Below are positions 1-64,000 of a stretch of 64,000 bases of DNA, in pieces. Source of the stretch: Acholoe squamosa (lineage: Eukaryota > Annelida > Polychaeta > Phyllodocida > Polynoidae); NCBI GenBank assembly GCA_949317995.1, contig OX439048.1:68577375-68641374 (forward strand), in the 5' to 3' direction. Position 1 is the first letter of the stretch; each line of letters starts with the position of its first letter. Both the position numbers and the translations under genes were made by a program. The notes below the pieces were generated by a model. The model did no database searches. It saw only the letters and a list, made by a program, of their open reading frames with translations, and was not told where the DNA came from.

Positions 1-355
1 ATGTGACCAAGATGGTGGATCCGGCAGCAAATTAGCTAATGAGCTCATCCCAAGTCAGCGTGTCATGAGACTTTGCGAGACATCACCTTAGTTACGGCCT
101 TAGTTACCCCCTGCTCTTATCTTCTCTTTTATACAGGACCTGTTATCTCTCTCCCTGTTAGTTCTGCCTCACTACCACTAGGGGACAGATGTGGTTACTG
201 GGTCTCTAACACTGTGACCGCCTGAACATGTGTTCAATCTCTAAACACAGAAGTTTTATAATGGTAAGCTGGGGCCAGTGTTGTAATAATATCCTGATAC
301 TTCAAATCTGAAATTTTGCACTGAATTGATTTTCTGTAAACCTCTTTTCTTCTAG

Positions 356-667
356 TTTGCGGACCTACCTTTTCCAAATCCTGTACCTGAAAGTGAGGTT
401 TGTTGGAGCAGCACTAAGGCCCTTATCCTTCTGTCTGTAACACTTAGCCAGGCAGAAACAATGATCCACAGGTGCTCCACAGGGGGCTCAGGGAGCACCC
501 TTTCCCCTCACTCAGCCTCTAATGACATTTCTTTCATGCCCCACAGGCTGAGCAGGGGGTTACACCCATCCAACCACACATTAGCAAAAGTCAGAGTACA
601 AAGTCTCGCCGTTTCTCGCTCTGTGTTAATTAGCGAGATTCTGAGTGAGAACACAAAGGTGGAGTAG
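356..667 (+). CDS. Possible terminal or internal exon, protein not recognised
   Basis: A strong 3' splice site (pyrimidine-rich tract ending TTCTTCTAG at 355) is followed by an open frame that starts FADLPFPNPVPESE and stays open for 104 codons to a TAG at 665-667. The first part has exon-like composition. A weak donor (GAG then GTTTGT) lies near 398, so the true exon could be only about 42 bp. The rest of the frame is Ser/His-rich and has no recognisable domain. No partner exon upstream is visible because the window starts at 1. It could equally be chance. The frame would be the end of a plus-strand gene entering from the left. Confidence 0.2.
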   Translation, partial: FADLPFPNPVPESEVCWSSTKALILLSVTLSQAETMIHRCSTGGSGSTLSPHSASNDISFMPHRLSRGLHPSNHTLAKVRVQSLAVSRSVLISEILSENTKVE

Positions 668-1469
668 GAGGCTATTGGGACAGGGGAGCTCCTTGGGTGC
701 CTTTCAGTCTTACACAGGGAGACAAGAGATCTGTGTATGGTACCCCCCGCTCCATCCACATGTGCCTCAACCACACTATAAAAAAAATAACTGTTGAATC
801 TACGAGGGATCCTGAACCACCTTAATTAGATAACAGGGGGCCAGTGTAGTTTTTACATGAAACTCCAGGTGGCAGTGCAGTGGTACAAGGAATCTCTACA
901 AATATAACAACATCTCTGTGAAAATAATGATAGATCTGTGGCAACTTTTGGACGAGGAATCCTTTGTTATTTCGACGACCTTTTATTTTTACAGTGTGTT
1001 GTGTGTTTCAGCTATTGACAATAATCCTTTATTAACCATGTGAGAACAACTCATAAGTTGGTTCAGAGGTCTTTCAGTATAATTTGACACAAATCCTTTT
1101 ATCATATATAAACCATACAGGAATCTGAACTTATCTAATAATGCCTCTTCCAAATGAGCTCAGATCTGTCAACATTTTCTTGGATTTAAAAATCTTTTTT
1201 TAATGCTTTACCTGTAAATTGCCTTGTGGTTTTGATAGTTAACATGGAATCCCTATTTAATGATTGTAGATTAGGGTCATATCTGGAAACTGTTTGGTTG
1301 CTATTTCAATTATCATAATCTCCAGAGCTTTTAAAAGGTTGTCTGCATAGGGTCGCGTCTATCGAAAGACTCATGAACTAAAAAAAGTACCATAACTCCA
1401 TCATATAAGCCTTTATAAATTTGGGTTCATCATTTATGCCGTTGCTTACCTCTGGGTCACATACTGCCC
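668..1469. other. Non-coding stretch, nothing recognised
   Basis: AT-rich sequence with no convincing exon, RNA gene or repeat. A short A-run occurs near 780. Confidence 0.6.
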
Positions 1470-2197
1470 CAGGGGCCTGTTGCTCCAATAGTTACTAGTG
1501 GTTACTACATTGATTGTGTTTCTGTGAGTATGAAAAAGCTGCAAGTAGGCTATTTGCCAATTTCCTTTTTTATACTTGCAAATTGAGTTCCCCTACTAGC
1601 AAGTGTGTACTTGCAGAAAATATGACTTGAAAAAAAAAACCAATCCAACATTCTGAATAAAAATTACAAAAAAAATGTATAATTGACTAAGCCAGTCACT
1701 CCATACCCTTTGATATCGATAATATTACATTAATTGACAAGTTAAATAACATGCATACCCTGTTGTTATGAATATAAAAAAATTAGGACACCAAAATTGT
1801 TGTCCTAGAATTTCCTGCAAGTATGCCCCACTTGCTAGTACAAAACTCGCAAGTATGCTAAAAGTTACTAGTACGGTACTAATAGCCAGATTAAAACCAC
1901 CAATTCATACTACTACTTATATGAATGATGGACTTGCGTTAAAGCAACTTTGTGCCCTACTCACAACTTTGCAAATTTTTGGTGATTACCCCTATTATCA
2001 CTCACTATACTCTGTCTCTAATGTCATAGTTGCGTTAACACAATTTTGCATATCTGTGTTAATGCAAGTATGAAAAAAAGTTGCAAGTATGCTCAGAGAA
2101 ACAGTCTCAAAACATAATCACCTGGTTATGGATAATTTCAAAATTATTTACATTAACACAAGTCCATACTAGTAATTATTGGAGCAACAGGCCCCTG
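1470..2197. mobile_element. Non-autonomous TIR element, 728 bp, long terminal inverted repeats
   Basis: The left end begins CAGGGGCCTGTTGCTCCAAT at 1470. The right end, ending at 2197, is its reverse complement, and the match continues through ACTAGT for about 30 bp with one difference. No transposase frame is present; the open frame at 1768-2073 is low-complexity and repeated in inverted form next door. CAGGGG ends are typical of hAT-like elements, but I do not see a clear 8-bp target duplication, so the superfamily is left open. Confidence 0.65.
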
Positions 2198-2692
2198 GGG
2201 TCTGTTACACCAAAAGTTACTAGCAGGAAACTTGTGTTAACGCAACTTTTGCAGAACTTGTGAGTAGCAAGCAAGCAGGAATCTTGGGTGTTACACAGAC
2301 AAAGTTGCTTTAACACAAGTACACAAACTTGTGTTAATGCCACTATGACACTAGAGACAGAGTATAGTGAGTGATAATAGGGGTAATTGTAACAAATTAG
2401 CAAAGATGTGAGTACAGTACAAAGTTGCATTAACGCAAGTCCGGCATTCACGTAAGTAGTATTATGAGTTGGTACTTTTAATCTGGCTATTTGTACCATA
2501 CTAGCAACTTTTGAGCGTACTTGTAAGTTTCTTACTTGCAAGTAGGGCGTACTTGCCGGAAAATCTAGGACACCTACCTGAGCTACCAGAAATCTGAAAG
2601 TGGTGAGTATGTTACTTACAGTTTTTTCATACTTGCTGAAACACGATTACCCTACTTACCACTCGCATTTGTTGGAGTAACAGACCCCTGGT
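2196..2692. mobile_element. Second, inverted and shorter copy of the same TIR element family
   Basis: It starts immediately at the end of the preceding element with GGGGTCTGTTACACC and ends near 2692 with the complement of CAGGGGTCTGTTACTCC. The interior (about 2320-2580) is the reverse complement of about 1795-2060 of the first copy, including the stretch around TATACTCTGTCTCTA. Together the two copies make a ~1.2 kb inverted pair able to fold back. The open frame on the minus strand here is the inverted twin of the one at 1768-2073, which argues against both being genes. Confidence 0.6.
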
Positions 2693-3310
2693 CTCTGTTA
2701 GCGTATCTATAAGTTGAACGTTCTATGCAGGGCTTTACAGTTTTCCCATTGATTTTATTACATGGTAAGTCTTATTGGTTGTGTATAGCTAAAGGCTACC
2801 TCTGTGTTACTGCTGAGTTCTAAAGGTGATGAAAGGCTGACAGGTGTCAGCGGAAAAGGGTAATCTGTATGATCAAAGCGGTATTACGGAAACACAAGGA
2901 CTTATATATCAAAGGTTGAATCACAGTGAAGCAGCACCTCCAGTAAGATCATTAACATCATGTTCAAGTGCTTATTGAGTAAGTGCCACCCAAAGTGCTT
3001 CTCAAATAAGCGTGACCTTGATGCATCTTGTTGATTTGTCTCCGTAATGAGTGTAAGTAGTTCAGGCAAGTTACGTACCAAAGATACACTGTAAATCCCT
3101 GTTCATAGTCGTAGAAGATCTGCCCTTAACAATGTTTTCTTCTCCTTGATAGGTCTACCTGTTTTAACCCCATTGCTTGTATTATAGAGGTTTGGGAAGG
3201 GAACTCAGAAAATGATTTTCAATTATAATAAGAAAATATTGAGCCAAAATGAAAACCTATGCTCCAATGAGACAACAGAGTTCACGAGTAGGTAGGTGCA
3301 AATAACCACT
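2693..3310. other. Non-coding stretch
   Basis: Nothing recognisable. A pyrimidine tract ending CCTTGATAG near 3152 resembles a 3' splice site, but the sequence after it is stopped in two frames and offers only about 25 codons in the third. Confidence 0.5.
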
Positions 3311-5031
3311 CCTTGGTAACACACAGCTTACCTTGGTACCACAAAGCTTACCTTGGTAACACAGGGCTTACCTTGGTAACACCCAGCTTACCCTGGTAAC
3401 ACAGGGCTTACCTTGGTAACACAGGGCTTACCATGGTAACACCCAGCTTACCTTGGTAACACAGACCTTACCTTGGTAACACAGACCTTACCTTGGTAAC
3501 ACAGACCTTACCTTGGTAACACAGACCTTACCTTGGTAACACAGGGTTTACCATAGTAACACACAGCTTACCTTGGTAACACAGACCTTACCATGGTAAC
3601 ACAGAGCTTACCATGGTAACACACAGCTTACCTTGGTAACATAGACCTTACCTTGGTAACACAGGGCTTACCTTGGTAACACAGGGCTTACCATGGTAAC
3701 ACCTAGCTTACCTTGGTAACACAGACCTTACCTTGGTAACACAGGGTTTACCATAGTAACACACAGCTTACCTTGGTAACACAGACCTTACCATGGTAAC
3801 ACAGGGCTAACCATGGTAACACACAGCTTACCTTGGTAACATAGACCTTACCTTGGTAACACAGGGCTTACCTTGGTAACACAGGGCTTACCATGGTAAC
3901 ACCTAGCTTACCTTGGTAACACAGACCTTACCTTGGTAACACAGGGCTAACCATGGTAACACACAGCTTACCATGGTAGCACATACCTTACCTTGGTAAC
4001 ACAGACCTTACCTTGATAACACAGGGCTTACCATGGTAACACCCAGCTTACCTTGGTAACACAGAGCTTACCTTGGTAACACAGGGTTTACCATAGTAAC
4101 ACACAGCTTACCTTGGTAACACACATCTAACCTTGGTAACACACAGCTTACCATGGTAACACACAGCTTACCTTGGTAACACACAGCTTACCGTGGTAAC
4201 ACACATCTAACCTTGGTAACACCCAGCTTACCTTGGTAACACACATCTAACCTTGGTAACACACAGCTTACCATGGTAACACACAGCTTACCATGGTAAC
4301 ACACATCTAACCTTGGTAACACACAGCTTACCTTGGTAACATACAGCTTACCTTGGTAACATACAGCTTACCTTGGTAACATACAGCTTAATTTGGTAAC
4401 ACACAGCTTACCTTGGTAACACACAGCTTACCTTGGTAACACACATCTAACCTTGGTAACACACAGCTTACCTTGGTAACATACAGCTTAATTTGGTAAC
4501 ACACAGCTTACCTTGGTAACACACAGCTTACCTTGGTAACACACATCTAACCTTGGTAACACACAGCTTACCTTGGTAACACACAGCTTACCTTGGTAAC
4601 ACACAGCTTACCTTGGTAACACACAGCTTACCTTGGTAACATACAGCTTACCTTGGTAACATACAGCTTAATTTGGTAACACACAGCTTACCTTGGTAAC
4701 ACACAGCTTACCTTGGTAACATACAGCTTACCTTGGTAACACACAGCTTACCTTGGTAATATACAGCATACCTAGGTAACATACAGCTTAATTTGGTAAC
4801 ACACAGCTTACCTTGGTAACACACAGCTTACCTTGGTAACATACAGCTTACCTTGGTAACACACAGCTTACCTTGGTAACATACAGCATACCTAGGTAAC
4901 ATACAGCTTACCTTGGTAACATACAGCTTACCTTGGTAACACACATCTAACCTTGGTAACACACAGCTTACCTTGGTAACACACAGCTTACCTTGGTACC
5001 ACACAGCTTACCTTGGTAACACGGTTCTTAC
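3311..5031. repeat. Minisatellite, 20-bp unit, about 86 copies
   Basis: The unit is acacagcttaccttggtaac with point variants (cagggctt, cagacctt, ccatgg, ccatag). The period is rigidly 20 bp: three units fit each 60 bases throughout. Units with ttaccatggtaa are perfect 12-bp palindromes. Variants are arranged in higher-order blocks, for example the same series of units recurs between about 3500 and 4080. Read on the minus strand, each unit contains AAGGTAAGC, a good 5' splice site, in register with the donor of the candidate exon at its right edge. Confidence 0.97.
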
Positions 5032-5115
5032 CTTCAGAGTTCCAGACCAGGTCTGGTGTAGATGAACAATCTTTGGTATCACAGGGCTCCGTGCTCATGG
5101 CCGCCGCACTCTCAC
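5032..5115 (-). CDS. Candidate 84-bp exon on the minus strand, protein not recognised
   Basis: Read on the minus strand, a 3' splice site (pyrimidine-rich, ending GATGTTATAG, AG at 5117-5116) is followed by 84 bp and a strong donor GAAG|GTAAGAA at 5031. One frame is open throughout and reads ESAAAMSTEPCDTKDC and onward to DLVWNSEG, with phase 1 on both sides. An ATG at 5098 sits in a good Kozak context (GCGGCCATGA), so this could also be a first coding exon. The composition and both splice signals are exon-like. No domain is recognisable and no second exon was found downstream (below 3311). The 20-bp minisatellite would be the start of its downstream intron. Confidence 0.35.
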
Positions 5116-6054
5116 CTATAACATCAAATAAAGGAAACTTGTAAATAGATTAATATCCTAGTAAATCTTTACAAGAGGACCCTCATTGATCATACCTTAA
5201 TAAGACGCGAAAAGAGTATATAGATTTTTAAAATTTTGTAATCGCATTAAATAAAAGGAGACTCTTAAATATCAATGATGATATTTCTTCTCTATGTTTG
5301 GGCCCAGGTTTCTAAGTGTTATGCCCCAGTCAGTTAAAGGCTAACAGTGCAAGAACAACATAACTACTCAGATACAGCTCTGTATCAAAGGACTGCAAAC
5401 TTGAGGGTAAAATGTTAAAATACAATTAACCTCCAGAGGTCATTCACTGATTGTTGGCTCTGCTCAAAAAGTGATGGTTCAGTTTTCCTGAAGGTGGAAT
5501 GAAGTAAGGGCTAATAACAGCCTACATTCTAAGAAATAATTGTTCAACCTTGCAGACATCCTTGTAAAATTCAACAGTGAACCATCCTAATATAATGCAA
5601 CAAAGCATTGTAGTTTCTACAATGAAGCCCCAGGTGACAGTACGGTTAAGCACTAAGGGACAAGGAATCACTGTCAACATATTGATGATATCCCAAAGTT
5701 ACCAAAAGATTTTGATATATTTTTACTGTGTGTTAATAAATAGTTCCAGATTCCAGAGAGGGACAGGGAGACAGTGGCTACTACACATGCTACATCTATC
5801 AATGGGACTCCTACTCCCTGTGGTCCACATGAATAATAGGCTGAATGACACATGGTGATATAGCCAGATTTGTGTTCTACAGCTGGCTACCAGCCATATA
5901 ATAACCCTCTATGGTACCTATTACACCCCTTCTACTACAACCCCTACTAACCCATATAGAGGCATACTAGTCTATATCAGTGCCGGGTTTCGAATAGATA
6001 AGAGATGGTGTCTTATGTACAGTAAATCCTTGCATATATCCCATGGTTATGAAA
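5116..6054. other. Non-coding stretch
   Basis: AT-rich, with no supported exon or RNA. A 93-codon frame at 5577-5858 has no coding character. Confidence 0.5.
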
Positions 6055-6180
6055 GTTTGTCAAGCCACTTTCAGGGTTTGTCAAGCCACTTTCAGGGTTT
6101 GTCTAGACACTTTCAGGGTTTGTCAAGACAATTTCAGGGTTTGTCAAGACACTTTCAGGGTTTGTCAAGACACTTTCAGG
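6055..6180. repeat. Short tandem repeat, 21-bp unit, 6 copies
   Basis: The unit is gtttgtcaagacactttcagg with one or two substitutions per copy. Because 21 is a multiple of three it is open in frame (FRVCQDT), which is not evidence of coding. Confidence 0.9.
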
Positions 6181-6365
6181 GTGCCTACTAGTGTTTGGGT
6201 GTATATACCCCTCGAGGTTGTTGTGAAAAGATTGGGAAGTGGATTCACCTTCCAGTTCCCCAATCTTCTCCACCCACTTTACATATATGGAGTTGACTTC
6301 CTCTGAATCGGACTGTGTTGTGAAAAGTTGGGTGAACTGGTTTCATGATTAGTTCCAACCCTCCC

Positions 6366-6570
6366 TACACTGAAAACATGGAAGATCCGAAACTAGTCAG
6401 CGGTGACCACTTTAGGTCCTCAATACCTAAAACTACAACTTTAAGTAGTCAAAATGATTACAGGATGACAATACTGACAGTACAGAATCGTCATATTGAC
6501 GACTCAGGTCATCAGGATGACGACCTAAAGTTGTCATTTCGACCTAAAGTGGTCTTCCATGTTTTCAGTG
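6366..6570. mobile_element. MITE, 205 bp, TA target duplication (Tc1/mariner-like)
   Basis: Perfect terminal inverted repeats start CACTGAAAACATGGAAGA and end with the exact complement, flanked on both sides by TA (6364-6365 and 6571-6572). The interior contains further inverted pieces (gacctaaagt and its complement). It is too short to encode a transposase. The TA duplication is the basis for the Tc1/mariner-like label. Confidence 0.8.
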
Positions 6571-6572
6571 TA

Positions 6573-7326
6573 CCTCCAACTCCCATCCCTATATATATGT
6601 GCTACATGCAAATACAATAAAACTTAGATTCTGAGTAGCTGCACATTTCCAGTCAACACGAAAGCTCATCAGACATTGGCTTTTGCTGGCAATAATTGCT
6701 GCCGAGCCAGTGGAAGTTGTCACACTGCCAATAGCGAATGTCCAGCTGTAATCCTGGAACCTTAGGCTATATTTTGGTTTTCCGGCTTGCAAAAATTAGA
6801 CCATTATCAAGGTTTTTACAGCCTAAGACAAAAGTTTTAAGGTGTTGAAAGATAAAAACGGTGAGTTAATTCTTGTTTTTTCATTATTCATTTCCTGATA
6901 ATAATAATCTTGACGTATTTGGTCCTGCCAAAATCAATCTGGGCCTGTAGAATGATGATTCTCACAAGACTGAATGCCTATGAGTGCAAAACCTTTCATT
7001 TAGGCTGATTTGTAATACCCTGACCCTGAGTCTACCAGTCCCATCACCTCTTTGGTCGTGTCCCTGAAGGTATCACCCTTGTAGGGTTGGCATGATACAG
7101 GTAGGACAACAGTTATTGGAAAAATTAGTTTTGGTAAGGATGTTTAAAAAAATCATAAGTGTAATCTAGTGGAAATATAGTTTTAATCCTAACCCTAACC
7201 TAATACTAGATGGAGCCTATGAAGGGCCTGGGTTACAAAGGTTGAAGTCACTGACATATATAGTCAAACAATGGCCCTTGTATATAACCATTAAAGTATG
7301 ACATAGTATAATGCTATCATATAATA
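6573..7326. other. Non-coding stretch
   Basis: Nothing recognised apart from a short telomere-like run (cctaaccctaacc) near 7190, too short to interpret. Confidence 0.5.
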
Positions 7327-7800
7327 CACTGAAAGCCCCAAGGTCGTCAGACTGACGATACCCAAATCTACAACCTTGGGTCATCAGATTGAGCACCCAG
7401 GGTAGTCAACCTGATGGGTTTAGGTCAACACACTCACCCAAGGTAGTCAAACCGATTACATAATGTTGTTAGAGTGACAACCTTGGTGCTGACTACCTTG
7501 GGTCCTCAATCTGACTACCCAAAGCTGTGGATTTGGGTATCGTCAACTTGAGCACCTAAAGTCCTAAGTAGTGAAGACCTTCAGTTGAGAACTGAAGGCC
7601 TAATTATCAAACATGAGTGGCACATACCTGCCACCATTTGAGTTTGTTACATATTGTCAACATAATGCCATTGACTCATACTGGGGAGAGGTAGACTGAG
7701 GGCTTTCACTCCCTGTAAGGTGCTGCCCCCTGCCTGTACCTCTTCTGATGAATATAGGTCCTCAATCTGACGAGTTTAAAGATCTGGAGGGTTTTCAGTG
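7327..7800. mobile_element. Related TIR element, 474 bp, TA-flanked
   Basis: It begins CACTGAAAGCCC after TA (7325-7326) and ends GGGTTTTCAGTG before TA (7801-7802), the same outer ends as the 205-bp element at 6366. The interior is a degenerate palindrome (cccaaggtagtca and tgactaccttggg; acccaaatct and its complement). Confidence 0.65.
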
Positions 7801-7904
7801 TACTGGGTCTTGTCATTATGCATTGATACAGTCTTAGCGAGTAACTCACCATTCCCATATTATTCAACATACATTGACACACTGTAGAAACAGTTACCTT
7901 AATG

Positions 7905-8260
7905 CATCATTGCAGTCCTAAAAATTTATGGTCTCCTGGTGCATCAAATCACCACTGCTGCATTCATGCATCATGCCAGCCTTACAAGGCCTGGTCGGCA
8001 CCAATGAGGCACTGCTGAGTCTACTTGCCGCCAATTCATTGGTGCATCATGCCTACCAATGGGCATGATGCACTCCTGCCATAGCAGCCCTTAATGGGTT
8101 AAACCACTAAGCATTCATGCATCATGCCAGCCCTACAAGTTTGATGCACTCCAAGAGGGTCTTCATGATGCACCAATGAAGTGCTGGCAGGTTGGCTCAC
8201 TATAACACTTTATTGGTGCATTATGCCTGACAATGGGTATGAAGCAGTATGCTAGCCTGA
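7905..8260. mobile_element. Copies of a dispersed foldback MITE (GCATGATGCA family)
   Basis: Several pieces of an inverted repeat built from gcatcatgcc, aatgggcatgatgca, accaatgaagtgctggca and ttcatgcatcatg. The same words recur at about 20180, 21305-21560, 24050-24600, 30105-30200, 33940-34010, 35046-35200, 43365-43516, 46840-46945 and 47290-47480. The best-preserved copy is at 43365-43516. Confidence 0.7.
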
Positions 8261-8554
8261 GGGGGTGAGCCATCAGTGCTCATCGCGGGTCAGGGGCTGT
8301 TATATCATTGCGCCATTATGGGTCAGATATAAATCAAGTTGTTTCCTACCAGACTGCTATTCGGGTCACCGCAGATTTAGCCGGGGTAAGTGGGGGTAGA
8401 GAGCCCTCAGTTGTGTAACGGTGAAAAAGTTGCAGTGGATGATATGGGAGGTCAGTCGTTTTCATACGGTGGCATTTGGGATGATAGGGAGCTGATGATA
8501 TGGTACATCAACTCGTGATAGGATGAAAATAGACCCCCGGGCACTTTGAATATT

Positions 8555-8760
8555 ATATATGGTCGAGCACTCAGAAAGCGACAGAATGGTAGGGTATTCA
8601 CACTGCATTCAGTAGGTAGAAGGTTCAAACCCCAGTGGAGGTAGGAGACCAGTGCCCTTGCATATAAGGTGCACCCGAGGTGAAGGAGAAGACATAAAGC
8701 ACTGTGATTTGATTGGGACCAATTAAGTGCTTTTCTAAAATAATATATTCCCACCTATAA
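8555..8760 (+). repeat. tRNA-derived SINE-like sequence
   Basis: An A-box-like word TGGTCGAGCAC (8560-8570) is followed by an excellent B box GGTTCAAACCC (8622-8632). The 62-bp spacing is longer than in an intact tRNA, so this is not a tRNA gene. The downstream body ends in an AT-rich tail (ttctaaaataatata, near 8745), as in SINEs. A direct repeat of tataaggtgcaccc sits at about 8664 and 8756. Confidence 0.45.
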
Positions 8761-11213
8761 GGTGCACCCTAGCTTCAACCAGATCCCATCGGACACAGTG
8801 AAGGGCTAATGAGCTAGGTGCAAGGTTTACATTAGGCACCATTGAGCACGGTGAAGGGCTAGTAAGCTAGGTGCAAGGTTTACATTAGGCACCATTGGGC
8901 ACAGTGAAGGGCTAGTAAGCTAGGTGCAAGGTTTAATGGTAATTAGGTACCATTGGGCACAGTGAAGGCCTAGTAAGCTAGGTGCAAGGTTTAATGGTAC
9001 ATTAGGTACCATTGGGCACAGTGAAGGGCTAGTAAGCTAGGTGCAAGGTTTACATTAGGCACCATTGGGCACGGTGAAGGGCTAGTAAGCTAGGTGCAAG
9101 GTTTACATTAGGCACCATTGGGCATAGTGAAGGGCTAGTAAGCTAGGTGCAAGGTTTACATTAGGCACCATTGGGCACAGTGAAGGGCTAGTAAGCTAGG
9201 TGCAAGGTTTACATTAGGCACCATTGGGCACAGTGAAGGGCTAGTAAGCTAGGTGCAAGGTTTACATTAGGCACCATTGGGCACAGTGAAGGGCTAGTAA
9301 GCTAGGTGCAAGGTTTACATTAGGCACCATTGGGCATAGTGAAGGGCTAGTAAGCTAGGTGCAAGGTTTACATTAGGCACCATTGGGCATAGTGAAGGGC
9401 TAGTAAGCTAGGTGCAAGGTTTACATTAGGCACCATTGGGCACAGTGAAGGGCTAGTAAGCTAGGTGCAAGGTTTACATTAGGCACCATTGGGCACAGTG
9501 AAGGGCTAGTAAGCTAGGTGCAAGGTTTAATGGTACATAAGGCACCATTGGGCACAGTGAAGGGCTAGTAAGCTAGGTGCAAAGTTTAATGGTAATTAGG
9601 TACCATTGGGCACAGTGAAGGGCAGGTAAGCTAGGTGCAAGGTTTACATTAGGCACCATTGGGCACAGTGAAGGGGTAGTAAGCTAGGTGCAAGGTTTAC
9701 ATTAGGCACCATTGGGCACAGTGAAGGGCTAGTAAGCTAGGTGCAAGGTTTACATTAGGCACCATTGAGCACAGTGAAGGGGTAGTAAGCTAGGTGCAAG
9801 GTTTACATTAGGCACCATTGGGCACAGTGAAGGGCTAGTAAGCTAGGTGCAAGGTTTACATTAGGCATCATTTGGCACAGTGAAGGGCTAGTAAGCTAGG
9901 TGCAAGGTTTACATTAGGCACCATTGGGCACAGTGAAGGGGTAGTAAGCTAGGTGCAAGGTTTACATTAGGCACCATTGGGCACAGTGAAGGGCTAGTAA
10001 GCTAGGTGCAAGGTTTACATTAGGCACCATTGGGCACAGTGAAGGGGTAGTAAGCTAGGTGCAAGGTTTAATGGTACATTAGGCACCATTGGGCACAGTG
10101 AGGGGCTAGTAAGCTAGGTGCAATGTTTAATGGTAATTAGGTACCATTGGGCACAGTGAAGGGCAGGTAAGCTAGGTGCAAGGTTTACATTATGTACCAT
10201 TGGGCACAGTGAGGGGCTAGTAAGCTAGGTGCAATGTTTAATGGTAATTAGGTACCATTGGGCACAGTGAAGGGCAGGTAAGCTAGGTGCAAGGTTTACA
10301 TTATGTACCATTGGGCACAGTGAGGGGCTAGTAAGCTAGGTGCAAGGTTTACATTAGGCACCATTGGGCACAGTGAAGGGCTAGTAAGCTAGGTGCAAGG
10401 TTTACATTAGGCACCATTGGGCACAGTGAAGGGCTAGTAAGCTAGGTGCAAGGTTTAAAGGTACATTAGGCACCATTGGGCACAGTGAAGGGCTAGTAAG
10501 CTAGGTGCAAGGTTTACATTAGGCACCATTGGGCACAGTGAGGGGCTAGTAAGCTAGGTGCAAGGTTTAATGGTACATTAGGTACCATTGGGCACAGTGA
10601 AGGGCAGGTAAGCTAGGTGCAAGGTTTAATGGTACATTAGGTACCATTGGACACAGTGAAGGGCTAGTAAGCTAGGTGCAAGGTTTACATTAGCACCATT
10701 GGACACAGTGAAGAGCTAGTAAGCTAGGTGCAAGGTTTAATGGTAATTAGGTACCATTGGGCACAGTGAAGGGCCAGTAAGCTAGGTGCAAGGTTTAATG
10801 GTACATTAGGCACCATTGGACACAGTGAAGGGCTAGTAAGCTAGGTGCAAGGTTTACATTAGGCACCATTGGACACAGTGAAGGGCTAGTAAGCTAGGTG
10901 CAAGGTTTAATGGTACATTAGGCACCATTGGGCACAGTGAAGGGCTAGTAAGCTAGGTGCAAGGTTTACATTAGGCACCATTGGACACAGTGAAGGGCTA
11001 GTAAGCTATGTGCAAGGTTTACATTAGGCACCATTGGGCACAGTGAGGGGCTAGTAAGCTAGGTGCAAGGTTTACATTAGGCACCATTGGGCACAGTGAA
11101 GGGGTAGTAAGCTAGGTGCAAGGTTTAATGGTATGTTAGGCACCATTGGGCACAGTCAAGGGCTAGTAAGCTAGGTGCAAGGTTTAATGGTACATTAGGC
11201 ACCATTGGGCACA

Positions 11214-11373
11214 CACAGTTAAAAATAATTTTCTTGGAATCTTAAATAATCTTACCTGATAGACAAAACTACCAGTTTTAAGATTTTTTATTTTCTTAAA
11301 ACTGGTAGTTTTGTCCGCCACGTAAGATAATTTATCTTATTTTCTTAAATCAAGAAAAATATTTTTAGCTGTG
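11214..11373. mobile_element. Palindromic (foldback) MITE inserted in the minisatellite
   Basis: A 160-bp, AT-rich inverted repeat. The ends are CACAGTTAAAAATAATTTTC and the complement of CACAGCTAAAAATATTTTTC, and the centre carries aaaactaccagttttaag and its complement. The flanking array sequence, gggcacagtcaaggg in other units, is interrupted with a CA duplicated. This gives an exact empty-site comparison within the same array. Confidence 0.85.
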
Positions 11374-12119
11374 CAGTCAAGGGCTAGTAAGCTAGGTGCA
11401 AGGTTTACATTAGGCACCATTGGGCACAGTGAAGGGGTAGTAAGCTAGGTGCAAGGTTTACATTAGGCATCATTTGGCACAGTGAAGGGCTAGTAAGCTA
11501 GGTGCAAGGTATACATTAGGCACCATTGGGCACAGTGAGGGGCTAGTAAGCTAGGTGCAAGGTTTACATTAGGCACCATTGGGCACAGTGAAGGGGTAGT
11601 AAGCTAGGTGCAAGGTTTCCATTAGGCACCATTGGGCACAGTGAAGGGGTAGTAAGCTAGGTCCAAGGTTTACATTAGGCACCATTGGCACAGTGAAGGG
11701 CCAGTAAGCTAGGTGCAAGGTTTACATTAGGCACCATTGGGCACAGTGAGGGGCTAGTAAGCTAGGTGCAAGGTTTGATGGTACATTAGGCACCATTGGG
11801 CACAGTGAGGGGCTATAAAGCTAGGTGCAAGGTTTAATGGAACATTAGGCACCATTGGGCACAGTGAAGGGCTAGTAAGCTAGGTCCAAGGTTTACATTA
11901 GGCACCATTGGGCACAGTGAAGGGCTAGTAAGCTAGGTGCAAGGTTTAATGGAACATTAGGCACCATTGGGCACAGTGAGGGGCTATTAAGCTAGGTGCA
12001 AGGTTTAATGGAACATTAGGCACCATTGGGCACAGTGAAGGGCTAGTAAGCTAGGTGTAAGGTTTACATTAGGCACCATTGGGCACAGTGAAGGGCTAGT
12101 AAGCTAGGTGCAAGGTTTA

Positions 12120-15100
12120 CATTAGGCACTATTGGGTACAGTGAAGGGCTAGTAAGCTAGGTGCAAGGTTTAATGGTATGTTAGGCACCATTGGGCACAG
12201 TCAAGGGCTAGTAAGCAAGTTGCAAGGTTTAATGGTACATTAGGCACCATTGGGCACAGTGAAGGGCTAGTAAGCTAGGTGCAAGGTTTACATTAGGCAC
12301 CATTGGGCACAGTGAAGGGGTAGTAAGCTAGGTGCAAGGTTTACATTAGGCACCATTGGGCACAGTGAAGGGGTAGTAAGCTAGGTGCAAGGTTTAATGG
12401 TACATTAGGCACCATTGGGCACAGTGAGGGGCTAGTAAGCTAGGTGCAAGGTTTGATGGTACATTAGGCACCATTGGGCACAGTGAAGGGCCAGTAAGCT
12501 AGGTGCAAGGTTTAATGGTACATTAGGCACCATCAGGCACAGTGAAGGGCTAGTAAGCTAGGTGCAAGGTTTAATGGTACATTAGGCACCATTGGGCACA
12601 GTGAAGGGCTAGTAAGCTAGGTGCAAGGTTTACATTAGGCACCATTTGGCACAGTGAAGGGGTAGTAAGCTAGGTGCAAGGTTTACATTAGGCACCATTG
12701 GGCACAGTGAGGGGCTAGTAAGCTAGGTGCAAGGTTTAATGGTACATTAGGCACCCTTGGGCACAGTGAGGGGCTAGTAAGCTAGGTGCAAGGTTTGATG
12801 GTACATTAGGCACCATTGGGCACAGTGAGGGGCTATTAAGCTAGGTGCAAGGTTTAATGGAACATTAGGCACCATTGGGCACAGTGAAGGGCTAGTAAGC
12901 TAGGTCCAAGGTTTACATTAGGCACCATTGGGCACAGTGAAGGGCTAGTAAGCTAGGTGCAAGGTTTGATGGTACATTAGGCACCATTGGGCACAGTGAG
13001 GGGCTAGTAAGCTAGGTGCAAGGTTTAATGGAACATTAGGCACCATTGGGCACAGTGAAGGGCTAGTAAGCTAGGTCCTAGCTTTACATTAGGCACCATT
13101 GAGCACAGTGAGGGGCTACTAAGCTAGGTGCAAGGTTTAATGGTACATTAGGCACCATTGGGCACAGTGAAGGGCTAGTAAGCTAGGTGCAAGGTTTACA
13201 TTAGGCACCAATGGGCACAGTGAAGGGCTAGTAAGCTAGGTGCAAGGTTTAATGGTACATTATGCACCATCGGGCACAGTGAAGGGCTAATGAGCTAGGT
13301 GCAAGGTTTACATTATGTACCATTGGGCATAGTGAAGGGCTAGTAAGCTAGGTGCAAGGTTTACATTAGGCACCATTGGGCACAGTGAAGGGTTGGTAAG
13401 CTAGGTGTAAGGTTTACATTAGGCACCATTGGGCACAGTGAAGGGCTAGTAAGCTAGGTGCAAGGTTTAATGGTACATTAGGCACCATTGGGCACAGTGA
13501 AGGGCTAGTAAGCTAGGTGCAAGGTTTACATTAGGCACTATTGGGTACAGTGAAGGGCTAGTAAGCTAGGTGCAAGGTTTAATGGTATGTTAGGCACCAT
13601 TGGGCACAGTCAAGGGCTAGTAAGCTAGGTGCAAGGTTTAATGGTACATTAGGCACCACTGGGCACAGTGAAGGGCTAGTAAGCTAGGTGCAAGGTTTAC
13701 ATTAGGCACCATTGGGCACAGTGAAGGGGTAGTAAGCTAGGTGCAAGGTTTACATTAGGCACCATTGGGCACAGTGAAGGGGTAGTAAGCTAGGTGCAAG
13801 GTTTATATTAGGCACCATTGGGAACAGTGAAGGGCAGGTAAGCTAGGTGCAAGGTTTACATTAGGCACCATTGGGCACAGTGAGGGGCTAGTAAGCTAGG
13901 TGCAAGGTTTAATGGAAAATTAGGCACCATTGGGCACAGTGAAGGGCTAGTAAGCTAGGTCCAAGGTTTTCATTAGGCACCATTGGGCACAGTGAAGGGC
14001 AGGTAAGCTATGTGCAACGTTTAATGGTACATTAGGCACCATTGGGCACAGTGAAGGGCTAGTAAGCTAGGTGCAAGGTTTGATGGTACATTAGGCACCA
14101 TTGGGCACAGTGAGGGGCTAGTAAGCTAGGTGCAAGGTTTACATTAGGCACCAATGGGCACAGTGAAGGGCTAGTAAGCTAGGTGCAAGGTTTAATGGTA
14201 CATTATGCACCATTGGGCACAGTGAAGGGCTAGTAAGCTAGGTGCAAGGTTTAATGGTACATTATGCACCATCAGGCACAGTGAAGGGCTAATGAGCTAG
14301 GTGCAAGGTTTACATTATGTACCATTGGGCATAGTGAAGGGCTAGTAAGCTAGGTGCAAGGTTTACATTAGGCACCATTGGGCACAGTGAAGGGTTGGTA
14401 AGCTAGGTGTAAGGTTTACATTAGGCACCATTGGGCACAGTGAGGGGCAAGTAAGCTAGGTGCAAGGTTTACATTAGGCACCATTGGGCATAGTGAAGGG
14501 CTAGTAAGCTAGGTGTAAGGTTTACATTAGGCACCATTGGGCACAGTGAAGGGCTAGTAAGCTAGGTGCAAGGTTTACATTAGGCACTATTGGGTACAGT
14601 GAAGGGCTAGTAAGCTAGGTGCAAGGTTTAATGGTATGTTAGGCACCATTGGGCACAGTCAAGGGCTAGTAAGCAAGGTGCAAGGTTTAATGGTACATTA
14701 GGCACCATTGGGCACAGTGAAGGGCTAGTAAGCTAGGTGCAAGGTTTACATTAGGCACCATTGGGCACAGTGAAGGGGTAGTAAGCTAGGTGCAAGGTTT
14801 ACATTAGGCACCATTGGGCACAGTGAAGGGGTAGTAAGCTAGGTGCAAGGTTTAATGGTACATTAGGCACCATTGGGCACAGTGAGGGGCTAGTAAGCTA
14901 GGTGCAAGGTTTGATGGTACATTAGGCACCATTGGGCACAGTGAAGGCCTAGTAAGCTAGGTCCAAGGTTTACATTAGGCACCATTGGCACAGTGAAGGG
15001 CCAGTAAGCTAGGTGCAAGGTTTAATGGTACATTAGGCACCATCAGGCACAGTGAAGGGCTAGTAAGCTAGGTGCAAGGTTTAATGGTACATTAGGTACC

Positions 15101-17050
15101 ATTGGGCACAGTGAAGGGCTAGTAAGCTAGGTGCAAGGTTTACATTAGGCACCATTTGGCACAGTGAAGGGGTAGTAAGCTAGGTGCAAGGTTTACATTA
15201 GGCACCATTGGGCACAGTGAGGGGCTAGTAAGCTAGGTGCAAGGTTTAATGGTACATTAGGCACCCTTGGGCACAGTGAGGGGCTAGTAAGCTAGGTGCA
15301 AGGTTTGATGGTACATTAGGCACCATTGGGCACAGTGAGGGGCTATTAAGCTAGGTGCAAGGTTTAATGGAACATTAGGCACCATTGGGCACAGTGAAGG
15401 GCTAGTAAGCTAGGTCCAAGGTTTACATTAGGCACCATTGGGCACAGTGAAGGGCTAGTAAGCTAGGTGCAAGGTTTGATGGTACATTAGGCACCATTGG
15501 GCACAGTGAAGGGCTAGTAAGCTAGGTGCAAGGTTTAATGGAACATTAGGCACCATTGGGCACAGTGAAGGGCTAGTAAGCTAGGTCCTAGCTTTACATT
15601 AGGCACCATTGAGCACAGTGAGGGGCTAGTAAGCTAGGTGCAAGGTTTAATGGTACATTAGGCACCATTGGGCACAGTGAAGGGCTAGTAAGCTAGGTGC
15701 AAGGTTTACATTAGGCACCAATGGGCACAGTGAAGGGCTAGTAAGCTAGGTGCAAGGTTTAATGGTACATTATGCACCATCGGGCACAGTGAAGGGCTAA
15801 TGAGCTAGGTGCAAGGTTTACATTATGTACCATTGGGCATAGTGAAGGGCTAGTAAGCTAGGTGCAAGGTTTACATTAGGCACCATTGGGCACAGTGAAG
15901 GGTTGGTAAGCTAGGTGTAAGGTTTACATTAGGCACCATTGGGCACAGTGAAGGGCTAGTAAGCTAGGTGCAAGGTTTAATGGTACATTAGGCACCATTG
16001 GGCACAGTGAAGGGCTAGTAAGCTAGGTGCAAGGTTTACATTAGGCACTATTGGGTACAGTGAAGGGCTAGTAAGCTAGGTGCAAGGTTTAATGGTATGT
16101 TAGGCACCATTGGGCACAGTCAAGGGCTAGTAAGCTAGGTGCAAGGTTTAATGGTACATTAGGCACCACTGGGCACAGTGAAGGGCTAGTAAGCTAGGTG
16201 CAAGGTTTACATTAGGCACCATTGGGCACAGTGAAGGGGTAGTAAGCTAGGTGCAAGGTTTACATTAGGCACCATTGGGCACAGTGAAGGGGTAGTAAGC
16301 TAGGTGCAAGGTTTATATTAGGCACCATTGGGAACAGTGAAGGGCAGGTAAGCTAGGTGCAAGGTTTACATTAGGCACCATTGGGCACAGTGAGGGGCTA
16401 GTAAGCTAGGTGCAAGGTTTAATGGAAAATTAGGCACCATTGGGCACAGTGAAGGGCTAGTAAGCTAGGTCCAAGGTTTTCATTAGGCACCATTGGGCAC
16501 AGTGAAGGGCAGGTAAGCTATGTGCAACGTTTAATGGTACATTAGGCACCATTGGGCACAGTGAAGGGCTAGTAAGCTAGGTGCAAGGTTTGATGGTACA
16601 TTAGGCACCATTGGGCACAGTGAGGGGCTAGTAAGCTAGGTGCAAGGTTTACATTAGGCACCAATGGGCACAGTGAAGGGCTAGTAAGCTAGGTGCAAGG
16701 TTTAATGGTACATTATGCACCATCAGGCACAGTGAAGGGCTAATGAGCTAGGTGCAAGGTTTACATTATGTACCATTGGGCATAGTGAAGGGCTAGTAAG
16801 CTAGGTGCAAGGTTTACATTAGGCACCATTTGGCACAGTGAAGGGTTGGTAAGCTAGGTGTAAGGTTTACATTAGGCACCATTGGGCACAGTGAGGGGCA
16901 AGTAAGCTAGGTGCAAGGTTTACATTAGGCACCATTGGGCATAGTGAAGGGCTAGTAAGCTAGGTGCAAGGTTTACATTAGGCACCATTGGGCATAGTGA
17001 AGGGCTAGTAAGCTAGGTGCAAGGTTTACATTAGGCACCATTGAGCACAG
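12120..17050. repeat. Higher-order repeat of about 2.5 kb inside the minisatellite
   Basis: Rare variants recur in the same order at a constant distance. The word ctaggtcctagctttacatt is at 13071 and 15581, and the unit with gcaccactgggcac lies downstream of 13621 and of 16131, both 2510 bp apart. The unit with cactattgggtaca is at 12123 and again at 14581 (2458 bp, one unit fewer). So two consecutive ~2.5 kb blocks are near-identical down to private variants. Confidence 0.85.
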
Positions 17051-17975
17051 TGAAGGGCTAGTAAGCTAGGTGCAAGGTTTACATTAGGCACCATTGAGCA
17101 CAGTGAAGGGCTAGTAAGCTAGGTGCAAGGTATACATTAGGCACCATTGAGCACAGTGAAGGGCTAGTAAGCTAGGTGCAAGGTTTAAATTAGGCACCAT
17201 TGGGCATAGTGAAGGGCTAGTAAGCTAGGTGCAAGGTTTACATTAGGCACCATTGGGCACAGTGAAGGGCTAGTAAGCTAGGTGCAAGGTTTAATGGTAG
17301 ATTATGCACCATCGGGCACAGTGAAGGGCTAATGAGCTAGGTGCAAGGTTTACATTAGGCACCATTGAGCACAGTGAAGGGCTAGTAAGCTAGGTGCAAG
17401 GTTTACATTAGGCACCATTGGGCACAGTGAAGGGCTAGTAAGCTAGGTGCAAGGTTTAATGGTATATTAGCTACCATTGGGCACTGTGAAGGGCCAGTAA
17501 GCTAGGTGCAAGGTTTAATGGTACATTAGCTAACATTGGGCACAGTGAAGGGCTAGTAAGCTAGGTGCAAGGTTTACATTAGGCACCATTGGGCATAGTG
17601 AAGGGCTAGTAAGCTAGGTGCAAGGTTTAATGGTACATTAGGCACCATTGGGCACAGTGAGGGGCTACTAAGCTAGGTGCAAGGTTTACATTATGTACCA
17701 TTGGGCATAGTGAAGGGCTAGTAAGCTAGGTGCAAGGTGTAATGGTACATTAGGCACCATTGGGCACAGTGAGGGGCTAGTAAGCTAGGTGCAAGGTTTA
17801 CATTAGGCACCATTGGGCACAGTGAAGGGCTAGTAAGCTAGGTGCAAGGTTTACATTAGGCACCATTGGGCACAGTGAAGGGCTAGTAAGCTAGGTGCAA
17901 GGTTTAATGGTACATTAGCTACCATTGGGCACAGTGAGGGGCTAGTAAGCTACTTGCGAGGTTTAATGGAACATT

Positions 17976-18461
17976 AGGTACCTAACAATTCCAATCAGGC
18001 TTCCCTAGCCCACTTAAAAGGGTCTATATCTCATCTTTTCTAACCCTCAGATATGTGTGGTGCACATATGTGCAGGCACCCACACATTCCTCTGTGAATT
18101 TGTATAATGTAGTTCTTGCCATGAATATGACAGCCGTCAAAATGGCATTAAACATATATTACTCACTCACAATTTTAAAACCTCTAATGGGATCGGGCGA
18201 TAACACATTTTTGCTGACATAAATATGCTATCTAGATTCAATCAGCTGTGTAGGTCTATGTAGCTATAACAATTGCGGGTACGCTCTAAGGTCATCACTG
18301 TTGACCAGTACCCTGCAGGTCACCCCTCCCTGCCTGTGGTCCAGGCCCTCTGAGGCTGGTTGTGTGTGTGTGTGTGTGGGGGGGGGGGGTGACAGGTTAT
18401 GGATAGAGGGATCAGGCAGGGAAACCACCCTGGATTGTCCCTGAATGGTCACTTAAGCATT
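17976..18461. other. Non-coding stretch with a GT/G microsatellite
   Basis: Contains (GT)n followed by a G-tract at about 18360-18390. No exon is supported. Confidence 0.6.
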
Positions 18462-18681
18462 GTACGGCAGGCCAATGTGGTGAAATATGAGTGTTCATTA
18501 CAACAATTGTATGGTAGACCAATATGGTAAAATATGAGTAGTCACTATGACATTGTATGGCAGACCAATATGGTAAAATATGAGTAGTCACTATGACATT
18601 GTATGGCAGACCAATATGGTAAAATATGAGTAGTCACTATGACATTGTATGGCAGACCAATATGGTAAAATATGTATAGTA
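18462..18681. repeat. Tandem repeat, 46-bp unit, about 5 copies
   Basis: The unit starts gtatggcagaccaatatggt and ends gtcactatgacatt. Exact spacing of 46 bp is seen at 18509, 18555, 18601 and 18647; the first copy is diverged. Two diverged copies of the same sequence occur separately at about 19430-19507. Confidence 0.9.
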
Positions 18682-18894
18682 GGCAAATCGAGTAAAGTAA
18701 TTGCGGTCACTATTTACATTTTCTACCACGATTATCACATTTCAGAACGATTTTGGGTGTCCAAACTGCATGATCTGAGTGCTTGTATCACGTGATAAAG
18801 GCACTGAGTTGACACCTGAACATTGACAGTGTTCTTTTTCTATATTATTCCTATATGTGACAGCAGCTCAGGTATCCCTATATAGCATTGACAG

Positions 18895-18990
18895 TGGTAG
18901 GCATCGATAAAGCTCAGCATGGGTGGGAATAGAACAAGGAATCTTTTGATCCAAAGTATTACACCCTATGCATGAGACCACACAGGCCGG
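18895..18990 (-). repeat. Possible tRNA-derived SINE head, minus strand
   Basis: On the minus strand, GGTCTCATGCATAGGG resembles a tRNA A-box region. About 37 bp on, TGTTCTATTCCC matches 9 of 11 positions of the B box. The spacing is tRNA-like, but there is no acceptor-stem complementarity good enough for a functional tRNA gene. Confidence 0.3.
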
Positions 18991-19007
18991 ATGATGATGT
19001 TGGGTTA

Positions 19008-19294
19008 GGGAGTGGTCATTATTTATCAACAGGGGGGTGGTGGGTTTGAGGGGGGACGTAAAACTTTTAGCCCCCCCCTCTCTGGAGGGGGGGGGCTAAA
19101 AGAATTCACCCTCATTTTAGCAAAAAAGCCCGCATGCTACTATAGATCAAAGAGGGGCGCGAAAACTCTCCGCGCCTCCGGCGCGGGGGTGGTGCAAAAA
19201 ATTTTGACTGTCATCGATGGGGGTACGTAAAACATTTCCGCGCGTCCACACAAAAACCCACCGACCCCCTTGTTGATAAATAATGACCACTCCC
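19008..19294. mobile_element. Harbinger-like MITE, 287 bp, TTA target duplication
   Basis: Terminal inverted repeats of about 30 bp (GGGAGTGGTCATTATTTATC and its complement) are flanked by TTA on both sides (19005-19007 and 19295-19297). GGG ends with a 3-bp TWA duplication are characteristic of PIF/Harbinger. The G- and C-rich inner arms make overlapping spurious frames on both strands. A related copy lies at 56667-56892. Confidence 0.8.
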
Positions 19295-19299
19295 TTAGA

Positions 19300-21300
19300 T
19301 GGGTCTTATATCTGGAACCCTTTGGTGGTTGACTTTGTGGCCCAGATAAAAGCACCCAACTTCACCTCATGCTTTTATCTGGCCCTAAAGTCAACTTGTG
19401 CATCCATTATCAACATACATCACATTGGTATGGCGGGCCAATATGGTGAAATGTGATTTGCCACTATTTGGCATTGTATGGCAGACCAATGTGGTGAAAT
19501 ATTCACTGAATACTATTTGAAGGAAGGCAGGGGGACTCTGGCTGAGGAGGAATGACATGGTCTGACATAAGTGCCAGATAGGTATGAACACTCGATCACA
19601 AAACCTTTGGAAAAGAAAGTATGCTTTCTTGCATTCGACTCACAACTGAAAATATGTCTGTTATAACATGCCCCCCTCAGTCCATCAAAAAAGATAAGTG
19701 AACAAAAATGAAGAAATAAAGTACAAAATAATCACTCTTTTTCAGTTTAATAGTTGGCTCTTATTTCAGTTTATTCGGTTTAGCAATTTGTAAACTATCG
19801 TGTTGATTGCCAAGGTGCTCCCTTAGACACCAAAGTGTCCATGTTAAGCCTTTACCTTACCAATGGCTATCTACACCCCGTAGTCTACATCAGCTGACAC
19901 CAATTACCCTGTCTGTGACACTCACTCAATGGATGACCTTATTACAAGGTCTTTGTGTCTGACCGGAAGTAGCTATCTAGGTCAGTATCCAAGGACTCTG
20001 TTACCTAGCAACCAGCACACAGTGAGGTGCAAACAATGACTGTGTCTACTCAAGGACTATCTAGCTGTGCTTTAAATATTCTAGACCCTGGCTATTTCCT
20101 ATACATTTTATTATTCAGAAACATAAATCAGCTGATTTCACAGCTTTAGCTGCAAGGATTAAAGTTTGATATGGGAACCAGGGCTGCATTCATGCATCGT
20201 ACGACCTTACCAGGTTGATTAATTATTTCACCATCAGCCTTTTTATGATAATCTAAGAATGCATAGATATGTAAGTTTATGGACACCGGCGAGATAGTTT
20301 AGGAGGAATAAAATTTCATTTTGGAGTGCTTTTTGTTTCATAGATGTCTTTTGGAAATCTCAAAATGACCTCTTGCTCATGCCTAAACTAGGGGTTCACA
20401 CAGTTAAAGGGTACATAGAAAGGTAGGTATGGTCTCACATACTGTAAACCTACATATTTTCACACAGCTAAATTTTCACGCACCTGGCATAGAAAAACCT
20501 TTTCACGCAATTATCATATACCACTTTATTATTCCATAAATTGTAACATATTGTTGTATTAATCAAAGAATACATAAGAAATTAATACATGGATTGGCTA
20601 GAAGAGCGCTCAAACTTTCTAGAAGAGCGTTCATGCTTCACTGCACACCAGCTATATCAAATATACATAAGTTACATCACCAAAGGAACCGACCTCATGG
20701 TCCACTGCATAATATAATGCTTGTAAGGGTCTAAGAGACCGACCTCATGGTTCAGTGCACAATTTAATAACTTGTAAGTGAATGCAACCGGCCGTTAGGG
20801 GTGCCTGGGCACTGCTGACGCCATCACGGGTGTCTGAGCACCCAAACACTGAACAAAAGCTTACATAAGTCACGACGCCATAACCTTCCGGTCGCTCAAG
20901 CGTCGCTCCTGAGCGACATAGGTCAAATATCAAAGCATTTATGGGCTTATACAGTATAAGGCACATCCTATGTACCCCTAGTGCACCTCATAGGAGGGAG
21001 ATTTCTGTAGAATTGTCTCAAGGCTTTCTAACTGCCGCAGAGTGGTATAACGGGGCTTGGGCTGTTTCAGGCTACTCATTAGTAGGGAATCCAGGGTTGG
21101 AAATTCGACATAGGTTTTTGAATTCTGAGAATAAAAATATTTCATTTATAACTTTTCAAACATTTCCAAATACTCTGGGTACAGCCTATAGGTGGGGTAC
21201 TGCTTATATGCAGGGTATAAGGGTAGTTTATCATGTCCTCTGGTGCTGCCCTCTATGTCGACCTTGCCCCATACACCCTAAGGACCCTCCTATTGTAATT
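19300..21300. other. Non-coding stretch
   Basis: No gene supported. Contains two diverged copies of the 46-bp repeat (19430-19507), a two-copy ~50-bp duplication at about 20690-20785 (ccgacctcatgg twice) and a foldback-family end near 20187. A 122-codon frame at 20941-21309 has no domain, signal or splice support. Confidence 0.55.
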
Positions 21301-21304
21301 GCCC

Positions 21305-21560
21305 TTTAACCCTTCAAAGGCCGCAGATGCTGCAGTGCATCATGCACAGGGGTTGTCATGATGCACTGATGAAGTTCTAACAAATGTGCTTGCCAACACT
21401 TCATTGGAGCATCATGACGACCGTCTAAGGAGTGTATCAACCCTGTAGGGTCGGCATGATGCATGAATGCAGCCCTGGTAAGTTACTCACCAGGCCTACA
21501 TTCATGCATCGTGGCCACCAATTAGCATGAGGCGTAATTAATGGATGAACAGCCGTTAAA
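21305..21560. mobile_element. Foldback MITE copy (GCATGATGCA family)
   Basis: Inverted pieces gcatgatgcatgaatgcagccc and tacattcatgcatcg flank a core ctggtaagttactcaccag. This core is the sequence later amplified at 25530-28645. Confidence 0.7.
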
Positions 21561-22300
21561 GGAGTATAGCGTCCCCTGCTCATTGATTTCAATACCCCCT
21601 GCGCTTATATGAAAGAGGGACTTTTTGAGGTTTTAGCAGTGCTTACAATTAAACATTCTCCTACCCCTGGCACTTATTCAATTATTTCAGACCCTAACAC
21701 TTAAACGAGGCAATACGGGTTGCATTATGACTTTCCCCTTCCAGTCCCTCTATACTCTACTTATCTTCAGTACATGTTCATTCAAAATGCTATAAACCAA
21801 TAAAAGAAAATTGTCATCATAATTAACCGGTCAGCCTATTCAAGGTATAGTTTCTGCACTTAATATTTGTATTTCAACGCACTTGTACAAGACCGGTGGA
21901 TATTCAAAACCCTGTGCTCAAACATCAAAATAATAAAATGGATGTATTGGACATATAGCAATGTGCAGTCAACAAGTATCATTAGTATTGCACCAAGCGT
22001 AGGTGATGCGAGATATCACAATATTTATGAGACTATAGAATCACACTCCCCCTCCCACTCCCCCAACTCTTCACTCTTCCCCCACCCCTACCAAGTATGA
22101 CCCTTCTACTTGATAAACTTTTACTTTACTTAACTAAACCACAGAGACAACCCAAAATTATCCTGACACCAATCCTACCCACCTGTAGCTTGGCAGATCC
22201 TCTGTAGGCAGTTATAGTTAGTAGTATCTTGTAGTTATGTCAGGTTATGTCTCTGGTTGCTGGTGCTGTTGATGTACAATCCACTATGATCCACCCTTAG
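21561..22300. other. Non-coding stretch
   Basis: Nothing recognised. A C-rich tract lies near 22046-22090. Confidence 0.5.
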
Positions 22301-22524
22301 AGCAGCTCCCAGAGTCCAGGACACACCATGAGGTCAGCAGGCCTCACTCACACACCACAGGGGGAGCAGCTTATGGTACATAGAGCAGCACATAGAGTAG
22401 CTCACAGGGCAGCCTGTCACTCACTCAGTCAGTTACTGAGGGGGAAGAGGCAAACAGGGGAGACCCCTAGTGTCAGAATGGAGTACCACCACCACACACT
22501 GTATTACCCCTGTTACCCACAGCC

Positions 22525-22650
22525 TTACCATACGGCCATGAACAACGCCGGCCATGGACAACTCCCGCCAAACATGAAATGTCATCTGACTTGATGAAAG
22601 CAGCATGCTGATTGGTTGATTGGACGTCAGCGGCTGCCCGGGTGCGGGAT
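22525..22650 (-). promoter_or_regulatory. Promoter-like patch: two CCAAT boxes and CRE-like sites (minus orientation)
   Basis: The minus strand reads CGTCAATCCCG, CCCGGGCAGCCGCTGACGTCC, then TCCAATCAACCAATCAGC. That gives two CCAAT boxes (the second an AACCAATCAG consensus) beside a TGACGTCC CRE-like site in locally GC-rich sequence. About 60 bp further in the same direction, ATG at 22555 opens MAGVVHGRM and meets a donor-like ATG|GTAAGG at 22528. This could be the 5' end of a minus-strand gene, but no further exon was found. Confidence 0.25.
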
Positions 22651-23040
22651 TGACGTTTGGGGAGGGAGGGTGGAGGGGGATATGGAGGATGGTGGTTAGG
22701 GGTGAAAGCGGGGAAGGAGATCGAACAGGTCCATAAGTGGAGAGACGGCAGCTCCCGGCTCTTTCAGGAACTGGTGGGGGGGGGGGAGAAAAGAGTCTGC
22801 AGACAGACAGGGAGGGAACAGAAGGTAGATAGAAAGGAGGAGAAAGGAAGGGTAAGGCATGCAGAAAGAGAAAGAGAGGGAATGAAATAGACAGCTAGAG
22901 AGAGTGATAGAGAGTGAGAAAGAGAGGAAGATAGACAAACACACATCCAGTATATTCACAGAGAGAGAGACACACACATACACACACAGAGACAGAGAGA
23001 GACAGACAGACAGAGACAGACAGACAGAGAGAGAGAGGTG
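22650..23040. repeat. Purine-rich and GA/CA simple sequence
   Basis: G-rich from 22655, then (GAGA), (CA) and (GACA) tracts up to 23038. The Ser/Leu frames on the minus strand and the Glu/Arg frame on the plus strand are by-products. Confidence 0.85.
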
Positions 23041-23061
23041 AAAGAAGACCTAAGGAGACGG

Positions 23062-23573
23062 CAGCCACCATTGCAGTGTCCCACCAGAATTTTACCCCCA
23101 GCAGCCAAGATGGCAGCCACCTCTGGAGGGTCCTAACAGAGGTGTGGCCCCCCATAGCCCAGATGGCAGCCACCACTGGAGGGTCCCACCAGAGATGTGG
23201 GCTGAGATGTGTCCCCAGCAGCCAAGATGGCAGCCACCACTGGAGGGTCCCACCAGAGATGTGTCCCCAGCAGCTAAGATAGCATCCACCACTGGAGAGT
23301 CCAACCAGAGGTGTCCCCCCACAGCCAAGATGGCAGCCACCACTGGAGGGTCCCACCAGAGGTGTGTCCCCCATACCCGGATAGTAGCCACCACTGGAGG
23401 GTCAGGCCAGAGGTGTGTGTCACCCAATAGCCAAGATGGCAGCCACCACTGAAGCGTCCCACCAGAGGTGTGTCCCCCCCCATAGCCAAGATGGCAGCCA
23501 CCACTGGAGGGTCCCACCAGAGGTGTGTCCCCCCATAGCCAAGATGGCAGCCACCACTGGAGGGTCCCACCAG
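23062..23573. repeat. Minisatellite, about 52-bp unit, about 10 copies
   Basis: The unit contains agccaagatggcagccacc, then actggagggtcccaccagag and gtgtgtccccc. Length varies slightly in the C-run, so frames drift and several overlapping frames are open on both strands (Trp/Gly-rich). Each unit carries AAGATGGCAGCC, which resembles the YY1 consensus. Confidence 0.95.
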
Positions 23574-24050
23574 ACCAAAATGACGAATTTAGGTCATCAT
23601 CCTGAGCACATGCATAACAGGGACTTGACTTTGGGCAGGTTTGACCAAGTATAGTATAAAATCCTAGAGCCTATTCGGCTTCATCTCAAACGATGACTGA
23701 TCCTATTATGTTCAGGGGTTCGACTTCACAGACCTATGTAAGGCCATATATGTACTTAGACAGGTTACATGGAATCTGCTCCAAAACAATAGCCCATGAT
23801 ACAAGATATCTTTTGTCCATCAAATCATGTAGATTCTTTTTAATTTCACTTTTCAAAATTGTTGAAATGGATGAGCAGTTTGGCACTGACTCTCATATGG
23901 CCTGAATTTAACTCATTAACCTTTAGTAACCTCTCCCCTGCCCCTCCCCCCCCCCCAACACACACATCAGCTTACAGGTGTTATACAGGAGTTCTGCCAG
24001 TTAGTTCACCTTTCTCACACCAGGTGTCACTGGAGGGAGGAGGGCGTCCC
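23574..24050. other. Non-coding stretch
   Basis: No supported exon. A C-run is present near 23938-23957. Confidence 0.5.
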
Positions 24051-24054
24051 TAAG

Positions 24055-24600
24055 GGCTGCTGGTGCAGGCGTGCATCATGCCCATTGGTAGTCATGATGC
24101 ACCATTGAAGCGCTGGCAAGTCTACTCACCAGCACCACACGAGCACCATAAGTAGCCATGACACTCAATAGGCCTCATGTATTAACACATGAGCCTTGTG
24201 CCATACTCATGCTGATCCTTTTTCCCAATGTGTGGCATTGAAGCAGGCTCAGCATGAGTATGGCATGTCAGGGGACAGCCTCAAGCAGAGGCTCTCATGA
24301 TACTCAGGCAGCGCCAGAGACTAGGTGAAACTCAGGCCGATGCTCTTTTTTTCGTCAGTGTTTAACGTGTTAAGGCTGCCTCATTAGCCCTAGCCCCTTT
24401 TTGTTGGTCGGCATGATGCACAAATGAAGTGTTAGTGAGTCTGCTTCATTGGTGCATCATGCCGACGTCCACCGGTGTATCAACCCTATATGGTCACGTG
24501 ATGTAAATGTAGCCCTTGTGACTGACCTGCCAGGCTTACATTCATGTATCATGACAATGGGCATGATGTATTGATGCATTAGCGGCCCTGGATGAATTAC
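24055..24600. mobile_element. Cluster of foldback MITE fragments
   Basis: Repeated words gcatcatgcccattggt, catgatgcaccattgaagcgctggca, and at 24410-24600 a second set ending gatgcattagcggccc. Within it, ccatactcatgctga and tcagcatgagtatgg (about 24210 and 24245) form another hairpin. Confidence 0.6.
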
Positions 24601-24721
24601 GGGTTAGATACATTTGTTAATATAGGGCCTGTTTCTATTAGTGAACTTCTGACAAATTGTCATAGTAACAGGTGCACTTGTTGTAAGTTATTAATATTAA
24701 GGAATAAAACTATAGGTCTTA

Positions 24722-25053
24722 GGGACGAGTCATTTATTGCTAGGCGGGGGGTCTAGATGGATTTTGGCGGATCGGCAGATTTATTTCTGACCCCCCCCCA
24801 TCACTATGACAAAAATGATCGCGACCCCCCAACTGAGTTGATTTTGCAAAATGACCCTCCCCCAAAAAAAAAAACAGTTACGCACGTGGAATGATGCTTC
24901 CATTTGAATTGCCTATATTTAGTTTTGACTCCCCCCAGTGTAAAGGTTTTACGGGTTTTGCCCCCCCCCCCACCATGGGGCATTTTTTTTCAAAATGACC
25001 CCTCCTATATCTAACAAGCCCCCCCCCCCACCTAGCAATATATGTCTCGTCCC
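24722..25053. mobile_element. Second Harbinger-like MITE, 332 bp, TTA target duplication
   Basis: Ends GGGACGAGTCATTTATTGCT and the complement of GGGACGAGACATATATTGCT, with TTA on both flanks (24719-24721 and 25054-25056). The G/C tracts inside both arms resemble the element at 19008, but the terminal sequence differs, so it is a separate subfamily. Confidence 0.8.
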
Positions 25054-25056
25054 TTA

Positions 25057-25529
25057 GGTGATCACAGGCTAAAAGCAATCTTTTTCTGAAAATTGGAAAA
25101 AAAGACTAGTAATTTAACCTAAGCTACTGATTTTGGTTTAGGCTTTGTCATTTCTTATTGACGGAAATCTATTGAGATCACATAATTGGCAAAGACAATA
25201 GATTCATTAGTCAAACTATTATCAGGGACAGAATTCGTTCAGAAATGACAAAAAAGTCATGAATGTTTTTAATGATGTGTGGTATTGGATAAACCATGAA
25301 ATAATTACAATTTGAGAATATTACTTTAAGTATGAAATAATAATACAAAGCTGATCGTTTCAATAAACAGGTTTTCTTTTAAAGTTATGAATTAGACCCT
25401 CCGGTGATCAACTACCATTCCATTTCCAACAGGGACTGGTGTAACAGGATAGGTTTAACCATTTAGACACTGCGAGTACAAGAATCATTTATAATATGCA
25501 TAATGGTTCTCATACCGCATGGACACCGC
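25057..25529. other. Non-coding stretch
   Basis: AT-rich, nothing recognised. Confidence 0.5.
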
Positions 25530-28500
25530 ATTGGTGAGTAACTCACCTGGGCTGCATCCATGTATCATGATTGGTGAGTAACTCACCTGTGCTGTATCCA
25601 TGTATCATGATTGGTGAGTAACTCACCTGGGCTGTATTCATGTTTCATGATTGGTGAGTAACTCACCTGGTCTGTATTCATGCATCATGATTGGTGAGTA
25701 ACTCACCTGGGCTGTATTCATGTTTCATGATTGGTGAGTAACTCACCTGGGCTGTATTCATGTTTCATGATTGGTGAGTAACTCACCTAGGCTGTATTCA
25801 TGTTTCATGATTGGTGAGTAACTCACCTAGGCTGTATTCATGTTTCATGATTGGTGAGTAACTCACCTGGGCTGTATTCATGCATCATGATTGGTGAGTA
25901 ACTCACCTGGGCTGTATTCATGTTTCATGATTGGTGAGTAACTCACCTAGGCTGTATTCATGTTTCATGATTGGTGAGTAACTCACCTGGGCTGTATTCA
26001 TGCATCATGATTGGTGAGTAACTCACCTGGGCTGTATCCATGCATCATGATTGGTGAGTAACTCACCTGTGCTGCATCCATGTATCATGATTGGTGAGTA
26101 ACTCACCTTGGCTGTATTCATGCATCATGATTGGTGAGTAACTCACCTGGGCTGTATCCATGCATCATGATTGGTGAGTAACTCACCTGTGCTGCATCCA
26201 TGTATCATGATTGGTGAGTAACTCACCTGGGCTGCATCCATGCATCATGATTGGTGAGTAACTCACCTGGGCTGCATCATGATTGGTGAGTAACTCACCT
26301 GGGCTGCATCATGATTGGTGAGTAACTCACCTGGGCAGTATTCATGCATCATGATTGGTGAGTAACTCACCTGGGCTGTATCCATGTATCATGATTGGTG
26401 AGTAACTCACCTGGGCTGCATTCATGCATCATGATTGGTGAGTAACTCACCTGGGCTGCATTAATGTATCATGATTGGTGAGTAACTCACCTGTGCTGCA
26501 TCCATGCATCATGATTGGTGAGTAACTCACCTGGGCTACATCATGATTGGTGAGTAACTCACCTGGGCTACATCATGATTGGTGAGTAACTCACCTGTGC
26601 TGCATCCATGTATCATGATTGGTGAGTAACTCACCTGGGCTGCATCATGATTGGTGAGTAACTCACCTGTGCTGCATTCATGCATCATGATTGGTGAGTA
26701 ACTCACCTGGGCTGTATCCATGTATCATGATTGGTGAGTAACTCACCTGGGCTGCATCATGATTGGTGAGTAACTCACCTGTGCTGCATCCATGTATCAT
26801 GATTGGTGAGTAACTCACCTGGGCTGCATCATGATTGGTGAGTAACTCACCTGGGCTGCATCATGATTGGTGAGTAACTCACCTGGGCTGTATTCATGTA
26901 TCATGATTGGTGAGTAACTCACCTGGGCTGTATTCATGTATCATGATTGGTGAGTAACTCACCTGGTCTGTATTCATGTATCATGATTGGTGAGTAACTC
27001 ACCTGTGCTGCATTCATGTATCATGATTGGTGAGTAACTCACCTGGGCTGCATCATGATTGGTGAGTAACTCACCTGGGCTGCATCATGATTGGTGAGTA
27101 ACTCACCTTGGCTGTATTCATGTATCATGATTGGTGAGTAACTCACCTCGGCTATATTCATGCATCATGATGGGTGAGTAACTCACCTGGGCTGCATTCA
27201 TGTATCATGATTGGTGAGTAACTCACCTGGGCTGTATTCATGTATCATGATTGGTGAGTAACTCACCTGTGCTGCATTCATGTATTATGATTGGTGAGTA
27301 ACTCACCTGGGCTGTATTCATGTATCATGATTGGTGAGTAACTCACCTGGGCTGCATCATGATTGGTGAGTAACTCACCTGGACTATATTCATGCATCAT
27401 GATGGGTGAGTAACTCACCTGGGCTGCATTCATGTATCATGATTGGTGAGTAACTCACCTGTACTGCATTCATGTATTATGATTGGTGAGTAACTCACCT
27501 GGACTATATTCATGCATCATGATTGGTGAGTAACTCACCTGGGCTGTATTCATGTATCATGATTGGTGAGTAACTCACCTGTACTGCATTCATGTATTAT
27601 GATTGGTGAGTAACTCACCTGGGCTGTATTCATGTATCATGATTGGTGAGTAACTCACCTAGGCTGCATCCATGTATCATGATTGGTGAGTAACTCACCT
27701 GGGCTGCATCATGATTGGTGATAACTCACCTGGGCTGTATTCATGCATCATGATTGGTGAGTAATTCACCTGGGCTGCATCATGATTGGTGAGTAACTCA
27801 CCTGGGCTGCATCATGATTGGTGATAACTCACCTTGGCTGTATTCATGTATCATGATTGGTGAGTAACTCACCTGGGCTGCATCATGATTGGTGCGTAAC
27901 TCACCTGGGCTGTATTCATGTATCATGATTGGTGAGTAACTCACCTGGGCTGCATTCATGCATCATGATTGGTGAGTAACTCACCTGGGCTTCATCCATG
28001 TATCATGATTGGTGAGTAACTCACCTGGGCTGTATTCATGCATCATGATTCATGAGTAACTCACCTGGGCTGCATCATGATTGGTGAGTAACTCACCTGG
28101 GCTGCATCCATGTATCATGATTGGTGAGTAACTCACCTGGGCTGTATTCATGCATCATGATTGGTGAGTAACTCACCTGGGCTGCATCATGATTGGTGAG
28201 TAACTCACCTGGGCTGCATCCATGTATCATGATTGGTGAGTAACTCACCTGGGCTGCATCCATGCATCATGATTGGTGAGTAACTCACCTGGGCTGCATC
28301 CATGCATCATGATTGGTGAGTAACTCACCTGGGCTGCATCATGATTGGTGAGTAACTCACCTGGGCTGCATCCATGCATCATGATTGGTGAGTAACTCAC
28401 CTGGGCTGTATTCATGCATCATGATTGGTGAGTAACTGACCTGGGCTGTATTCATGCATCATGATTGGTGAGTAACTCACCTGGGCTGTATTCATGTATC

Positions 28501-28645
28501 ATGATTGGTGAGTAACTCACCTGGGCTGTATCATGATTGGTGAGTAACTCACCTGGGCTGCATCATGATTGGTGAGTAACTCACCTGGGCTGCATCCATG
28601 CATCATGATTGTGAGTAACTCACCTGGTCTGTATTCATGTATCAT
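25530..28645. repeat. Minisatellite, 40-bp and 32-bp units, about 80 copies
   Basis: The long unit is gattggtgagtaactcacct followed by gggctgtattcatgtatcat. The short unit lacks 8 bp, as expected from slippage between the two ATGCAT-like words (gcatccatgcatcat to gcatcat). Each unit holds the near-palindrome ggtgagtaactcacc. The whole unit matches the core and arm of the dispersed foldback MITE. Confidence 0.97.
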
Positions 28646-30104
28646 AAGGAGCGATGGAGGAGGGGAAGCTGGATGTTACATGGCGTGTAAAGTAAACACC
28701 ACTTTATTGTATATGGGAATGATACATTATTGCATTAGCGCCCCTCTAAGGTATAACAGTTAAGTCGGGTCGCTACAATTGAAAATGGACCTACTGCGCA
28801 GTTCTCTGAGCATACAGGTAGATCAGAAAGTGACAATTTTTAGTAGGCTCATACTTGTATAAGCTTGTATGCCCACAGAAAATCTTGGGCATTTTCAGTC
28901 TGAATTGAGTATTTTATGACCATTTGAAATTTGGGCATATAATTTACATCTGAATTTTTTTTCAGCATTCTCTGACATTCTTTTCTGCCTCATGGTTATC
29001 ACATCACTTTGCCTACACAATATTGTACAAGTAACAAACTGCATAGAATGGCCAAGAATATATGATAAAACAGTTTTATGCTTTACCCGTCATGCAGCGC
29101 TTTGAATATGGACTTTAGTCAATTTCTCAAATATTTTTTTAATTTCAAATTGTCAAAACTACAGAATTTTGCATGGGACCCCATATCAAAATTACTCTTA
29201 TATAAAAGAAAATTATCTGAAGAATATTTCATGAACTTTTAAGAGGAATCTAGTGCCTAGAAATGGATAATCTAATCGTTTTTGGGTAGAAATAATTGAA
29301 ATTTTATCCTACCTTTTGTCAAAGCATCAGGAATTTACCCAAAATACCATGTAATAGGGATACAAACAAAAATTCTTAATGAACAACAATATTAGAACAT
29401 TCACCATGCTAGGTTTCATATTTCTGTGTTGGATGGTTATTACAGAAGGAAATTATCTAATCTTAGGCATTTTTATCAAATTCTTATTAGAAAATTGAAA
29501 TGCTTTTATTTTTCAAAATTTAATAATGAAAAACGTAGCTCGGGACCCCCTTCTTTTCTTTGCAAAATCCTATTCTAGATTTTATAAAGTGCATTTGATC
29601 AACAAATGGACGATTTCTAGGGACTTTGATTCAATGGTAATGACCCACCTTAAGGTCCAGAGGAAAGCCGCACTTTAAACAATTTGATTAATTCACAAGG
29701 GGAATGTATAATCATTTTCACGAAGTAAAGATTCCAACCTGAGATCACTGAGGGAAATTTAATGGACAATATCCCGTTGAGTGGTCCAGCAAAATGAAAT
29801 CCTATTATTTTTCACAGTTATTTGCATTCGGATTCTATTCATTTAACAATGAGAATACCAGACATACTGTACTCTAATTGTCAATATATACTGCTTTCCC
29901 AGGACTGGCATTAGTGTTCCCATATATACACGTTTTTGTATTAATCTACCTAAAACCCCTCTCGTAAGCCGTTTTTATTTTTCTATCCCTGGCTTCGGAG
30001 TGGGCGTCTATAACAATGGAAAATGGCGTAAATTAGGTGCAAAAAAATCAGCATTTTTCTCTTATGACTTTTGTTTTATTAATGGCTTATGACTGAGGTG
30101 GGAG
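28646..30104. other. Non-coding AT-rich stretch
   Basis: About 1.4 kb with no open frame, repeat or RNA gene that I can support. Confidence 0.6.
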
Positions 30105-30200
30105 TCACGGCTGCATTCAAGCATCGTGCCCGTATGGGTTTGGTACACTCCCAATGGGTTGTCATGATGCTTTGATGTTGAGCTGGCAAGCAGCAGCTTA
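30105..30200. mobile_element. Foldback MITE fragment at the edge of the next array
   Basis: Contains cggctgcattcaagcatcgtg and gttgtcatgatgctttgatg, then runs into the first unit of the array at about 30205. Confidence 0.55.
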
Positions 30201-30204
30201 TTCA

Positions 30205-33200
30205 CCATGCAGAATGTACTGGGTTAGCGTCTTTTACCTCTTTTAGCATCTAATTTACTATGCAGCATGTACCGGGTTAGTGTCTTTTACCTCTTTTAGC
30301 GTCTTATTTACCATGCAGCATGTACCGGGTTAGTGTCTTTTACCTCTTTTAGCGTCTTATTTACCATGCAGCATGTACCGGGTTAGTGTCTTTTACCTCT
30401 TTTAGCGTCTTATTTACCATGCAGCATGTACAGGGTTAGTGTCTTTTACCTCTTTTAGCGTCTTATTTACCATGCAGCATGTACCGGGTTAGTGTCTTTT
30501 AGCGTCATATTTATCATGCAGCATGTACCGGGTTAGTGTCTTTTACCTCTTTTAGCGTCTTATTTACCATGCAGCATTTACAGGGTTAGTGTCTTTTAGC
30601 GTCTTAATTACCATGCAGCATGTACAGGGTTAGTGTCTTTTACCTCTTTTAGCATCTTATTTACCATGCAGCATTTACAGGGTTAGTGTCTTTTACCTCT
30701 TTTAGCTTCTTATTTACCATGCAACATGTACCGGGTTAGTGTCTTTTGGCATCTTATTTACCATGCAGCATGTACAGGGTTAGTGTCTTTTACCTCTTTT
30801 AGCATCTTATTTACCATGCAGCATGTACAGGGTTAGTGTCTTTTAGCTTCTTATTTACCATGCAGCATGTACCGGGTTAGTGCCTTTAGCGTCTTATTTA
30901 CCATGCAGCATGTACAGGGTTAGTGTCTTTTAGCGTCTTATTTACCATGCAACATGTACAGGGTTAGTGTCTTTTACCTCTTTTAGCTTCTTATTTACCA
31001 TGCAACATGTACCTGGTTAGTGTCTTTTGGCATCTTATTTACCATGCAGCATGTACAGGGTTAGTGTCTTTTACCTCTTTTAGCTTCTTATTTACCATGC
31101 AACATGTACCGGGTTAGTGTCTTTTGGCGTCTTATTTACCATGCAGCATGTACAGGGTTAGTGTCTTTTACCTCTTTTAGCGTCTTATTTACCATGCAAC
31201 ATGTACAGGGTTAGTGTCTTTTACCTCTTTTAGCTTCTTATTTACCATGCAAAATGTACCGGGTTAGTGTCTTTTGGCGTCTTATTTACCATGCAGCATG
31301 TACCGGGTTAGTGTCTTTTAGCTTCTTATTTACCATACATCATGTACCGGGTTAGCGTCTTTTACCTCTTTTAGCATCTAATTTACTATGCAGCATGTAC
31401 CGGGTTGGTGTCTTTTAGCGTCTTATTTAGCATGCAGCATGTACCGGGTTAGTGTCTTTTACCTCTTTTAGCGTCTTATTTACCATGCAGCATGTACAGG
31501 GTTAGTGTCTTTTAGCGTCTTATTTACCATGCAGCATGTACTGGGTTAGTGTCTTTTAGCGTCTTATTTACCATGCAGCATGTACAGGGTTAGCATCTTT
31601 TAGTGTCTTATTTACCATGCAGCATGTACCTTGTTAGTGTCTTTTAGCGTCTTATTTACCATGCAGCATGTACAGGGTTAGTGTCTTTTAGCGTCTTATT
31701 TACCATGCAGCATGTACAGGGTTAGTGTCTTTTAGCGTCTTATTTACCATGCAGCATGTACAGGGTTAGTGTCTTTTAGCGTCTTATTTACCATGCAGCA
31801 TGTACAGGGTAAGTGTCTTTTAGCGTCTTATTAACCATGCAGCATGTAACGGGTTAGTGTCTTTTAGCGTCTTATTTACCATGCAGCATGTACAGGGTAA
31901 GTGTCTTTTAGCGTCTTATTTACCATGCAGCATGTACCTGGTTAGTGTCTTTTAGCGTCTTATTTACCATGCAGCATGTACTGGGTTAGTGTCTTTTAGC
32001 GTCTTATTTACCATGCAGCATGTACTGGGTTAGTGTCTTTTAGCGTCTTATTTACCATGCATCATGTACCTGGTTAGTGTCTTTTACCTCTTTTAGCGTC
32101 TTATTTACCATGCAGCATGTACAGGGTTAGTGTCTTTTAGTGTCTTATTTACCATGCAGCATGTACTGGGTTAGTGTCTTTTAGCGTCTTATTTACCATG
32201 CAGCATGTACAGGGTTAGCATCTTTTAGTGTCTTATTTACGATGCAGCATGTACCTGGTTTGTGTCTTTTACCTCTTTTAGCATCTTATTTACCATGCAG
32301 CATGTACAGGGTAAGTGTCTTTTAGCGTCTTATTTACCATGCAGCATGTACAGGGTTAGTGTCTTTTACCTCTTTTAGCGTCTTATTTACCATGCAGCAT
32401 GTACAGGGTTAGTGTCTTTTAGTGTCTTATTTACCATGCAGCATGTACTGGGTTAGTGTCTTTTAGCGTCTTATTTACCATGCAGCATGTACCTGGTTAG
32501 TGTCTTTTAGCTTCTTATTTACCATGCAGCATGTACCGGGTTAGTGTCTTTTAGCGTCATATTTACCATGCAGCATGTACCGGGTTAGTGTCTTTTAGCG
32601 TCTTATTTACCATGCAGCATGTACCGGGTTGGTGTCTTTTAGCGTCTTATTTACCATGCAGCATGTACCTGGTTAGTGTCTTTTACCTCTTTTAGCGTCT
32701 TATTTACCATGCAGCATGTACAGGGTTAGTGTCTTTTAGCGTCTTATTTACCATGCAGCATGTACAGGGTTAGCGTCTTTTAGCTTCTTATTTACCATGC
32801 AGCATGTACCGGGTTAGTGTCTTTAAGCATCTTATTTACAGTGCAGCATGTACCGGGTTAGCGTCTTTTACCTCTTTTAGCATCTTATTTACCATGCAGC
32901 ATTTACAGGGTTAGTGTCTTTTAGCGTCTTATTTACCATGCAGCATGTACCGGGTTAGTGTCTTTTTCCTCTTTTAGAGTCTTGTTTACAATGCAGCATG
33001 TACCGGGTTAGCGTCTTTTACCTCTTTTAGCGTCTTATTTACCATGCAGCATGTACCGGGTTAGTGTCTTTAAGCATCTTATTTACAGTGCAGCATGTAC
33101 CGGGTTAGCGTCTTTTACCTCTTTTAGCATCTTATTTACCATGCAGCATTTACAGGGTTAGTGTCTTTTAGCGTCTTATTTACCATGCAGCATGTAACGG

Positions 33201-33712
33201 GTTAGTGTCTTTTAGCGTCTTGTTTACCATGCAGCATGTACCGGGTTAGTGTCTTTCACTGTCTTATTTACCATGCAGCATGTACCGGGTAAGTGTCTTT
33301 TAGTGTCTTATAAATTTACCGTGCAACATGTACCGGGTTAGTGTCTTTTAGCGTCTTAATTACCATGCAGCATGTACCGGGTTAGTGTCTTTTACCTCTT
33401 TTAGCGTCTTATTTACCATGCAGCATGTACCGGGTTAGTGTCTTTTACCTCTTTTAGCGTCTTATTTACCATGCAGCATGTACTGGGTTAGTGTCCTTTA
33501 GCATCTCATTTACCATGGAGTATGTACCGGGTTAGCGTCTTTTAGCGTCTTATTTACAGTGCAGCATGTACAGGGTTAGCGTCTTTTAGCATCTTATTTA
33601 CCATGCAGCATGTACCGGGTTAGCGTCTTTTAGCATCTTATTCACCATGCAGCATGTACAGGGTTAGCGTTTTTTAGTGTCTTATTTACCATGCAGCATG
33701 TACAGGGTTAGC
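30205..33712. repeat. Minisatellite, 44-bp and 53-bp units, about 75 copies
   Basis: The short unit is ttatttaccatgcagcatgt, then acagggttagtgtcttttagcgtc. The long form inserts acctctttt before agcgtc. Long units therefore carry a pyrimidine tract ending in AG. Long units dominate on the left and are mixed with short units in the centre and right. No coding potential. Confidence 0.97.
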
Positions 33713-33717
33713 CATTA

Positions 33718-33937
33718 CGATCTAAAATTGCTTAGAATATGGCAGGTGATAGTAGGCACTGCCCTGCGACCGCTCGGTACGATCAGCAACTATGCAGTAA
33801 TTACATAAGGTTTTCTAGGGCAGTCGTACTGGTACAGGCATTAGTGCCTACTAATACATAATGCTGTGGTGCCAATATTTTAATGCTTCTCACTACGATT
33901 TGAAGAACAGGAGTCGTATAGTGTTGAGAAATGACCT
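33718..33937. mobile_element. Diverged copy of the TIR element found at 39322
   Basis: Shares ordered words with 39322-39537: cggtacgatcagcaact, gtagtaattacat-like, gcagtcgtact, and a right end near gagaaatgacct. Its left terminus is not clear. Confidence 0.45.
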
Positions 33938-34010
33938 CCAGGGCTGCATTCATGCATCATGACAACTAATGGGCATGATGCATTTATGTAACAGTGGCAC
34001 TGAAGGGGTT
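33938..34010. mobile_element. Foldback MITE fragment
   Basis: Contains gggctgcattcatgcatcatg and aatgggcatgatgcattta, the two arms of the dispersed family. Confidence 0.6.
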
Positions 34011-35045
34011 ACAAAATATCCCACAGAGGGTACTTACACTTCCCTAATTACCCCTACACAAAGTGGATCAAGACATAAATGTGTTATTTCAATCAGATCT
34101 CCCTCTTTTTTATTTAAGTTTCACCATTACTGCAGTCCCTTAAATTAAAACCACCTTAAATTAAAACCTTTCTCCACAAAGTGGACCAGAAATAACATCA
34201 GCTAATTTATTACACATAAAACAAAGAGACAAGAGCTGGTAACACAAGCCACCTCTGCAATATGAGGCTTGTAAATAAATCTGACACTTCTTTCCTGTTT
34301 TTGCCGACTTAAAATTCTTCCCTTTCCGCTGGTTTTGAGACGTGCTGTTCAGTCCAATTTTTCGCCTGTGTCATTGAGTTTTTGAAAAGTTCAAAAAGTC
34401 AAGCGTTTCACGCCTCTGAGTGAATCTCTGCGTGAATCTCTGCGTGAAGGAGGAACTGGTTTATTTACAACCACCCTGCAGGGGCCTCCATATTTGAATT
34501 AATTATCACCTCATTAGTAGAAAATTACCATTTATACTAAACAGAACATGACTTTTATATATACATCCAAGTCTGACATAGGCTTGAACTTGAACACCCT
34601 GCAGGTATGGCACAATATTATAACAAAAGAGAGAGATGGAGCAAGGCAGAGAAGGAGAGAGAGAGAAAAAGTTACATAGAAAGAAAGAGACAGATAGACA
34701 GAAACAGAGAGACAGAGACAGAGAGAGTGTGAGAGATAGATACTCTTAACGTGGCAGCCATGGCACACACTCGACCCCTTGGTTACTTTAGATGGTCCAG
34801 GATCGTGGCCCTACCTGATGACCTAGAGTGGCAGACCGTGAAGTTGCCAACATGAAGACTCTGTGCCAGGTTTGACAAGGTAATTCTGACACAGGTTTTG
34901 CCTCGTTTATTTTATATTGCTCGCGTTGAAACTCCCGGATTTCTTTTTTCAGTGTAACTTGTCAAAACCTGAAGCTTTACCTTAACCATATCCCTCACAT
35001 AGTACTCGATTGGTAGTATATAAAGCAATGATATGAAGCAACTTT
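34011..35045. other. Non-coding stretch with a purine-rich simple repeat
   Basis: A GA/GACA-rich tract at about 34628-34742 (agagagagag, gacagagacagag) gives a spurious Ser/Leu frame on the minus strand. A 16-bp duplication (gtgaatctctgcgtga) lies near 34420-34447. Otherwise nothing. Confidence 0.6.
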
Positions 35046-35200
35046 AAGGGCCGCTAATGCTTTAATGCACCCATTGGTCCCCGTGATGTATAAATGCATC
35101 ATTCTGACCCTACAGGGCTGATACACTCCCGTAGCGTCGTCATGATTCACCAATCAAGTGCTGGCAAGCAGTCTTGCCAGCACTTGATGACTTTCACCAC
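35046..35200. mobile_element. Foldback MITE copy, diverged
   Basis: Words ggccgctaatgc, cattctgaccctacagg and gtcatgattcaccaatcaagtgctggcaag recur, with the loop complement cttgccagcacttgat immediately after. Confidence 0.6.
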
Positions 35201-35439
35201 CCATTGCTGATGTCCTTTACGTCATTGCTGTGCACCTTAAGCTTTGCTGGCTGACCTATAGCGAGGTTTCTTGTTCACCATGTGTGTGCGGCCATGACAG
35301 TTCTAATATTGGAATCTCTCATGAGATTAAGTAGGTACCATACTTCCAAGAAGCATGACATGGCAGGAACAAGTCTGGTGTGAGATCAGAACTTACTCTT
35401 ACAGGAACTTACAGGTCTTACTCTGGTGCCCTGAAGTAC

Positions 35440-35720
35440 AAACCCTCAGGGCACCACCGTACAGAAGCAGCAAAAGGTAGTGGGACATAACTATAGTTAT
35501 ACTCCTTAGTATGCAGAAACTGGAAATACTGCTCACTGTTCAAGCATTTTTTTTATTTTTCTAGTCTGAAACGTATGCTTGAAGAGTGTCAAGGTCATGG
35601 TCATTGTGGCAGTTGCTAGTGCCGCTAGGTATGAGTGTAAACCAGTCTGATCCCCATTGGTCACTATTCAGACGGAGTAAAGAAATTTACATGTACAGTG
35701 CTGGCACCTGGTGAGCAGAC
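35440..35720. repeat. Dispersed repeat, first copy
   Basis: Shares blocks with 38480-38950: aaaccctcagggcaccacc, ccttagtatgcag, ctggaaatactgctc, tttttctagtct, gacattgtggcagt-like, and cagtgctggcacctggtgag. The order of the last block relative to the others differs between the two copies. Part recurs near 43255-43320. Confidence 0.55.
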
Positions 35721-36399
35721 AAGGAACTAAATGATTCACCAGTGCAGGCTGGGCAGGAGTTAGTAGCTGTGTCCATTAAACAGCTGGTGACATAACTTGT
35801 ACATACATGGTATTTGATGTTTAGGGTCAGGTCCACCATGGTAATATACTCCTACTGAGAGGGTGCAGAATTTCAAATGAAATTTGAAATCAAGTTGTTC
35901 GGATCATAGTTTCATTCTGCACACCCCTGTTCTGCACACCTAACAGCTAGATAAATGTGTGTTTTTAACCCTGTGAAACCATGAAATAAATAAGGCCGAG
36001 TTGAATGCGGGCAGAAGCACCGAGGGGAATACAATCCTAAATTATTCACTGTGAGTTGACATTTGCATTTATGCCATGGCCCTACGGATGAATTTGCTTT
36101 AAAATCAAGAAACACAACCATATTTACTGTTTTTCAACGTGTCAAGTCGCTAGCCGCTGCTTTTAGTTTCGATATAAATGTTCCTTGCGCAGGGCAATAT
36201 CTTCTTTTTTAACATGGCGCTAACACTTAGATATACCTTAAACCATTCATAACATATTATTTAACTAGTTCAATCATTCTTTTTTTTGTGTAAAACTTCT
36301 AATAACGCCACCGAATATGCCAGGATCGTATTCCACCCCCCCCCATTGAATACGGCGTAAGAAGTAATAATCTATAGTGTTGTCGATATTAGCCATGGT

Positions 36400-38280
36400 C
36401 CCAGCAAATTGTCGTGATTCCTCGTCAACCTGTGTGAAGTGGCTCACACATGTTGCTAGATGGAACACGACGTCGCTATAGCACAAGATCACCAGGAATA
36501 GCAATGGTGGTGATCACATGGCCTCACCTCAGATGGCGAGGATGGTGATCACTCAGACTCACCAGGGATGGCGATGCAGGTGATCACTCACCTCACTAGA
36601 TGAAACACGCACCTCGTCATAGTGCATGTTCACCAGGGATGGCGAGGATCGTGATCACTCATCCTCACCAGGGATGGCAACATGAGTGATCACTCATCCT
36701 CACCAGGGATGGCGACATGAGTGATCACTCATCCTCACCAGGGATGGCGACATGAGTGATCACTCATCCTCACCAGGGATGGCGACATGAGTGATCACTC
36801 ACTTCGCTAGATGAGACGCACACCACGTCATAACGCATGTTCACCACAGATGGCAAGGATCGTGATCACTCACACTCACGGGGGATGGTCACTCAGGTGA
36901 TCATTCATCTCGCTAGATGAAACGCACACCATGCCATAATGCACATTCACCACGGTTTGCGAGGATCGTGATGACTCACACTCACCAGGGATGGCAAGGC
37001 GGTTGATCACTCACCTCGTTAGATGAAATGCGCACCACATCATAGCGCAGGTTCACCATGGATGGCGAGAGTGGTGATCACTCAGACTTACCAGTGATGG
37101 CGATGCTGGTGATCACTCATCTTGTTAGATGAAAAGCTCATGATCATCGACATTGGTAATCATGCAGCCTCACATCTGCCAGATCAATGTATGTTTTGCC
37201 AGAGAAGGTATTGCCATATGTATCTTCCCTCTAACCACAGACAAGGTGTTCGTGTAGATACTTCCTTATGTATTTTTCCTGTAACCAGAGAAAAGGTGTT
37301 TATGGATAGTTGCTTTTATTTTAGAGATACCTCTATCTAAATTCAATTGATATTTTCTCTATATAATCTTGTTTGATTCAACCCTGAAGTATTACATGGA
37401 AACCAGTGTGCAACAAAGCACATTTGATAAGTATGGGACTTATACTTCATGCCCACACTTCCTAGATAGGCTACATGTCTCAACAACTTTGGCAATGCTG
37501 GTGATAAGTTGCCATACTGAGTGAGAGTGAGTGACAGATGATGCAATCCTCAGAGAGCATTGACTTGGAGTGACACAAATTCACGTATTGAGTGAGACAA
37601 AGGCTGGCAATGGTGGTGATAAGTTGCCGTTCTGAGTGAGAGTGAGTGACAGATGATGCAATCCTCAGAGAGCATTGACATGGAGTGACACAAGTTCACG
37701 TATTGAGTGAGACCAATGTTGGCAATGGTAGTGATAAGTCGCCATTTTGTGTGAGAGTTGATGCCAGTGGCACGGGAGTGGTACATAATCACACAGTGAG
37801 TCAGATCCATGTTGGCGATGCTTGTGATAAGCCGCCATTCTGAGTGAGAGTTGACAGGCAGTGGCACATATTGACGGAGTGAGTGAGATCCATGTTGGCA
37901 ATGGTGGTGATAAGCTGCCATTCTGAGTGAAAGCTGACCGGGAGTGGTACATAATCACACAGTGAGTCAGATCCATGTTGGCGATGCTTGTGATAAGTCG
38001 CCATTCTGAGTAAGAGTTGACAGGCAGTGGCACATACTCACGCAGTGAGTTAGATCCATGTTGGCGATGGTGGTGATAAGTCACCATGCTTTGTGTGGGA
38101 TGACAAGGGGTGGCACATACTCACGCAGTGAGTGAGATCATGTTGGTGACTGTTGTGATAAATTGCCATGCCATGTGAGACTGACACACAGTGGCGAAAG
38201 ATGACGCAGTGAGTTATCACTCAGAAAGGAGTGACCATTGATGACCAATCATGGCGACAGATAACGACAATTTGCTGGGG
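36400..38280. mobile_element. Non-autonomous TIR element, about 1.88 kb, copy A
   Basis: Terminal inverted repeats CCCAGCAAATTGTCGT at 36400-36415 and its exact complement at 38264-38279. A second copy in the same orientation is at 51538-53658. The inside is built of two sub-repeat regions: about 36500-37120, with tgatcactca and caccagggatggcgac words, and about 37480-38130, with ~85-bp units containing gatccatgttggcgatg and gataagtcgccattctgag. The frames here are repeat-derived, with no transposase. I see no convincing target duplication, so the superfamily is unknown. Confidence 0.75.
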
Positions 38281-38479
38281 TATAAATACAGAGTTTCACT
38301 GTGAAGTGTCTCCACTCGCAGTTTCTTCACTTGTGGGTGTCTTGGTGTTCCACACATGAAAAAACTGGTTGTGTTGACACTTTTCCATGCAACTCTGCCT
38401 ATGTCCAACTTGGATTCAATGTTAATTCGAAATTCTATGCCCTCTGGATACATGACATAGGCCGTTAGCCTGGGATGAG

Positions 38480-38950
38480 AGGGGTCAGCTTGGATACATA
38501 GTGCTGGCACCTGGTGAGTAGATTGGGAACCAATATGCCAATAGTGGCTCAGTATAATTCTGTCGTCTATAGCAGTGCCACTCATGGTGGCGGTTTTAGC
38601 CTTATTTGAGGTGTTAAAAGAGAAGACCGCCCTATTTTCATGTTGAGCCATTTTGCAAATAAACAGGTTTTTGACATATTTACTAGCATATATGCACCTT
38701 TTATAAGGAATACTCTGAGGTATAAACCCTGAGGGCACCACTGTACAGGAAGCAGCAAAGGGTAGTGGGAGATAACTATAACTCCCACTATGTCTCACTC
38801 CTTAGTATGCAGGAACTGGAAATACTACTAACTCTTCAAGCATATGTCTTATTTTTCTAGTCTTAAATATATGTTTGAAGACTGTCAAGTTCAAGGACAT
38901 TGTGGCAGTCATTATGGCGCCAGGATAAGAGTGTATATTATAAGGGAGAG
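38480..38950. repeat. Dispersed repeat, second copy
   Basis: Counterpart of 35440-35720 (see there). It overlaps a 193-codon minus-strand frame (38217-38798). That frame crosses the end of the TIR element and has no domain, so I treat it as non-genic. A 30-bp piece (caacatgaaaatag, ggtcttttctttt-like) is repeated in inverted orientation at about 38615-38645 and 39059-39090. Confidence 0.5.
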
Positions 38951-39321
38951 CAGCAGCCCTTTCTGCTGCATTGTGTGACGTCACAATTGACGTCACAATT
39001 GACCAAATGTAGCTGGAACTGCATTGATTGTTTATCTGCACTGGCTATCAATATAGATCAACATGAAAATAGAGTGGTCTTTTCTTTTATTGATGTCACA
39101 GGTATACTCTTATTGCTCCTGTCCTATGCCCCATAGGACAAGGGATGGTTAGTTGCAGGCAAACATTTCCTAAACATGGTAACATAAATGCATAGCTTGA
39201 CACTGAAGTGATTGCAGAACTAAAAAAAAAACTACTTCTATAGTAATTTAGTGATCAAATAACTGGTGTCACTTGAACAGGTATACATGTACTTCATACC
39301 CTGATTGTCTCATGCATGAAG
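38951..39321. other. Non-coding stretch
   Basis: Contains a tandem direct repeat gacgtcacaatt (twice near 38978-39001), each with a GACGTCA CRE-like core. Otherwise nothing. Confidence 0.5.
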
Positions 39322-39537
39322 GGCATTTCTCAAGATGGTACGAGTAGACACAGCAACTACAATTTGTAACCCTCATCAGCGGTATGATCAGCACTTAATG
39401 TAGTAATTACATTGGTAGAGCAGTCGTAGCAGTGCCATCAGTAGTCACCACTATAGATAGAGGGCTGTAATGGCATTAGAGTGCGGGATCCTACTAGGGT
39501 TTGAAGCGAGCCTAGTCGTACCATCTTGGGAAATGCC
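39322..39537. mobile_element. TIR element, 216 bp
   Basis: Ends GGCATTTCTCAAGATGGTAC and the complement of GGCATTTCCCAAGATGGTAC (one mismatch in about 22). The interior matches 33718-33937. No clear target duplication. Confidence 0.7.
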
Positions 39538-40339
39538 TTCCAGATAAAAGGTTCAGCCTATGAATTTTCAGATTTAAGCAACCTTAAGCATAACGTAAGC
39601 TTGGTTAATCACCATATAGTTTTTGAACTTTACTCAACTTAAACAATTTGAATAATTCAAGTTGCAGCATCAACACAGCTAAAATGAATCAATTTGATTT
39701 TTTTTCTTGAAATCGCTTGAATATGAAGGTTAATTATGCACATGCCAGAGAAGTTGACAATGCATTTTTAACATGTAAACATTTGCTATATATGTGCCCA
39801 CTGTATACGATAATACAACCGTCATAAGCCTACAACCCATGATAAAAGGGGCCAGGACTCAAAGTGCTGCCAACTGGTGTCTAGATCAGGAACCAGAGTC
39901 TCCATAATAGCACAGAGGACTACTGCGTGGGTGCGTAACCATGGTTTTGTACGATGGCTGAATGCAGTTCTGCAGAGCTGTATCCATGCATCTTGATCTT
40001 GAAAATTGCAATATTGATTTCAATTCAACCTAGACCCAAAATCCAGCGCCTAGAATCTTGGGCCCAGGATCTGCTGCATTATCGACCGATGACGTATATG
40101 GTACTCAAACACCATGGTTCCACTATGCTGCAATGAAGCTTACATCAAAACAATAATTACATTTATTATAAATTTAATTTGTATAATAGACACAACTAGA
40201 ACAACAAAAATTCAGGTTTCGAAGTTTTATTTCACCATAATGTTTGTAGTATGCATTTGATCACAACGTTTCGGCCATATGGGCCTTCATCAGGTGATCA
40301 TTATTATAAATACACTGCTGCTCAGCAAGCTGTATATCA
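39538..40339. other. Non-coding stretch; remnant of a dispersed element near its right end
   Basis: At about 40262-40302, cacaacgtttcggcc and gggccttcatcaggtgatc form a motif I associate from memory with interspersed repeats in many animals; the family is not assigned. No exon supported. Confidence 0.35.
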
Positions 40340-41058
40340 GAAACATGGATACAGCCAGGTGTATCAATGGTGAGAAACATGGATACAGCCAGGTGCATCA
40401 ATGGTGAGAAACATGGATACAGCCAGGTGTATCAATGGTGAGAAACATGGATACAGCCAGGTGTATCAATGGTGAGAAACATGGATACAGGCAGGTGTAT
40501 CAATGGTGAGAAACATGGATACAGCCAGGTGTATCAATGGTGAGAAACATGGATACAGCCAGGTGTATCAATGGTGTGAAACATGGATACAGCCAGGTGT
40601 ATCAATGGTGAGAAACATGGATACAGCCAGGTGTATCAATGGTGAGAAACATGGATACAGCCAGGTGTATCAATGGTGAGAAACATGGATACAGCCAGGT
40701 GTATCAATGGTGAGAAACATGGATACAGCCAGGTGTATCAATGGTATGAAACATAGATACAGGCAGGTGTATCAATGGTGAGAAACATGGATACAGCCAG
40801 GTGTATCAATGGTGAGAAACATGGATACAGCCAGGTGTATCAATGGTGAGAAACATGGATACAGCCAGGTGTATCAATGGTGAGAAACATGGATACAGCC
40901 AGGTGCATCAATGGTGAGAAACATGGATACAGCCAGGTGTATCAATGGTGAGAAACATGGATACAGCCAGGTGTATCAATGGTGTGAAACATGGATACAG
41001 CCAGGTGTATCAATGGTGAGAAACATGGATACAGGCAGGTGTATCAATGGTGAGAAAC
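40340..41058. repeat. Minisatellite, 34-bp unit, about 21 copies
   Basis: The unit is gaaacatggatacagccagg followed by tgtatcaatggtga. Copies differ at only a few positions (gcatca, ggcagg, tgtgaaa). Confidence 0.96.
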
Positions 41059-41227
41059 ACTTATTATTTTGAAGTCCTTTGGCATGGCATGTTCATCTAG
41101 AATACCTTAGGATGCTTCCCTGTTAATAACTCGACATAGCACCATTGGATTCTATGCTAACAAGGTATGCAAAGCCCCAGGTATTTCGGACAACTTATTC
41201 AAATCCTTCATATACATTGGCTTCTAC

Positions 41228-41310
41228 TAGCATTCTGCGTGGAGTAGTGGACAGCGAGTCTGTCTATTGCCACAGCGGCTAGGGTACAATTCCCATAGAG
41301 CCCTGAACGG
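41228..41310 (+). repeat. tRNA-derived SINE-like head
   Basis: TAGTGGACAGCGAG (A-box-like, about 41246) and GGTACAATTCC (10 of 11 with the B box, about 41284) at tRNA-like spacing, the second followed by C. The flanking arms do not form an acceptor stem, so this is not an intact tRNA gene. Confidence 0.4.
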
Positions 41311-41477
41311 TTTTAACTGGAAATGTATGGCAAGGTTGACTTTGTATACTTCTCCAATTTATTAACATGTCCAGATTCTAACCAAGCCATTCTTGGACTG
41401 AGAATGCGGTTAAACACAGATAACAGAACTGGGTTATGTCCAAAAAGGCACAGTCTAAGCCAGAATGGTGAGGTAAA

Positions 41478-43030
41478 GCTATATACTGTTACACAGTAGC
41501 TGTTAAGGCAGAGTCTGCTTGGCATAGATGCCCATTGCAGTACAAGGGATAGAAGGCTATAATATAGCTGTTATACAGTAGCTGTTAAGGCATAGACTGC
41601 TTGGCATAGGTGCCCATTGCAGTACAAGGGATAGAAGGCTATAATATAGCTGTTACACAGTAGCTGTTATGGCATAGACTGCTTGGCATAGGTGCCCATT
41701 GCAGTACAAGGGATAGAAGGCTATAATATAGCTGTTATACAGTAGCTGTTATGGCATAGACTGCTTGGCATAGGTGCCCATTGCAGTACAAGGGATAGAA
41801 GGCTATAATATAGCTGTTATACAGTAGCTGTTAAGGCATAGACTGCTTGGCATAGGTGCCCATTGCAGTACAAGGGATAGAAGGCTATAATATAGCTGTT
41901 ATACAGTAGCTGTTATGGCATAGACTGCTTGGCATAGGTGCCCATTGCAGTACAAGGGATAGAAGGCTATAATATAGCTGTTATACAGTAGCTGTTATGG
42001 CATAGACTGCTTGGCATAGGTGCCCATTGCAGTACAAGGGATAGAAGGCTATAATATAGCTGTTATACAGTAGCTGTTAAGGCATAGACTGCTTGGCATA
42101 GGTGCCCATTGCAGTACAAGGGATAGAAGGCTATAATATAGCTGTTACACAGTAGCTGTTATGGCATAGACTGCTTGGCATAGGTGCCCATTGCAGTACA
42201 AGGGATAGAAGGCTATAATATAGCTGTTATACAGTAGCTGTTATGGCATAGACTGCTTGGCATAGGTGCCCATTGCAGTACAAGGGATAGAAGGCTATAA
42301 TATAGCTCTTACACAGTAGCTGTTATGGCATAGACTGCTTGGCATAGGTGCCCATTGCAGTACAAGGGATAGAAGGCTATAATATAGCTCTTACACAGTA
42401 GCTGTTATGGCATAGACTGCTTGGCATAGGTGCCCATTGCAGTACAAGGGATAGAAGGCTATAATATAGCTGTTACACAGTAGCTGTTATGGCATAGACT
42501 GCTTGGCATAGGTGCCCATTGCAGTACAAGGGATAGAAGGCTATAATATAGCTGTTATACAGTAGCTGTTATGGCATAGACTGCTTGGCATAGGTGCCCA
42601 TTGCAGTACAAGGGATAGAAGGCTATAATATAGCTGTTATACAGTAGCTGTTATGGCATAGACTGCTTGGCATAGGTGCCCATTGCAGTACAAGGGATAG
42701 AAGGCTATAATATAGCTGTTATACAGTAGCTGTTATGGCATAGACTGCTTGGCATAGGTGCCCATTGCAGTACAAGGGATAGAAGGCTATAATATAGCTG
42801 TTATACAGTAGATGTTATGGCATAGACTGCTTGGCATAGGTGCCCATTGCAGTACAAGGGATAGAAGGCTATAATATAGCTGTTATACAGTAGCTGTTAT
42901 GGCATAGACTGCTTGGCATAGGTGCCCATTGCAGTACAAGGGATAGATAGTTATATACTGTTACACAGTAGCTATATAGCTGTTACACAGTGGCTGTTAT
43001 GACGGAGTCAGCTTGCCATAGGTGGCCATG
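41478..43030. repeat. Minisatellite, 82-bp unit, about 18 copies
   Basis: The unit starts ataatatagctgttatacag and passes through ggcatagactgcttggcata and gcagtacaagggatagaagg. Spacing is exactly 82 bp from 41559 to 42871. Copies differ at only about four sites (tatacag/cacacag, taagg/tatgg, ctgtt/ctctt). The first unit (41478) and the last (after 42947) are diverged. Confidence 0.97.
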
Positions 43031-43364
43031 CTCTGACTGGGGTGTGACTTAAATTTTCCCAGGATTTTCCCCAACCATCTTGTACTAGTTTCAAATGAGG
43101 TAAACTCACCACCAAACTCCTTTTTTTCCACCCCACTCCTTGTTGATGAATGACCAATCCGTTATCTAATACAAGCCTCATTAAGAACTCCTAACACGCG
43201 TACCTAGCGCCCTATGATGGCACTAGTGATCACCAGAATGGCCCTGAACTTGTCACTCTTCAAGCATATGTTTCAGACTAGAAAATTGCAACCTATGTTT
43301 GGAAAGTGAGTAGTATTTTCTGATCTTCTCAAGTGGAACAGGGGCATGGTGGGAGCTAAATCTA

Positions 43365-43516
43365 TAAAGGCTGCTGATGCAGGAGCTAGTGCATCATGCC
43401 TATTGGTCGTCACGATGCAACAATGAAGTGCTGGCGAGTACTCTCGCCAGCAGTTCATTGGTGCATCATGACGACCAATGGGCATGATGCATTAATGCAT
43501 GAGCGGCCCCTAAAGG
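43365..43516. mobile_element. Best-preserved foldback MITE of the GCATGATGCA family
   Basis: Two arms of about 70 bp, almost perfect complements, meet at gcgagtactctcgc (about 43437). The outer ends are taaaggctgctgatgca and the complement of ttaggggccgctcatgca. The arms contain gcatcatgcc, attggtcgtca and gatgca, found as fragments throughout the window. Confidence 0.8.
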
Positions 43517-43599
43517 GTTAAATATAGCAAACTACCACTATGTTCTGCTGATTTCTGCTTCCTGTCCAGTGGTGCCCTGTGCACTCCTGTGCTGATTAA

Positions 43600-43945
43600 A
43601 TACTATAAGCACTGGGTCTTCAATAAGCACCGGGTCTTCAATAAGCACCAGGTCTTCAATAAGCAATGGATCTTATATGAGCACTCGGTCTTCAATAAGC
43701 ACTCGGTCTTATATAAGCATTAGGTCTTCAATAGGCACTGGGTCTTCAATAAGCACCAAGTCTTTAATGAGCACCGGGTCTTATATAAGCACCAGGTCTT
43801 CAATAAGCACCCTTTCTTCAATAAGCACCAGGTCTTATATAAGCACCGGGTTTTATATAAGCACTGGGTCTTATATAAGCACTGGGTCTTATATAAGCAC
43901 CGGGTTTTATATAAGCACTGGGTATTATATAAGCACCGGGTCTTT
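43600..43945. repeat. Tandem repeat, 18-bp unit, about 19 copies
   Basis: The unit is aagcactgggtcttatat with tcaat/atat variants. Being a multiple of three it is open (STGSYI-type), which explains the start of a long spurious frame. Confidence 0.93.
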
Positions 43946-43989
43946 AATTTTTATTTTATATTTTATTCCCCCTCCTCTTTGTGATGGAA

Positions 43990-45125
43990 GGAATACCTTT
44001 CATATCCCACATCTCTGCTGTCTGTCGCTCTCCCTCTATCTCTGTCTCACTATAGATACTCTCTCTATCTCTATCTCTGTTTCATTATACTCTCTCTTTC
44101 TCTCTCTCCCTCTCCCTCTAACTCTGTCTCAATATACTCTCTCTGTCTATGTCTCTGTCTCTCTATCTCTGTCTCACTATACTCTCTCTATCTCTGTCTC
44201 TCTATCTCTGTCTCACTATACTCTCTGTCTCTGTCTCTCTATTTCTGTCTCACTATACTCTCTATCTATCTATCTCTGTCTCACTATACTATCTCTCTAT
44301 CTCTGTCTCACTATACTCTCTCTATCTCTGTCTCACTATACTCTCTCTCTATCTCTGTCTCACTATACTCTCTCTGTCTCTCTCTATCTCTGTCTCACTA
44401 TACTCTCTCTGTCTCTCTCTCTATCTCTGTCTCACTATACTCTCTCTCTAACTCTGTCTCACTATACTCTCTCTGTCTCTCTCTATCTCTGTCTCACTAT
44501 ACTCTCTCTGTCTCTCTCTCTACCTCTGTCTCACTATACTCTCTCTGTCTCTCTCTCTATCTCTGTCTCACTATACTCTCTCTGTCTCTCTCTATCTCTG
44601 GCCACTATACTCTCTCTGTCTCTCTCTCTATCTCTGTCTCACTATACTCTCTGTGTCTCTGTCTCTCTATCTCTGTCTCATTATACTCTACCTCTGTCTC
44701 ACTATACTCTCTCTGTCTCTCTCTCTATCTCTGTCTCACTATACTCTCTCTGTCTCTCTCTATCTCTGCTCACTATACTCTCTCTGTCTCTCTCTCTATC
44801 TCTGTCTCACTATACTCTCTCTGTCTCTCTCTATCTCTGTCTCACTATACTCTCTCTGTCTCTGTCTCTCTATGTCTGTCTCATTATACTCTCTCTATCT
44901 CTATCTCACTGTACTCTCTCTGTCACACTATACTCTCTCTGTCTGTCTCTCTGTCTCTCTATCTCTGTCTCATTATACTTTCTCTGTCTCTCTCTCTGTC
45001 TCTCTCTATCTCTTTCCCTCACTCTATCTACTCCACTACATCTGTCCCTGTGTGTGTCTCTCTCTCACTCTGTCTCGCTCTCCGTCTGTCTCTCTACTCT
45101 CTCTCTATTCTCTGTGTGAATGTCT
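43990..45125. repeat. Pyrimidine-rich minisatellite
   Basis: (TCTC)-rich units of about 30-40 bp containing tatctctgtctcactatac repeat throughout. A 480-codon Ser/Leu frame over this block has no coding character beyond the repeat. Confidence 0.95.
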
Positions 45126-45526
45126 CTATCTCTCTGCTAATTATGCCAATAGTTCATTTATATGAGCTATTTAGTCTGATCTATAGGCTACATACATCGG
45201 GTAATTCCCAATTTTACCAAACAACAGGGATGAATAGAACTGGTAAGACCAAACCGAAACTGGTATTGGTGTGTTAGATACAGGGGGCCTCCAGATAGAG
45301 GTCCAGCTGGGTTAAAGTCAGGTAAAGTCTGTGTCCCGTCACGTGGCATAGGAGCAGGGGCACTCATGGGACCTGTTAAGCAATTAGGTCTTCAAAATCT
45401 GAGGTTAACAAAAGAAGAGGTGCAACTTATAGGTTTGGTAAGATAACAATACATTAGTAGTAAACTACCCTATAACAACCAATAGGTGTGCTTTATATCT
45501 TTTGTTATCTCTATCTGTCCTTACAG
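45126..45526. other. Non-coding stretch
   Basis: No supported exon. It ends in a strong 3' splice site (see next entry). Confidence 0.5.
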
Positions 45527-45775
45527 TTACCCTGTACGTGTGTCTGACCAAAAGCTGAGAGACGGAGTATACATGTACATGTATGTATGTAGCTCCATAC
45601 AGCACCCATACCCTCTCCTGCTACCCTCCACGTGGGGCTGGAGGACCATATGGTCATAGAGCAGTGCTGCTCCTCTACCCCATCCAGTACTACACCTACT
45701 ACACCATAGAAGGATCTCAACATGCAGCATGTCAACTAAACACATTAAGGTGACGTCTCCATATCAAGCCACCAG
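45527..45775 (+). other. Possible untranslated exon upstream of the NLR gene
   Basis: A strong acceptor (TTATCTCTATCTGTCCTTACAG) precedes 249 bp that end in a strong donor (CCACCAG|GTAAGG at 45776). All three plus-strand frames contain stops, so it cannot be a simple coding exon. It could be a 5' leader exon of the NLR gene, whose first coding exon is itself preceded by an acceptor. A run of atgtacatgtatgtatgt near 45585 suggests that microsatellite slippage may have shifted a former frame (YPVRVSDQKLRDG before it, LLLYPIQYYTYY after it in another frame). Confidence 0.25.
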
Positions 45776-45789
45776 GTAAGGACAACAGG

Positions 45790-46555
45790 CAGCTGGCAGT
45801 CTAAGGGACAGATAGACATGGACAGGGACAGGGAGGGAGAGATGCTCAGGCGGAACTACACTGCCTGCGAGGTGTACACGAGGTGTACACGTGTACCATG
45901 AATGATGTACGAAGAGGTAGAGATAGGGTGAGCCAGAGATGGACAGAGACAAGAGCCAAACAGAGACAGAGGTAGACATAGACCGAGAGACAGACAGACA
46001 GGTATAGAAACAGATAAAGGTAGATAAAGATGTGACAAACATGAACAGACATGATATAGACAGAGAGAGATAAAGACAGACACAGAGGTAAACAGACAGA
46101 AAGAGACAGGCAGACAGTCAGAGATATAGACATAAAGAGATGAATAGAGACAGACAGAGGCAGACAGAAATAGACAGAAACAGACAGAGGCAGACAGAGA
46201 CAGACAAAGGCAGACAGAGACAGACAGAGGCAGATAGGGGCAGACAGAGACAGACAGACACACTCAGAGACAGACAGAGGCAGACAGACAGAAACAGACA
46301 AAGGCAGATAGGGGCAGACAGAGGCAGACAGAGACAGATAGGACAGACAAAGGCAGACAGAAACAGACAGATGAAGACAGAGACAGATAGGCTAGACAGA
46401 GACAGACAGAGACAGACAGAAGCAGACAGAAGCAGACACAGACAGAGACATAGAGAGGCAGACAGAGGCAGACAGGGACAGACAGAGACAGGCAGAGACA
46501 CACCAAGGCAGAGACAGGAAGAGGCAGAGACAGACAGTAAAAGACAAAGACCGAC
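45790..46555. repeat. Purine-rich GACAGA/GGCAGA simple repeat
   Basis: Irregular tandem gacagaggcagacagaga words; frames are open on both strands because of the repeat alone. Confidence 0.93.
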
Positions 46556-46839
46556 ATGTAGGAGGTACACTTGCTCTACTAGGCTTTGAGTTTAGAAACC
46601 AATTTATTAAAAAATGAAATAGAGTGCAATGCGGGGATCAGGGGACGGGATACAACGATTGGACTGAATCCGCTACTTGTCCTTGTGCTGGATGCAGCAG
46701 CACGTGGTAGAACGGTGAATACACGCAGTATAACCATCCACCACTAACTACATTATAAGGGCAGCCTCAAGGTTCAAGGCTCAAGGTCTATATGGTGTCT
46801 GTAAGTAGTGTCAATCTAAATACAGTGCTGGGGACCACT
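46556..46839. other. Non-coding stretch
   Basis: Nothing recognised. Confidence 0.5.
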
Positions 46840-46945
46840 GAGGGGTGTATGAGCCCTGTGTGGCTGTCATGATGCATGAATGCAGCCATGGCGAGTTACT
46901 CACCGTGACTGCTGCATCCATGCATCATGCCATGAATGAGATGGC
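46840..46945. mobile_element. Foldback MITE fragment with palindromic core
   Basis: gcatgatgcatgaatgcagcc-like arm, core ggcgagttactcaccg, then gctgcatccatgcatcatg: the arm-core-arm arrangement from which the 25530 array unit can be derived. Confidence 0.65.
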
Positions 46946-47289
46946 ATTTACAGGCATCAGGACTTAGAGGTTTAAAACAATCATGGCCACTCATTATACA
47001 TGGCATATTTAGGTATCCGCAACCATCATGTTTATAATCCTCCTCCTATAGGACACAAATATACGTCTGATGTAATGGTTCTATGGGTTAGACAATAATC
47101 AGTCACTGTATTCCTGGACTTGTTCCTGGAATGTCATGCTGATTGCAGGTATGGTACCCATGTAATCTCAGAACTGTCATGGCCACGCACACACAGTAAG
47201 CGAGAAACATAGCTATATAGCTGATGGACGAAAAAAAAACAAACTTTCAGAACTCAGGAAAAGATTTTCCCATTCTCACAAAAAAAAAG
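46946..47289. other. Non-coding stretch
   Basis: Nothing recognised. Confidence 0.5.
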
Positions 47290-47480
47290 AGACTGCTCGC
47301 CAGCACTTCATTGGCGCATCATGCCGACCCCTGGGTGTATAAATGTAAACCCCATAGGGTCAGCATGATGCTTCATGGGCAATGGGCATGATGCATCAAT
47401 GCATGCTTCATGGGCATGATGCATCAATGCATGCTTCATGGGAATGATGCATCAATGCACAAGTGGCCAAGAGAGGAGCT
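47290..47480. mobile_element. Foldback MITE copy with a small internal triplication
   Basis: Arm words cagcacttcattggcgcatcatgcc are present. The segment gcttcatgggcatgatgcatcaatgcat is repeated three times in tandem (about 47370-47458), an incipient expansion inside the element. Confidence 0.65.
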
Positions 47481-47594
47481 GATGCATTAACTGCCCCCTT
47501 GAAAAGGGGAATAGGGGGAGCAGGGGGGGGGGGCTGGCCCCCAGTAATAAGAGATACCCCTATAGAAGCATAAATGTAAAAGTAGGCCCTATAA

Positions 47595-47722
47595 GGGCTG
47601 CGTCCACTGCGACGGATGGACCATCCGTCTCCCTTCATCCGTCATTTTCTCCATAGAAATCAATGATAAATATGACGGATGAAACCGACGGATGGTCCAT
47701 CCGTCGGCAGTGGATGCGGCCC
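47595..47722. mobile_element. Short TIR element, 128 bp, GGGC ends
   Basis: The left arm GGGCTGCGTCCACTGCGACG and the complement of the right arm GGGCCGCATCCACTGCCGAC match over about 36 bp with a few differences. The arms also hold the inner palindrome gacggatggaccatccgtc. Flanks TATAA and TATAG suggest a short degenerate target duplication. Confidence 0.7.
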
Positions 47723-47725
47723 TAT

Positions 47726-47940
47726 AGCAGGGTCCCCAACCTAAACCCCTGCCCCCCCCCCCACCCAATAAAAAATTGCTTTCTATGCCTCTGCTCCATG
47801 GACATTTAAGTTGTGTGGCCCCTATAAAGGATATATAAAAGTACAGTGGGTCCCAGACTGAGACCCTGTCCCACTCCCACCCCGCCCAATAAGAACGTGC
47901 TTCCTATGCCTCTGCTCCATGTGTTTATAAGTTGAGTAGG
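47726..47940. repeat. Diverged two-copy tandem duplication, about 105-130 bp
   Basis: Both halves share gggtccc, cccacccaataa-like, ttctatgcctctgctccatg and aagttg.gtgg in the same order. Confidence 0.6.
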
Positions 47941-48710
47941 ATTTGTCATGATACAGACAGAAGATGGGTGTGCAACAGCAGACTGCAGCTGGTGTTCAGG
48001 ATTGGAGATTATGGGTACAGGGACTGGGTGGGGGAGGGGCTACATCCTGCTCTCCACCCCGATAATTCTGTGTTCCAAATTTCCCCATACTATTCTATCA
48101 GTCTCTAAAATCTCACAAAGTTTCATCTTAACCTGCTTTCTATTAGCACAGGAGGGTGCAGCTGGTCATACAGAATAGTTATTTTCATGAGGATTAAGAG
48201 GTTATCTAAACATTTCAAAACCTCACTCACGGCTGCTCTTTCTACATTATTTAGAATAGAAATTTTGCACATAAAGTTATATCATAGAAAATGCATATTA
48301 GTTCAAATCGTCCGTTTAATCTATAGTAATGTGCTGGCTTTTCACTGAAAATAATTTTGACCCGCTGATCAAGGGGTTAAAAAGATTCTGACCCCCACCT
48401 GGTCAAGGGGTAGAAAAATTCTGACCCCCTGTTGTTAAAAAATCATCACTCCCTTATATTGTAGAAAATGCATATTATTTCATTTTATATATATAATTAT
48501 TAATTTCGAGATTTCTTGTTTCTGAATGCATTGTTCAGCAGCAGATAACATGCTCCAGATAATGTTTTGTGTTTTGAGGGATTTGGATATTCACCATTTA
48601 AACTTGATCTTTTATAATTCTTCACATTCAATAATTTCAAAAGTTGATCAATGATTCAAAGATTGGCAACAATCAGAAACAGTGATACATGTACCTCATT
48701 CTAACAAATA
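47941..48710. other. Non-coding stretch with a Harbinger-like MITE remnant
   Basis: At about 48358-48452, ttctgacccccacc, ttctgaccccctgttgttaa and atcactcccttat resemble the right end of the element at 19008. Its left end is not found. The word atagaaaatgcatatta occurs at about 48286 and again as gtagaaaatgcatatta at 48462, bracketing this remnant. Confidence 0.4.
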
Positions 48711-48960
<250 letters not shown>

Positions 48961-49132
48961 AGGACAAGGTCCAAGCTGTAATGCCTCCTTCAGTGTATAT
49001 CTCTTACAGCTTTGTCCTCCCATTATACACATACAAAGAATATTTCATTATGTGTTCTCTTGTATATATCAAGACCTGAAGTAGCTCTAATACTAATAGT
49101 GAGATATATTTTCATTTTTTGGACAGATCGGC

Positions 49133-50857
49133 ATGATGTCGAGTGATGATGGGTACAGTGAGGAGGTGAGCAGGGACAGTCCGCAGGCAGATTCTCCATC
49201 TTCACCTTCTCCATCAGAACAACATGTCAGCCAGCTACTGCACACCATTCTCCACTCCCTCCATTGCCTTGAACACAGAATGAGCTCTCTGGAAGAAAAT
49301 CAGAAGCAATTAATGAAAAACCATGAAATGCTCCTCAAAACATTGAATGTCACTGATTCAGCAAGTAATGGCGGGGTTGATGATTCACGCGCTATCAGTC
49401 ACTGTCTAGCTGAACCACTCCATGTCGCCCCTGACCATTATTATACTGAAACAGCCAAGACACGACAAGAAAATGAAATTCATAGTTTGGGTGAACATAC
49501 ATCCCTCAGCTCTATGTGTGATGATAGTGGCTTCCACGATAACGAAAACTGCCACTCTACCATCGCTACTTCTATAATGACACCAGAAGTTATTATCAAC
49601 AACAGGACAGTGACCAAGCACTCAGATGCTGAAACTTTTCATCATAATGGTTACCATGGAGAACATGAACCAGGCACTGACAGGAAGGTGACACAGCAGC
49701 CGAGGCTGGAAGATGATGAAGACACTCTTATTAAGAACATTGAGGCACATATTATCCCAGAGACCATGACAGAATTCAACAAGCCGAAAGTGTCAGCTGC
49801 CTCGCAACCATCTGAAGCAACCAAAGGGTCTGATACAATCACAAGGTGTGATCCCATACCCTCTGTACAACCAGAGGCTGCAGTCACAAGGTGTGATCCC
49901 ATACCCTCCGTACAACCAGAGGCTGCAGTCACAAGATGTGATCCCATACCCTCCGTACAACCAGAGGCTGCAGTCACAAGGTGTGATCCCATACCCTCCG
50001 TACAACCAGAGGCTGCAGTCACAAGGTGTGATCCCATACCCTCCGTACAACCAGAGGCTGCAGTCACAAGGTGTGATCCCATACCCTCCGTACAACCAGA
50101 GGCTGCAGTCACAAGGTGTGATCCCATACCCTCTGTACAACCAGAGGCTGCAGTCACAAGGTGTGATCCCATACCCTCCGTACAACCAGAGGCTGCAGTC
50201 ACAAGGTGTGATCCCATACCCTCCGTACAACCAGAGGCTGCAGTCACAAGGTGTGATCCCATACCCTCCGTACAACCAGAGGCTGCAGTCACAAGGTGTG
50301 ATCCCATACCCTCTGTACAACCAGAGGCTGCAGTCACAAGGTGTGATCCCATACCCTCCGTACAAACAGAGGCTGCAGTCACAAGGTGTGATCCCATACC
50401 CTCCGTACAACCAGAGGCTGCAGTCACAAGGTGTGATCCCATACACTCCGTACAACCAGAGGCTGCGGTCTGTGCAGCACAATGTGGAGACCTGTCAGAC
50501 ACACACCACACCAGTCCAACCCCAGGTGTGTACGAACCATCAGCAGGACACCTCAGGTCTTACAAACAGACAGAGGTAGTAGAGGAGGTTATAGTACCGT
50601 GTCATGTACAGCCGCTCGGACTGGGGCGCCTTACACAAGGCGACACATGCCAAACTGAACATGTAGAAACAACTGGTAACTTTACTCTGGGAGTTGTTTC
50701 AGAAAGAGATGTGGCAGGATCTGTGGATGAAGTAACAATGAGAGCGATCAGTATGAGCAAGATAGACGGCTTGCTTCACGGAGACACTGAGGATGAGCTC
50801 GATGGCAATAACGAGTACATGACTTTTTCTGTTAATGAGCATCTCTCTCCAAATGAA
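49133..50857 (+). CDS. NLR exon 1 of the coding region (575 codons)
   Basis: An acceptor TTTTTTGGACAG ends at 49126, and ATGATG follows six bases later. The exon ends at GAA|GTAAGT (donor at 50858), phase 0. The frame is open beyond the donor to 50995, but the tail is Lys/Ile-rich and intron-like. It encodes MMSSDDGYSEEV and onward: a Ser/Pro/Asp-rich start, a leucine-heptad stretch from QHVSQLLHTIL to MLLKTLN, polar linker, the 15-residue repeats, and a second polar region ending NEHLSPNE. No catalytic motif is here. Apart from the repeats, the sequence looks disordered. Confidence 0.8.
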
Positions 50858-53800
50858 GTAAGTGATTTAATGTTATTATGTCATAAAGATAAAGGGCTGG
50901 ATAAAAAAAAAACTTTGTCGCAGATTTTGGTTATTTGGTCAAAGTTTGTTAACATCTTGATTGCTTTATTTCATAAGGAAAATTTAGAGTATTAGATAGA
51001 TAGTTATGTCATATTTTCCTTCATGCTATTTACCTCATATATAAGTTTTATCACTCGCTTATGTGGTGATCACGCAGACATTTCCACTCAAACAATTATA
51101 TATTTCTCAGACTGTTGTCGATTCCAACGATATCATCAATTTTTCTGTCAAAGGTTGAACAAGAAGCTGAGACTCTCCTAAAAGCCCATTGGTTGGACTT
51201 GGTGGAGCTTGACCCAGCCCATGTTCAGCACGTCTTCACCCAGCGGTACCTGAAGCCGTACCTGGGTACAATGAGTGACCTCCTGCACCAGATCCTGAGG
51301 CACCAACAGCCACACCTACACCAGGCGCTGTGGGGGGTCACAGCGGGAATAGCACCGAGTGTGTTCTACAAGGCATTTGGATATGACCCAGATAGACAAG
51401 AACGAGGTAAGTAGAAGCCAGTAGTGTGAAATGTTGGGGTCGATTTGATGACAATTGGTTGCCCATTGCATCACTATAATTATTAGGTAAAATTGATATT
51501 CTAATTCCATACATTTTTATACTTCAAGAAGCCACCCCAGCAAATTGTTGTGACTCCTCGTCAACCTATGGCCCTAGACCCCTAAAATCGACATAGTGAC
51601 ATGAGCTTTTTATTGCTTAGTGACATGAGACATGGCCAATTTATTAAAATCGACACAGGGACATGACCATTCCTTAAAATCGACAAAGGGACATGACAAT
51701 TTCTTAAAATCGACATGATGACATGGGCATTTCTTAAAATCGACATGGGACATGGGGACCCCCCATCAAGGGCCCCCAACCTGTGTGAAGTGGCTCACAC
51801 ATGTCACTAGATGGAACACGACATTGCTATAACACAAGATCACCAGGAATAGCAATGGTGGTGATGAGATGGCGAGGATGGTGATCACTCAGACTAACCA
51901 GGGATGGTGATGCGGGTGATCACTCACCTCGTTAGATGAAACACACACCTCGTCATAGCGCATGTTCACCAGGGATGGCGGGGATCGTGATCACTCATCC
52001 TCACCAGGGATGGCGACATGAGTGATCAGTCATCCTCACCAGGGATGGCGACATGAGTGATCACTCATCCTCACCAGGGATGGCGACATGAGTGATCACT
52101 CACTTTGCTAGATGAGACAAACACCACGTCATAACGCACGTTCACTATGGATGGCAAGGATCGTGATCACTCACACTCACGGGGATGGTCACTCGGGTGA
52201 TCACTCACCTTGCTAGATGAAATGCGTACCTCGTGATAGCACAGGTTCACCACAGATGGTGAGGATCTTGATCACCCACACTCACCAGGGATGGCGACAC
52301 GAGTGATCACTCATCTCGCTAGATGAAACGCACACCATGCCATAGTGCACATTCACCACAGTTGGCGAGGATGGTGATGACTCACACTTACCAGGGATGG
52401 CAAGGCAGTTGATCACTCACCTCGCTAGATGAAATGCGCACCACGTCATAGCGCAGGTTCACCATGGATGGTGAGAGTGGTGATCACTCAGACTCACCAG
52501 TGATGGCGACGCTGGTGATCACTTACCTTCTTAGATGAAAAGCTCATGATCATCGACACTGGTAATCATGCAGCCTCACATCTGCCAGATCAAAGTATGT
52601 TTTGCCAGAGAAGGTATTGCCATATGTATCTTCCCTCTAACCACAGACAAGGTGTTCATGTAGATATTTCCCTATGTATTTTTCCTGTAACCAGAAAAAA
52701 GGTGTTTATGGATAGTTGCTTTCATTTTAGAGATACCTCTATCTAAATTCAATTGATGTTTTCTCTATATAATCTTGTTTGATTCAACTCTGAAGTATTA
52801 CATGGAAATCAGTGTGAAACAAAGCACATTTGATACATATGGGACTTATACTTCATGCCAACACTTCCTAGATAGGCTACATGTTGAACAGTGGTGCTGT
52901 CTCAACAACTTTGGCAATGCTGGTGATAAGTTGCCATTCTGAGTGAGAGTGAGTGACAGATGATGCAATCCTCAGAGAGCATTGACTTGGAGTGACACAA
53001 ATTCACGCATTGAGTGAGACCAATGTTGCCAATGGTGGTGATAAGTCACCATTTTGTGTGAGAGTTGATGACAGTGGCACACACTCACACAGCGAGTGAC
53101 ATCCATGTCAGCGATGGTGGTGATAAGTCGCCATTTTGAGAGAAGATTTACTAGGAGTGACACAAACTCACGTAGTGAGTGAGAGCCATGTGGCAATGCA
53201 GGTGAAAAGTTGCCATTCTGAGTGAGAGTTGACAGACAGTGGCACATATTGACGGAGTGAGTGAGATCAATGTTGGCGATGGTGGTGATAAGCTGCCATT
53301 CTGAGTGAGAGTTGACTGGAAGTAGCGCATACTCATGCAGGGAGTGAGATCCATGTTGGCGATGGTTGTGAGAAGCCGCCATTCTGAACGAGAGTTGACA
53401 GGCAGTGGCACATACTCAGGCAGTGAGTAAGATCCATGTTGGCGATGGTGGTGATAAGTCACCATGCTTTGTGAGGGATGACAAGGGGTGGCACATACTC
53501 ACACAGTGAGTGAGATTATGTTGGCGACTGTTGTGATAAAACGCCATGCCATGTGAGACTGACACACAGTTTCAAAAGATGACGCAGTGAGTTATCACTC
53601 AAAAAAGAGTCACTATTGATGACCAATCATGGCGACAGATAACGACAGTTTGTTGGGACAGGTCCTATATGGAAGCAAAGGTGCTGGAGAAAGTAAAACT
53701 GATTGCCACTATATGTGAACCTGGCAAATTTGTATGAATACAACAAAAGTCCTGAACCTATACTATGTAATTTTCTCATTTATGTACATATTGATAAATT

Positions 53801-56800
53801 CCAGATTTTGTCATATCCGAATTCTCATCCAAGCTGAAGGAAACAATTAAGAACATGAAATCTAGTCAGGCCGACAAGATTGGTGACCGGTCAATTCAAC
53901 TAGATACAGATTACATCCAGCTCCGTGTGTTTGGAGGGAAGAGAAGCAGAGGTTTGAAGAAACATATTCTTATAGATCATTTGTTTGTAATTTATTAACG
54001 AGTTGTAGATACAGCAAAAGAGTAGCTTTAAAAGGATTTTGGGTGGCCTATTTCTATGATGATAAAACCTGATTTTGAAAAGATTATTGAAACTTTTACA
54101 AGAAACCTTCTGTCATTGTGAAAAGAAATCTGTGGTTATTGCATGCTTTTTGATTGATCTCCCCATATCAAAGGCCTTTCTGATATCCCTAAATACATCC
54201 TGTCTACATTACTATTCATTATCATGATTTGGTTATTACTGTAACCAAAACAGTGCTTGTCATTTTCTTTTCCTATGTTTCAATACATATTGCTCAGCCC
54301 GGGCTACAATACCTGCAGGAATGCGCCACATATCGAGCGATGACTCAGACTCTGACTCTGACTCCGATACTGATACAGTTGATGGCTCAGTGGCTGCAGT
54401 AGCAGAGATACTGGAGGAGGAGGAGACTGAGTGGGAGTTACCTTATATACATCAGCAGCGGGAGACGGGGGGCGGGGGTCAGGATGACATCCCGGTGATG
54501 GAGGTGTTAGAGGAGGGTGGACATGTACAGACAGGCAGGATGGTACTTATTAAGGGCAGACCTGGGGTGGGGAAAACCACCACCTGTCAGTGGCTCTATA
54601 GGCAATGGGCGCTAGGACAGTTTGCTACCAGGTCAGTACCGCACTTCTATTCATGATGATAAGTGATTTACTTAGCAACGAAATTAAAAAGGAAGCTTTC
54701 TAATTTGCCTCAGGTGATTATTTGCGACTTTAATAATGTCCACGTCATCGTAACAAGTGAATTTTTGGGTGCTTTTATGTTCAATACAATTTCAAGCATT
54801 TGGCTCATACAATGATAATTAGACATGAATCCACCCCAAGTATTCCTATGAGACATGACTACAATATTATATAAACCATGAGTGCAATACAATACATTAT
54901 TGTAAAATAATTTGGGTTGTAAAGAGTCATTAAAATGTTATGAAACTCTAGAGGATCCACAGCAGTTTTTAATTGTACAGAATGTGCTTTTTTGTTGGTC
55001 CTTATCAATATTTCCTCTTCAAGGTTCTCGATGTTCTTTGTCATCCACATCCGTCACTTGATCCACATAAAGGACCATGATATGTCGCTGTACGGGTTGT
55101 TAAGTAACTACTGCCTGGCAGTGACGAGAGCTGGAGGCCTTCCAGCTTACATGAAGCCATGGATGGAATTCAATGAGGAACACATTCTTCTTGCAATTGG
55201 TGAGTTTACAAATGTCCACTTCAAGATTTCAAGTCATATTGTGCCTCTAGACCTTGAAGGAGTGTGATACATTAATGTACTTTGCCCCTTTTGTTATTAT
55301 GATATTTGAAAGAAGTCCATGTGAGTGATGCCACTAGTGCCAGTGGCCCACTTACCTGATAATGTTGCCTCATTGCATTACACCCATTGAAATTAGTGAT
55401 GTTGTCTACAGGATATAACATTTTAGGGTTTGCCCTTTGTGGTTTTGATTTAATTTCAGGACCATTTTAATTAGATTTCAGAACCTTTCTATATTTTTTT
55501 TGTACAACTAGAGTACTTTGCCTGGTTTCATATACGGTTTCCTTAATGTTAGATTTGTTTACCTCCATGGGTATACATAAGATGACTTGTTTTGTTTTCA
55601 GATGGTATTGATGAGATGCCAGATTTCGCGGATTGTCTCAAGTCCCCCTGTGAAGTGACATCACTACATCAACATGCCCAACCTCTGCAAATCATCGCAA
55701 ATATCCTGAACAGGTCCCTACTTCCCACTGCTACTGTTATACTGCTGTCTCGGTAAGTCACCAATAACATGGTTCTCCACCAATGTTAGACATGGTTCTC
55801 CACCAATGTTAGACATGGTTCTCCACCAATGTTAGACATGGTTCTCCACCAATGTTAGACATGGTTCTCCACCAATATTAGACATGGTTCTCCACCAATG
55901 TTAGACATGGTTCTCCACCAATGTTAGATTACAACAATGATCTTACTGGTACCCTTGTCTTGGTGAATCTAGCCTAAACATTGTCACTTATTGTATAAGC
56001 CATACATCCGTATAAGCTACATGGTCACAACTTTATAAGCCTTACCTACATTCCCCCCACTGACAGCAGTGGAAACAACCCTGTAAAAGATAAAGCACAT
56101 TGCCTGTTTGGCATAGGCCAGGTTTTCTAGATTGTAACAAACTATTTCTTAAATTTTATAGTTAAGTAAGAGAACAGCCACAGATATATGTGATCTGCTG
56201 CTGTACTCCTCAGAGCTTATAGTTGCTCTTAATTATTCCGCAATGGAATGAGCTATACTTCCAACGATTACGGGTTACCGACCCATGGTTTGTTCAGGAT
56301 AAATAAAGGAAATTGAATGAATGAATGGACTGTTAACATTTCTGTCCTAACAGAGGCTTCACCCAGCTGAAGGAGATACCGTTTGACCGGATGATGGAGA
56401 TTAAGGGATTGTCCCCACCCGGCATCTTACAGTTTGTACACAACTTTGCACCTGAACACAGAGTCCAAGACATCCACAGTAAGTATATGTATACCTGTGA
56501 CATGAGCTTAGGCAGTGGTCAATATTCATCAGAGGAGGTGGTGGGTTTGAGTAGGAGGGGTGGATATTTGACCCCTCTGAGGTGGGGCATGAACAGAAGA
56601 TTTTGGCCAACATTGCACAGAGTGGAAGATATCCACAGTAGGTCCACTACATGTATAATGAGATTAGGGAGCAGTCATTATATAACAGGGAAGTTGTTAG
56701 GTTTGAAGGGGTTAAACAAAAATTAGACCCCTCCTCAGGAGGGATATAAGAAATGTTAACCCCTCTTGACCGGCCTGTGTGCTACTATAGTTCCAAGAGG

Positions 56801-57184
56801 GGCGTGTTCTGTGCCTCCACCAGCGGAAAATGTTGACCACTCTCGGGAGAGGGTATAAAAAGTGTCACCCCTCCCCTGTTGAAAAATGACCCTAAGATTC
56901 CACTGATTCCACTGATATTTCTTTCTGGCTTAACATTTATGAGCTTAAGTATAGTATCAAACAAGAGTAGAAAACTGCTCGGTAATGTCGGTGCGCACTA
57001 TAATCGTTTTTGTGTAAATTTATAAATTGTCATTTCAGACATATTGTGGCGTAACCCTCTCCTCATGTCGGTGTGCACAATAACAGTGTACTGCTTGCTG
57101 ATCTGCTCTGCCCTGGCCGATGACATCACACTGCCCGGGCTGGACCTCAAGACCTACACCCGCATCTACTCCTTTATCATCATG
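49133..57184 (+). CDS. NACHT-domain NLR-type STAND ATPase, 5' and central part (8 exons, 3' end beyond window)
   Basis: Joining eight exons at GT-AG sites with compatible phases gives 1019 codons. In order: Ser/Asp/Pro-rich N-terminus with a coiled coil (residues about 30-72), 14 repeats of 15 residues (about 236-446), a helical segment of unassigned fold (576-660), an acidic Asp/Ser insert (about 722-735), then NACHT: Walker A GRPGVGKT (795-802), Walker B LLAIDGIDE (D at 879), sensor LLSR (about 926-929), GLSPPGI helical region and NPLL winged-helix motif (about 974). By family, such proteins are cytosolic ATP/dNTP-binding switches that oligomerise in innate immune sensing. No Death, CARD, Pyrin or TIR domain is clearly recognisable at the N-terminus, and the expected LRR or other sensor region would lie beyond 64000. 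Start: the ATG at 49133 follows an acceptor by 6 bp, so a leader exon upstream is likely. The exact start and exon 3 donor are the weakest points. Confidence 0.85.
49841..50475 (+). repeat. Coding minisatellite: 14 copies of a 45-bp unit
   Basis: The unit encodes AVTRCDPIPSVQPEA. Copies start every 45 bp from 49846 to 50431 and differ at very few bases (ccg/ctg in the Val codon context, one aaacag giving QTEA, one acactc giving IHSV). One Cys per unit gives 14 evenly spaced cysteines. The 45-bp length keeps frame for any copy-number change. Two minus-strand frames and another plus-strand frame (NQRLQSQGVIPYPPY) are also open, a by-product of homogenisation. Confidence 0.95.
51154..51406 (+). 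CDS. NLR exon 2
   Basis: Acceptor TTTTTCTGTCAAAG ends at 51153 and donor CGAG|GTAAGT is at 51407; phase 0 in, phase 1 out. It encodes VEQEAETLLKAHWLDLVELD and onward to FYKAFGYDPDRQERG. The amphipathic helical pattern (LLKAHWLDLVE, VQHVFTQRYL, LLHQILRH) could be a diverged CARD or Death fold, but I cannot assign it. An earlier AG at 51110 would put a stop in the phase-0 frame, so 51154 is preferred. Confidence 0.8.
51538..53658. mobile_element. Non-autonomous TIR element, copy B, in NLR intron 2
   Basis: Homologous to 36400-38280 end to end, same orientation, with ends CAGCAAATTGTTGT and the complement of CCAACAAACTGTCGT. It holds the 215-bp insertion, several deletions or duplications of sub-repeats, and many substitutions. 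Apart from the edges it fills most of the intron between 51407 and 53804. Confidence 0.75.
51568..51782. mobile_element. Insertion inside TIR element copy B
   Basis: Comparison with copy A (36400 on) shows a 215-bp extra segment flanked by a duplicated CAACCT (51562-51567 and 51777-51782). It contains about five copies of a 32-35 bp unit (ttcttaaaatcgacatgg type). The ends carry short inverted ggccct and agggcc. It is an insertion nested in an element nested in the NLR intron. Confidence 0.65.
53805..53951 (+). CDS. NLR exon 3
   Basis: Acceptor ATTGATAAATTCCAG ends at 53804; the proposed donor is AGAG|GTTTGA at 53952, a weak site but the one that keeps the frame (phase 1 in, phase 1 out). 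It encodes DFVISEFSSKLKETIK and then LDTDYIQLRVFGGKRSR, the strand that normally precedes the NACHT P-loop region. A later GTAATT at 53987 would break the frame into exon 4. Confidence 0.7.
54298..54631 (+). CDS. NLR exon 4, with the NACHT Walker A motif
   Basis: Acceptor TATTGCTCAG ends at 54297 (an alternative CTGCAG ends at 54318 in the same phase). Donor CCAG|GTCAGT is at 54632. It encodes an acidic run (SSDDSDSDSDSDTDT), a Glu-rich linker, then GRMVLIKGRPGVGKTTTCQW, the P-loop, at 54555-54578. Confidence 0.88.
55024..55199 (+). CDS. NLR exon 5 (NACHT)
   Basis: Acceptor ATTTCCTCTTCAAG and donor AATTG|GTGAGT; phase 2 in, phase 1 out. It encodes RFSMFFVIHIRHL, matching the hydrophobic strand plus Arg that follows the P-loop in NACHT domains, and ends ILLAI-, the first half of Walker B. 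Confidence 0.87.
55602..55752 (+). CDS. NLR exon 6 (NACHT Walker B and sensor 1)
   Basis: Acceptor TTTGTTTTCAG and donor CTCG|GTAAGT; phase 1 in, phase 2 out. It encodes DGIDEMPDF, with the acidic Walker B residues, and ends ATVILLSR, the sensor strand with its conserved Ser-Arg. Confidence 0.9.
55757..55930. repeat. Intronic tandem repeat, 23-bp unit, about 7 copies
   Basis: The unit is tagacatggttctccacc followed by aatgt. It begins within a few bases of the exon 6 donor. Confidence 0.9.
56354..56478 (+). CDS. NLR exon 7 (NACHT helical domain 1)
   Basis: Acceptor TCTGTCCTAACAG and donor CCACA|GTAAGT; phase 2 in, phase 1 out. It encodes GFTQLKEIPFDRMMEIKGLS and then PPGILQFVHNFAPEH: the conserved 'E-I-x-G-L/F-s' turn after the sensor strand and the next helix. 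Confidence 0.88.
56445..56760. repeat. Diverged tandem duplication of the exon 7 donor region
   Basis: The segment cacagagtccaagacatccacagtaag and what follows (about 56457-56600) is repeated as cacagagtggaagatatccacagtagg at about 56616. Both copies continue into a MITE-like stretch with tcatta/caatatt, and gtgggtttga or gttaggtttga. The second copy is intronic and lacks an upstream acceptor. Confidence 0.6.
56667..56892. mobile_element. Harbinger-like MITE in NLR intron 7
   Basis: Related to the element at 19008: the left end gggagcagtcattatataacag matches its terminus, and the inner words tgctactatag and aagaggggcg are shared. The right end is ccctgttgaaaaatgaccc. Flanks TTA and TAA are not identical, consistent with decay. 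Confidence 0.65.
57039..57184 (+). CDS. NLR exon 8 (winged-helix region), last exon seen
   Basis: Acceptor AAATTGTCATTTCAG and donor CATG|GTGAGG; phase 1 in, phase 0 out. It encodes ILWRNPLLMSVCTITVYCLL and onward to LKTYTRIYSFIIM. The NPLL motif followed by a hydrophobic helix and the '-x-Y-x-x-i' ending is typical after NACHT in NLRs. Confidence 0.88.
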
Positions 57185-60100
57185 GTGAGGATTGCTTTTC
57201 TACCACCATAAAAGCTGCGGCTTATAGACCTTGGGTGTGGCTTAAAAATGTTATCCTGAAGTCAAAGTGTGGCTTCCATGCAGGGTTCTACATAGTTAGA
57301 CTATAGTAAGAATTGGGAACCGTTTCAGACCTGAGGTGCAGCTTACAGATTTCTCCCAATGTCAGGGTGCAGCTTGTTTGTGGTTACAGCTTATAGAATT
57401 CTCCCAATGTCAGGGTGCCGCTTGTTTGTGGTTGTGGCTTATAGAATTCTCCCAATGTCAGGGTGCAGCTTGTTTGTGGTTACAGCTTATAGAATTCTCC
57501 CAATGTCAAGGTGCAGCTTGTTTGTGGTTACAGCTTATAGAATTCTCCCAATGTCAGGCTGCAGCTTGTTTCTGGTTACAGCTTATAGAATTCTCCCAAT
57601 GTCAGGGTCAGCTTGTTTGTGGTTGTGGCTTATAGAATTCTCCCAATGTCAGGGTGCAGCTTGTTTGTGGTTACAGCTTATAGAATTCTCCCAATGTCGG
57701 GGTGCACCTTGTTTGTGGTTACAGCTTATAGAATTCTGCCAATGTTTGGTGCAGCTTGTTTGTGGGTACAGCTTATATAATTCTCCCAATGTCAGGTACA
57801 GCTTGTTTGTGGGTACAGCTTATAGAATTCTCCCAATGTCAGGGTGCAGCTGGTTTGTGGTTACAGCTTATAGAATTCTCCCAATGTCGGGTGCAGCTTG
57901 TTTGTCGTTACAGCTTATAGAATTCTCCCAATGTCAGGGTGCAGCTTGTTTGTGGTTACAGCTTATAGAATTCTCCCAATGTCGGGGTGCAGCTTGTTTG
58001 TGGTTACAGCTTATAGAATTCTCCCAATGTCAGGGTGCAGCTTGTTTGTCGTTACAGCTTATAGAATTCTCCCAATGTCAGGGTGCAGCTTGTTTGTCGT
58101 TACAGCTTATAGAATTCTCCCAATGTCAGGGTGCAGTTTGTTTGTGGTTGTGGCTTATAGAATTCTCCCAATGTCAGGGTGCAGCTTGTTTGTGGTTGTG
58201 GCTTATAGAATTCTCCCAATGTCAGGGTGCAGCTTGTTTGTGGTTACAGCTTATAGAATTCTCCCAATGTCAGGGTGCAGCTTGTTTGTGGGTACAGCTT
58301 ATAGAATTCTCCCAATGTCAGGGTGCAGCTTGTGGTTACAGCTGATAGAATTCTCCCAATGTCAGGGTGCAGCTGGTTTATGGATACAGCTTATAGAATT
58401 CTCCCAATGTCGGGGTGCAACTTGTTTGTGGTTGTGGCTTATAGAATTCTCCCAATGTCAGGGTTCAGCTTGTGGTTACAGCTTATAGAATTCTCCCAAT
58501 GCCAGGGTGAAGCTGGTTTGTGGGTACAGCTTATAGAATTCTCCCAATGTCAGGGTGCAGCTTGTTTCTGGTTACAGCTTATAGAATTCTCCCAATGTCG
58601 GGTGCAGTTTGTGGTTACAGCTTATAGAATTCTCCCAATGTCAGGGTGCAGTTTGTTTGTGGTTACAGCTTATAGAATTCTCCCAATGTCGGGTACAGCT
58701 TGTTTGTGGTTACAGCTTATAGAATTCTCCCAATGTCAGGGTGCAGCTTGTTTGTGGTTACAGCTTATAGAATTCTCCCAATGTCAGGGTGCAGCTTGTT
58801 TGTGGGTACAACTTATAGAATTCTCCCAATGTCAGGGTTCAGCTTGTTTGTGGTTACAGCTTATAGAATTCTTCCAATGTCAGGGTGCAGCTTGTTTGTG
58901 GTTACAGCTTATAGAATTCTCCCAATGTCAGGATGCAGCTTGTTTGTGGTTGTGGCTTATAGAATTCTCCCAATGTCAGGATCAGCTTGTGGTTACAGCT
59001 TATAGAATTCTCCCAATGTCAGGGTGCAGCTTGTTTGTGGTTTCAGCTTATAGAATTCTCCCAATGTCAGGGTGCAGCTTGTTGAGGTTACAGCTTATAG
59101 AATTCTCCCAATGTCAGGGTGCAGCTGGTTTATGGATACAGCTTATAGAATTCTCCCAATGTCGGGGTGCAACTTGTTTGTGGTTGTGGCTTATAGAATT
59201 CTCCCAATGTCAGGGTTCAGCTTGTGGTTACAGCTTATAGAATTCTCCCAATGCCAGGGTGAAGCTGGTTTGTGGGTACAGCTTATAGAATTCTCCTAAT
59301 GTCAGGGTGCAGCTTGTTTCTGGTTACAGCTTATAGAATTCTCCCAATGTCAGGGTGCAGCTTGTTTGTGGTTACAGCTTATAGAATTCTCCCAATGTCA
59401 GGGTGCAGCTGGTTTGTGGTTACAGCTTATAGAATTCTCCCAATGTCAGGATCAGCTTGTGGTTACAGCTTATAGAATTCTCCCAATGTCAGGGTGCAGC
59501 TTGTGTGTGGTTACAGCTTATAGAATTCTCCCAATGTCGGAGTGCAGCTTGTTTGTGGGTACAGCTTATAGAATTCTCCCAATGTCAGGGTGCAGCTTGT
59601 AAAGAATTCTCCCAATGTAAGGGTGCCGCTTGTGGTTGCAGCTTATAGAATTCTCCCAATGTCAGGGTGCAGCTTGTTTGTGGTTGTGGCTTATAGAATT
59701 CTCCCAATGTCAGGGTGCAGCTTGTTTGTGGTTGTGGCTTATAGAATTCTCCCAATGTCAGGGTGCAGCTTGTTTGTGGTTACAGCTTATAGAATTCTCC
59801 CAATGTCAGGGTGCAGCTTGTTTGTGGTTGTGGCTTATAGAATTCTCCCAATGTCAGGGTGCAGCTTGTGGTTACAGCTTATAGAATTCTCCCAATGTCA
59901 GGGTGCAGCTTGTTTGTGGTTACAACTTATAGAATTCTCCCAATGTCAGGGTGCAGCTTGTTTGTGGTTGTGGCTTATAGAATTCTCCCAATGTCAGGGT
60001 GCAGCTTGTTTGTGGTTACAGCTTATAGAATTCTCCCAATGTCAGGGTGCAGCTTGTTTGTCGTTACAGCTTATAGAATTCTCCCAATGTCAGGGTGCAG

Positions 60101-63100
60101 CTTGTTTGTGGTTACAGTTTATAGAATTCTCCCAATGTCAGGGTGCAGCTTGTTTGTGGTTACAGCTTATAGAATTCTCCCAATGTCAGGGTGCAGCTTG
60201 TTTGTGGTTACAGCTTATAGAATTCTCCCAATGTCAGGGTGCAGCTTGTTTGTGGTTGTGGCTTATAGAATTCTCCCAATGTCAGGGTGCAGCTTGTTTG
60301 TGGTTGTGGCTTATAGAATTCTCCCAATGTCAGGCTGCAGCTTGTTTGTGGTTACAGTTTATAGAATTCTCCCAATGTCAGGCTGCAGCTTGTTTGTGGT
60401 TACAGCTTATAGAATTCTCCCAATGTCAGGGTGCAGCTTGTTTGTGGTTGTGGCTTATACAATTCTCCCAATGTCGTGGTGCAGCTTGTTTGTGGTTACA
60501 GCTTATAGAATTCTCCCAATGTCAGGGTGCAGCTTGTTTGTGGTTACACCTTATAGAATTCTCCCAATGTCAGGCTGCAGCTTGTTTGTGGTTACAGCTT
60601 GTAGAATTCTCCCAATGTCAGGGTGCAGCTTGTTTGTGGTTGTGGCTTATAGAATTCTCCCAATGTCGGGGTGCAGCTTGTTTGTGGTTACAGCTTATAA
60701 TTTTCTCCCAATGTCAGGGTGCAGCTTGTTTGTGGTTACAGCTTATAGAATTCTCCCAATGTCAGGGTGCAGCTTGTTTGTGGTTGTGGCTTATAGAATT
60801 CTCCCAATGTCAGGGTGCAGCTTGTGGTTACAGCTTATAGAATTCTCCCAATGTCAGGGTGCAGCTTGTGGTTACAGCTTATAGAATTCTCCCAATGTCA
60901 GGTACAGCTTGTTTGTGGTTACAGCTTATAGAATTCTCCCAATGTCAGGGTCAGCTTGTGGTTGTGGCTTATAGAATTCTCCCAATGTCAGGGTGCAGCT
61001 TGTTTGTGGTTACATCTTATAGAATTCTCCCAATGTCAGGGTGCAGCTTGTTTGTGGTTACAGCTTATAGAATTCTCCCAATGTCAGGGTGCAGCTTGTT
61101 TGTGGTTGTGGCTTATAGAATTCTCCCAATGTCAGGGTTCAGTTTGTGGTTACAGCTTATAGAATTCTCCCAATGTCAGGGTGCAGCTTGTTTGTGTTTA
61201 CAGCTTATAGAATTCTCCCAATGTCGGGGTTCTGCTTGTTTGTGGTTACAGCTTATAGAATTCTCCCAATGTCAGGGTGCAGCTTGTTTGTGGGTACAGC
61301 TTATAGAATTCTCCCAATGTCAGGGTGCAGTTTGTTTGTGGTTAAGCTTATAGAATTCTCCCAATGTCAGGGTACAGCTTGTGTGTGGTTACAGATTATA
61401 GAATTCTCCCAATGTCAGGGTGCAGCTTGTTTGTGGTTACAGCTTATAGAATTCTCCCAATGTCAGGGTGCAGCTTGTTTGTGGTTGTGGCTTATAGAAT
61501 TCTCCCAATGTCAGGGTGCAGCTTGTTTGTGGTTGTGGCTTATAGAATTCTCCCAATGTCAGGGTGCAGCTTGTTTGTGGTTGTGGCTTATAGAATTCTC
61601 CCAATGTCAGGGTGCAGCTTGTTTGTGGTTAAGCTTATAGAATTCTCCCAATGTCAGGGTACAGCTTGTTTGTGGTTACAGCTTATAGAATTCTCCCAAT
61701 GTCGGGTGCAGCTTGTTTGTGGTTACAGCTTATAGAATTCTCCCAATGTCAGGGTACAGCTTGTGTGTGGTTACAGCTTATAGAATTCTCCCAATGTCAG
61801 GGTGCAGCTTGTTTGTGGTTACAGCTTATAGAATTCTCCCAATGTCAGGGTGCAGCTTGTTTGTGGTTGTGGCTTATAGAATTCTCCCAATGTCAGGGTG
61901 CAGCTTGTTTGTGGTTGTGGCTTATAGAATTCTCCCAATGTCAGGGTGCAGCTTGTTTCTGGTTACAGCTTCTAGAATTCTCCCAATATTGGGGTGCAGC
62001 TTGTTGTGGTTACAGCTTACAGAATTCCCCCAATGTCAGGGTGCAGCTTGTTTGTGGTTACAGCTTATAGAATTCTCCCAATGTCAGGGTGCAGCTTGTT
62101 TGTGGTTACAGCTTATAGAATTCTCCCAATGTCAGGGTGCAGCTTGTTTGTGGTTGTGGCTTATAGAATTCTCCCAATGTCAGGATGCAGCTTGTTTATG
62201 GTTACAGCTTATAGAATTCTCCCAATGTCAGGGTGCAGCTTGTTTGTGGTTACAGCTTATAGAATTCTCCCAATGTCGGGTGCAGCCTGTTTGTGGTTGT
62301 GGTTTATAGAATTCTCCCAATGTCAGGGTGCAGCTTGTTTGTGGTTACAGCTTATAGAATTCTCCCAATGTCAGGGTGCAGCTTGTTTGTGGTTACAGCT
62401 TATAGAATTCTCCCAATGTCAGGGTGCAGCTTGTTTGTGGTTACAGCTTATAGAATTCTCCCAATGTCAGGGTGCAGCTTGTTTGTGGTTGTGGTTTATA
62501 GAATTCTCCCAATGTCAGGGTCAGCTTGTGTGTGGTTACAGCTTATAGAATTCTCCCAATGTCAGGGTTCAGCTTGTTTGTGGTTACAGCTTATAGAATT
62601 CTCCCAATGTCAGGGTGCAGCTTGTTTGTGGTTACAGCTTATAGAATTCTCCCAATGTCAGGGTGCAGCTTGTTTCTGGTTACAGCTTATAGAATTCTCC
62701 TAATGTCAGGCTGCAGCTTGTTTCTGGTTACAGCTTATAGAATTCTCCCAATGTCAGGGTTCAGCTTGTTTCTGGTTACAGCTTATAGAATTCTCCTAAT
62801 GTCAGGGTTCAGCTTGTGGTTACAGCTTATAGAATTCTCCCAATGTCAGGGTTCAGCTTGTTTGTGGTTACAGCTTATAGAATTCTCCCAATGTCAGGGT
62901 GCAGCTTGTTTGTGGTTACAGCTTATAGAATTCTCCCAATGTCAGGGTGCAGCTTGTTTCTGGTTACAGCTTATAGAATTCTCCCAATGTCAGGGTTCAG
63001 CTTGTTTGTGGTTGTGGCTTATAGAATTCTCCTAATGTCAGGGTTCAGCTTGTGGTTACAGCTTATAGAATTCTCCCAATGTCAGGATGCAGCTTGTTTG

Positions 63101-64000
63101 TGGTTGCAGCTTATGGAATTCTCCCAATGTCGGGTGCAGCTTGTGTGTGGTTACATCTTATAGAATTCCCCAAATGTCAGGGTGCAGCTTGTGTGTGGTT
63201 ACAGCTTATAGAATTCTCCCAATGTCAGGGTGCAGCTTGTTTGTGGTTACAGCTTATAGAAGTCTCCCAATGTCAGGGTGCAGCTTGTTTGTGGTTACAG
63301 CTTATAGAATTCTCCCAATGTCAGGGTCAGCTTGTTTGTGGTTACAGCTTATAGAATTCTCCCAATGTCAGGGTCAGCTTGTGTGTGGTTACATCTTATA
63401 GAATTCTCCCAATGTCAGGGTGCAGCTTGTTTGTGGTTACAGCTTATAGAATTCTCCCAATGTCAGGGTGCAGCTTGTGTGTGGTTACAGCTTATAGAAT
63501 TCTCCCAATGTCAGGGTGCAGTTTGTTTGTGGTTACAGCTTATAGAATTCTCCCAATGTCAGGGTTCAGCTTGTTTGTGGTTACAGCTTATAGAATTCTC
63601 CCAATGTCAGGGTGCAGCTTGTTTGTGGTTGTGGCTTATAGAATTCTCCCAATGTCAGGGTGCAGCTTGTGGTTACAGCTTATAGAATTCTCCCAATGTC
63701 AGGGTGCAGCTTGTGGTTACAGCTTATAGAATTCTCCCAATGTCAGGTACAGCTTGTTTGTGGTTACAGCTTATAGAATTCTCCCAATGTCAGGGTCAGC
63801 TTGTGGTTGTGGCTTATAGAATTCTCCCAATGTCAGGGTGCAGCTTGTTTGTGGTTACATCTTATAGAATTCTCCCAATGTCAGGGTGCAGCTTGTTTGT
63901 GGTTACAGCTTATAGAATTCTCCCAATGTCAGGGTGCAGCTTGTTTGTGGTTGTGGCTCATAGAATTCTCCCAATGTCAGGGTTCAGTTTGTGGTTACAG
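57185..64000. repeat. Intronic minisatellite, about 48-bp unit, about 140 copies, runs off the window
   Basis: From about 57330 the unit is gcttatagaattctcccaat, gtcagggtgcagcttgtttg, tggttaca, with a ggttgtgg variant and short forms lacking ttgtttg. Every intact unit has an EcoRI site. The 48-bp length keeps several plus-strand frames open for hundreds of codons (LIEFSQCQGAACLWLQ). These frames shift wherever a unit is 47 or 44 bp and have no start or splice support. The sequence just before the array (57205-57330) holds single-copy relatives of the unit (gcggcttatag, gtgtggctta, gtgcagcttacagatttctc), the likely seed. Confidence 0.95.

Follow-up and report, generated by a model that had tools for sequence, protein, structure and literature searches.

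Known Proteins and Genes With Tandem Coding Repeats

Tandem peptide repeats placed ahead of a NACHT domain have been described in the zebrafish NLR-B30.2 (NLR-C) proteins, where in groups 2-4 a peptide motif some 30 residues long is repeated several times at the N-terminus and the number of repeats varies among the genes (PMC4852459, PMC11192531). An earlier note on the DNA described here had held that repetitive N-termini are not a standard feature of NLRs, a statement that proves too strong in the light of the zebrafish groups. Another comparable system is HNWD of Podospora, in which a STAND-class NTPase is combined with a coding repeat array; recognition specificity is governed there by the repeats, which are of the WD type, the array is unstable and undergoes concerted evolution, and the vast majority of 143 spontaneous mutants had rearranged repeat arrays (PMC2873952). 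In amphioxus, minisatellites termed “mirages” cross the exon-intron boundary of their host genes and are unstable in length (PMC3087553).

Here we describe a locus from the polychaete Acholoe squamosa in which a 45-bp minisatellite of 14 units lies in a long open exon upstream of exons encoding a NACHT domain. It was found in the window, by which we mean the whole 64,000-bp stretch of DNA that was analysed. Our preferred reading, to which we assign a probability of about 0.62, is that the array is a coding minisatellite which would encode a spacer, disordered and of variable length, separating a predicted coiled coil from the NACHT domain in an NLR-type gene. Mucin arrays are secreted and glycosylated, whereas the array described here would reside in a presumably cytosolic NTPase. 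An exonic tandem array is also reported for the mucin-type minisatellite of MUC2 (PMC2065792).

The likeness to the zebrafish NLR-C repeats appears to be one of architecture, in that peptide repeats stand in tandem on the N-terminal side of a NACHT domain. The unit here is 15 instead of about 30 residues long, and the zebrafish NACHT domain sits in one large exon together with FISNA, whereas here it is spread across exons 4-7 and FISNA (PF14484) is absent among the ten Pfam families listed for the spliced model. With HNWD our locus shares the combination of a STAND-class NTPase with a coding repeat array; however, its units are 15 residues long, probably disordered and N-terminal to NACHT, unlike the WD units of Podospora. 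Like the mirages it is found in an animal gene, but it lies inside the exon at 49133-50857 and is thus not a mirage in that sense. In the open-licence literature, mostly judged by titles and the opening lines of abstracts, we found no earlier description of an animal NLR that carries a coding minisatellite, and among open-licence records that pair “NACHT” with “minisatellite” no title dealt with this subject.

Predicted Gene Structure and the NACHT Domain

On the plus strand, splice sites and reading frame outline an eight-exon model at 49133-57184 with seven GT-AG introns, agreeing phases and 1019 codons without a stop. Exon 1 (49133-50857) reads 575 codons from the first ATG and would encode an acidic N-terminus, a coiled coil, the array and an acidic tail. 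Exon 2 (51154-51406), placed by splice sites and phase and ending at the same position as in the earlier note, encodes a helix-rich segment that matches no Pfam family, and exon 3 (53805-53951) contains a pre-NACHT segment and the weakest splice site of the model as judged by eye, the donor GAG|GTTTGA. Exon 4 (54298-54631) encodes an acidic Ser-Asp stretch and then GRPGVGKTTT, which we take to be the Walker A motif. NACHT continues through exon 5 (55024-55199) and exon 6 (55602-55752), whose junction yields LLAIDGIDEM, presumably a Walker B-type motif, and ends in exon 7 (56354-56478). Exon 8 (57039-57184) is still reached by the NLRP6 alignment, which extends here beyond the Pfam NACHT. The C-terminus lies outside the window, because intron 8 enters a 48-bp array that begins at 57339 and stops at 63992, just short of the last base of the window.

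In the spliced model Pfam identifies NACHT (PF05729) over residues 789-960 with an E-value of 9.6e-17 and a score of 61.7 bits, the cut-off being 26.7, and the call of a NACHT protein made in the earlier note is thereby confirmed. When the last 444 residues were compared with solved structures, NLRP6 was the best match (E 7.2e-12), with NLRP3 at 1.1e-11. In total, 36 of the 39 rows had an E-value of 0.0014 or below, 34 of them named NLRs and two labelled “Uncharacterized protein”; the remaining three (E 0.25 to 1.1) were one ribosome factor and two plant NRC2 rows. The NACHT NTPase domain marks the predicted protein as NLR-type, and any C-terminal leucine-rich repeats would lie beyond the window, which the gene leaves within intron 8. 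The exon 4 open frame alone gave no match to solved structures at E <=0.1. The Ser-Asp run that exon 4 encodes ahead of Walker A reads SSDDSDSDSDSDTDT and may be acidic or phosphorylated.

In the whole 1019-residue model and in its pieces, no Pfam family of the Death-fold, CARD, PYD, BIR or TIR type appeared at E <=10, a negative to be read with the fact that HMMER filters discard most weak matches, and on these searches a Death-fold N-terminus was rejected for the eight exons modelled. Ten pieces submitted separately to Pfam, namely six open frames outside the gene (a subset of the window open frames lying outside tandem repeats), both exon 1 flanks, exon 2 and exon 3, were all without a match. 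For exon 2, a single-sequence structure model gave five helices with a mean pLDDT of 50.6, too poor to assign a fold.

The 45-bp Array

Unit-by-unit comparison resolves the array into 14 head-to-tail units of 45 bp without indels (49839-50468, plus strand), coding for 14 x TRCDPIPSVQPEAAV, and TRF reports it at 49839-50470 with a period of 45, 14.0 copies, 98% matches and 0% indels. The codon register set by exon 1 is 49841-50470, corresponding to residues 237-446. The in-frame repeat of 14 x 15 residues proposed in the earlier note is therefore real, the 45-bp period keeping the frame, and each unit has the one Cys and three Pro ascribed to it; the end of the array had been set at 50475, 5 bases too far. 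The array is wholly exonic, starting 706 bp past the ATG and ending 389 bp before the exon 1 donor. With units of 10-100 bp in tandem and a period divisible by three, within an open exon that its sequence suggests to be coding, it has the characters of a coding minisatellite.

Eight of the 14 units are identical to the consensus and seven substitutions are spread over the other six, one each in copies 1, 3, 7, 11 and 12 and two in copy 14, leaving 623 of 630 bases in agreement with the consensus. At the residue level 12/14 units read TRCDPIPSVQPEAAV, the changes being P to T in copy 12 and P to H in copy 14. The proposal that such near-identical copies reflect recent expansion or homogenisation is supported. 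Copy 14, the final and most altered unit, is what would be expected if homogenisation acts on the inner copies and spares the edges, and the amphioxus globin minisatellite displays the same pattern of inner copies homogenised relative to the edges (PMC3087553).

The copy number refers to one assembled allele, and assemblies are known to go wrong where repeats are nearly identical (PMC6868369). The real array might consequently be longer or shorter than the assembled one, having been collapsed or expanded, which would be compatible with any of the other readings; however, variants occur in 6/14 units, and therefore the array is not a single unit copied throughout, so that we consider such an artefact improbable.

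Synonymous changes account for 5/7 of the substitutions when counted by copies and for 3/5 of the distinct ones, against an expectation of 0.27. The excess has a P of 0.13 for distinct changes and of 0.019 for copies, which are non-independent, and one of the variable sites is a CpG; it may be a weak sign that purifying selection acts on the unit. The 45-bp unit is also open in other frames, with a plus-strand frame of 269 aa (49770-50579) and two on the minus strand of 302 aa (49651-50559) and 233 aa (49793-50494). These extra open frames, which together cover 49651-50579 on both strands, look like by-products of the array.

Is Exon 1 Coding and Joined to the NACHT Exons?

The open frame that spans exon 1 extends from 49103 to 50995, and the 365 non-repeat codons between the first ATG and the donor contain no stop. 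The chance of such a stretch is about 3e-9 given the dinucleotides of the exon flanks, and 7e-11 given chosen nearby non-coding stretches, both figures being extrapolated from simulated stretches of 100 codons. A codon score trained on the 444 codons of exons 2-8 of the same gene model was positive in the predicted frame over the whole of both array flanks (0.066 and 0.079) and negative in the remaining five of six frames. Taken in 90-base non-repeat steps, the predicted frame had the highest score of the three forward frames in 10/11 and was positive in 9/11; in the step at 49410-49499 a different forward frame scored best. Over the array the predicted frame has a neutral score (-0.010), below that of another forward frame (0.200).

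From splice consensus, phase and codon score we infer that exon 1 and the NACHT exons belong to one gene; the earlier note had claimed as much, and the splice sites and phase support it. The exon 1 donor at 50858 is the consensus GAA|GTAAGT and matches exon 2 in phase 0, and past it the codon score drops below zero (-0.141). These observations speak against a different arrangement, in which exon 1 with its array would come from a gene other than that of the NACHT exons, or the array would be partly or wholly spliced out, and which we regard as quite unlikely. In its favour, the frame remains open for 45 codons beyond the donor, and third-position GC is lower in the exon 1 flanks (0.42 and 0.40) than in exons 2-8 (0.58), which might fit an exon from another gene or a young sequence. 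Every unit of the array further contains splice-like AAG|GT and CACAAG| sites, and therefore partial skipping of the array is conceivable. Worked out by hand from positions, an AAG|GT to CACAAG| pair, if spliced, would delete whole units in frame, whereas other inner pairs such as AAG|GT to GCAG| would remove 38 + 45k bases and shift the frame.

Just ahead of the first ATG there is an acceptor-like AG at 49125-49126, preceded by a T-rich tract, which may point to an additional exon upstream of exon 1.

A Possible Spacer Between Coiled Coil and NACHT

On the N-terminal side of the array, residues 30-71 (49220-49345, plus strand) are predicted to form a coiled coil of six heptads. Its heptad score of 10.2, obtained with a home-made measure devised after the heptads had been spotted by eye, was reached by 0/500 shuffles of exon 1 and by 6/5000 shuffles of the segment itself. 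The surroundings are acidic, with a net charge of -23 over residues 1-235 and of -16 over residues 446-575. The peptide in between (residues 236-445, the array within one residue) contains 19% Pro and 7% Cys and carries a charge of -14, a composition from which it is most likely intrinsically disordered.

Our preferred reading of these features is that slippage or unequal exchange amplified a 45-bp stretch of a long first coding exon in this repeat-rich DNA, and that the amplified stretch would have been retained because 45 divides by three and the frame is without a stop. If the gene is expressed as modelled, the product of the array would be a proline-rich, negatively charged and disordered spacer of 210 residues, tethering the N-terminal coiled coil to the NACHT ATPase and the helices that precede it. 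Together with the adjoining acidic segments it may form a flexible tether some hundreds of residues long, whose length would be set by the copy number and in which change would be tolerated. The coiled coil would then be a probable oligomerisation or partner-binding module, placed where other NLRs carry a Death-fold domain. The NACHT of other NLRs oligomerises on activation, and the same may be supposed for the present one.

The array could also play a more active part, each unit serving as a short linear motif for partner binding and the array as a multivalent scaffold that sets the avidity or clustering of the NLR, with the copy number tuning the signal. Near-identical, proline-rich units with one Cys apiece and the slight synonymous excess would suit such a scaffold. 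However, exon 1 has no match in Pfam, either within the whole model or with its two flanks, nor among solved structures at E <=1, and recent expansion explains the homogeneity of the units just as it does for nearby arrays outside exons, which leaves the scaffold a rather unlikely proposal. Multivalent binding or cysteine cross-linking by the array, as the earlier note had suggested, may occur, though none of the present results favours it; a reducing cytosol would disfavour lasting disulfides. Very unlikely, in our estimation, is a further extension of this thought, in which the 14 Cys-bearing units would cluster a coiled-coil NLR through many weak bonds or redox cross-links and their fast-changing length would set the activation threshold of an innate sensor differently between individuals.

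Should the array be translated, it would be a clear instance of a widespread local minisatellite process that has reached an innate immune sensor and changed the architecture of its N-terminus; the protein concerned has a predicted coiled coil and lacks a recognised Death-fold. The number of copies would be easy to genotype, so that the relation between array length and NLR behaviour could be tested directly. As a passive spacer, the array would be an ordinary coding minisatellite.

Tandem Repeats in the Window and the Origin of the Array

Tandem repeats occupy 51.5% of the window (32,972 of 64,000 bases). Their units measure between 2 and more than 100 bp, and among them is a 9.2-kb array of 53-bp units at 8786-17965. 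Homogeneity equal to that of the exon 1 array is found outside exons at 40339-41059 (34 bp, 97%) and 41481-42973 (82 bp, 98%), as well as in intron 6, where seven copies of a 23-bp unit (55767-55928, 98%) begin 15 bases past the end of exon 6. Given this repeat content and three equally homogeneous arrays outside exons, neither the array nor its homogeneity needs an immune explanation, and its special significance is weakened. A local minisatellite process can explain why the array is present and why its copies are so alike, and its persistence within an exon can be put down to the frame.

The abundance of repeats, along with periods divisible by three that also occur outside the exons of the gene (21, 18/36 and 48/144 bp), would also suit an array that is translated yet functionless, and persists only since it leaves the frame unbroken. 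We think such a neutral passenger unlikely, as there is a weak synonymous excess and an insertion of 210 residues would hardly leave the spacing within the protein unaffected. A disordered spacer of variable length is the reading that we retain.

Other repeated sequences were noticed in the window. Two copies of an element of about 2 kb are located at 36400-38279 and 51536-53657, the second within intron 2 of the NLR gene, and agree with each other at about 91-97% over those matching pieces that were listed. The element has terminal inverted repeats (CCCAGCAAATTGT...), which match perfectly over 15 bases in the first copy and imperfectly in the second, and both copies are full of internal minisatellites; it looks like a non-autonomous DNA transposon. 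Finally, an inverted repeat of about 267 bp with 84% identity, formed by 1801-2067 and 2305-2572, is possibly a fold-back element.
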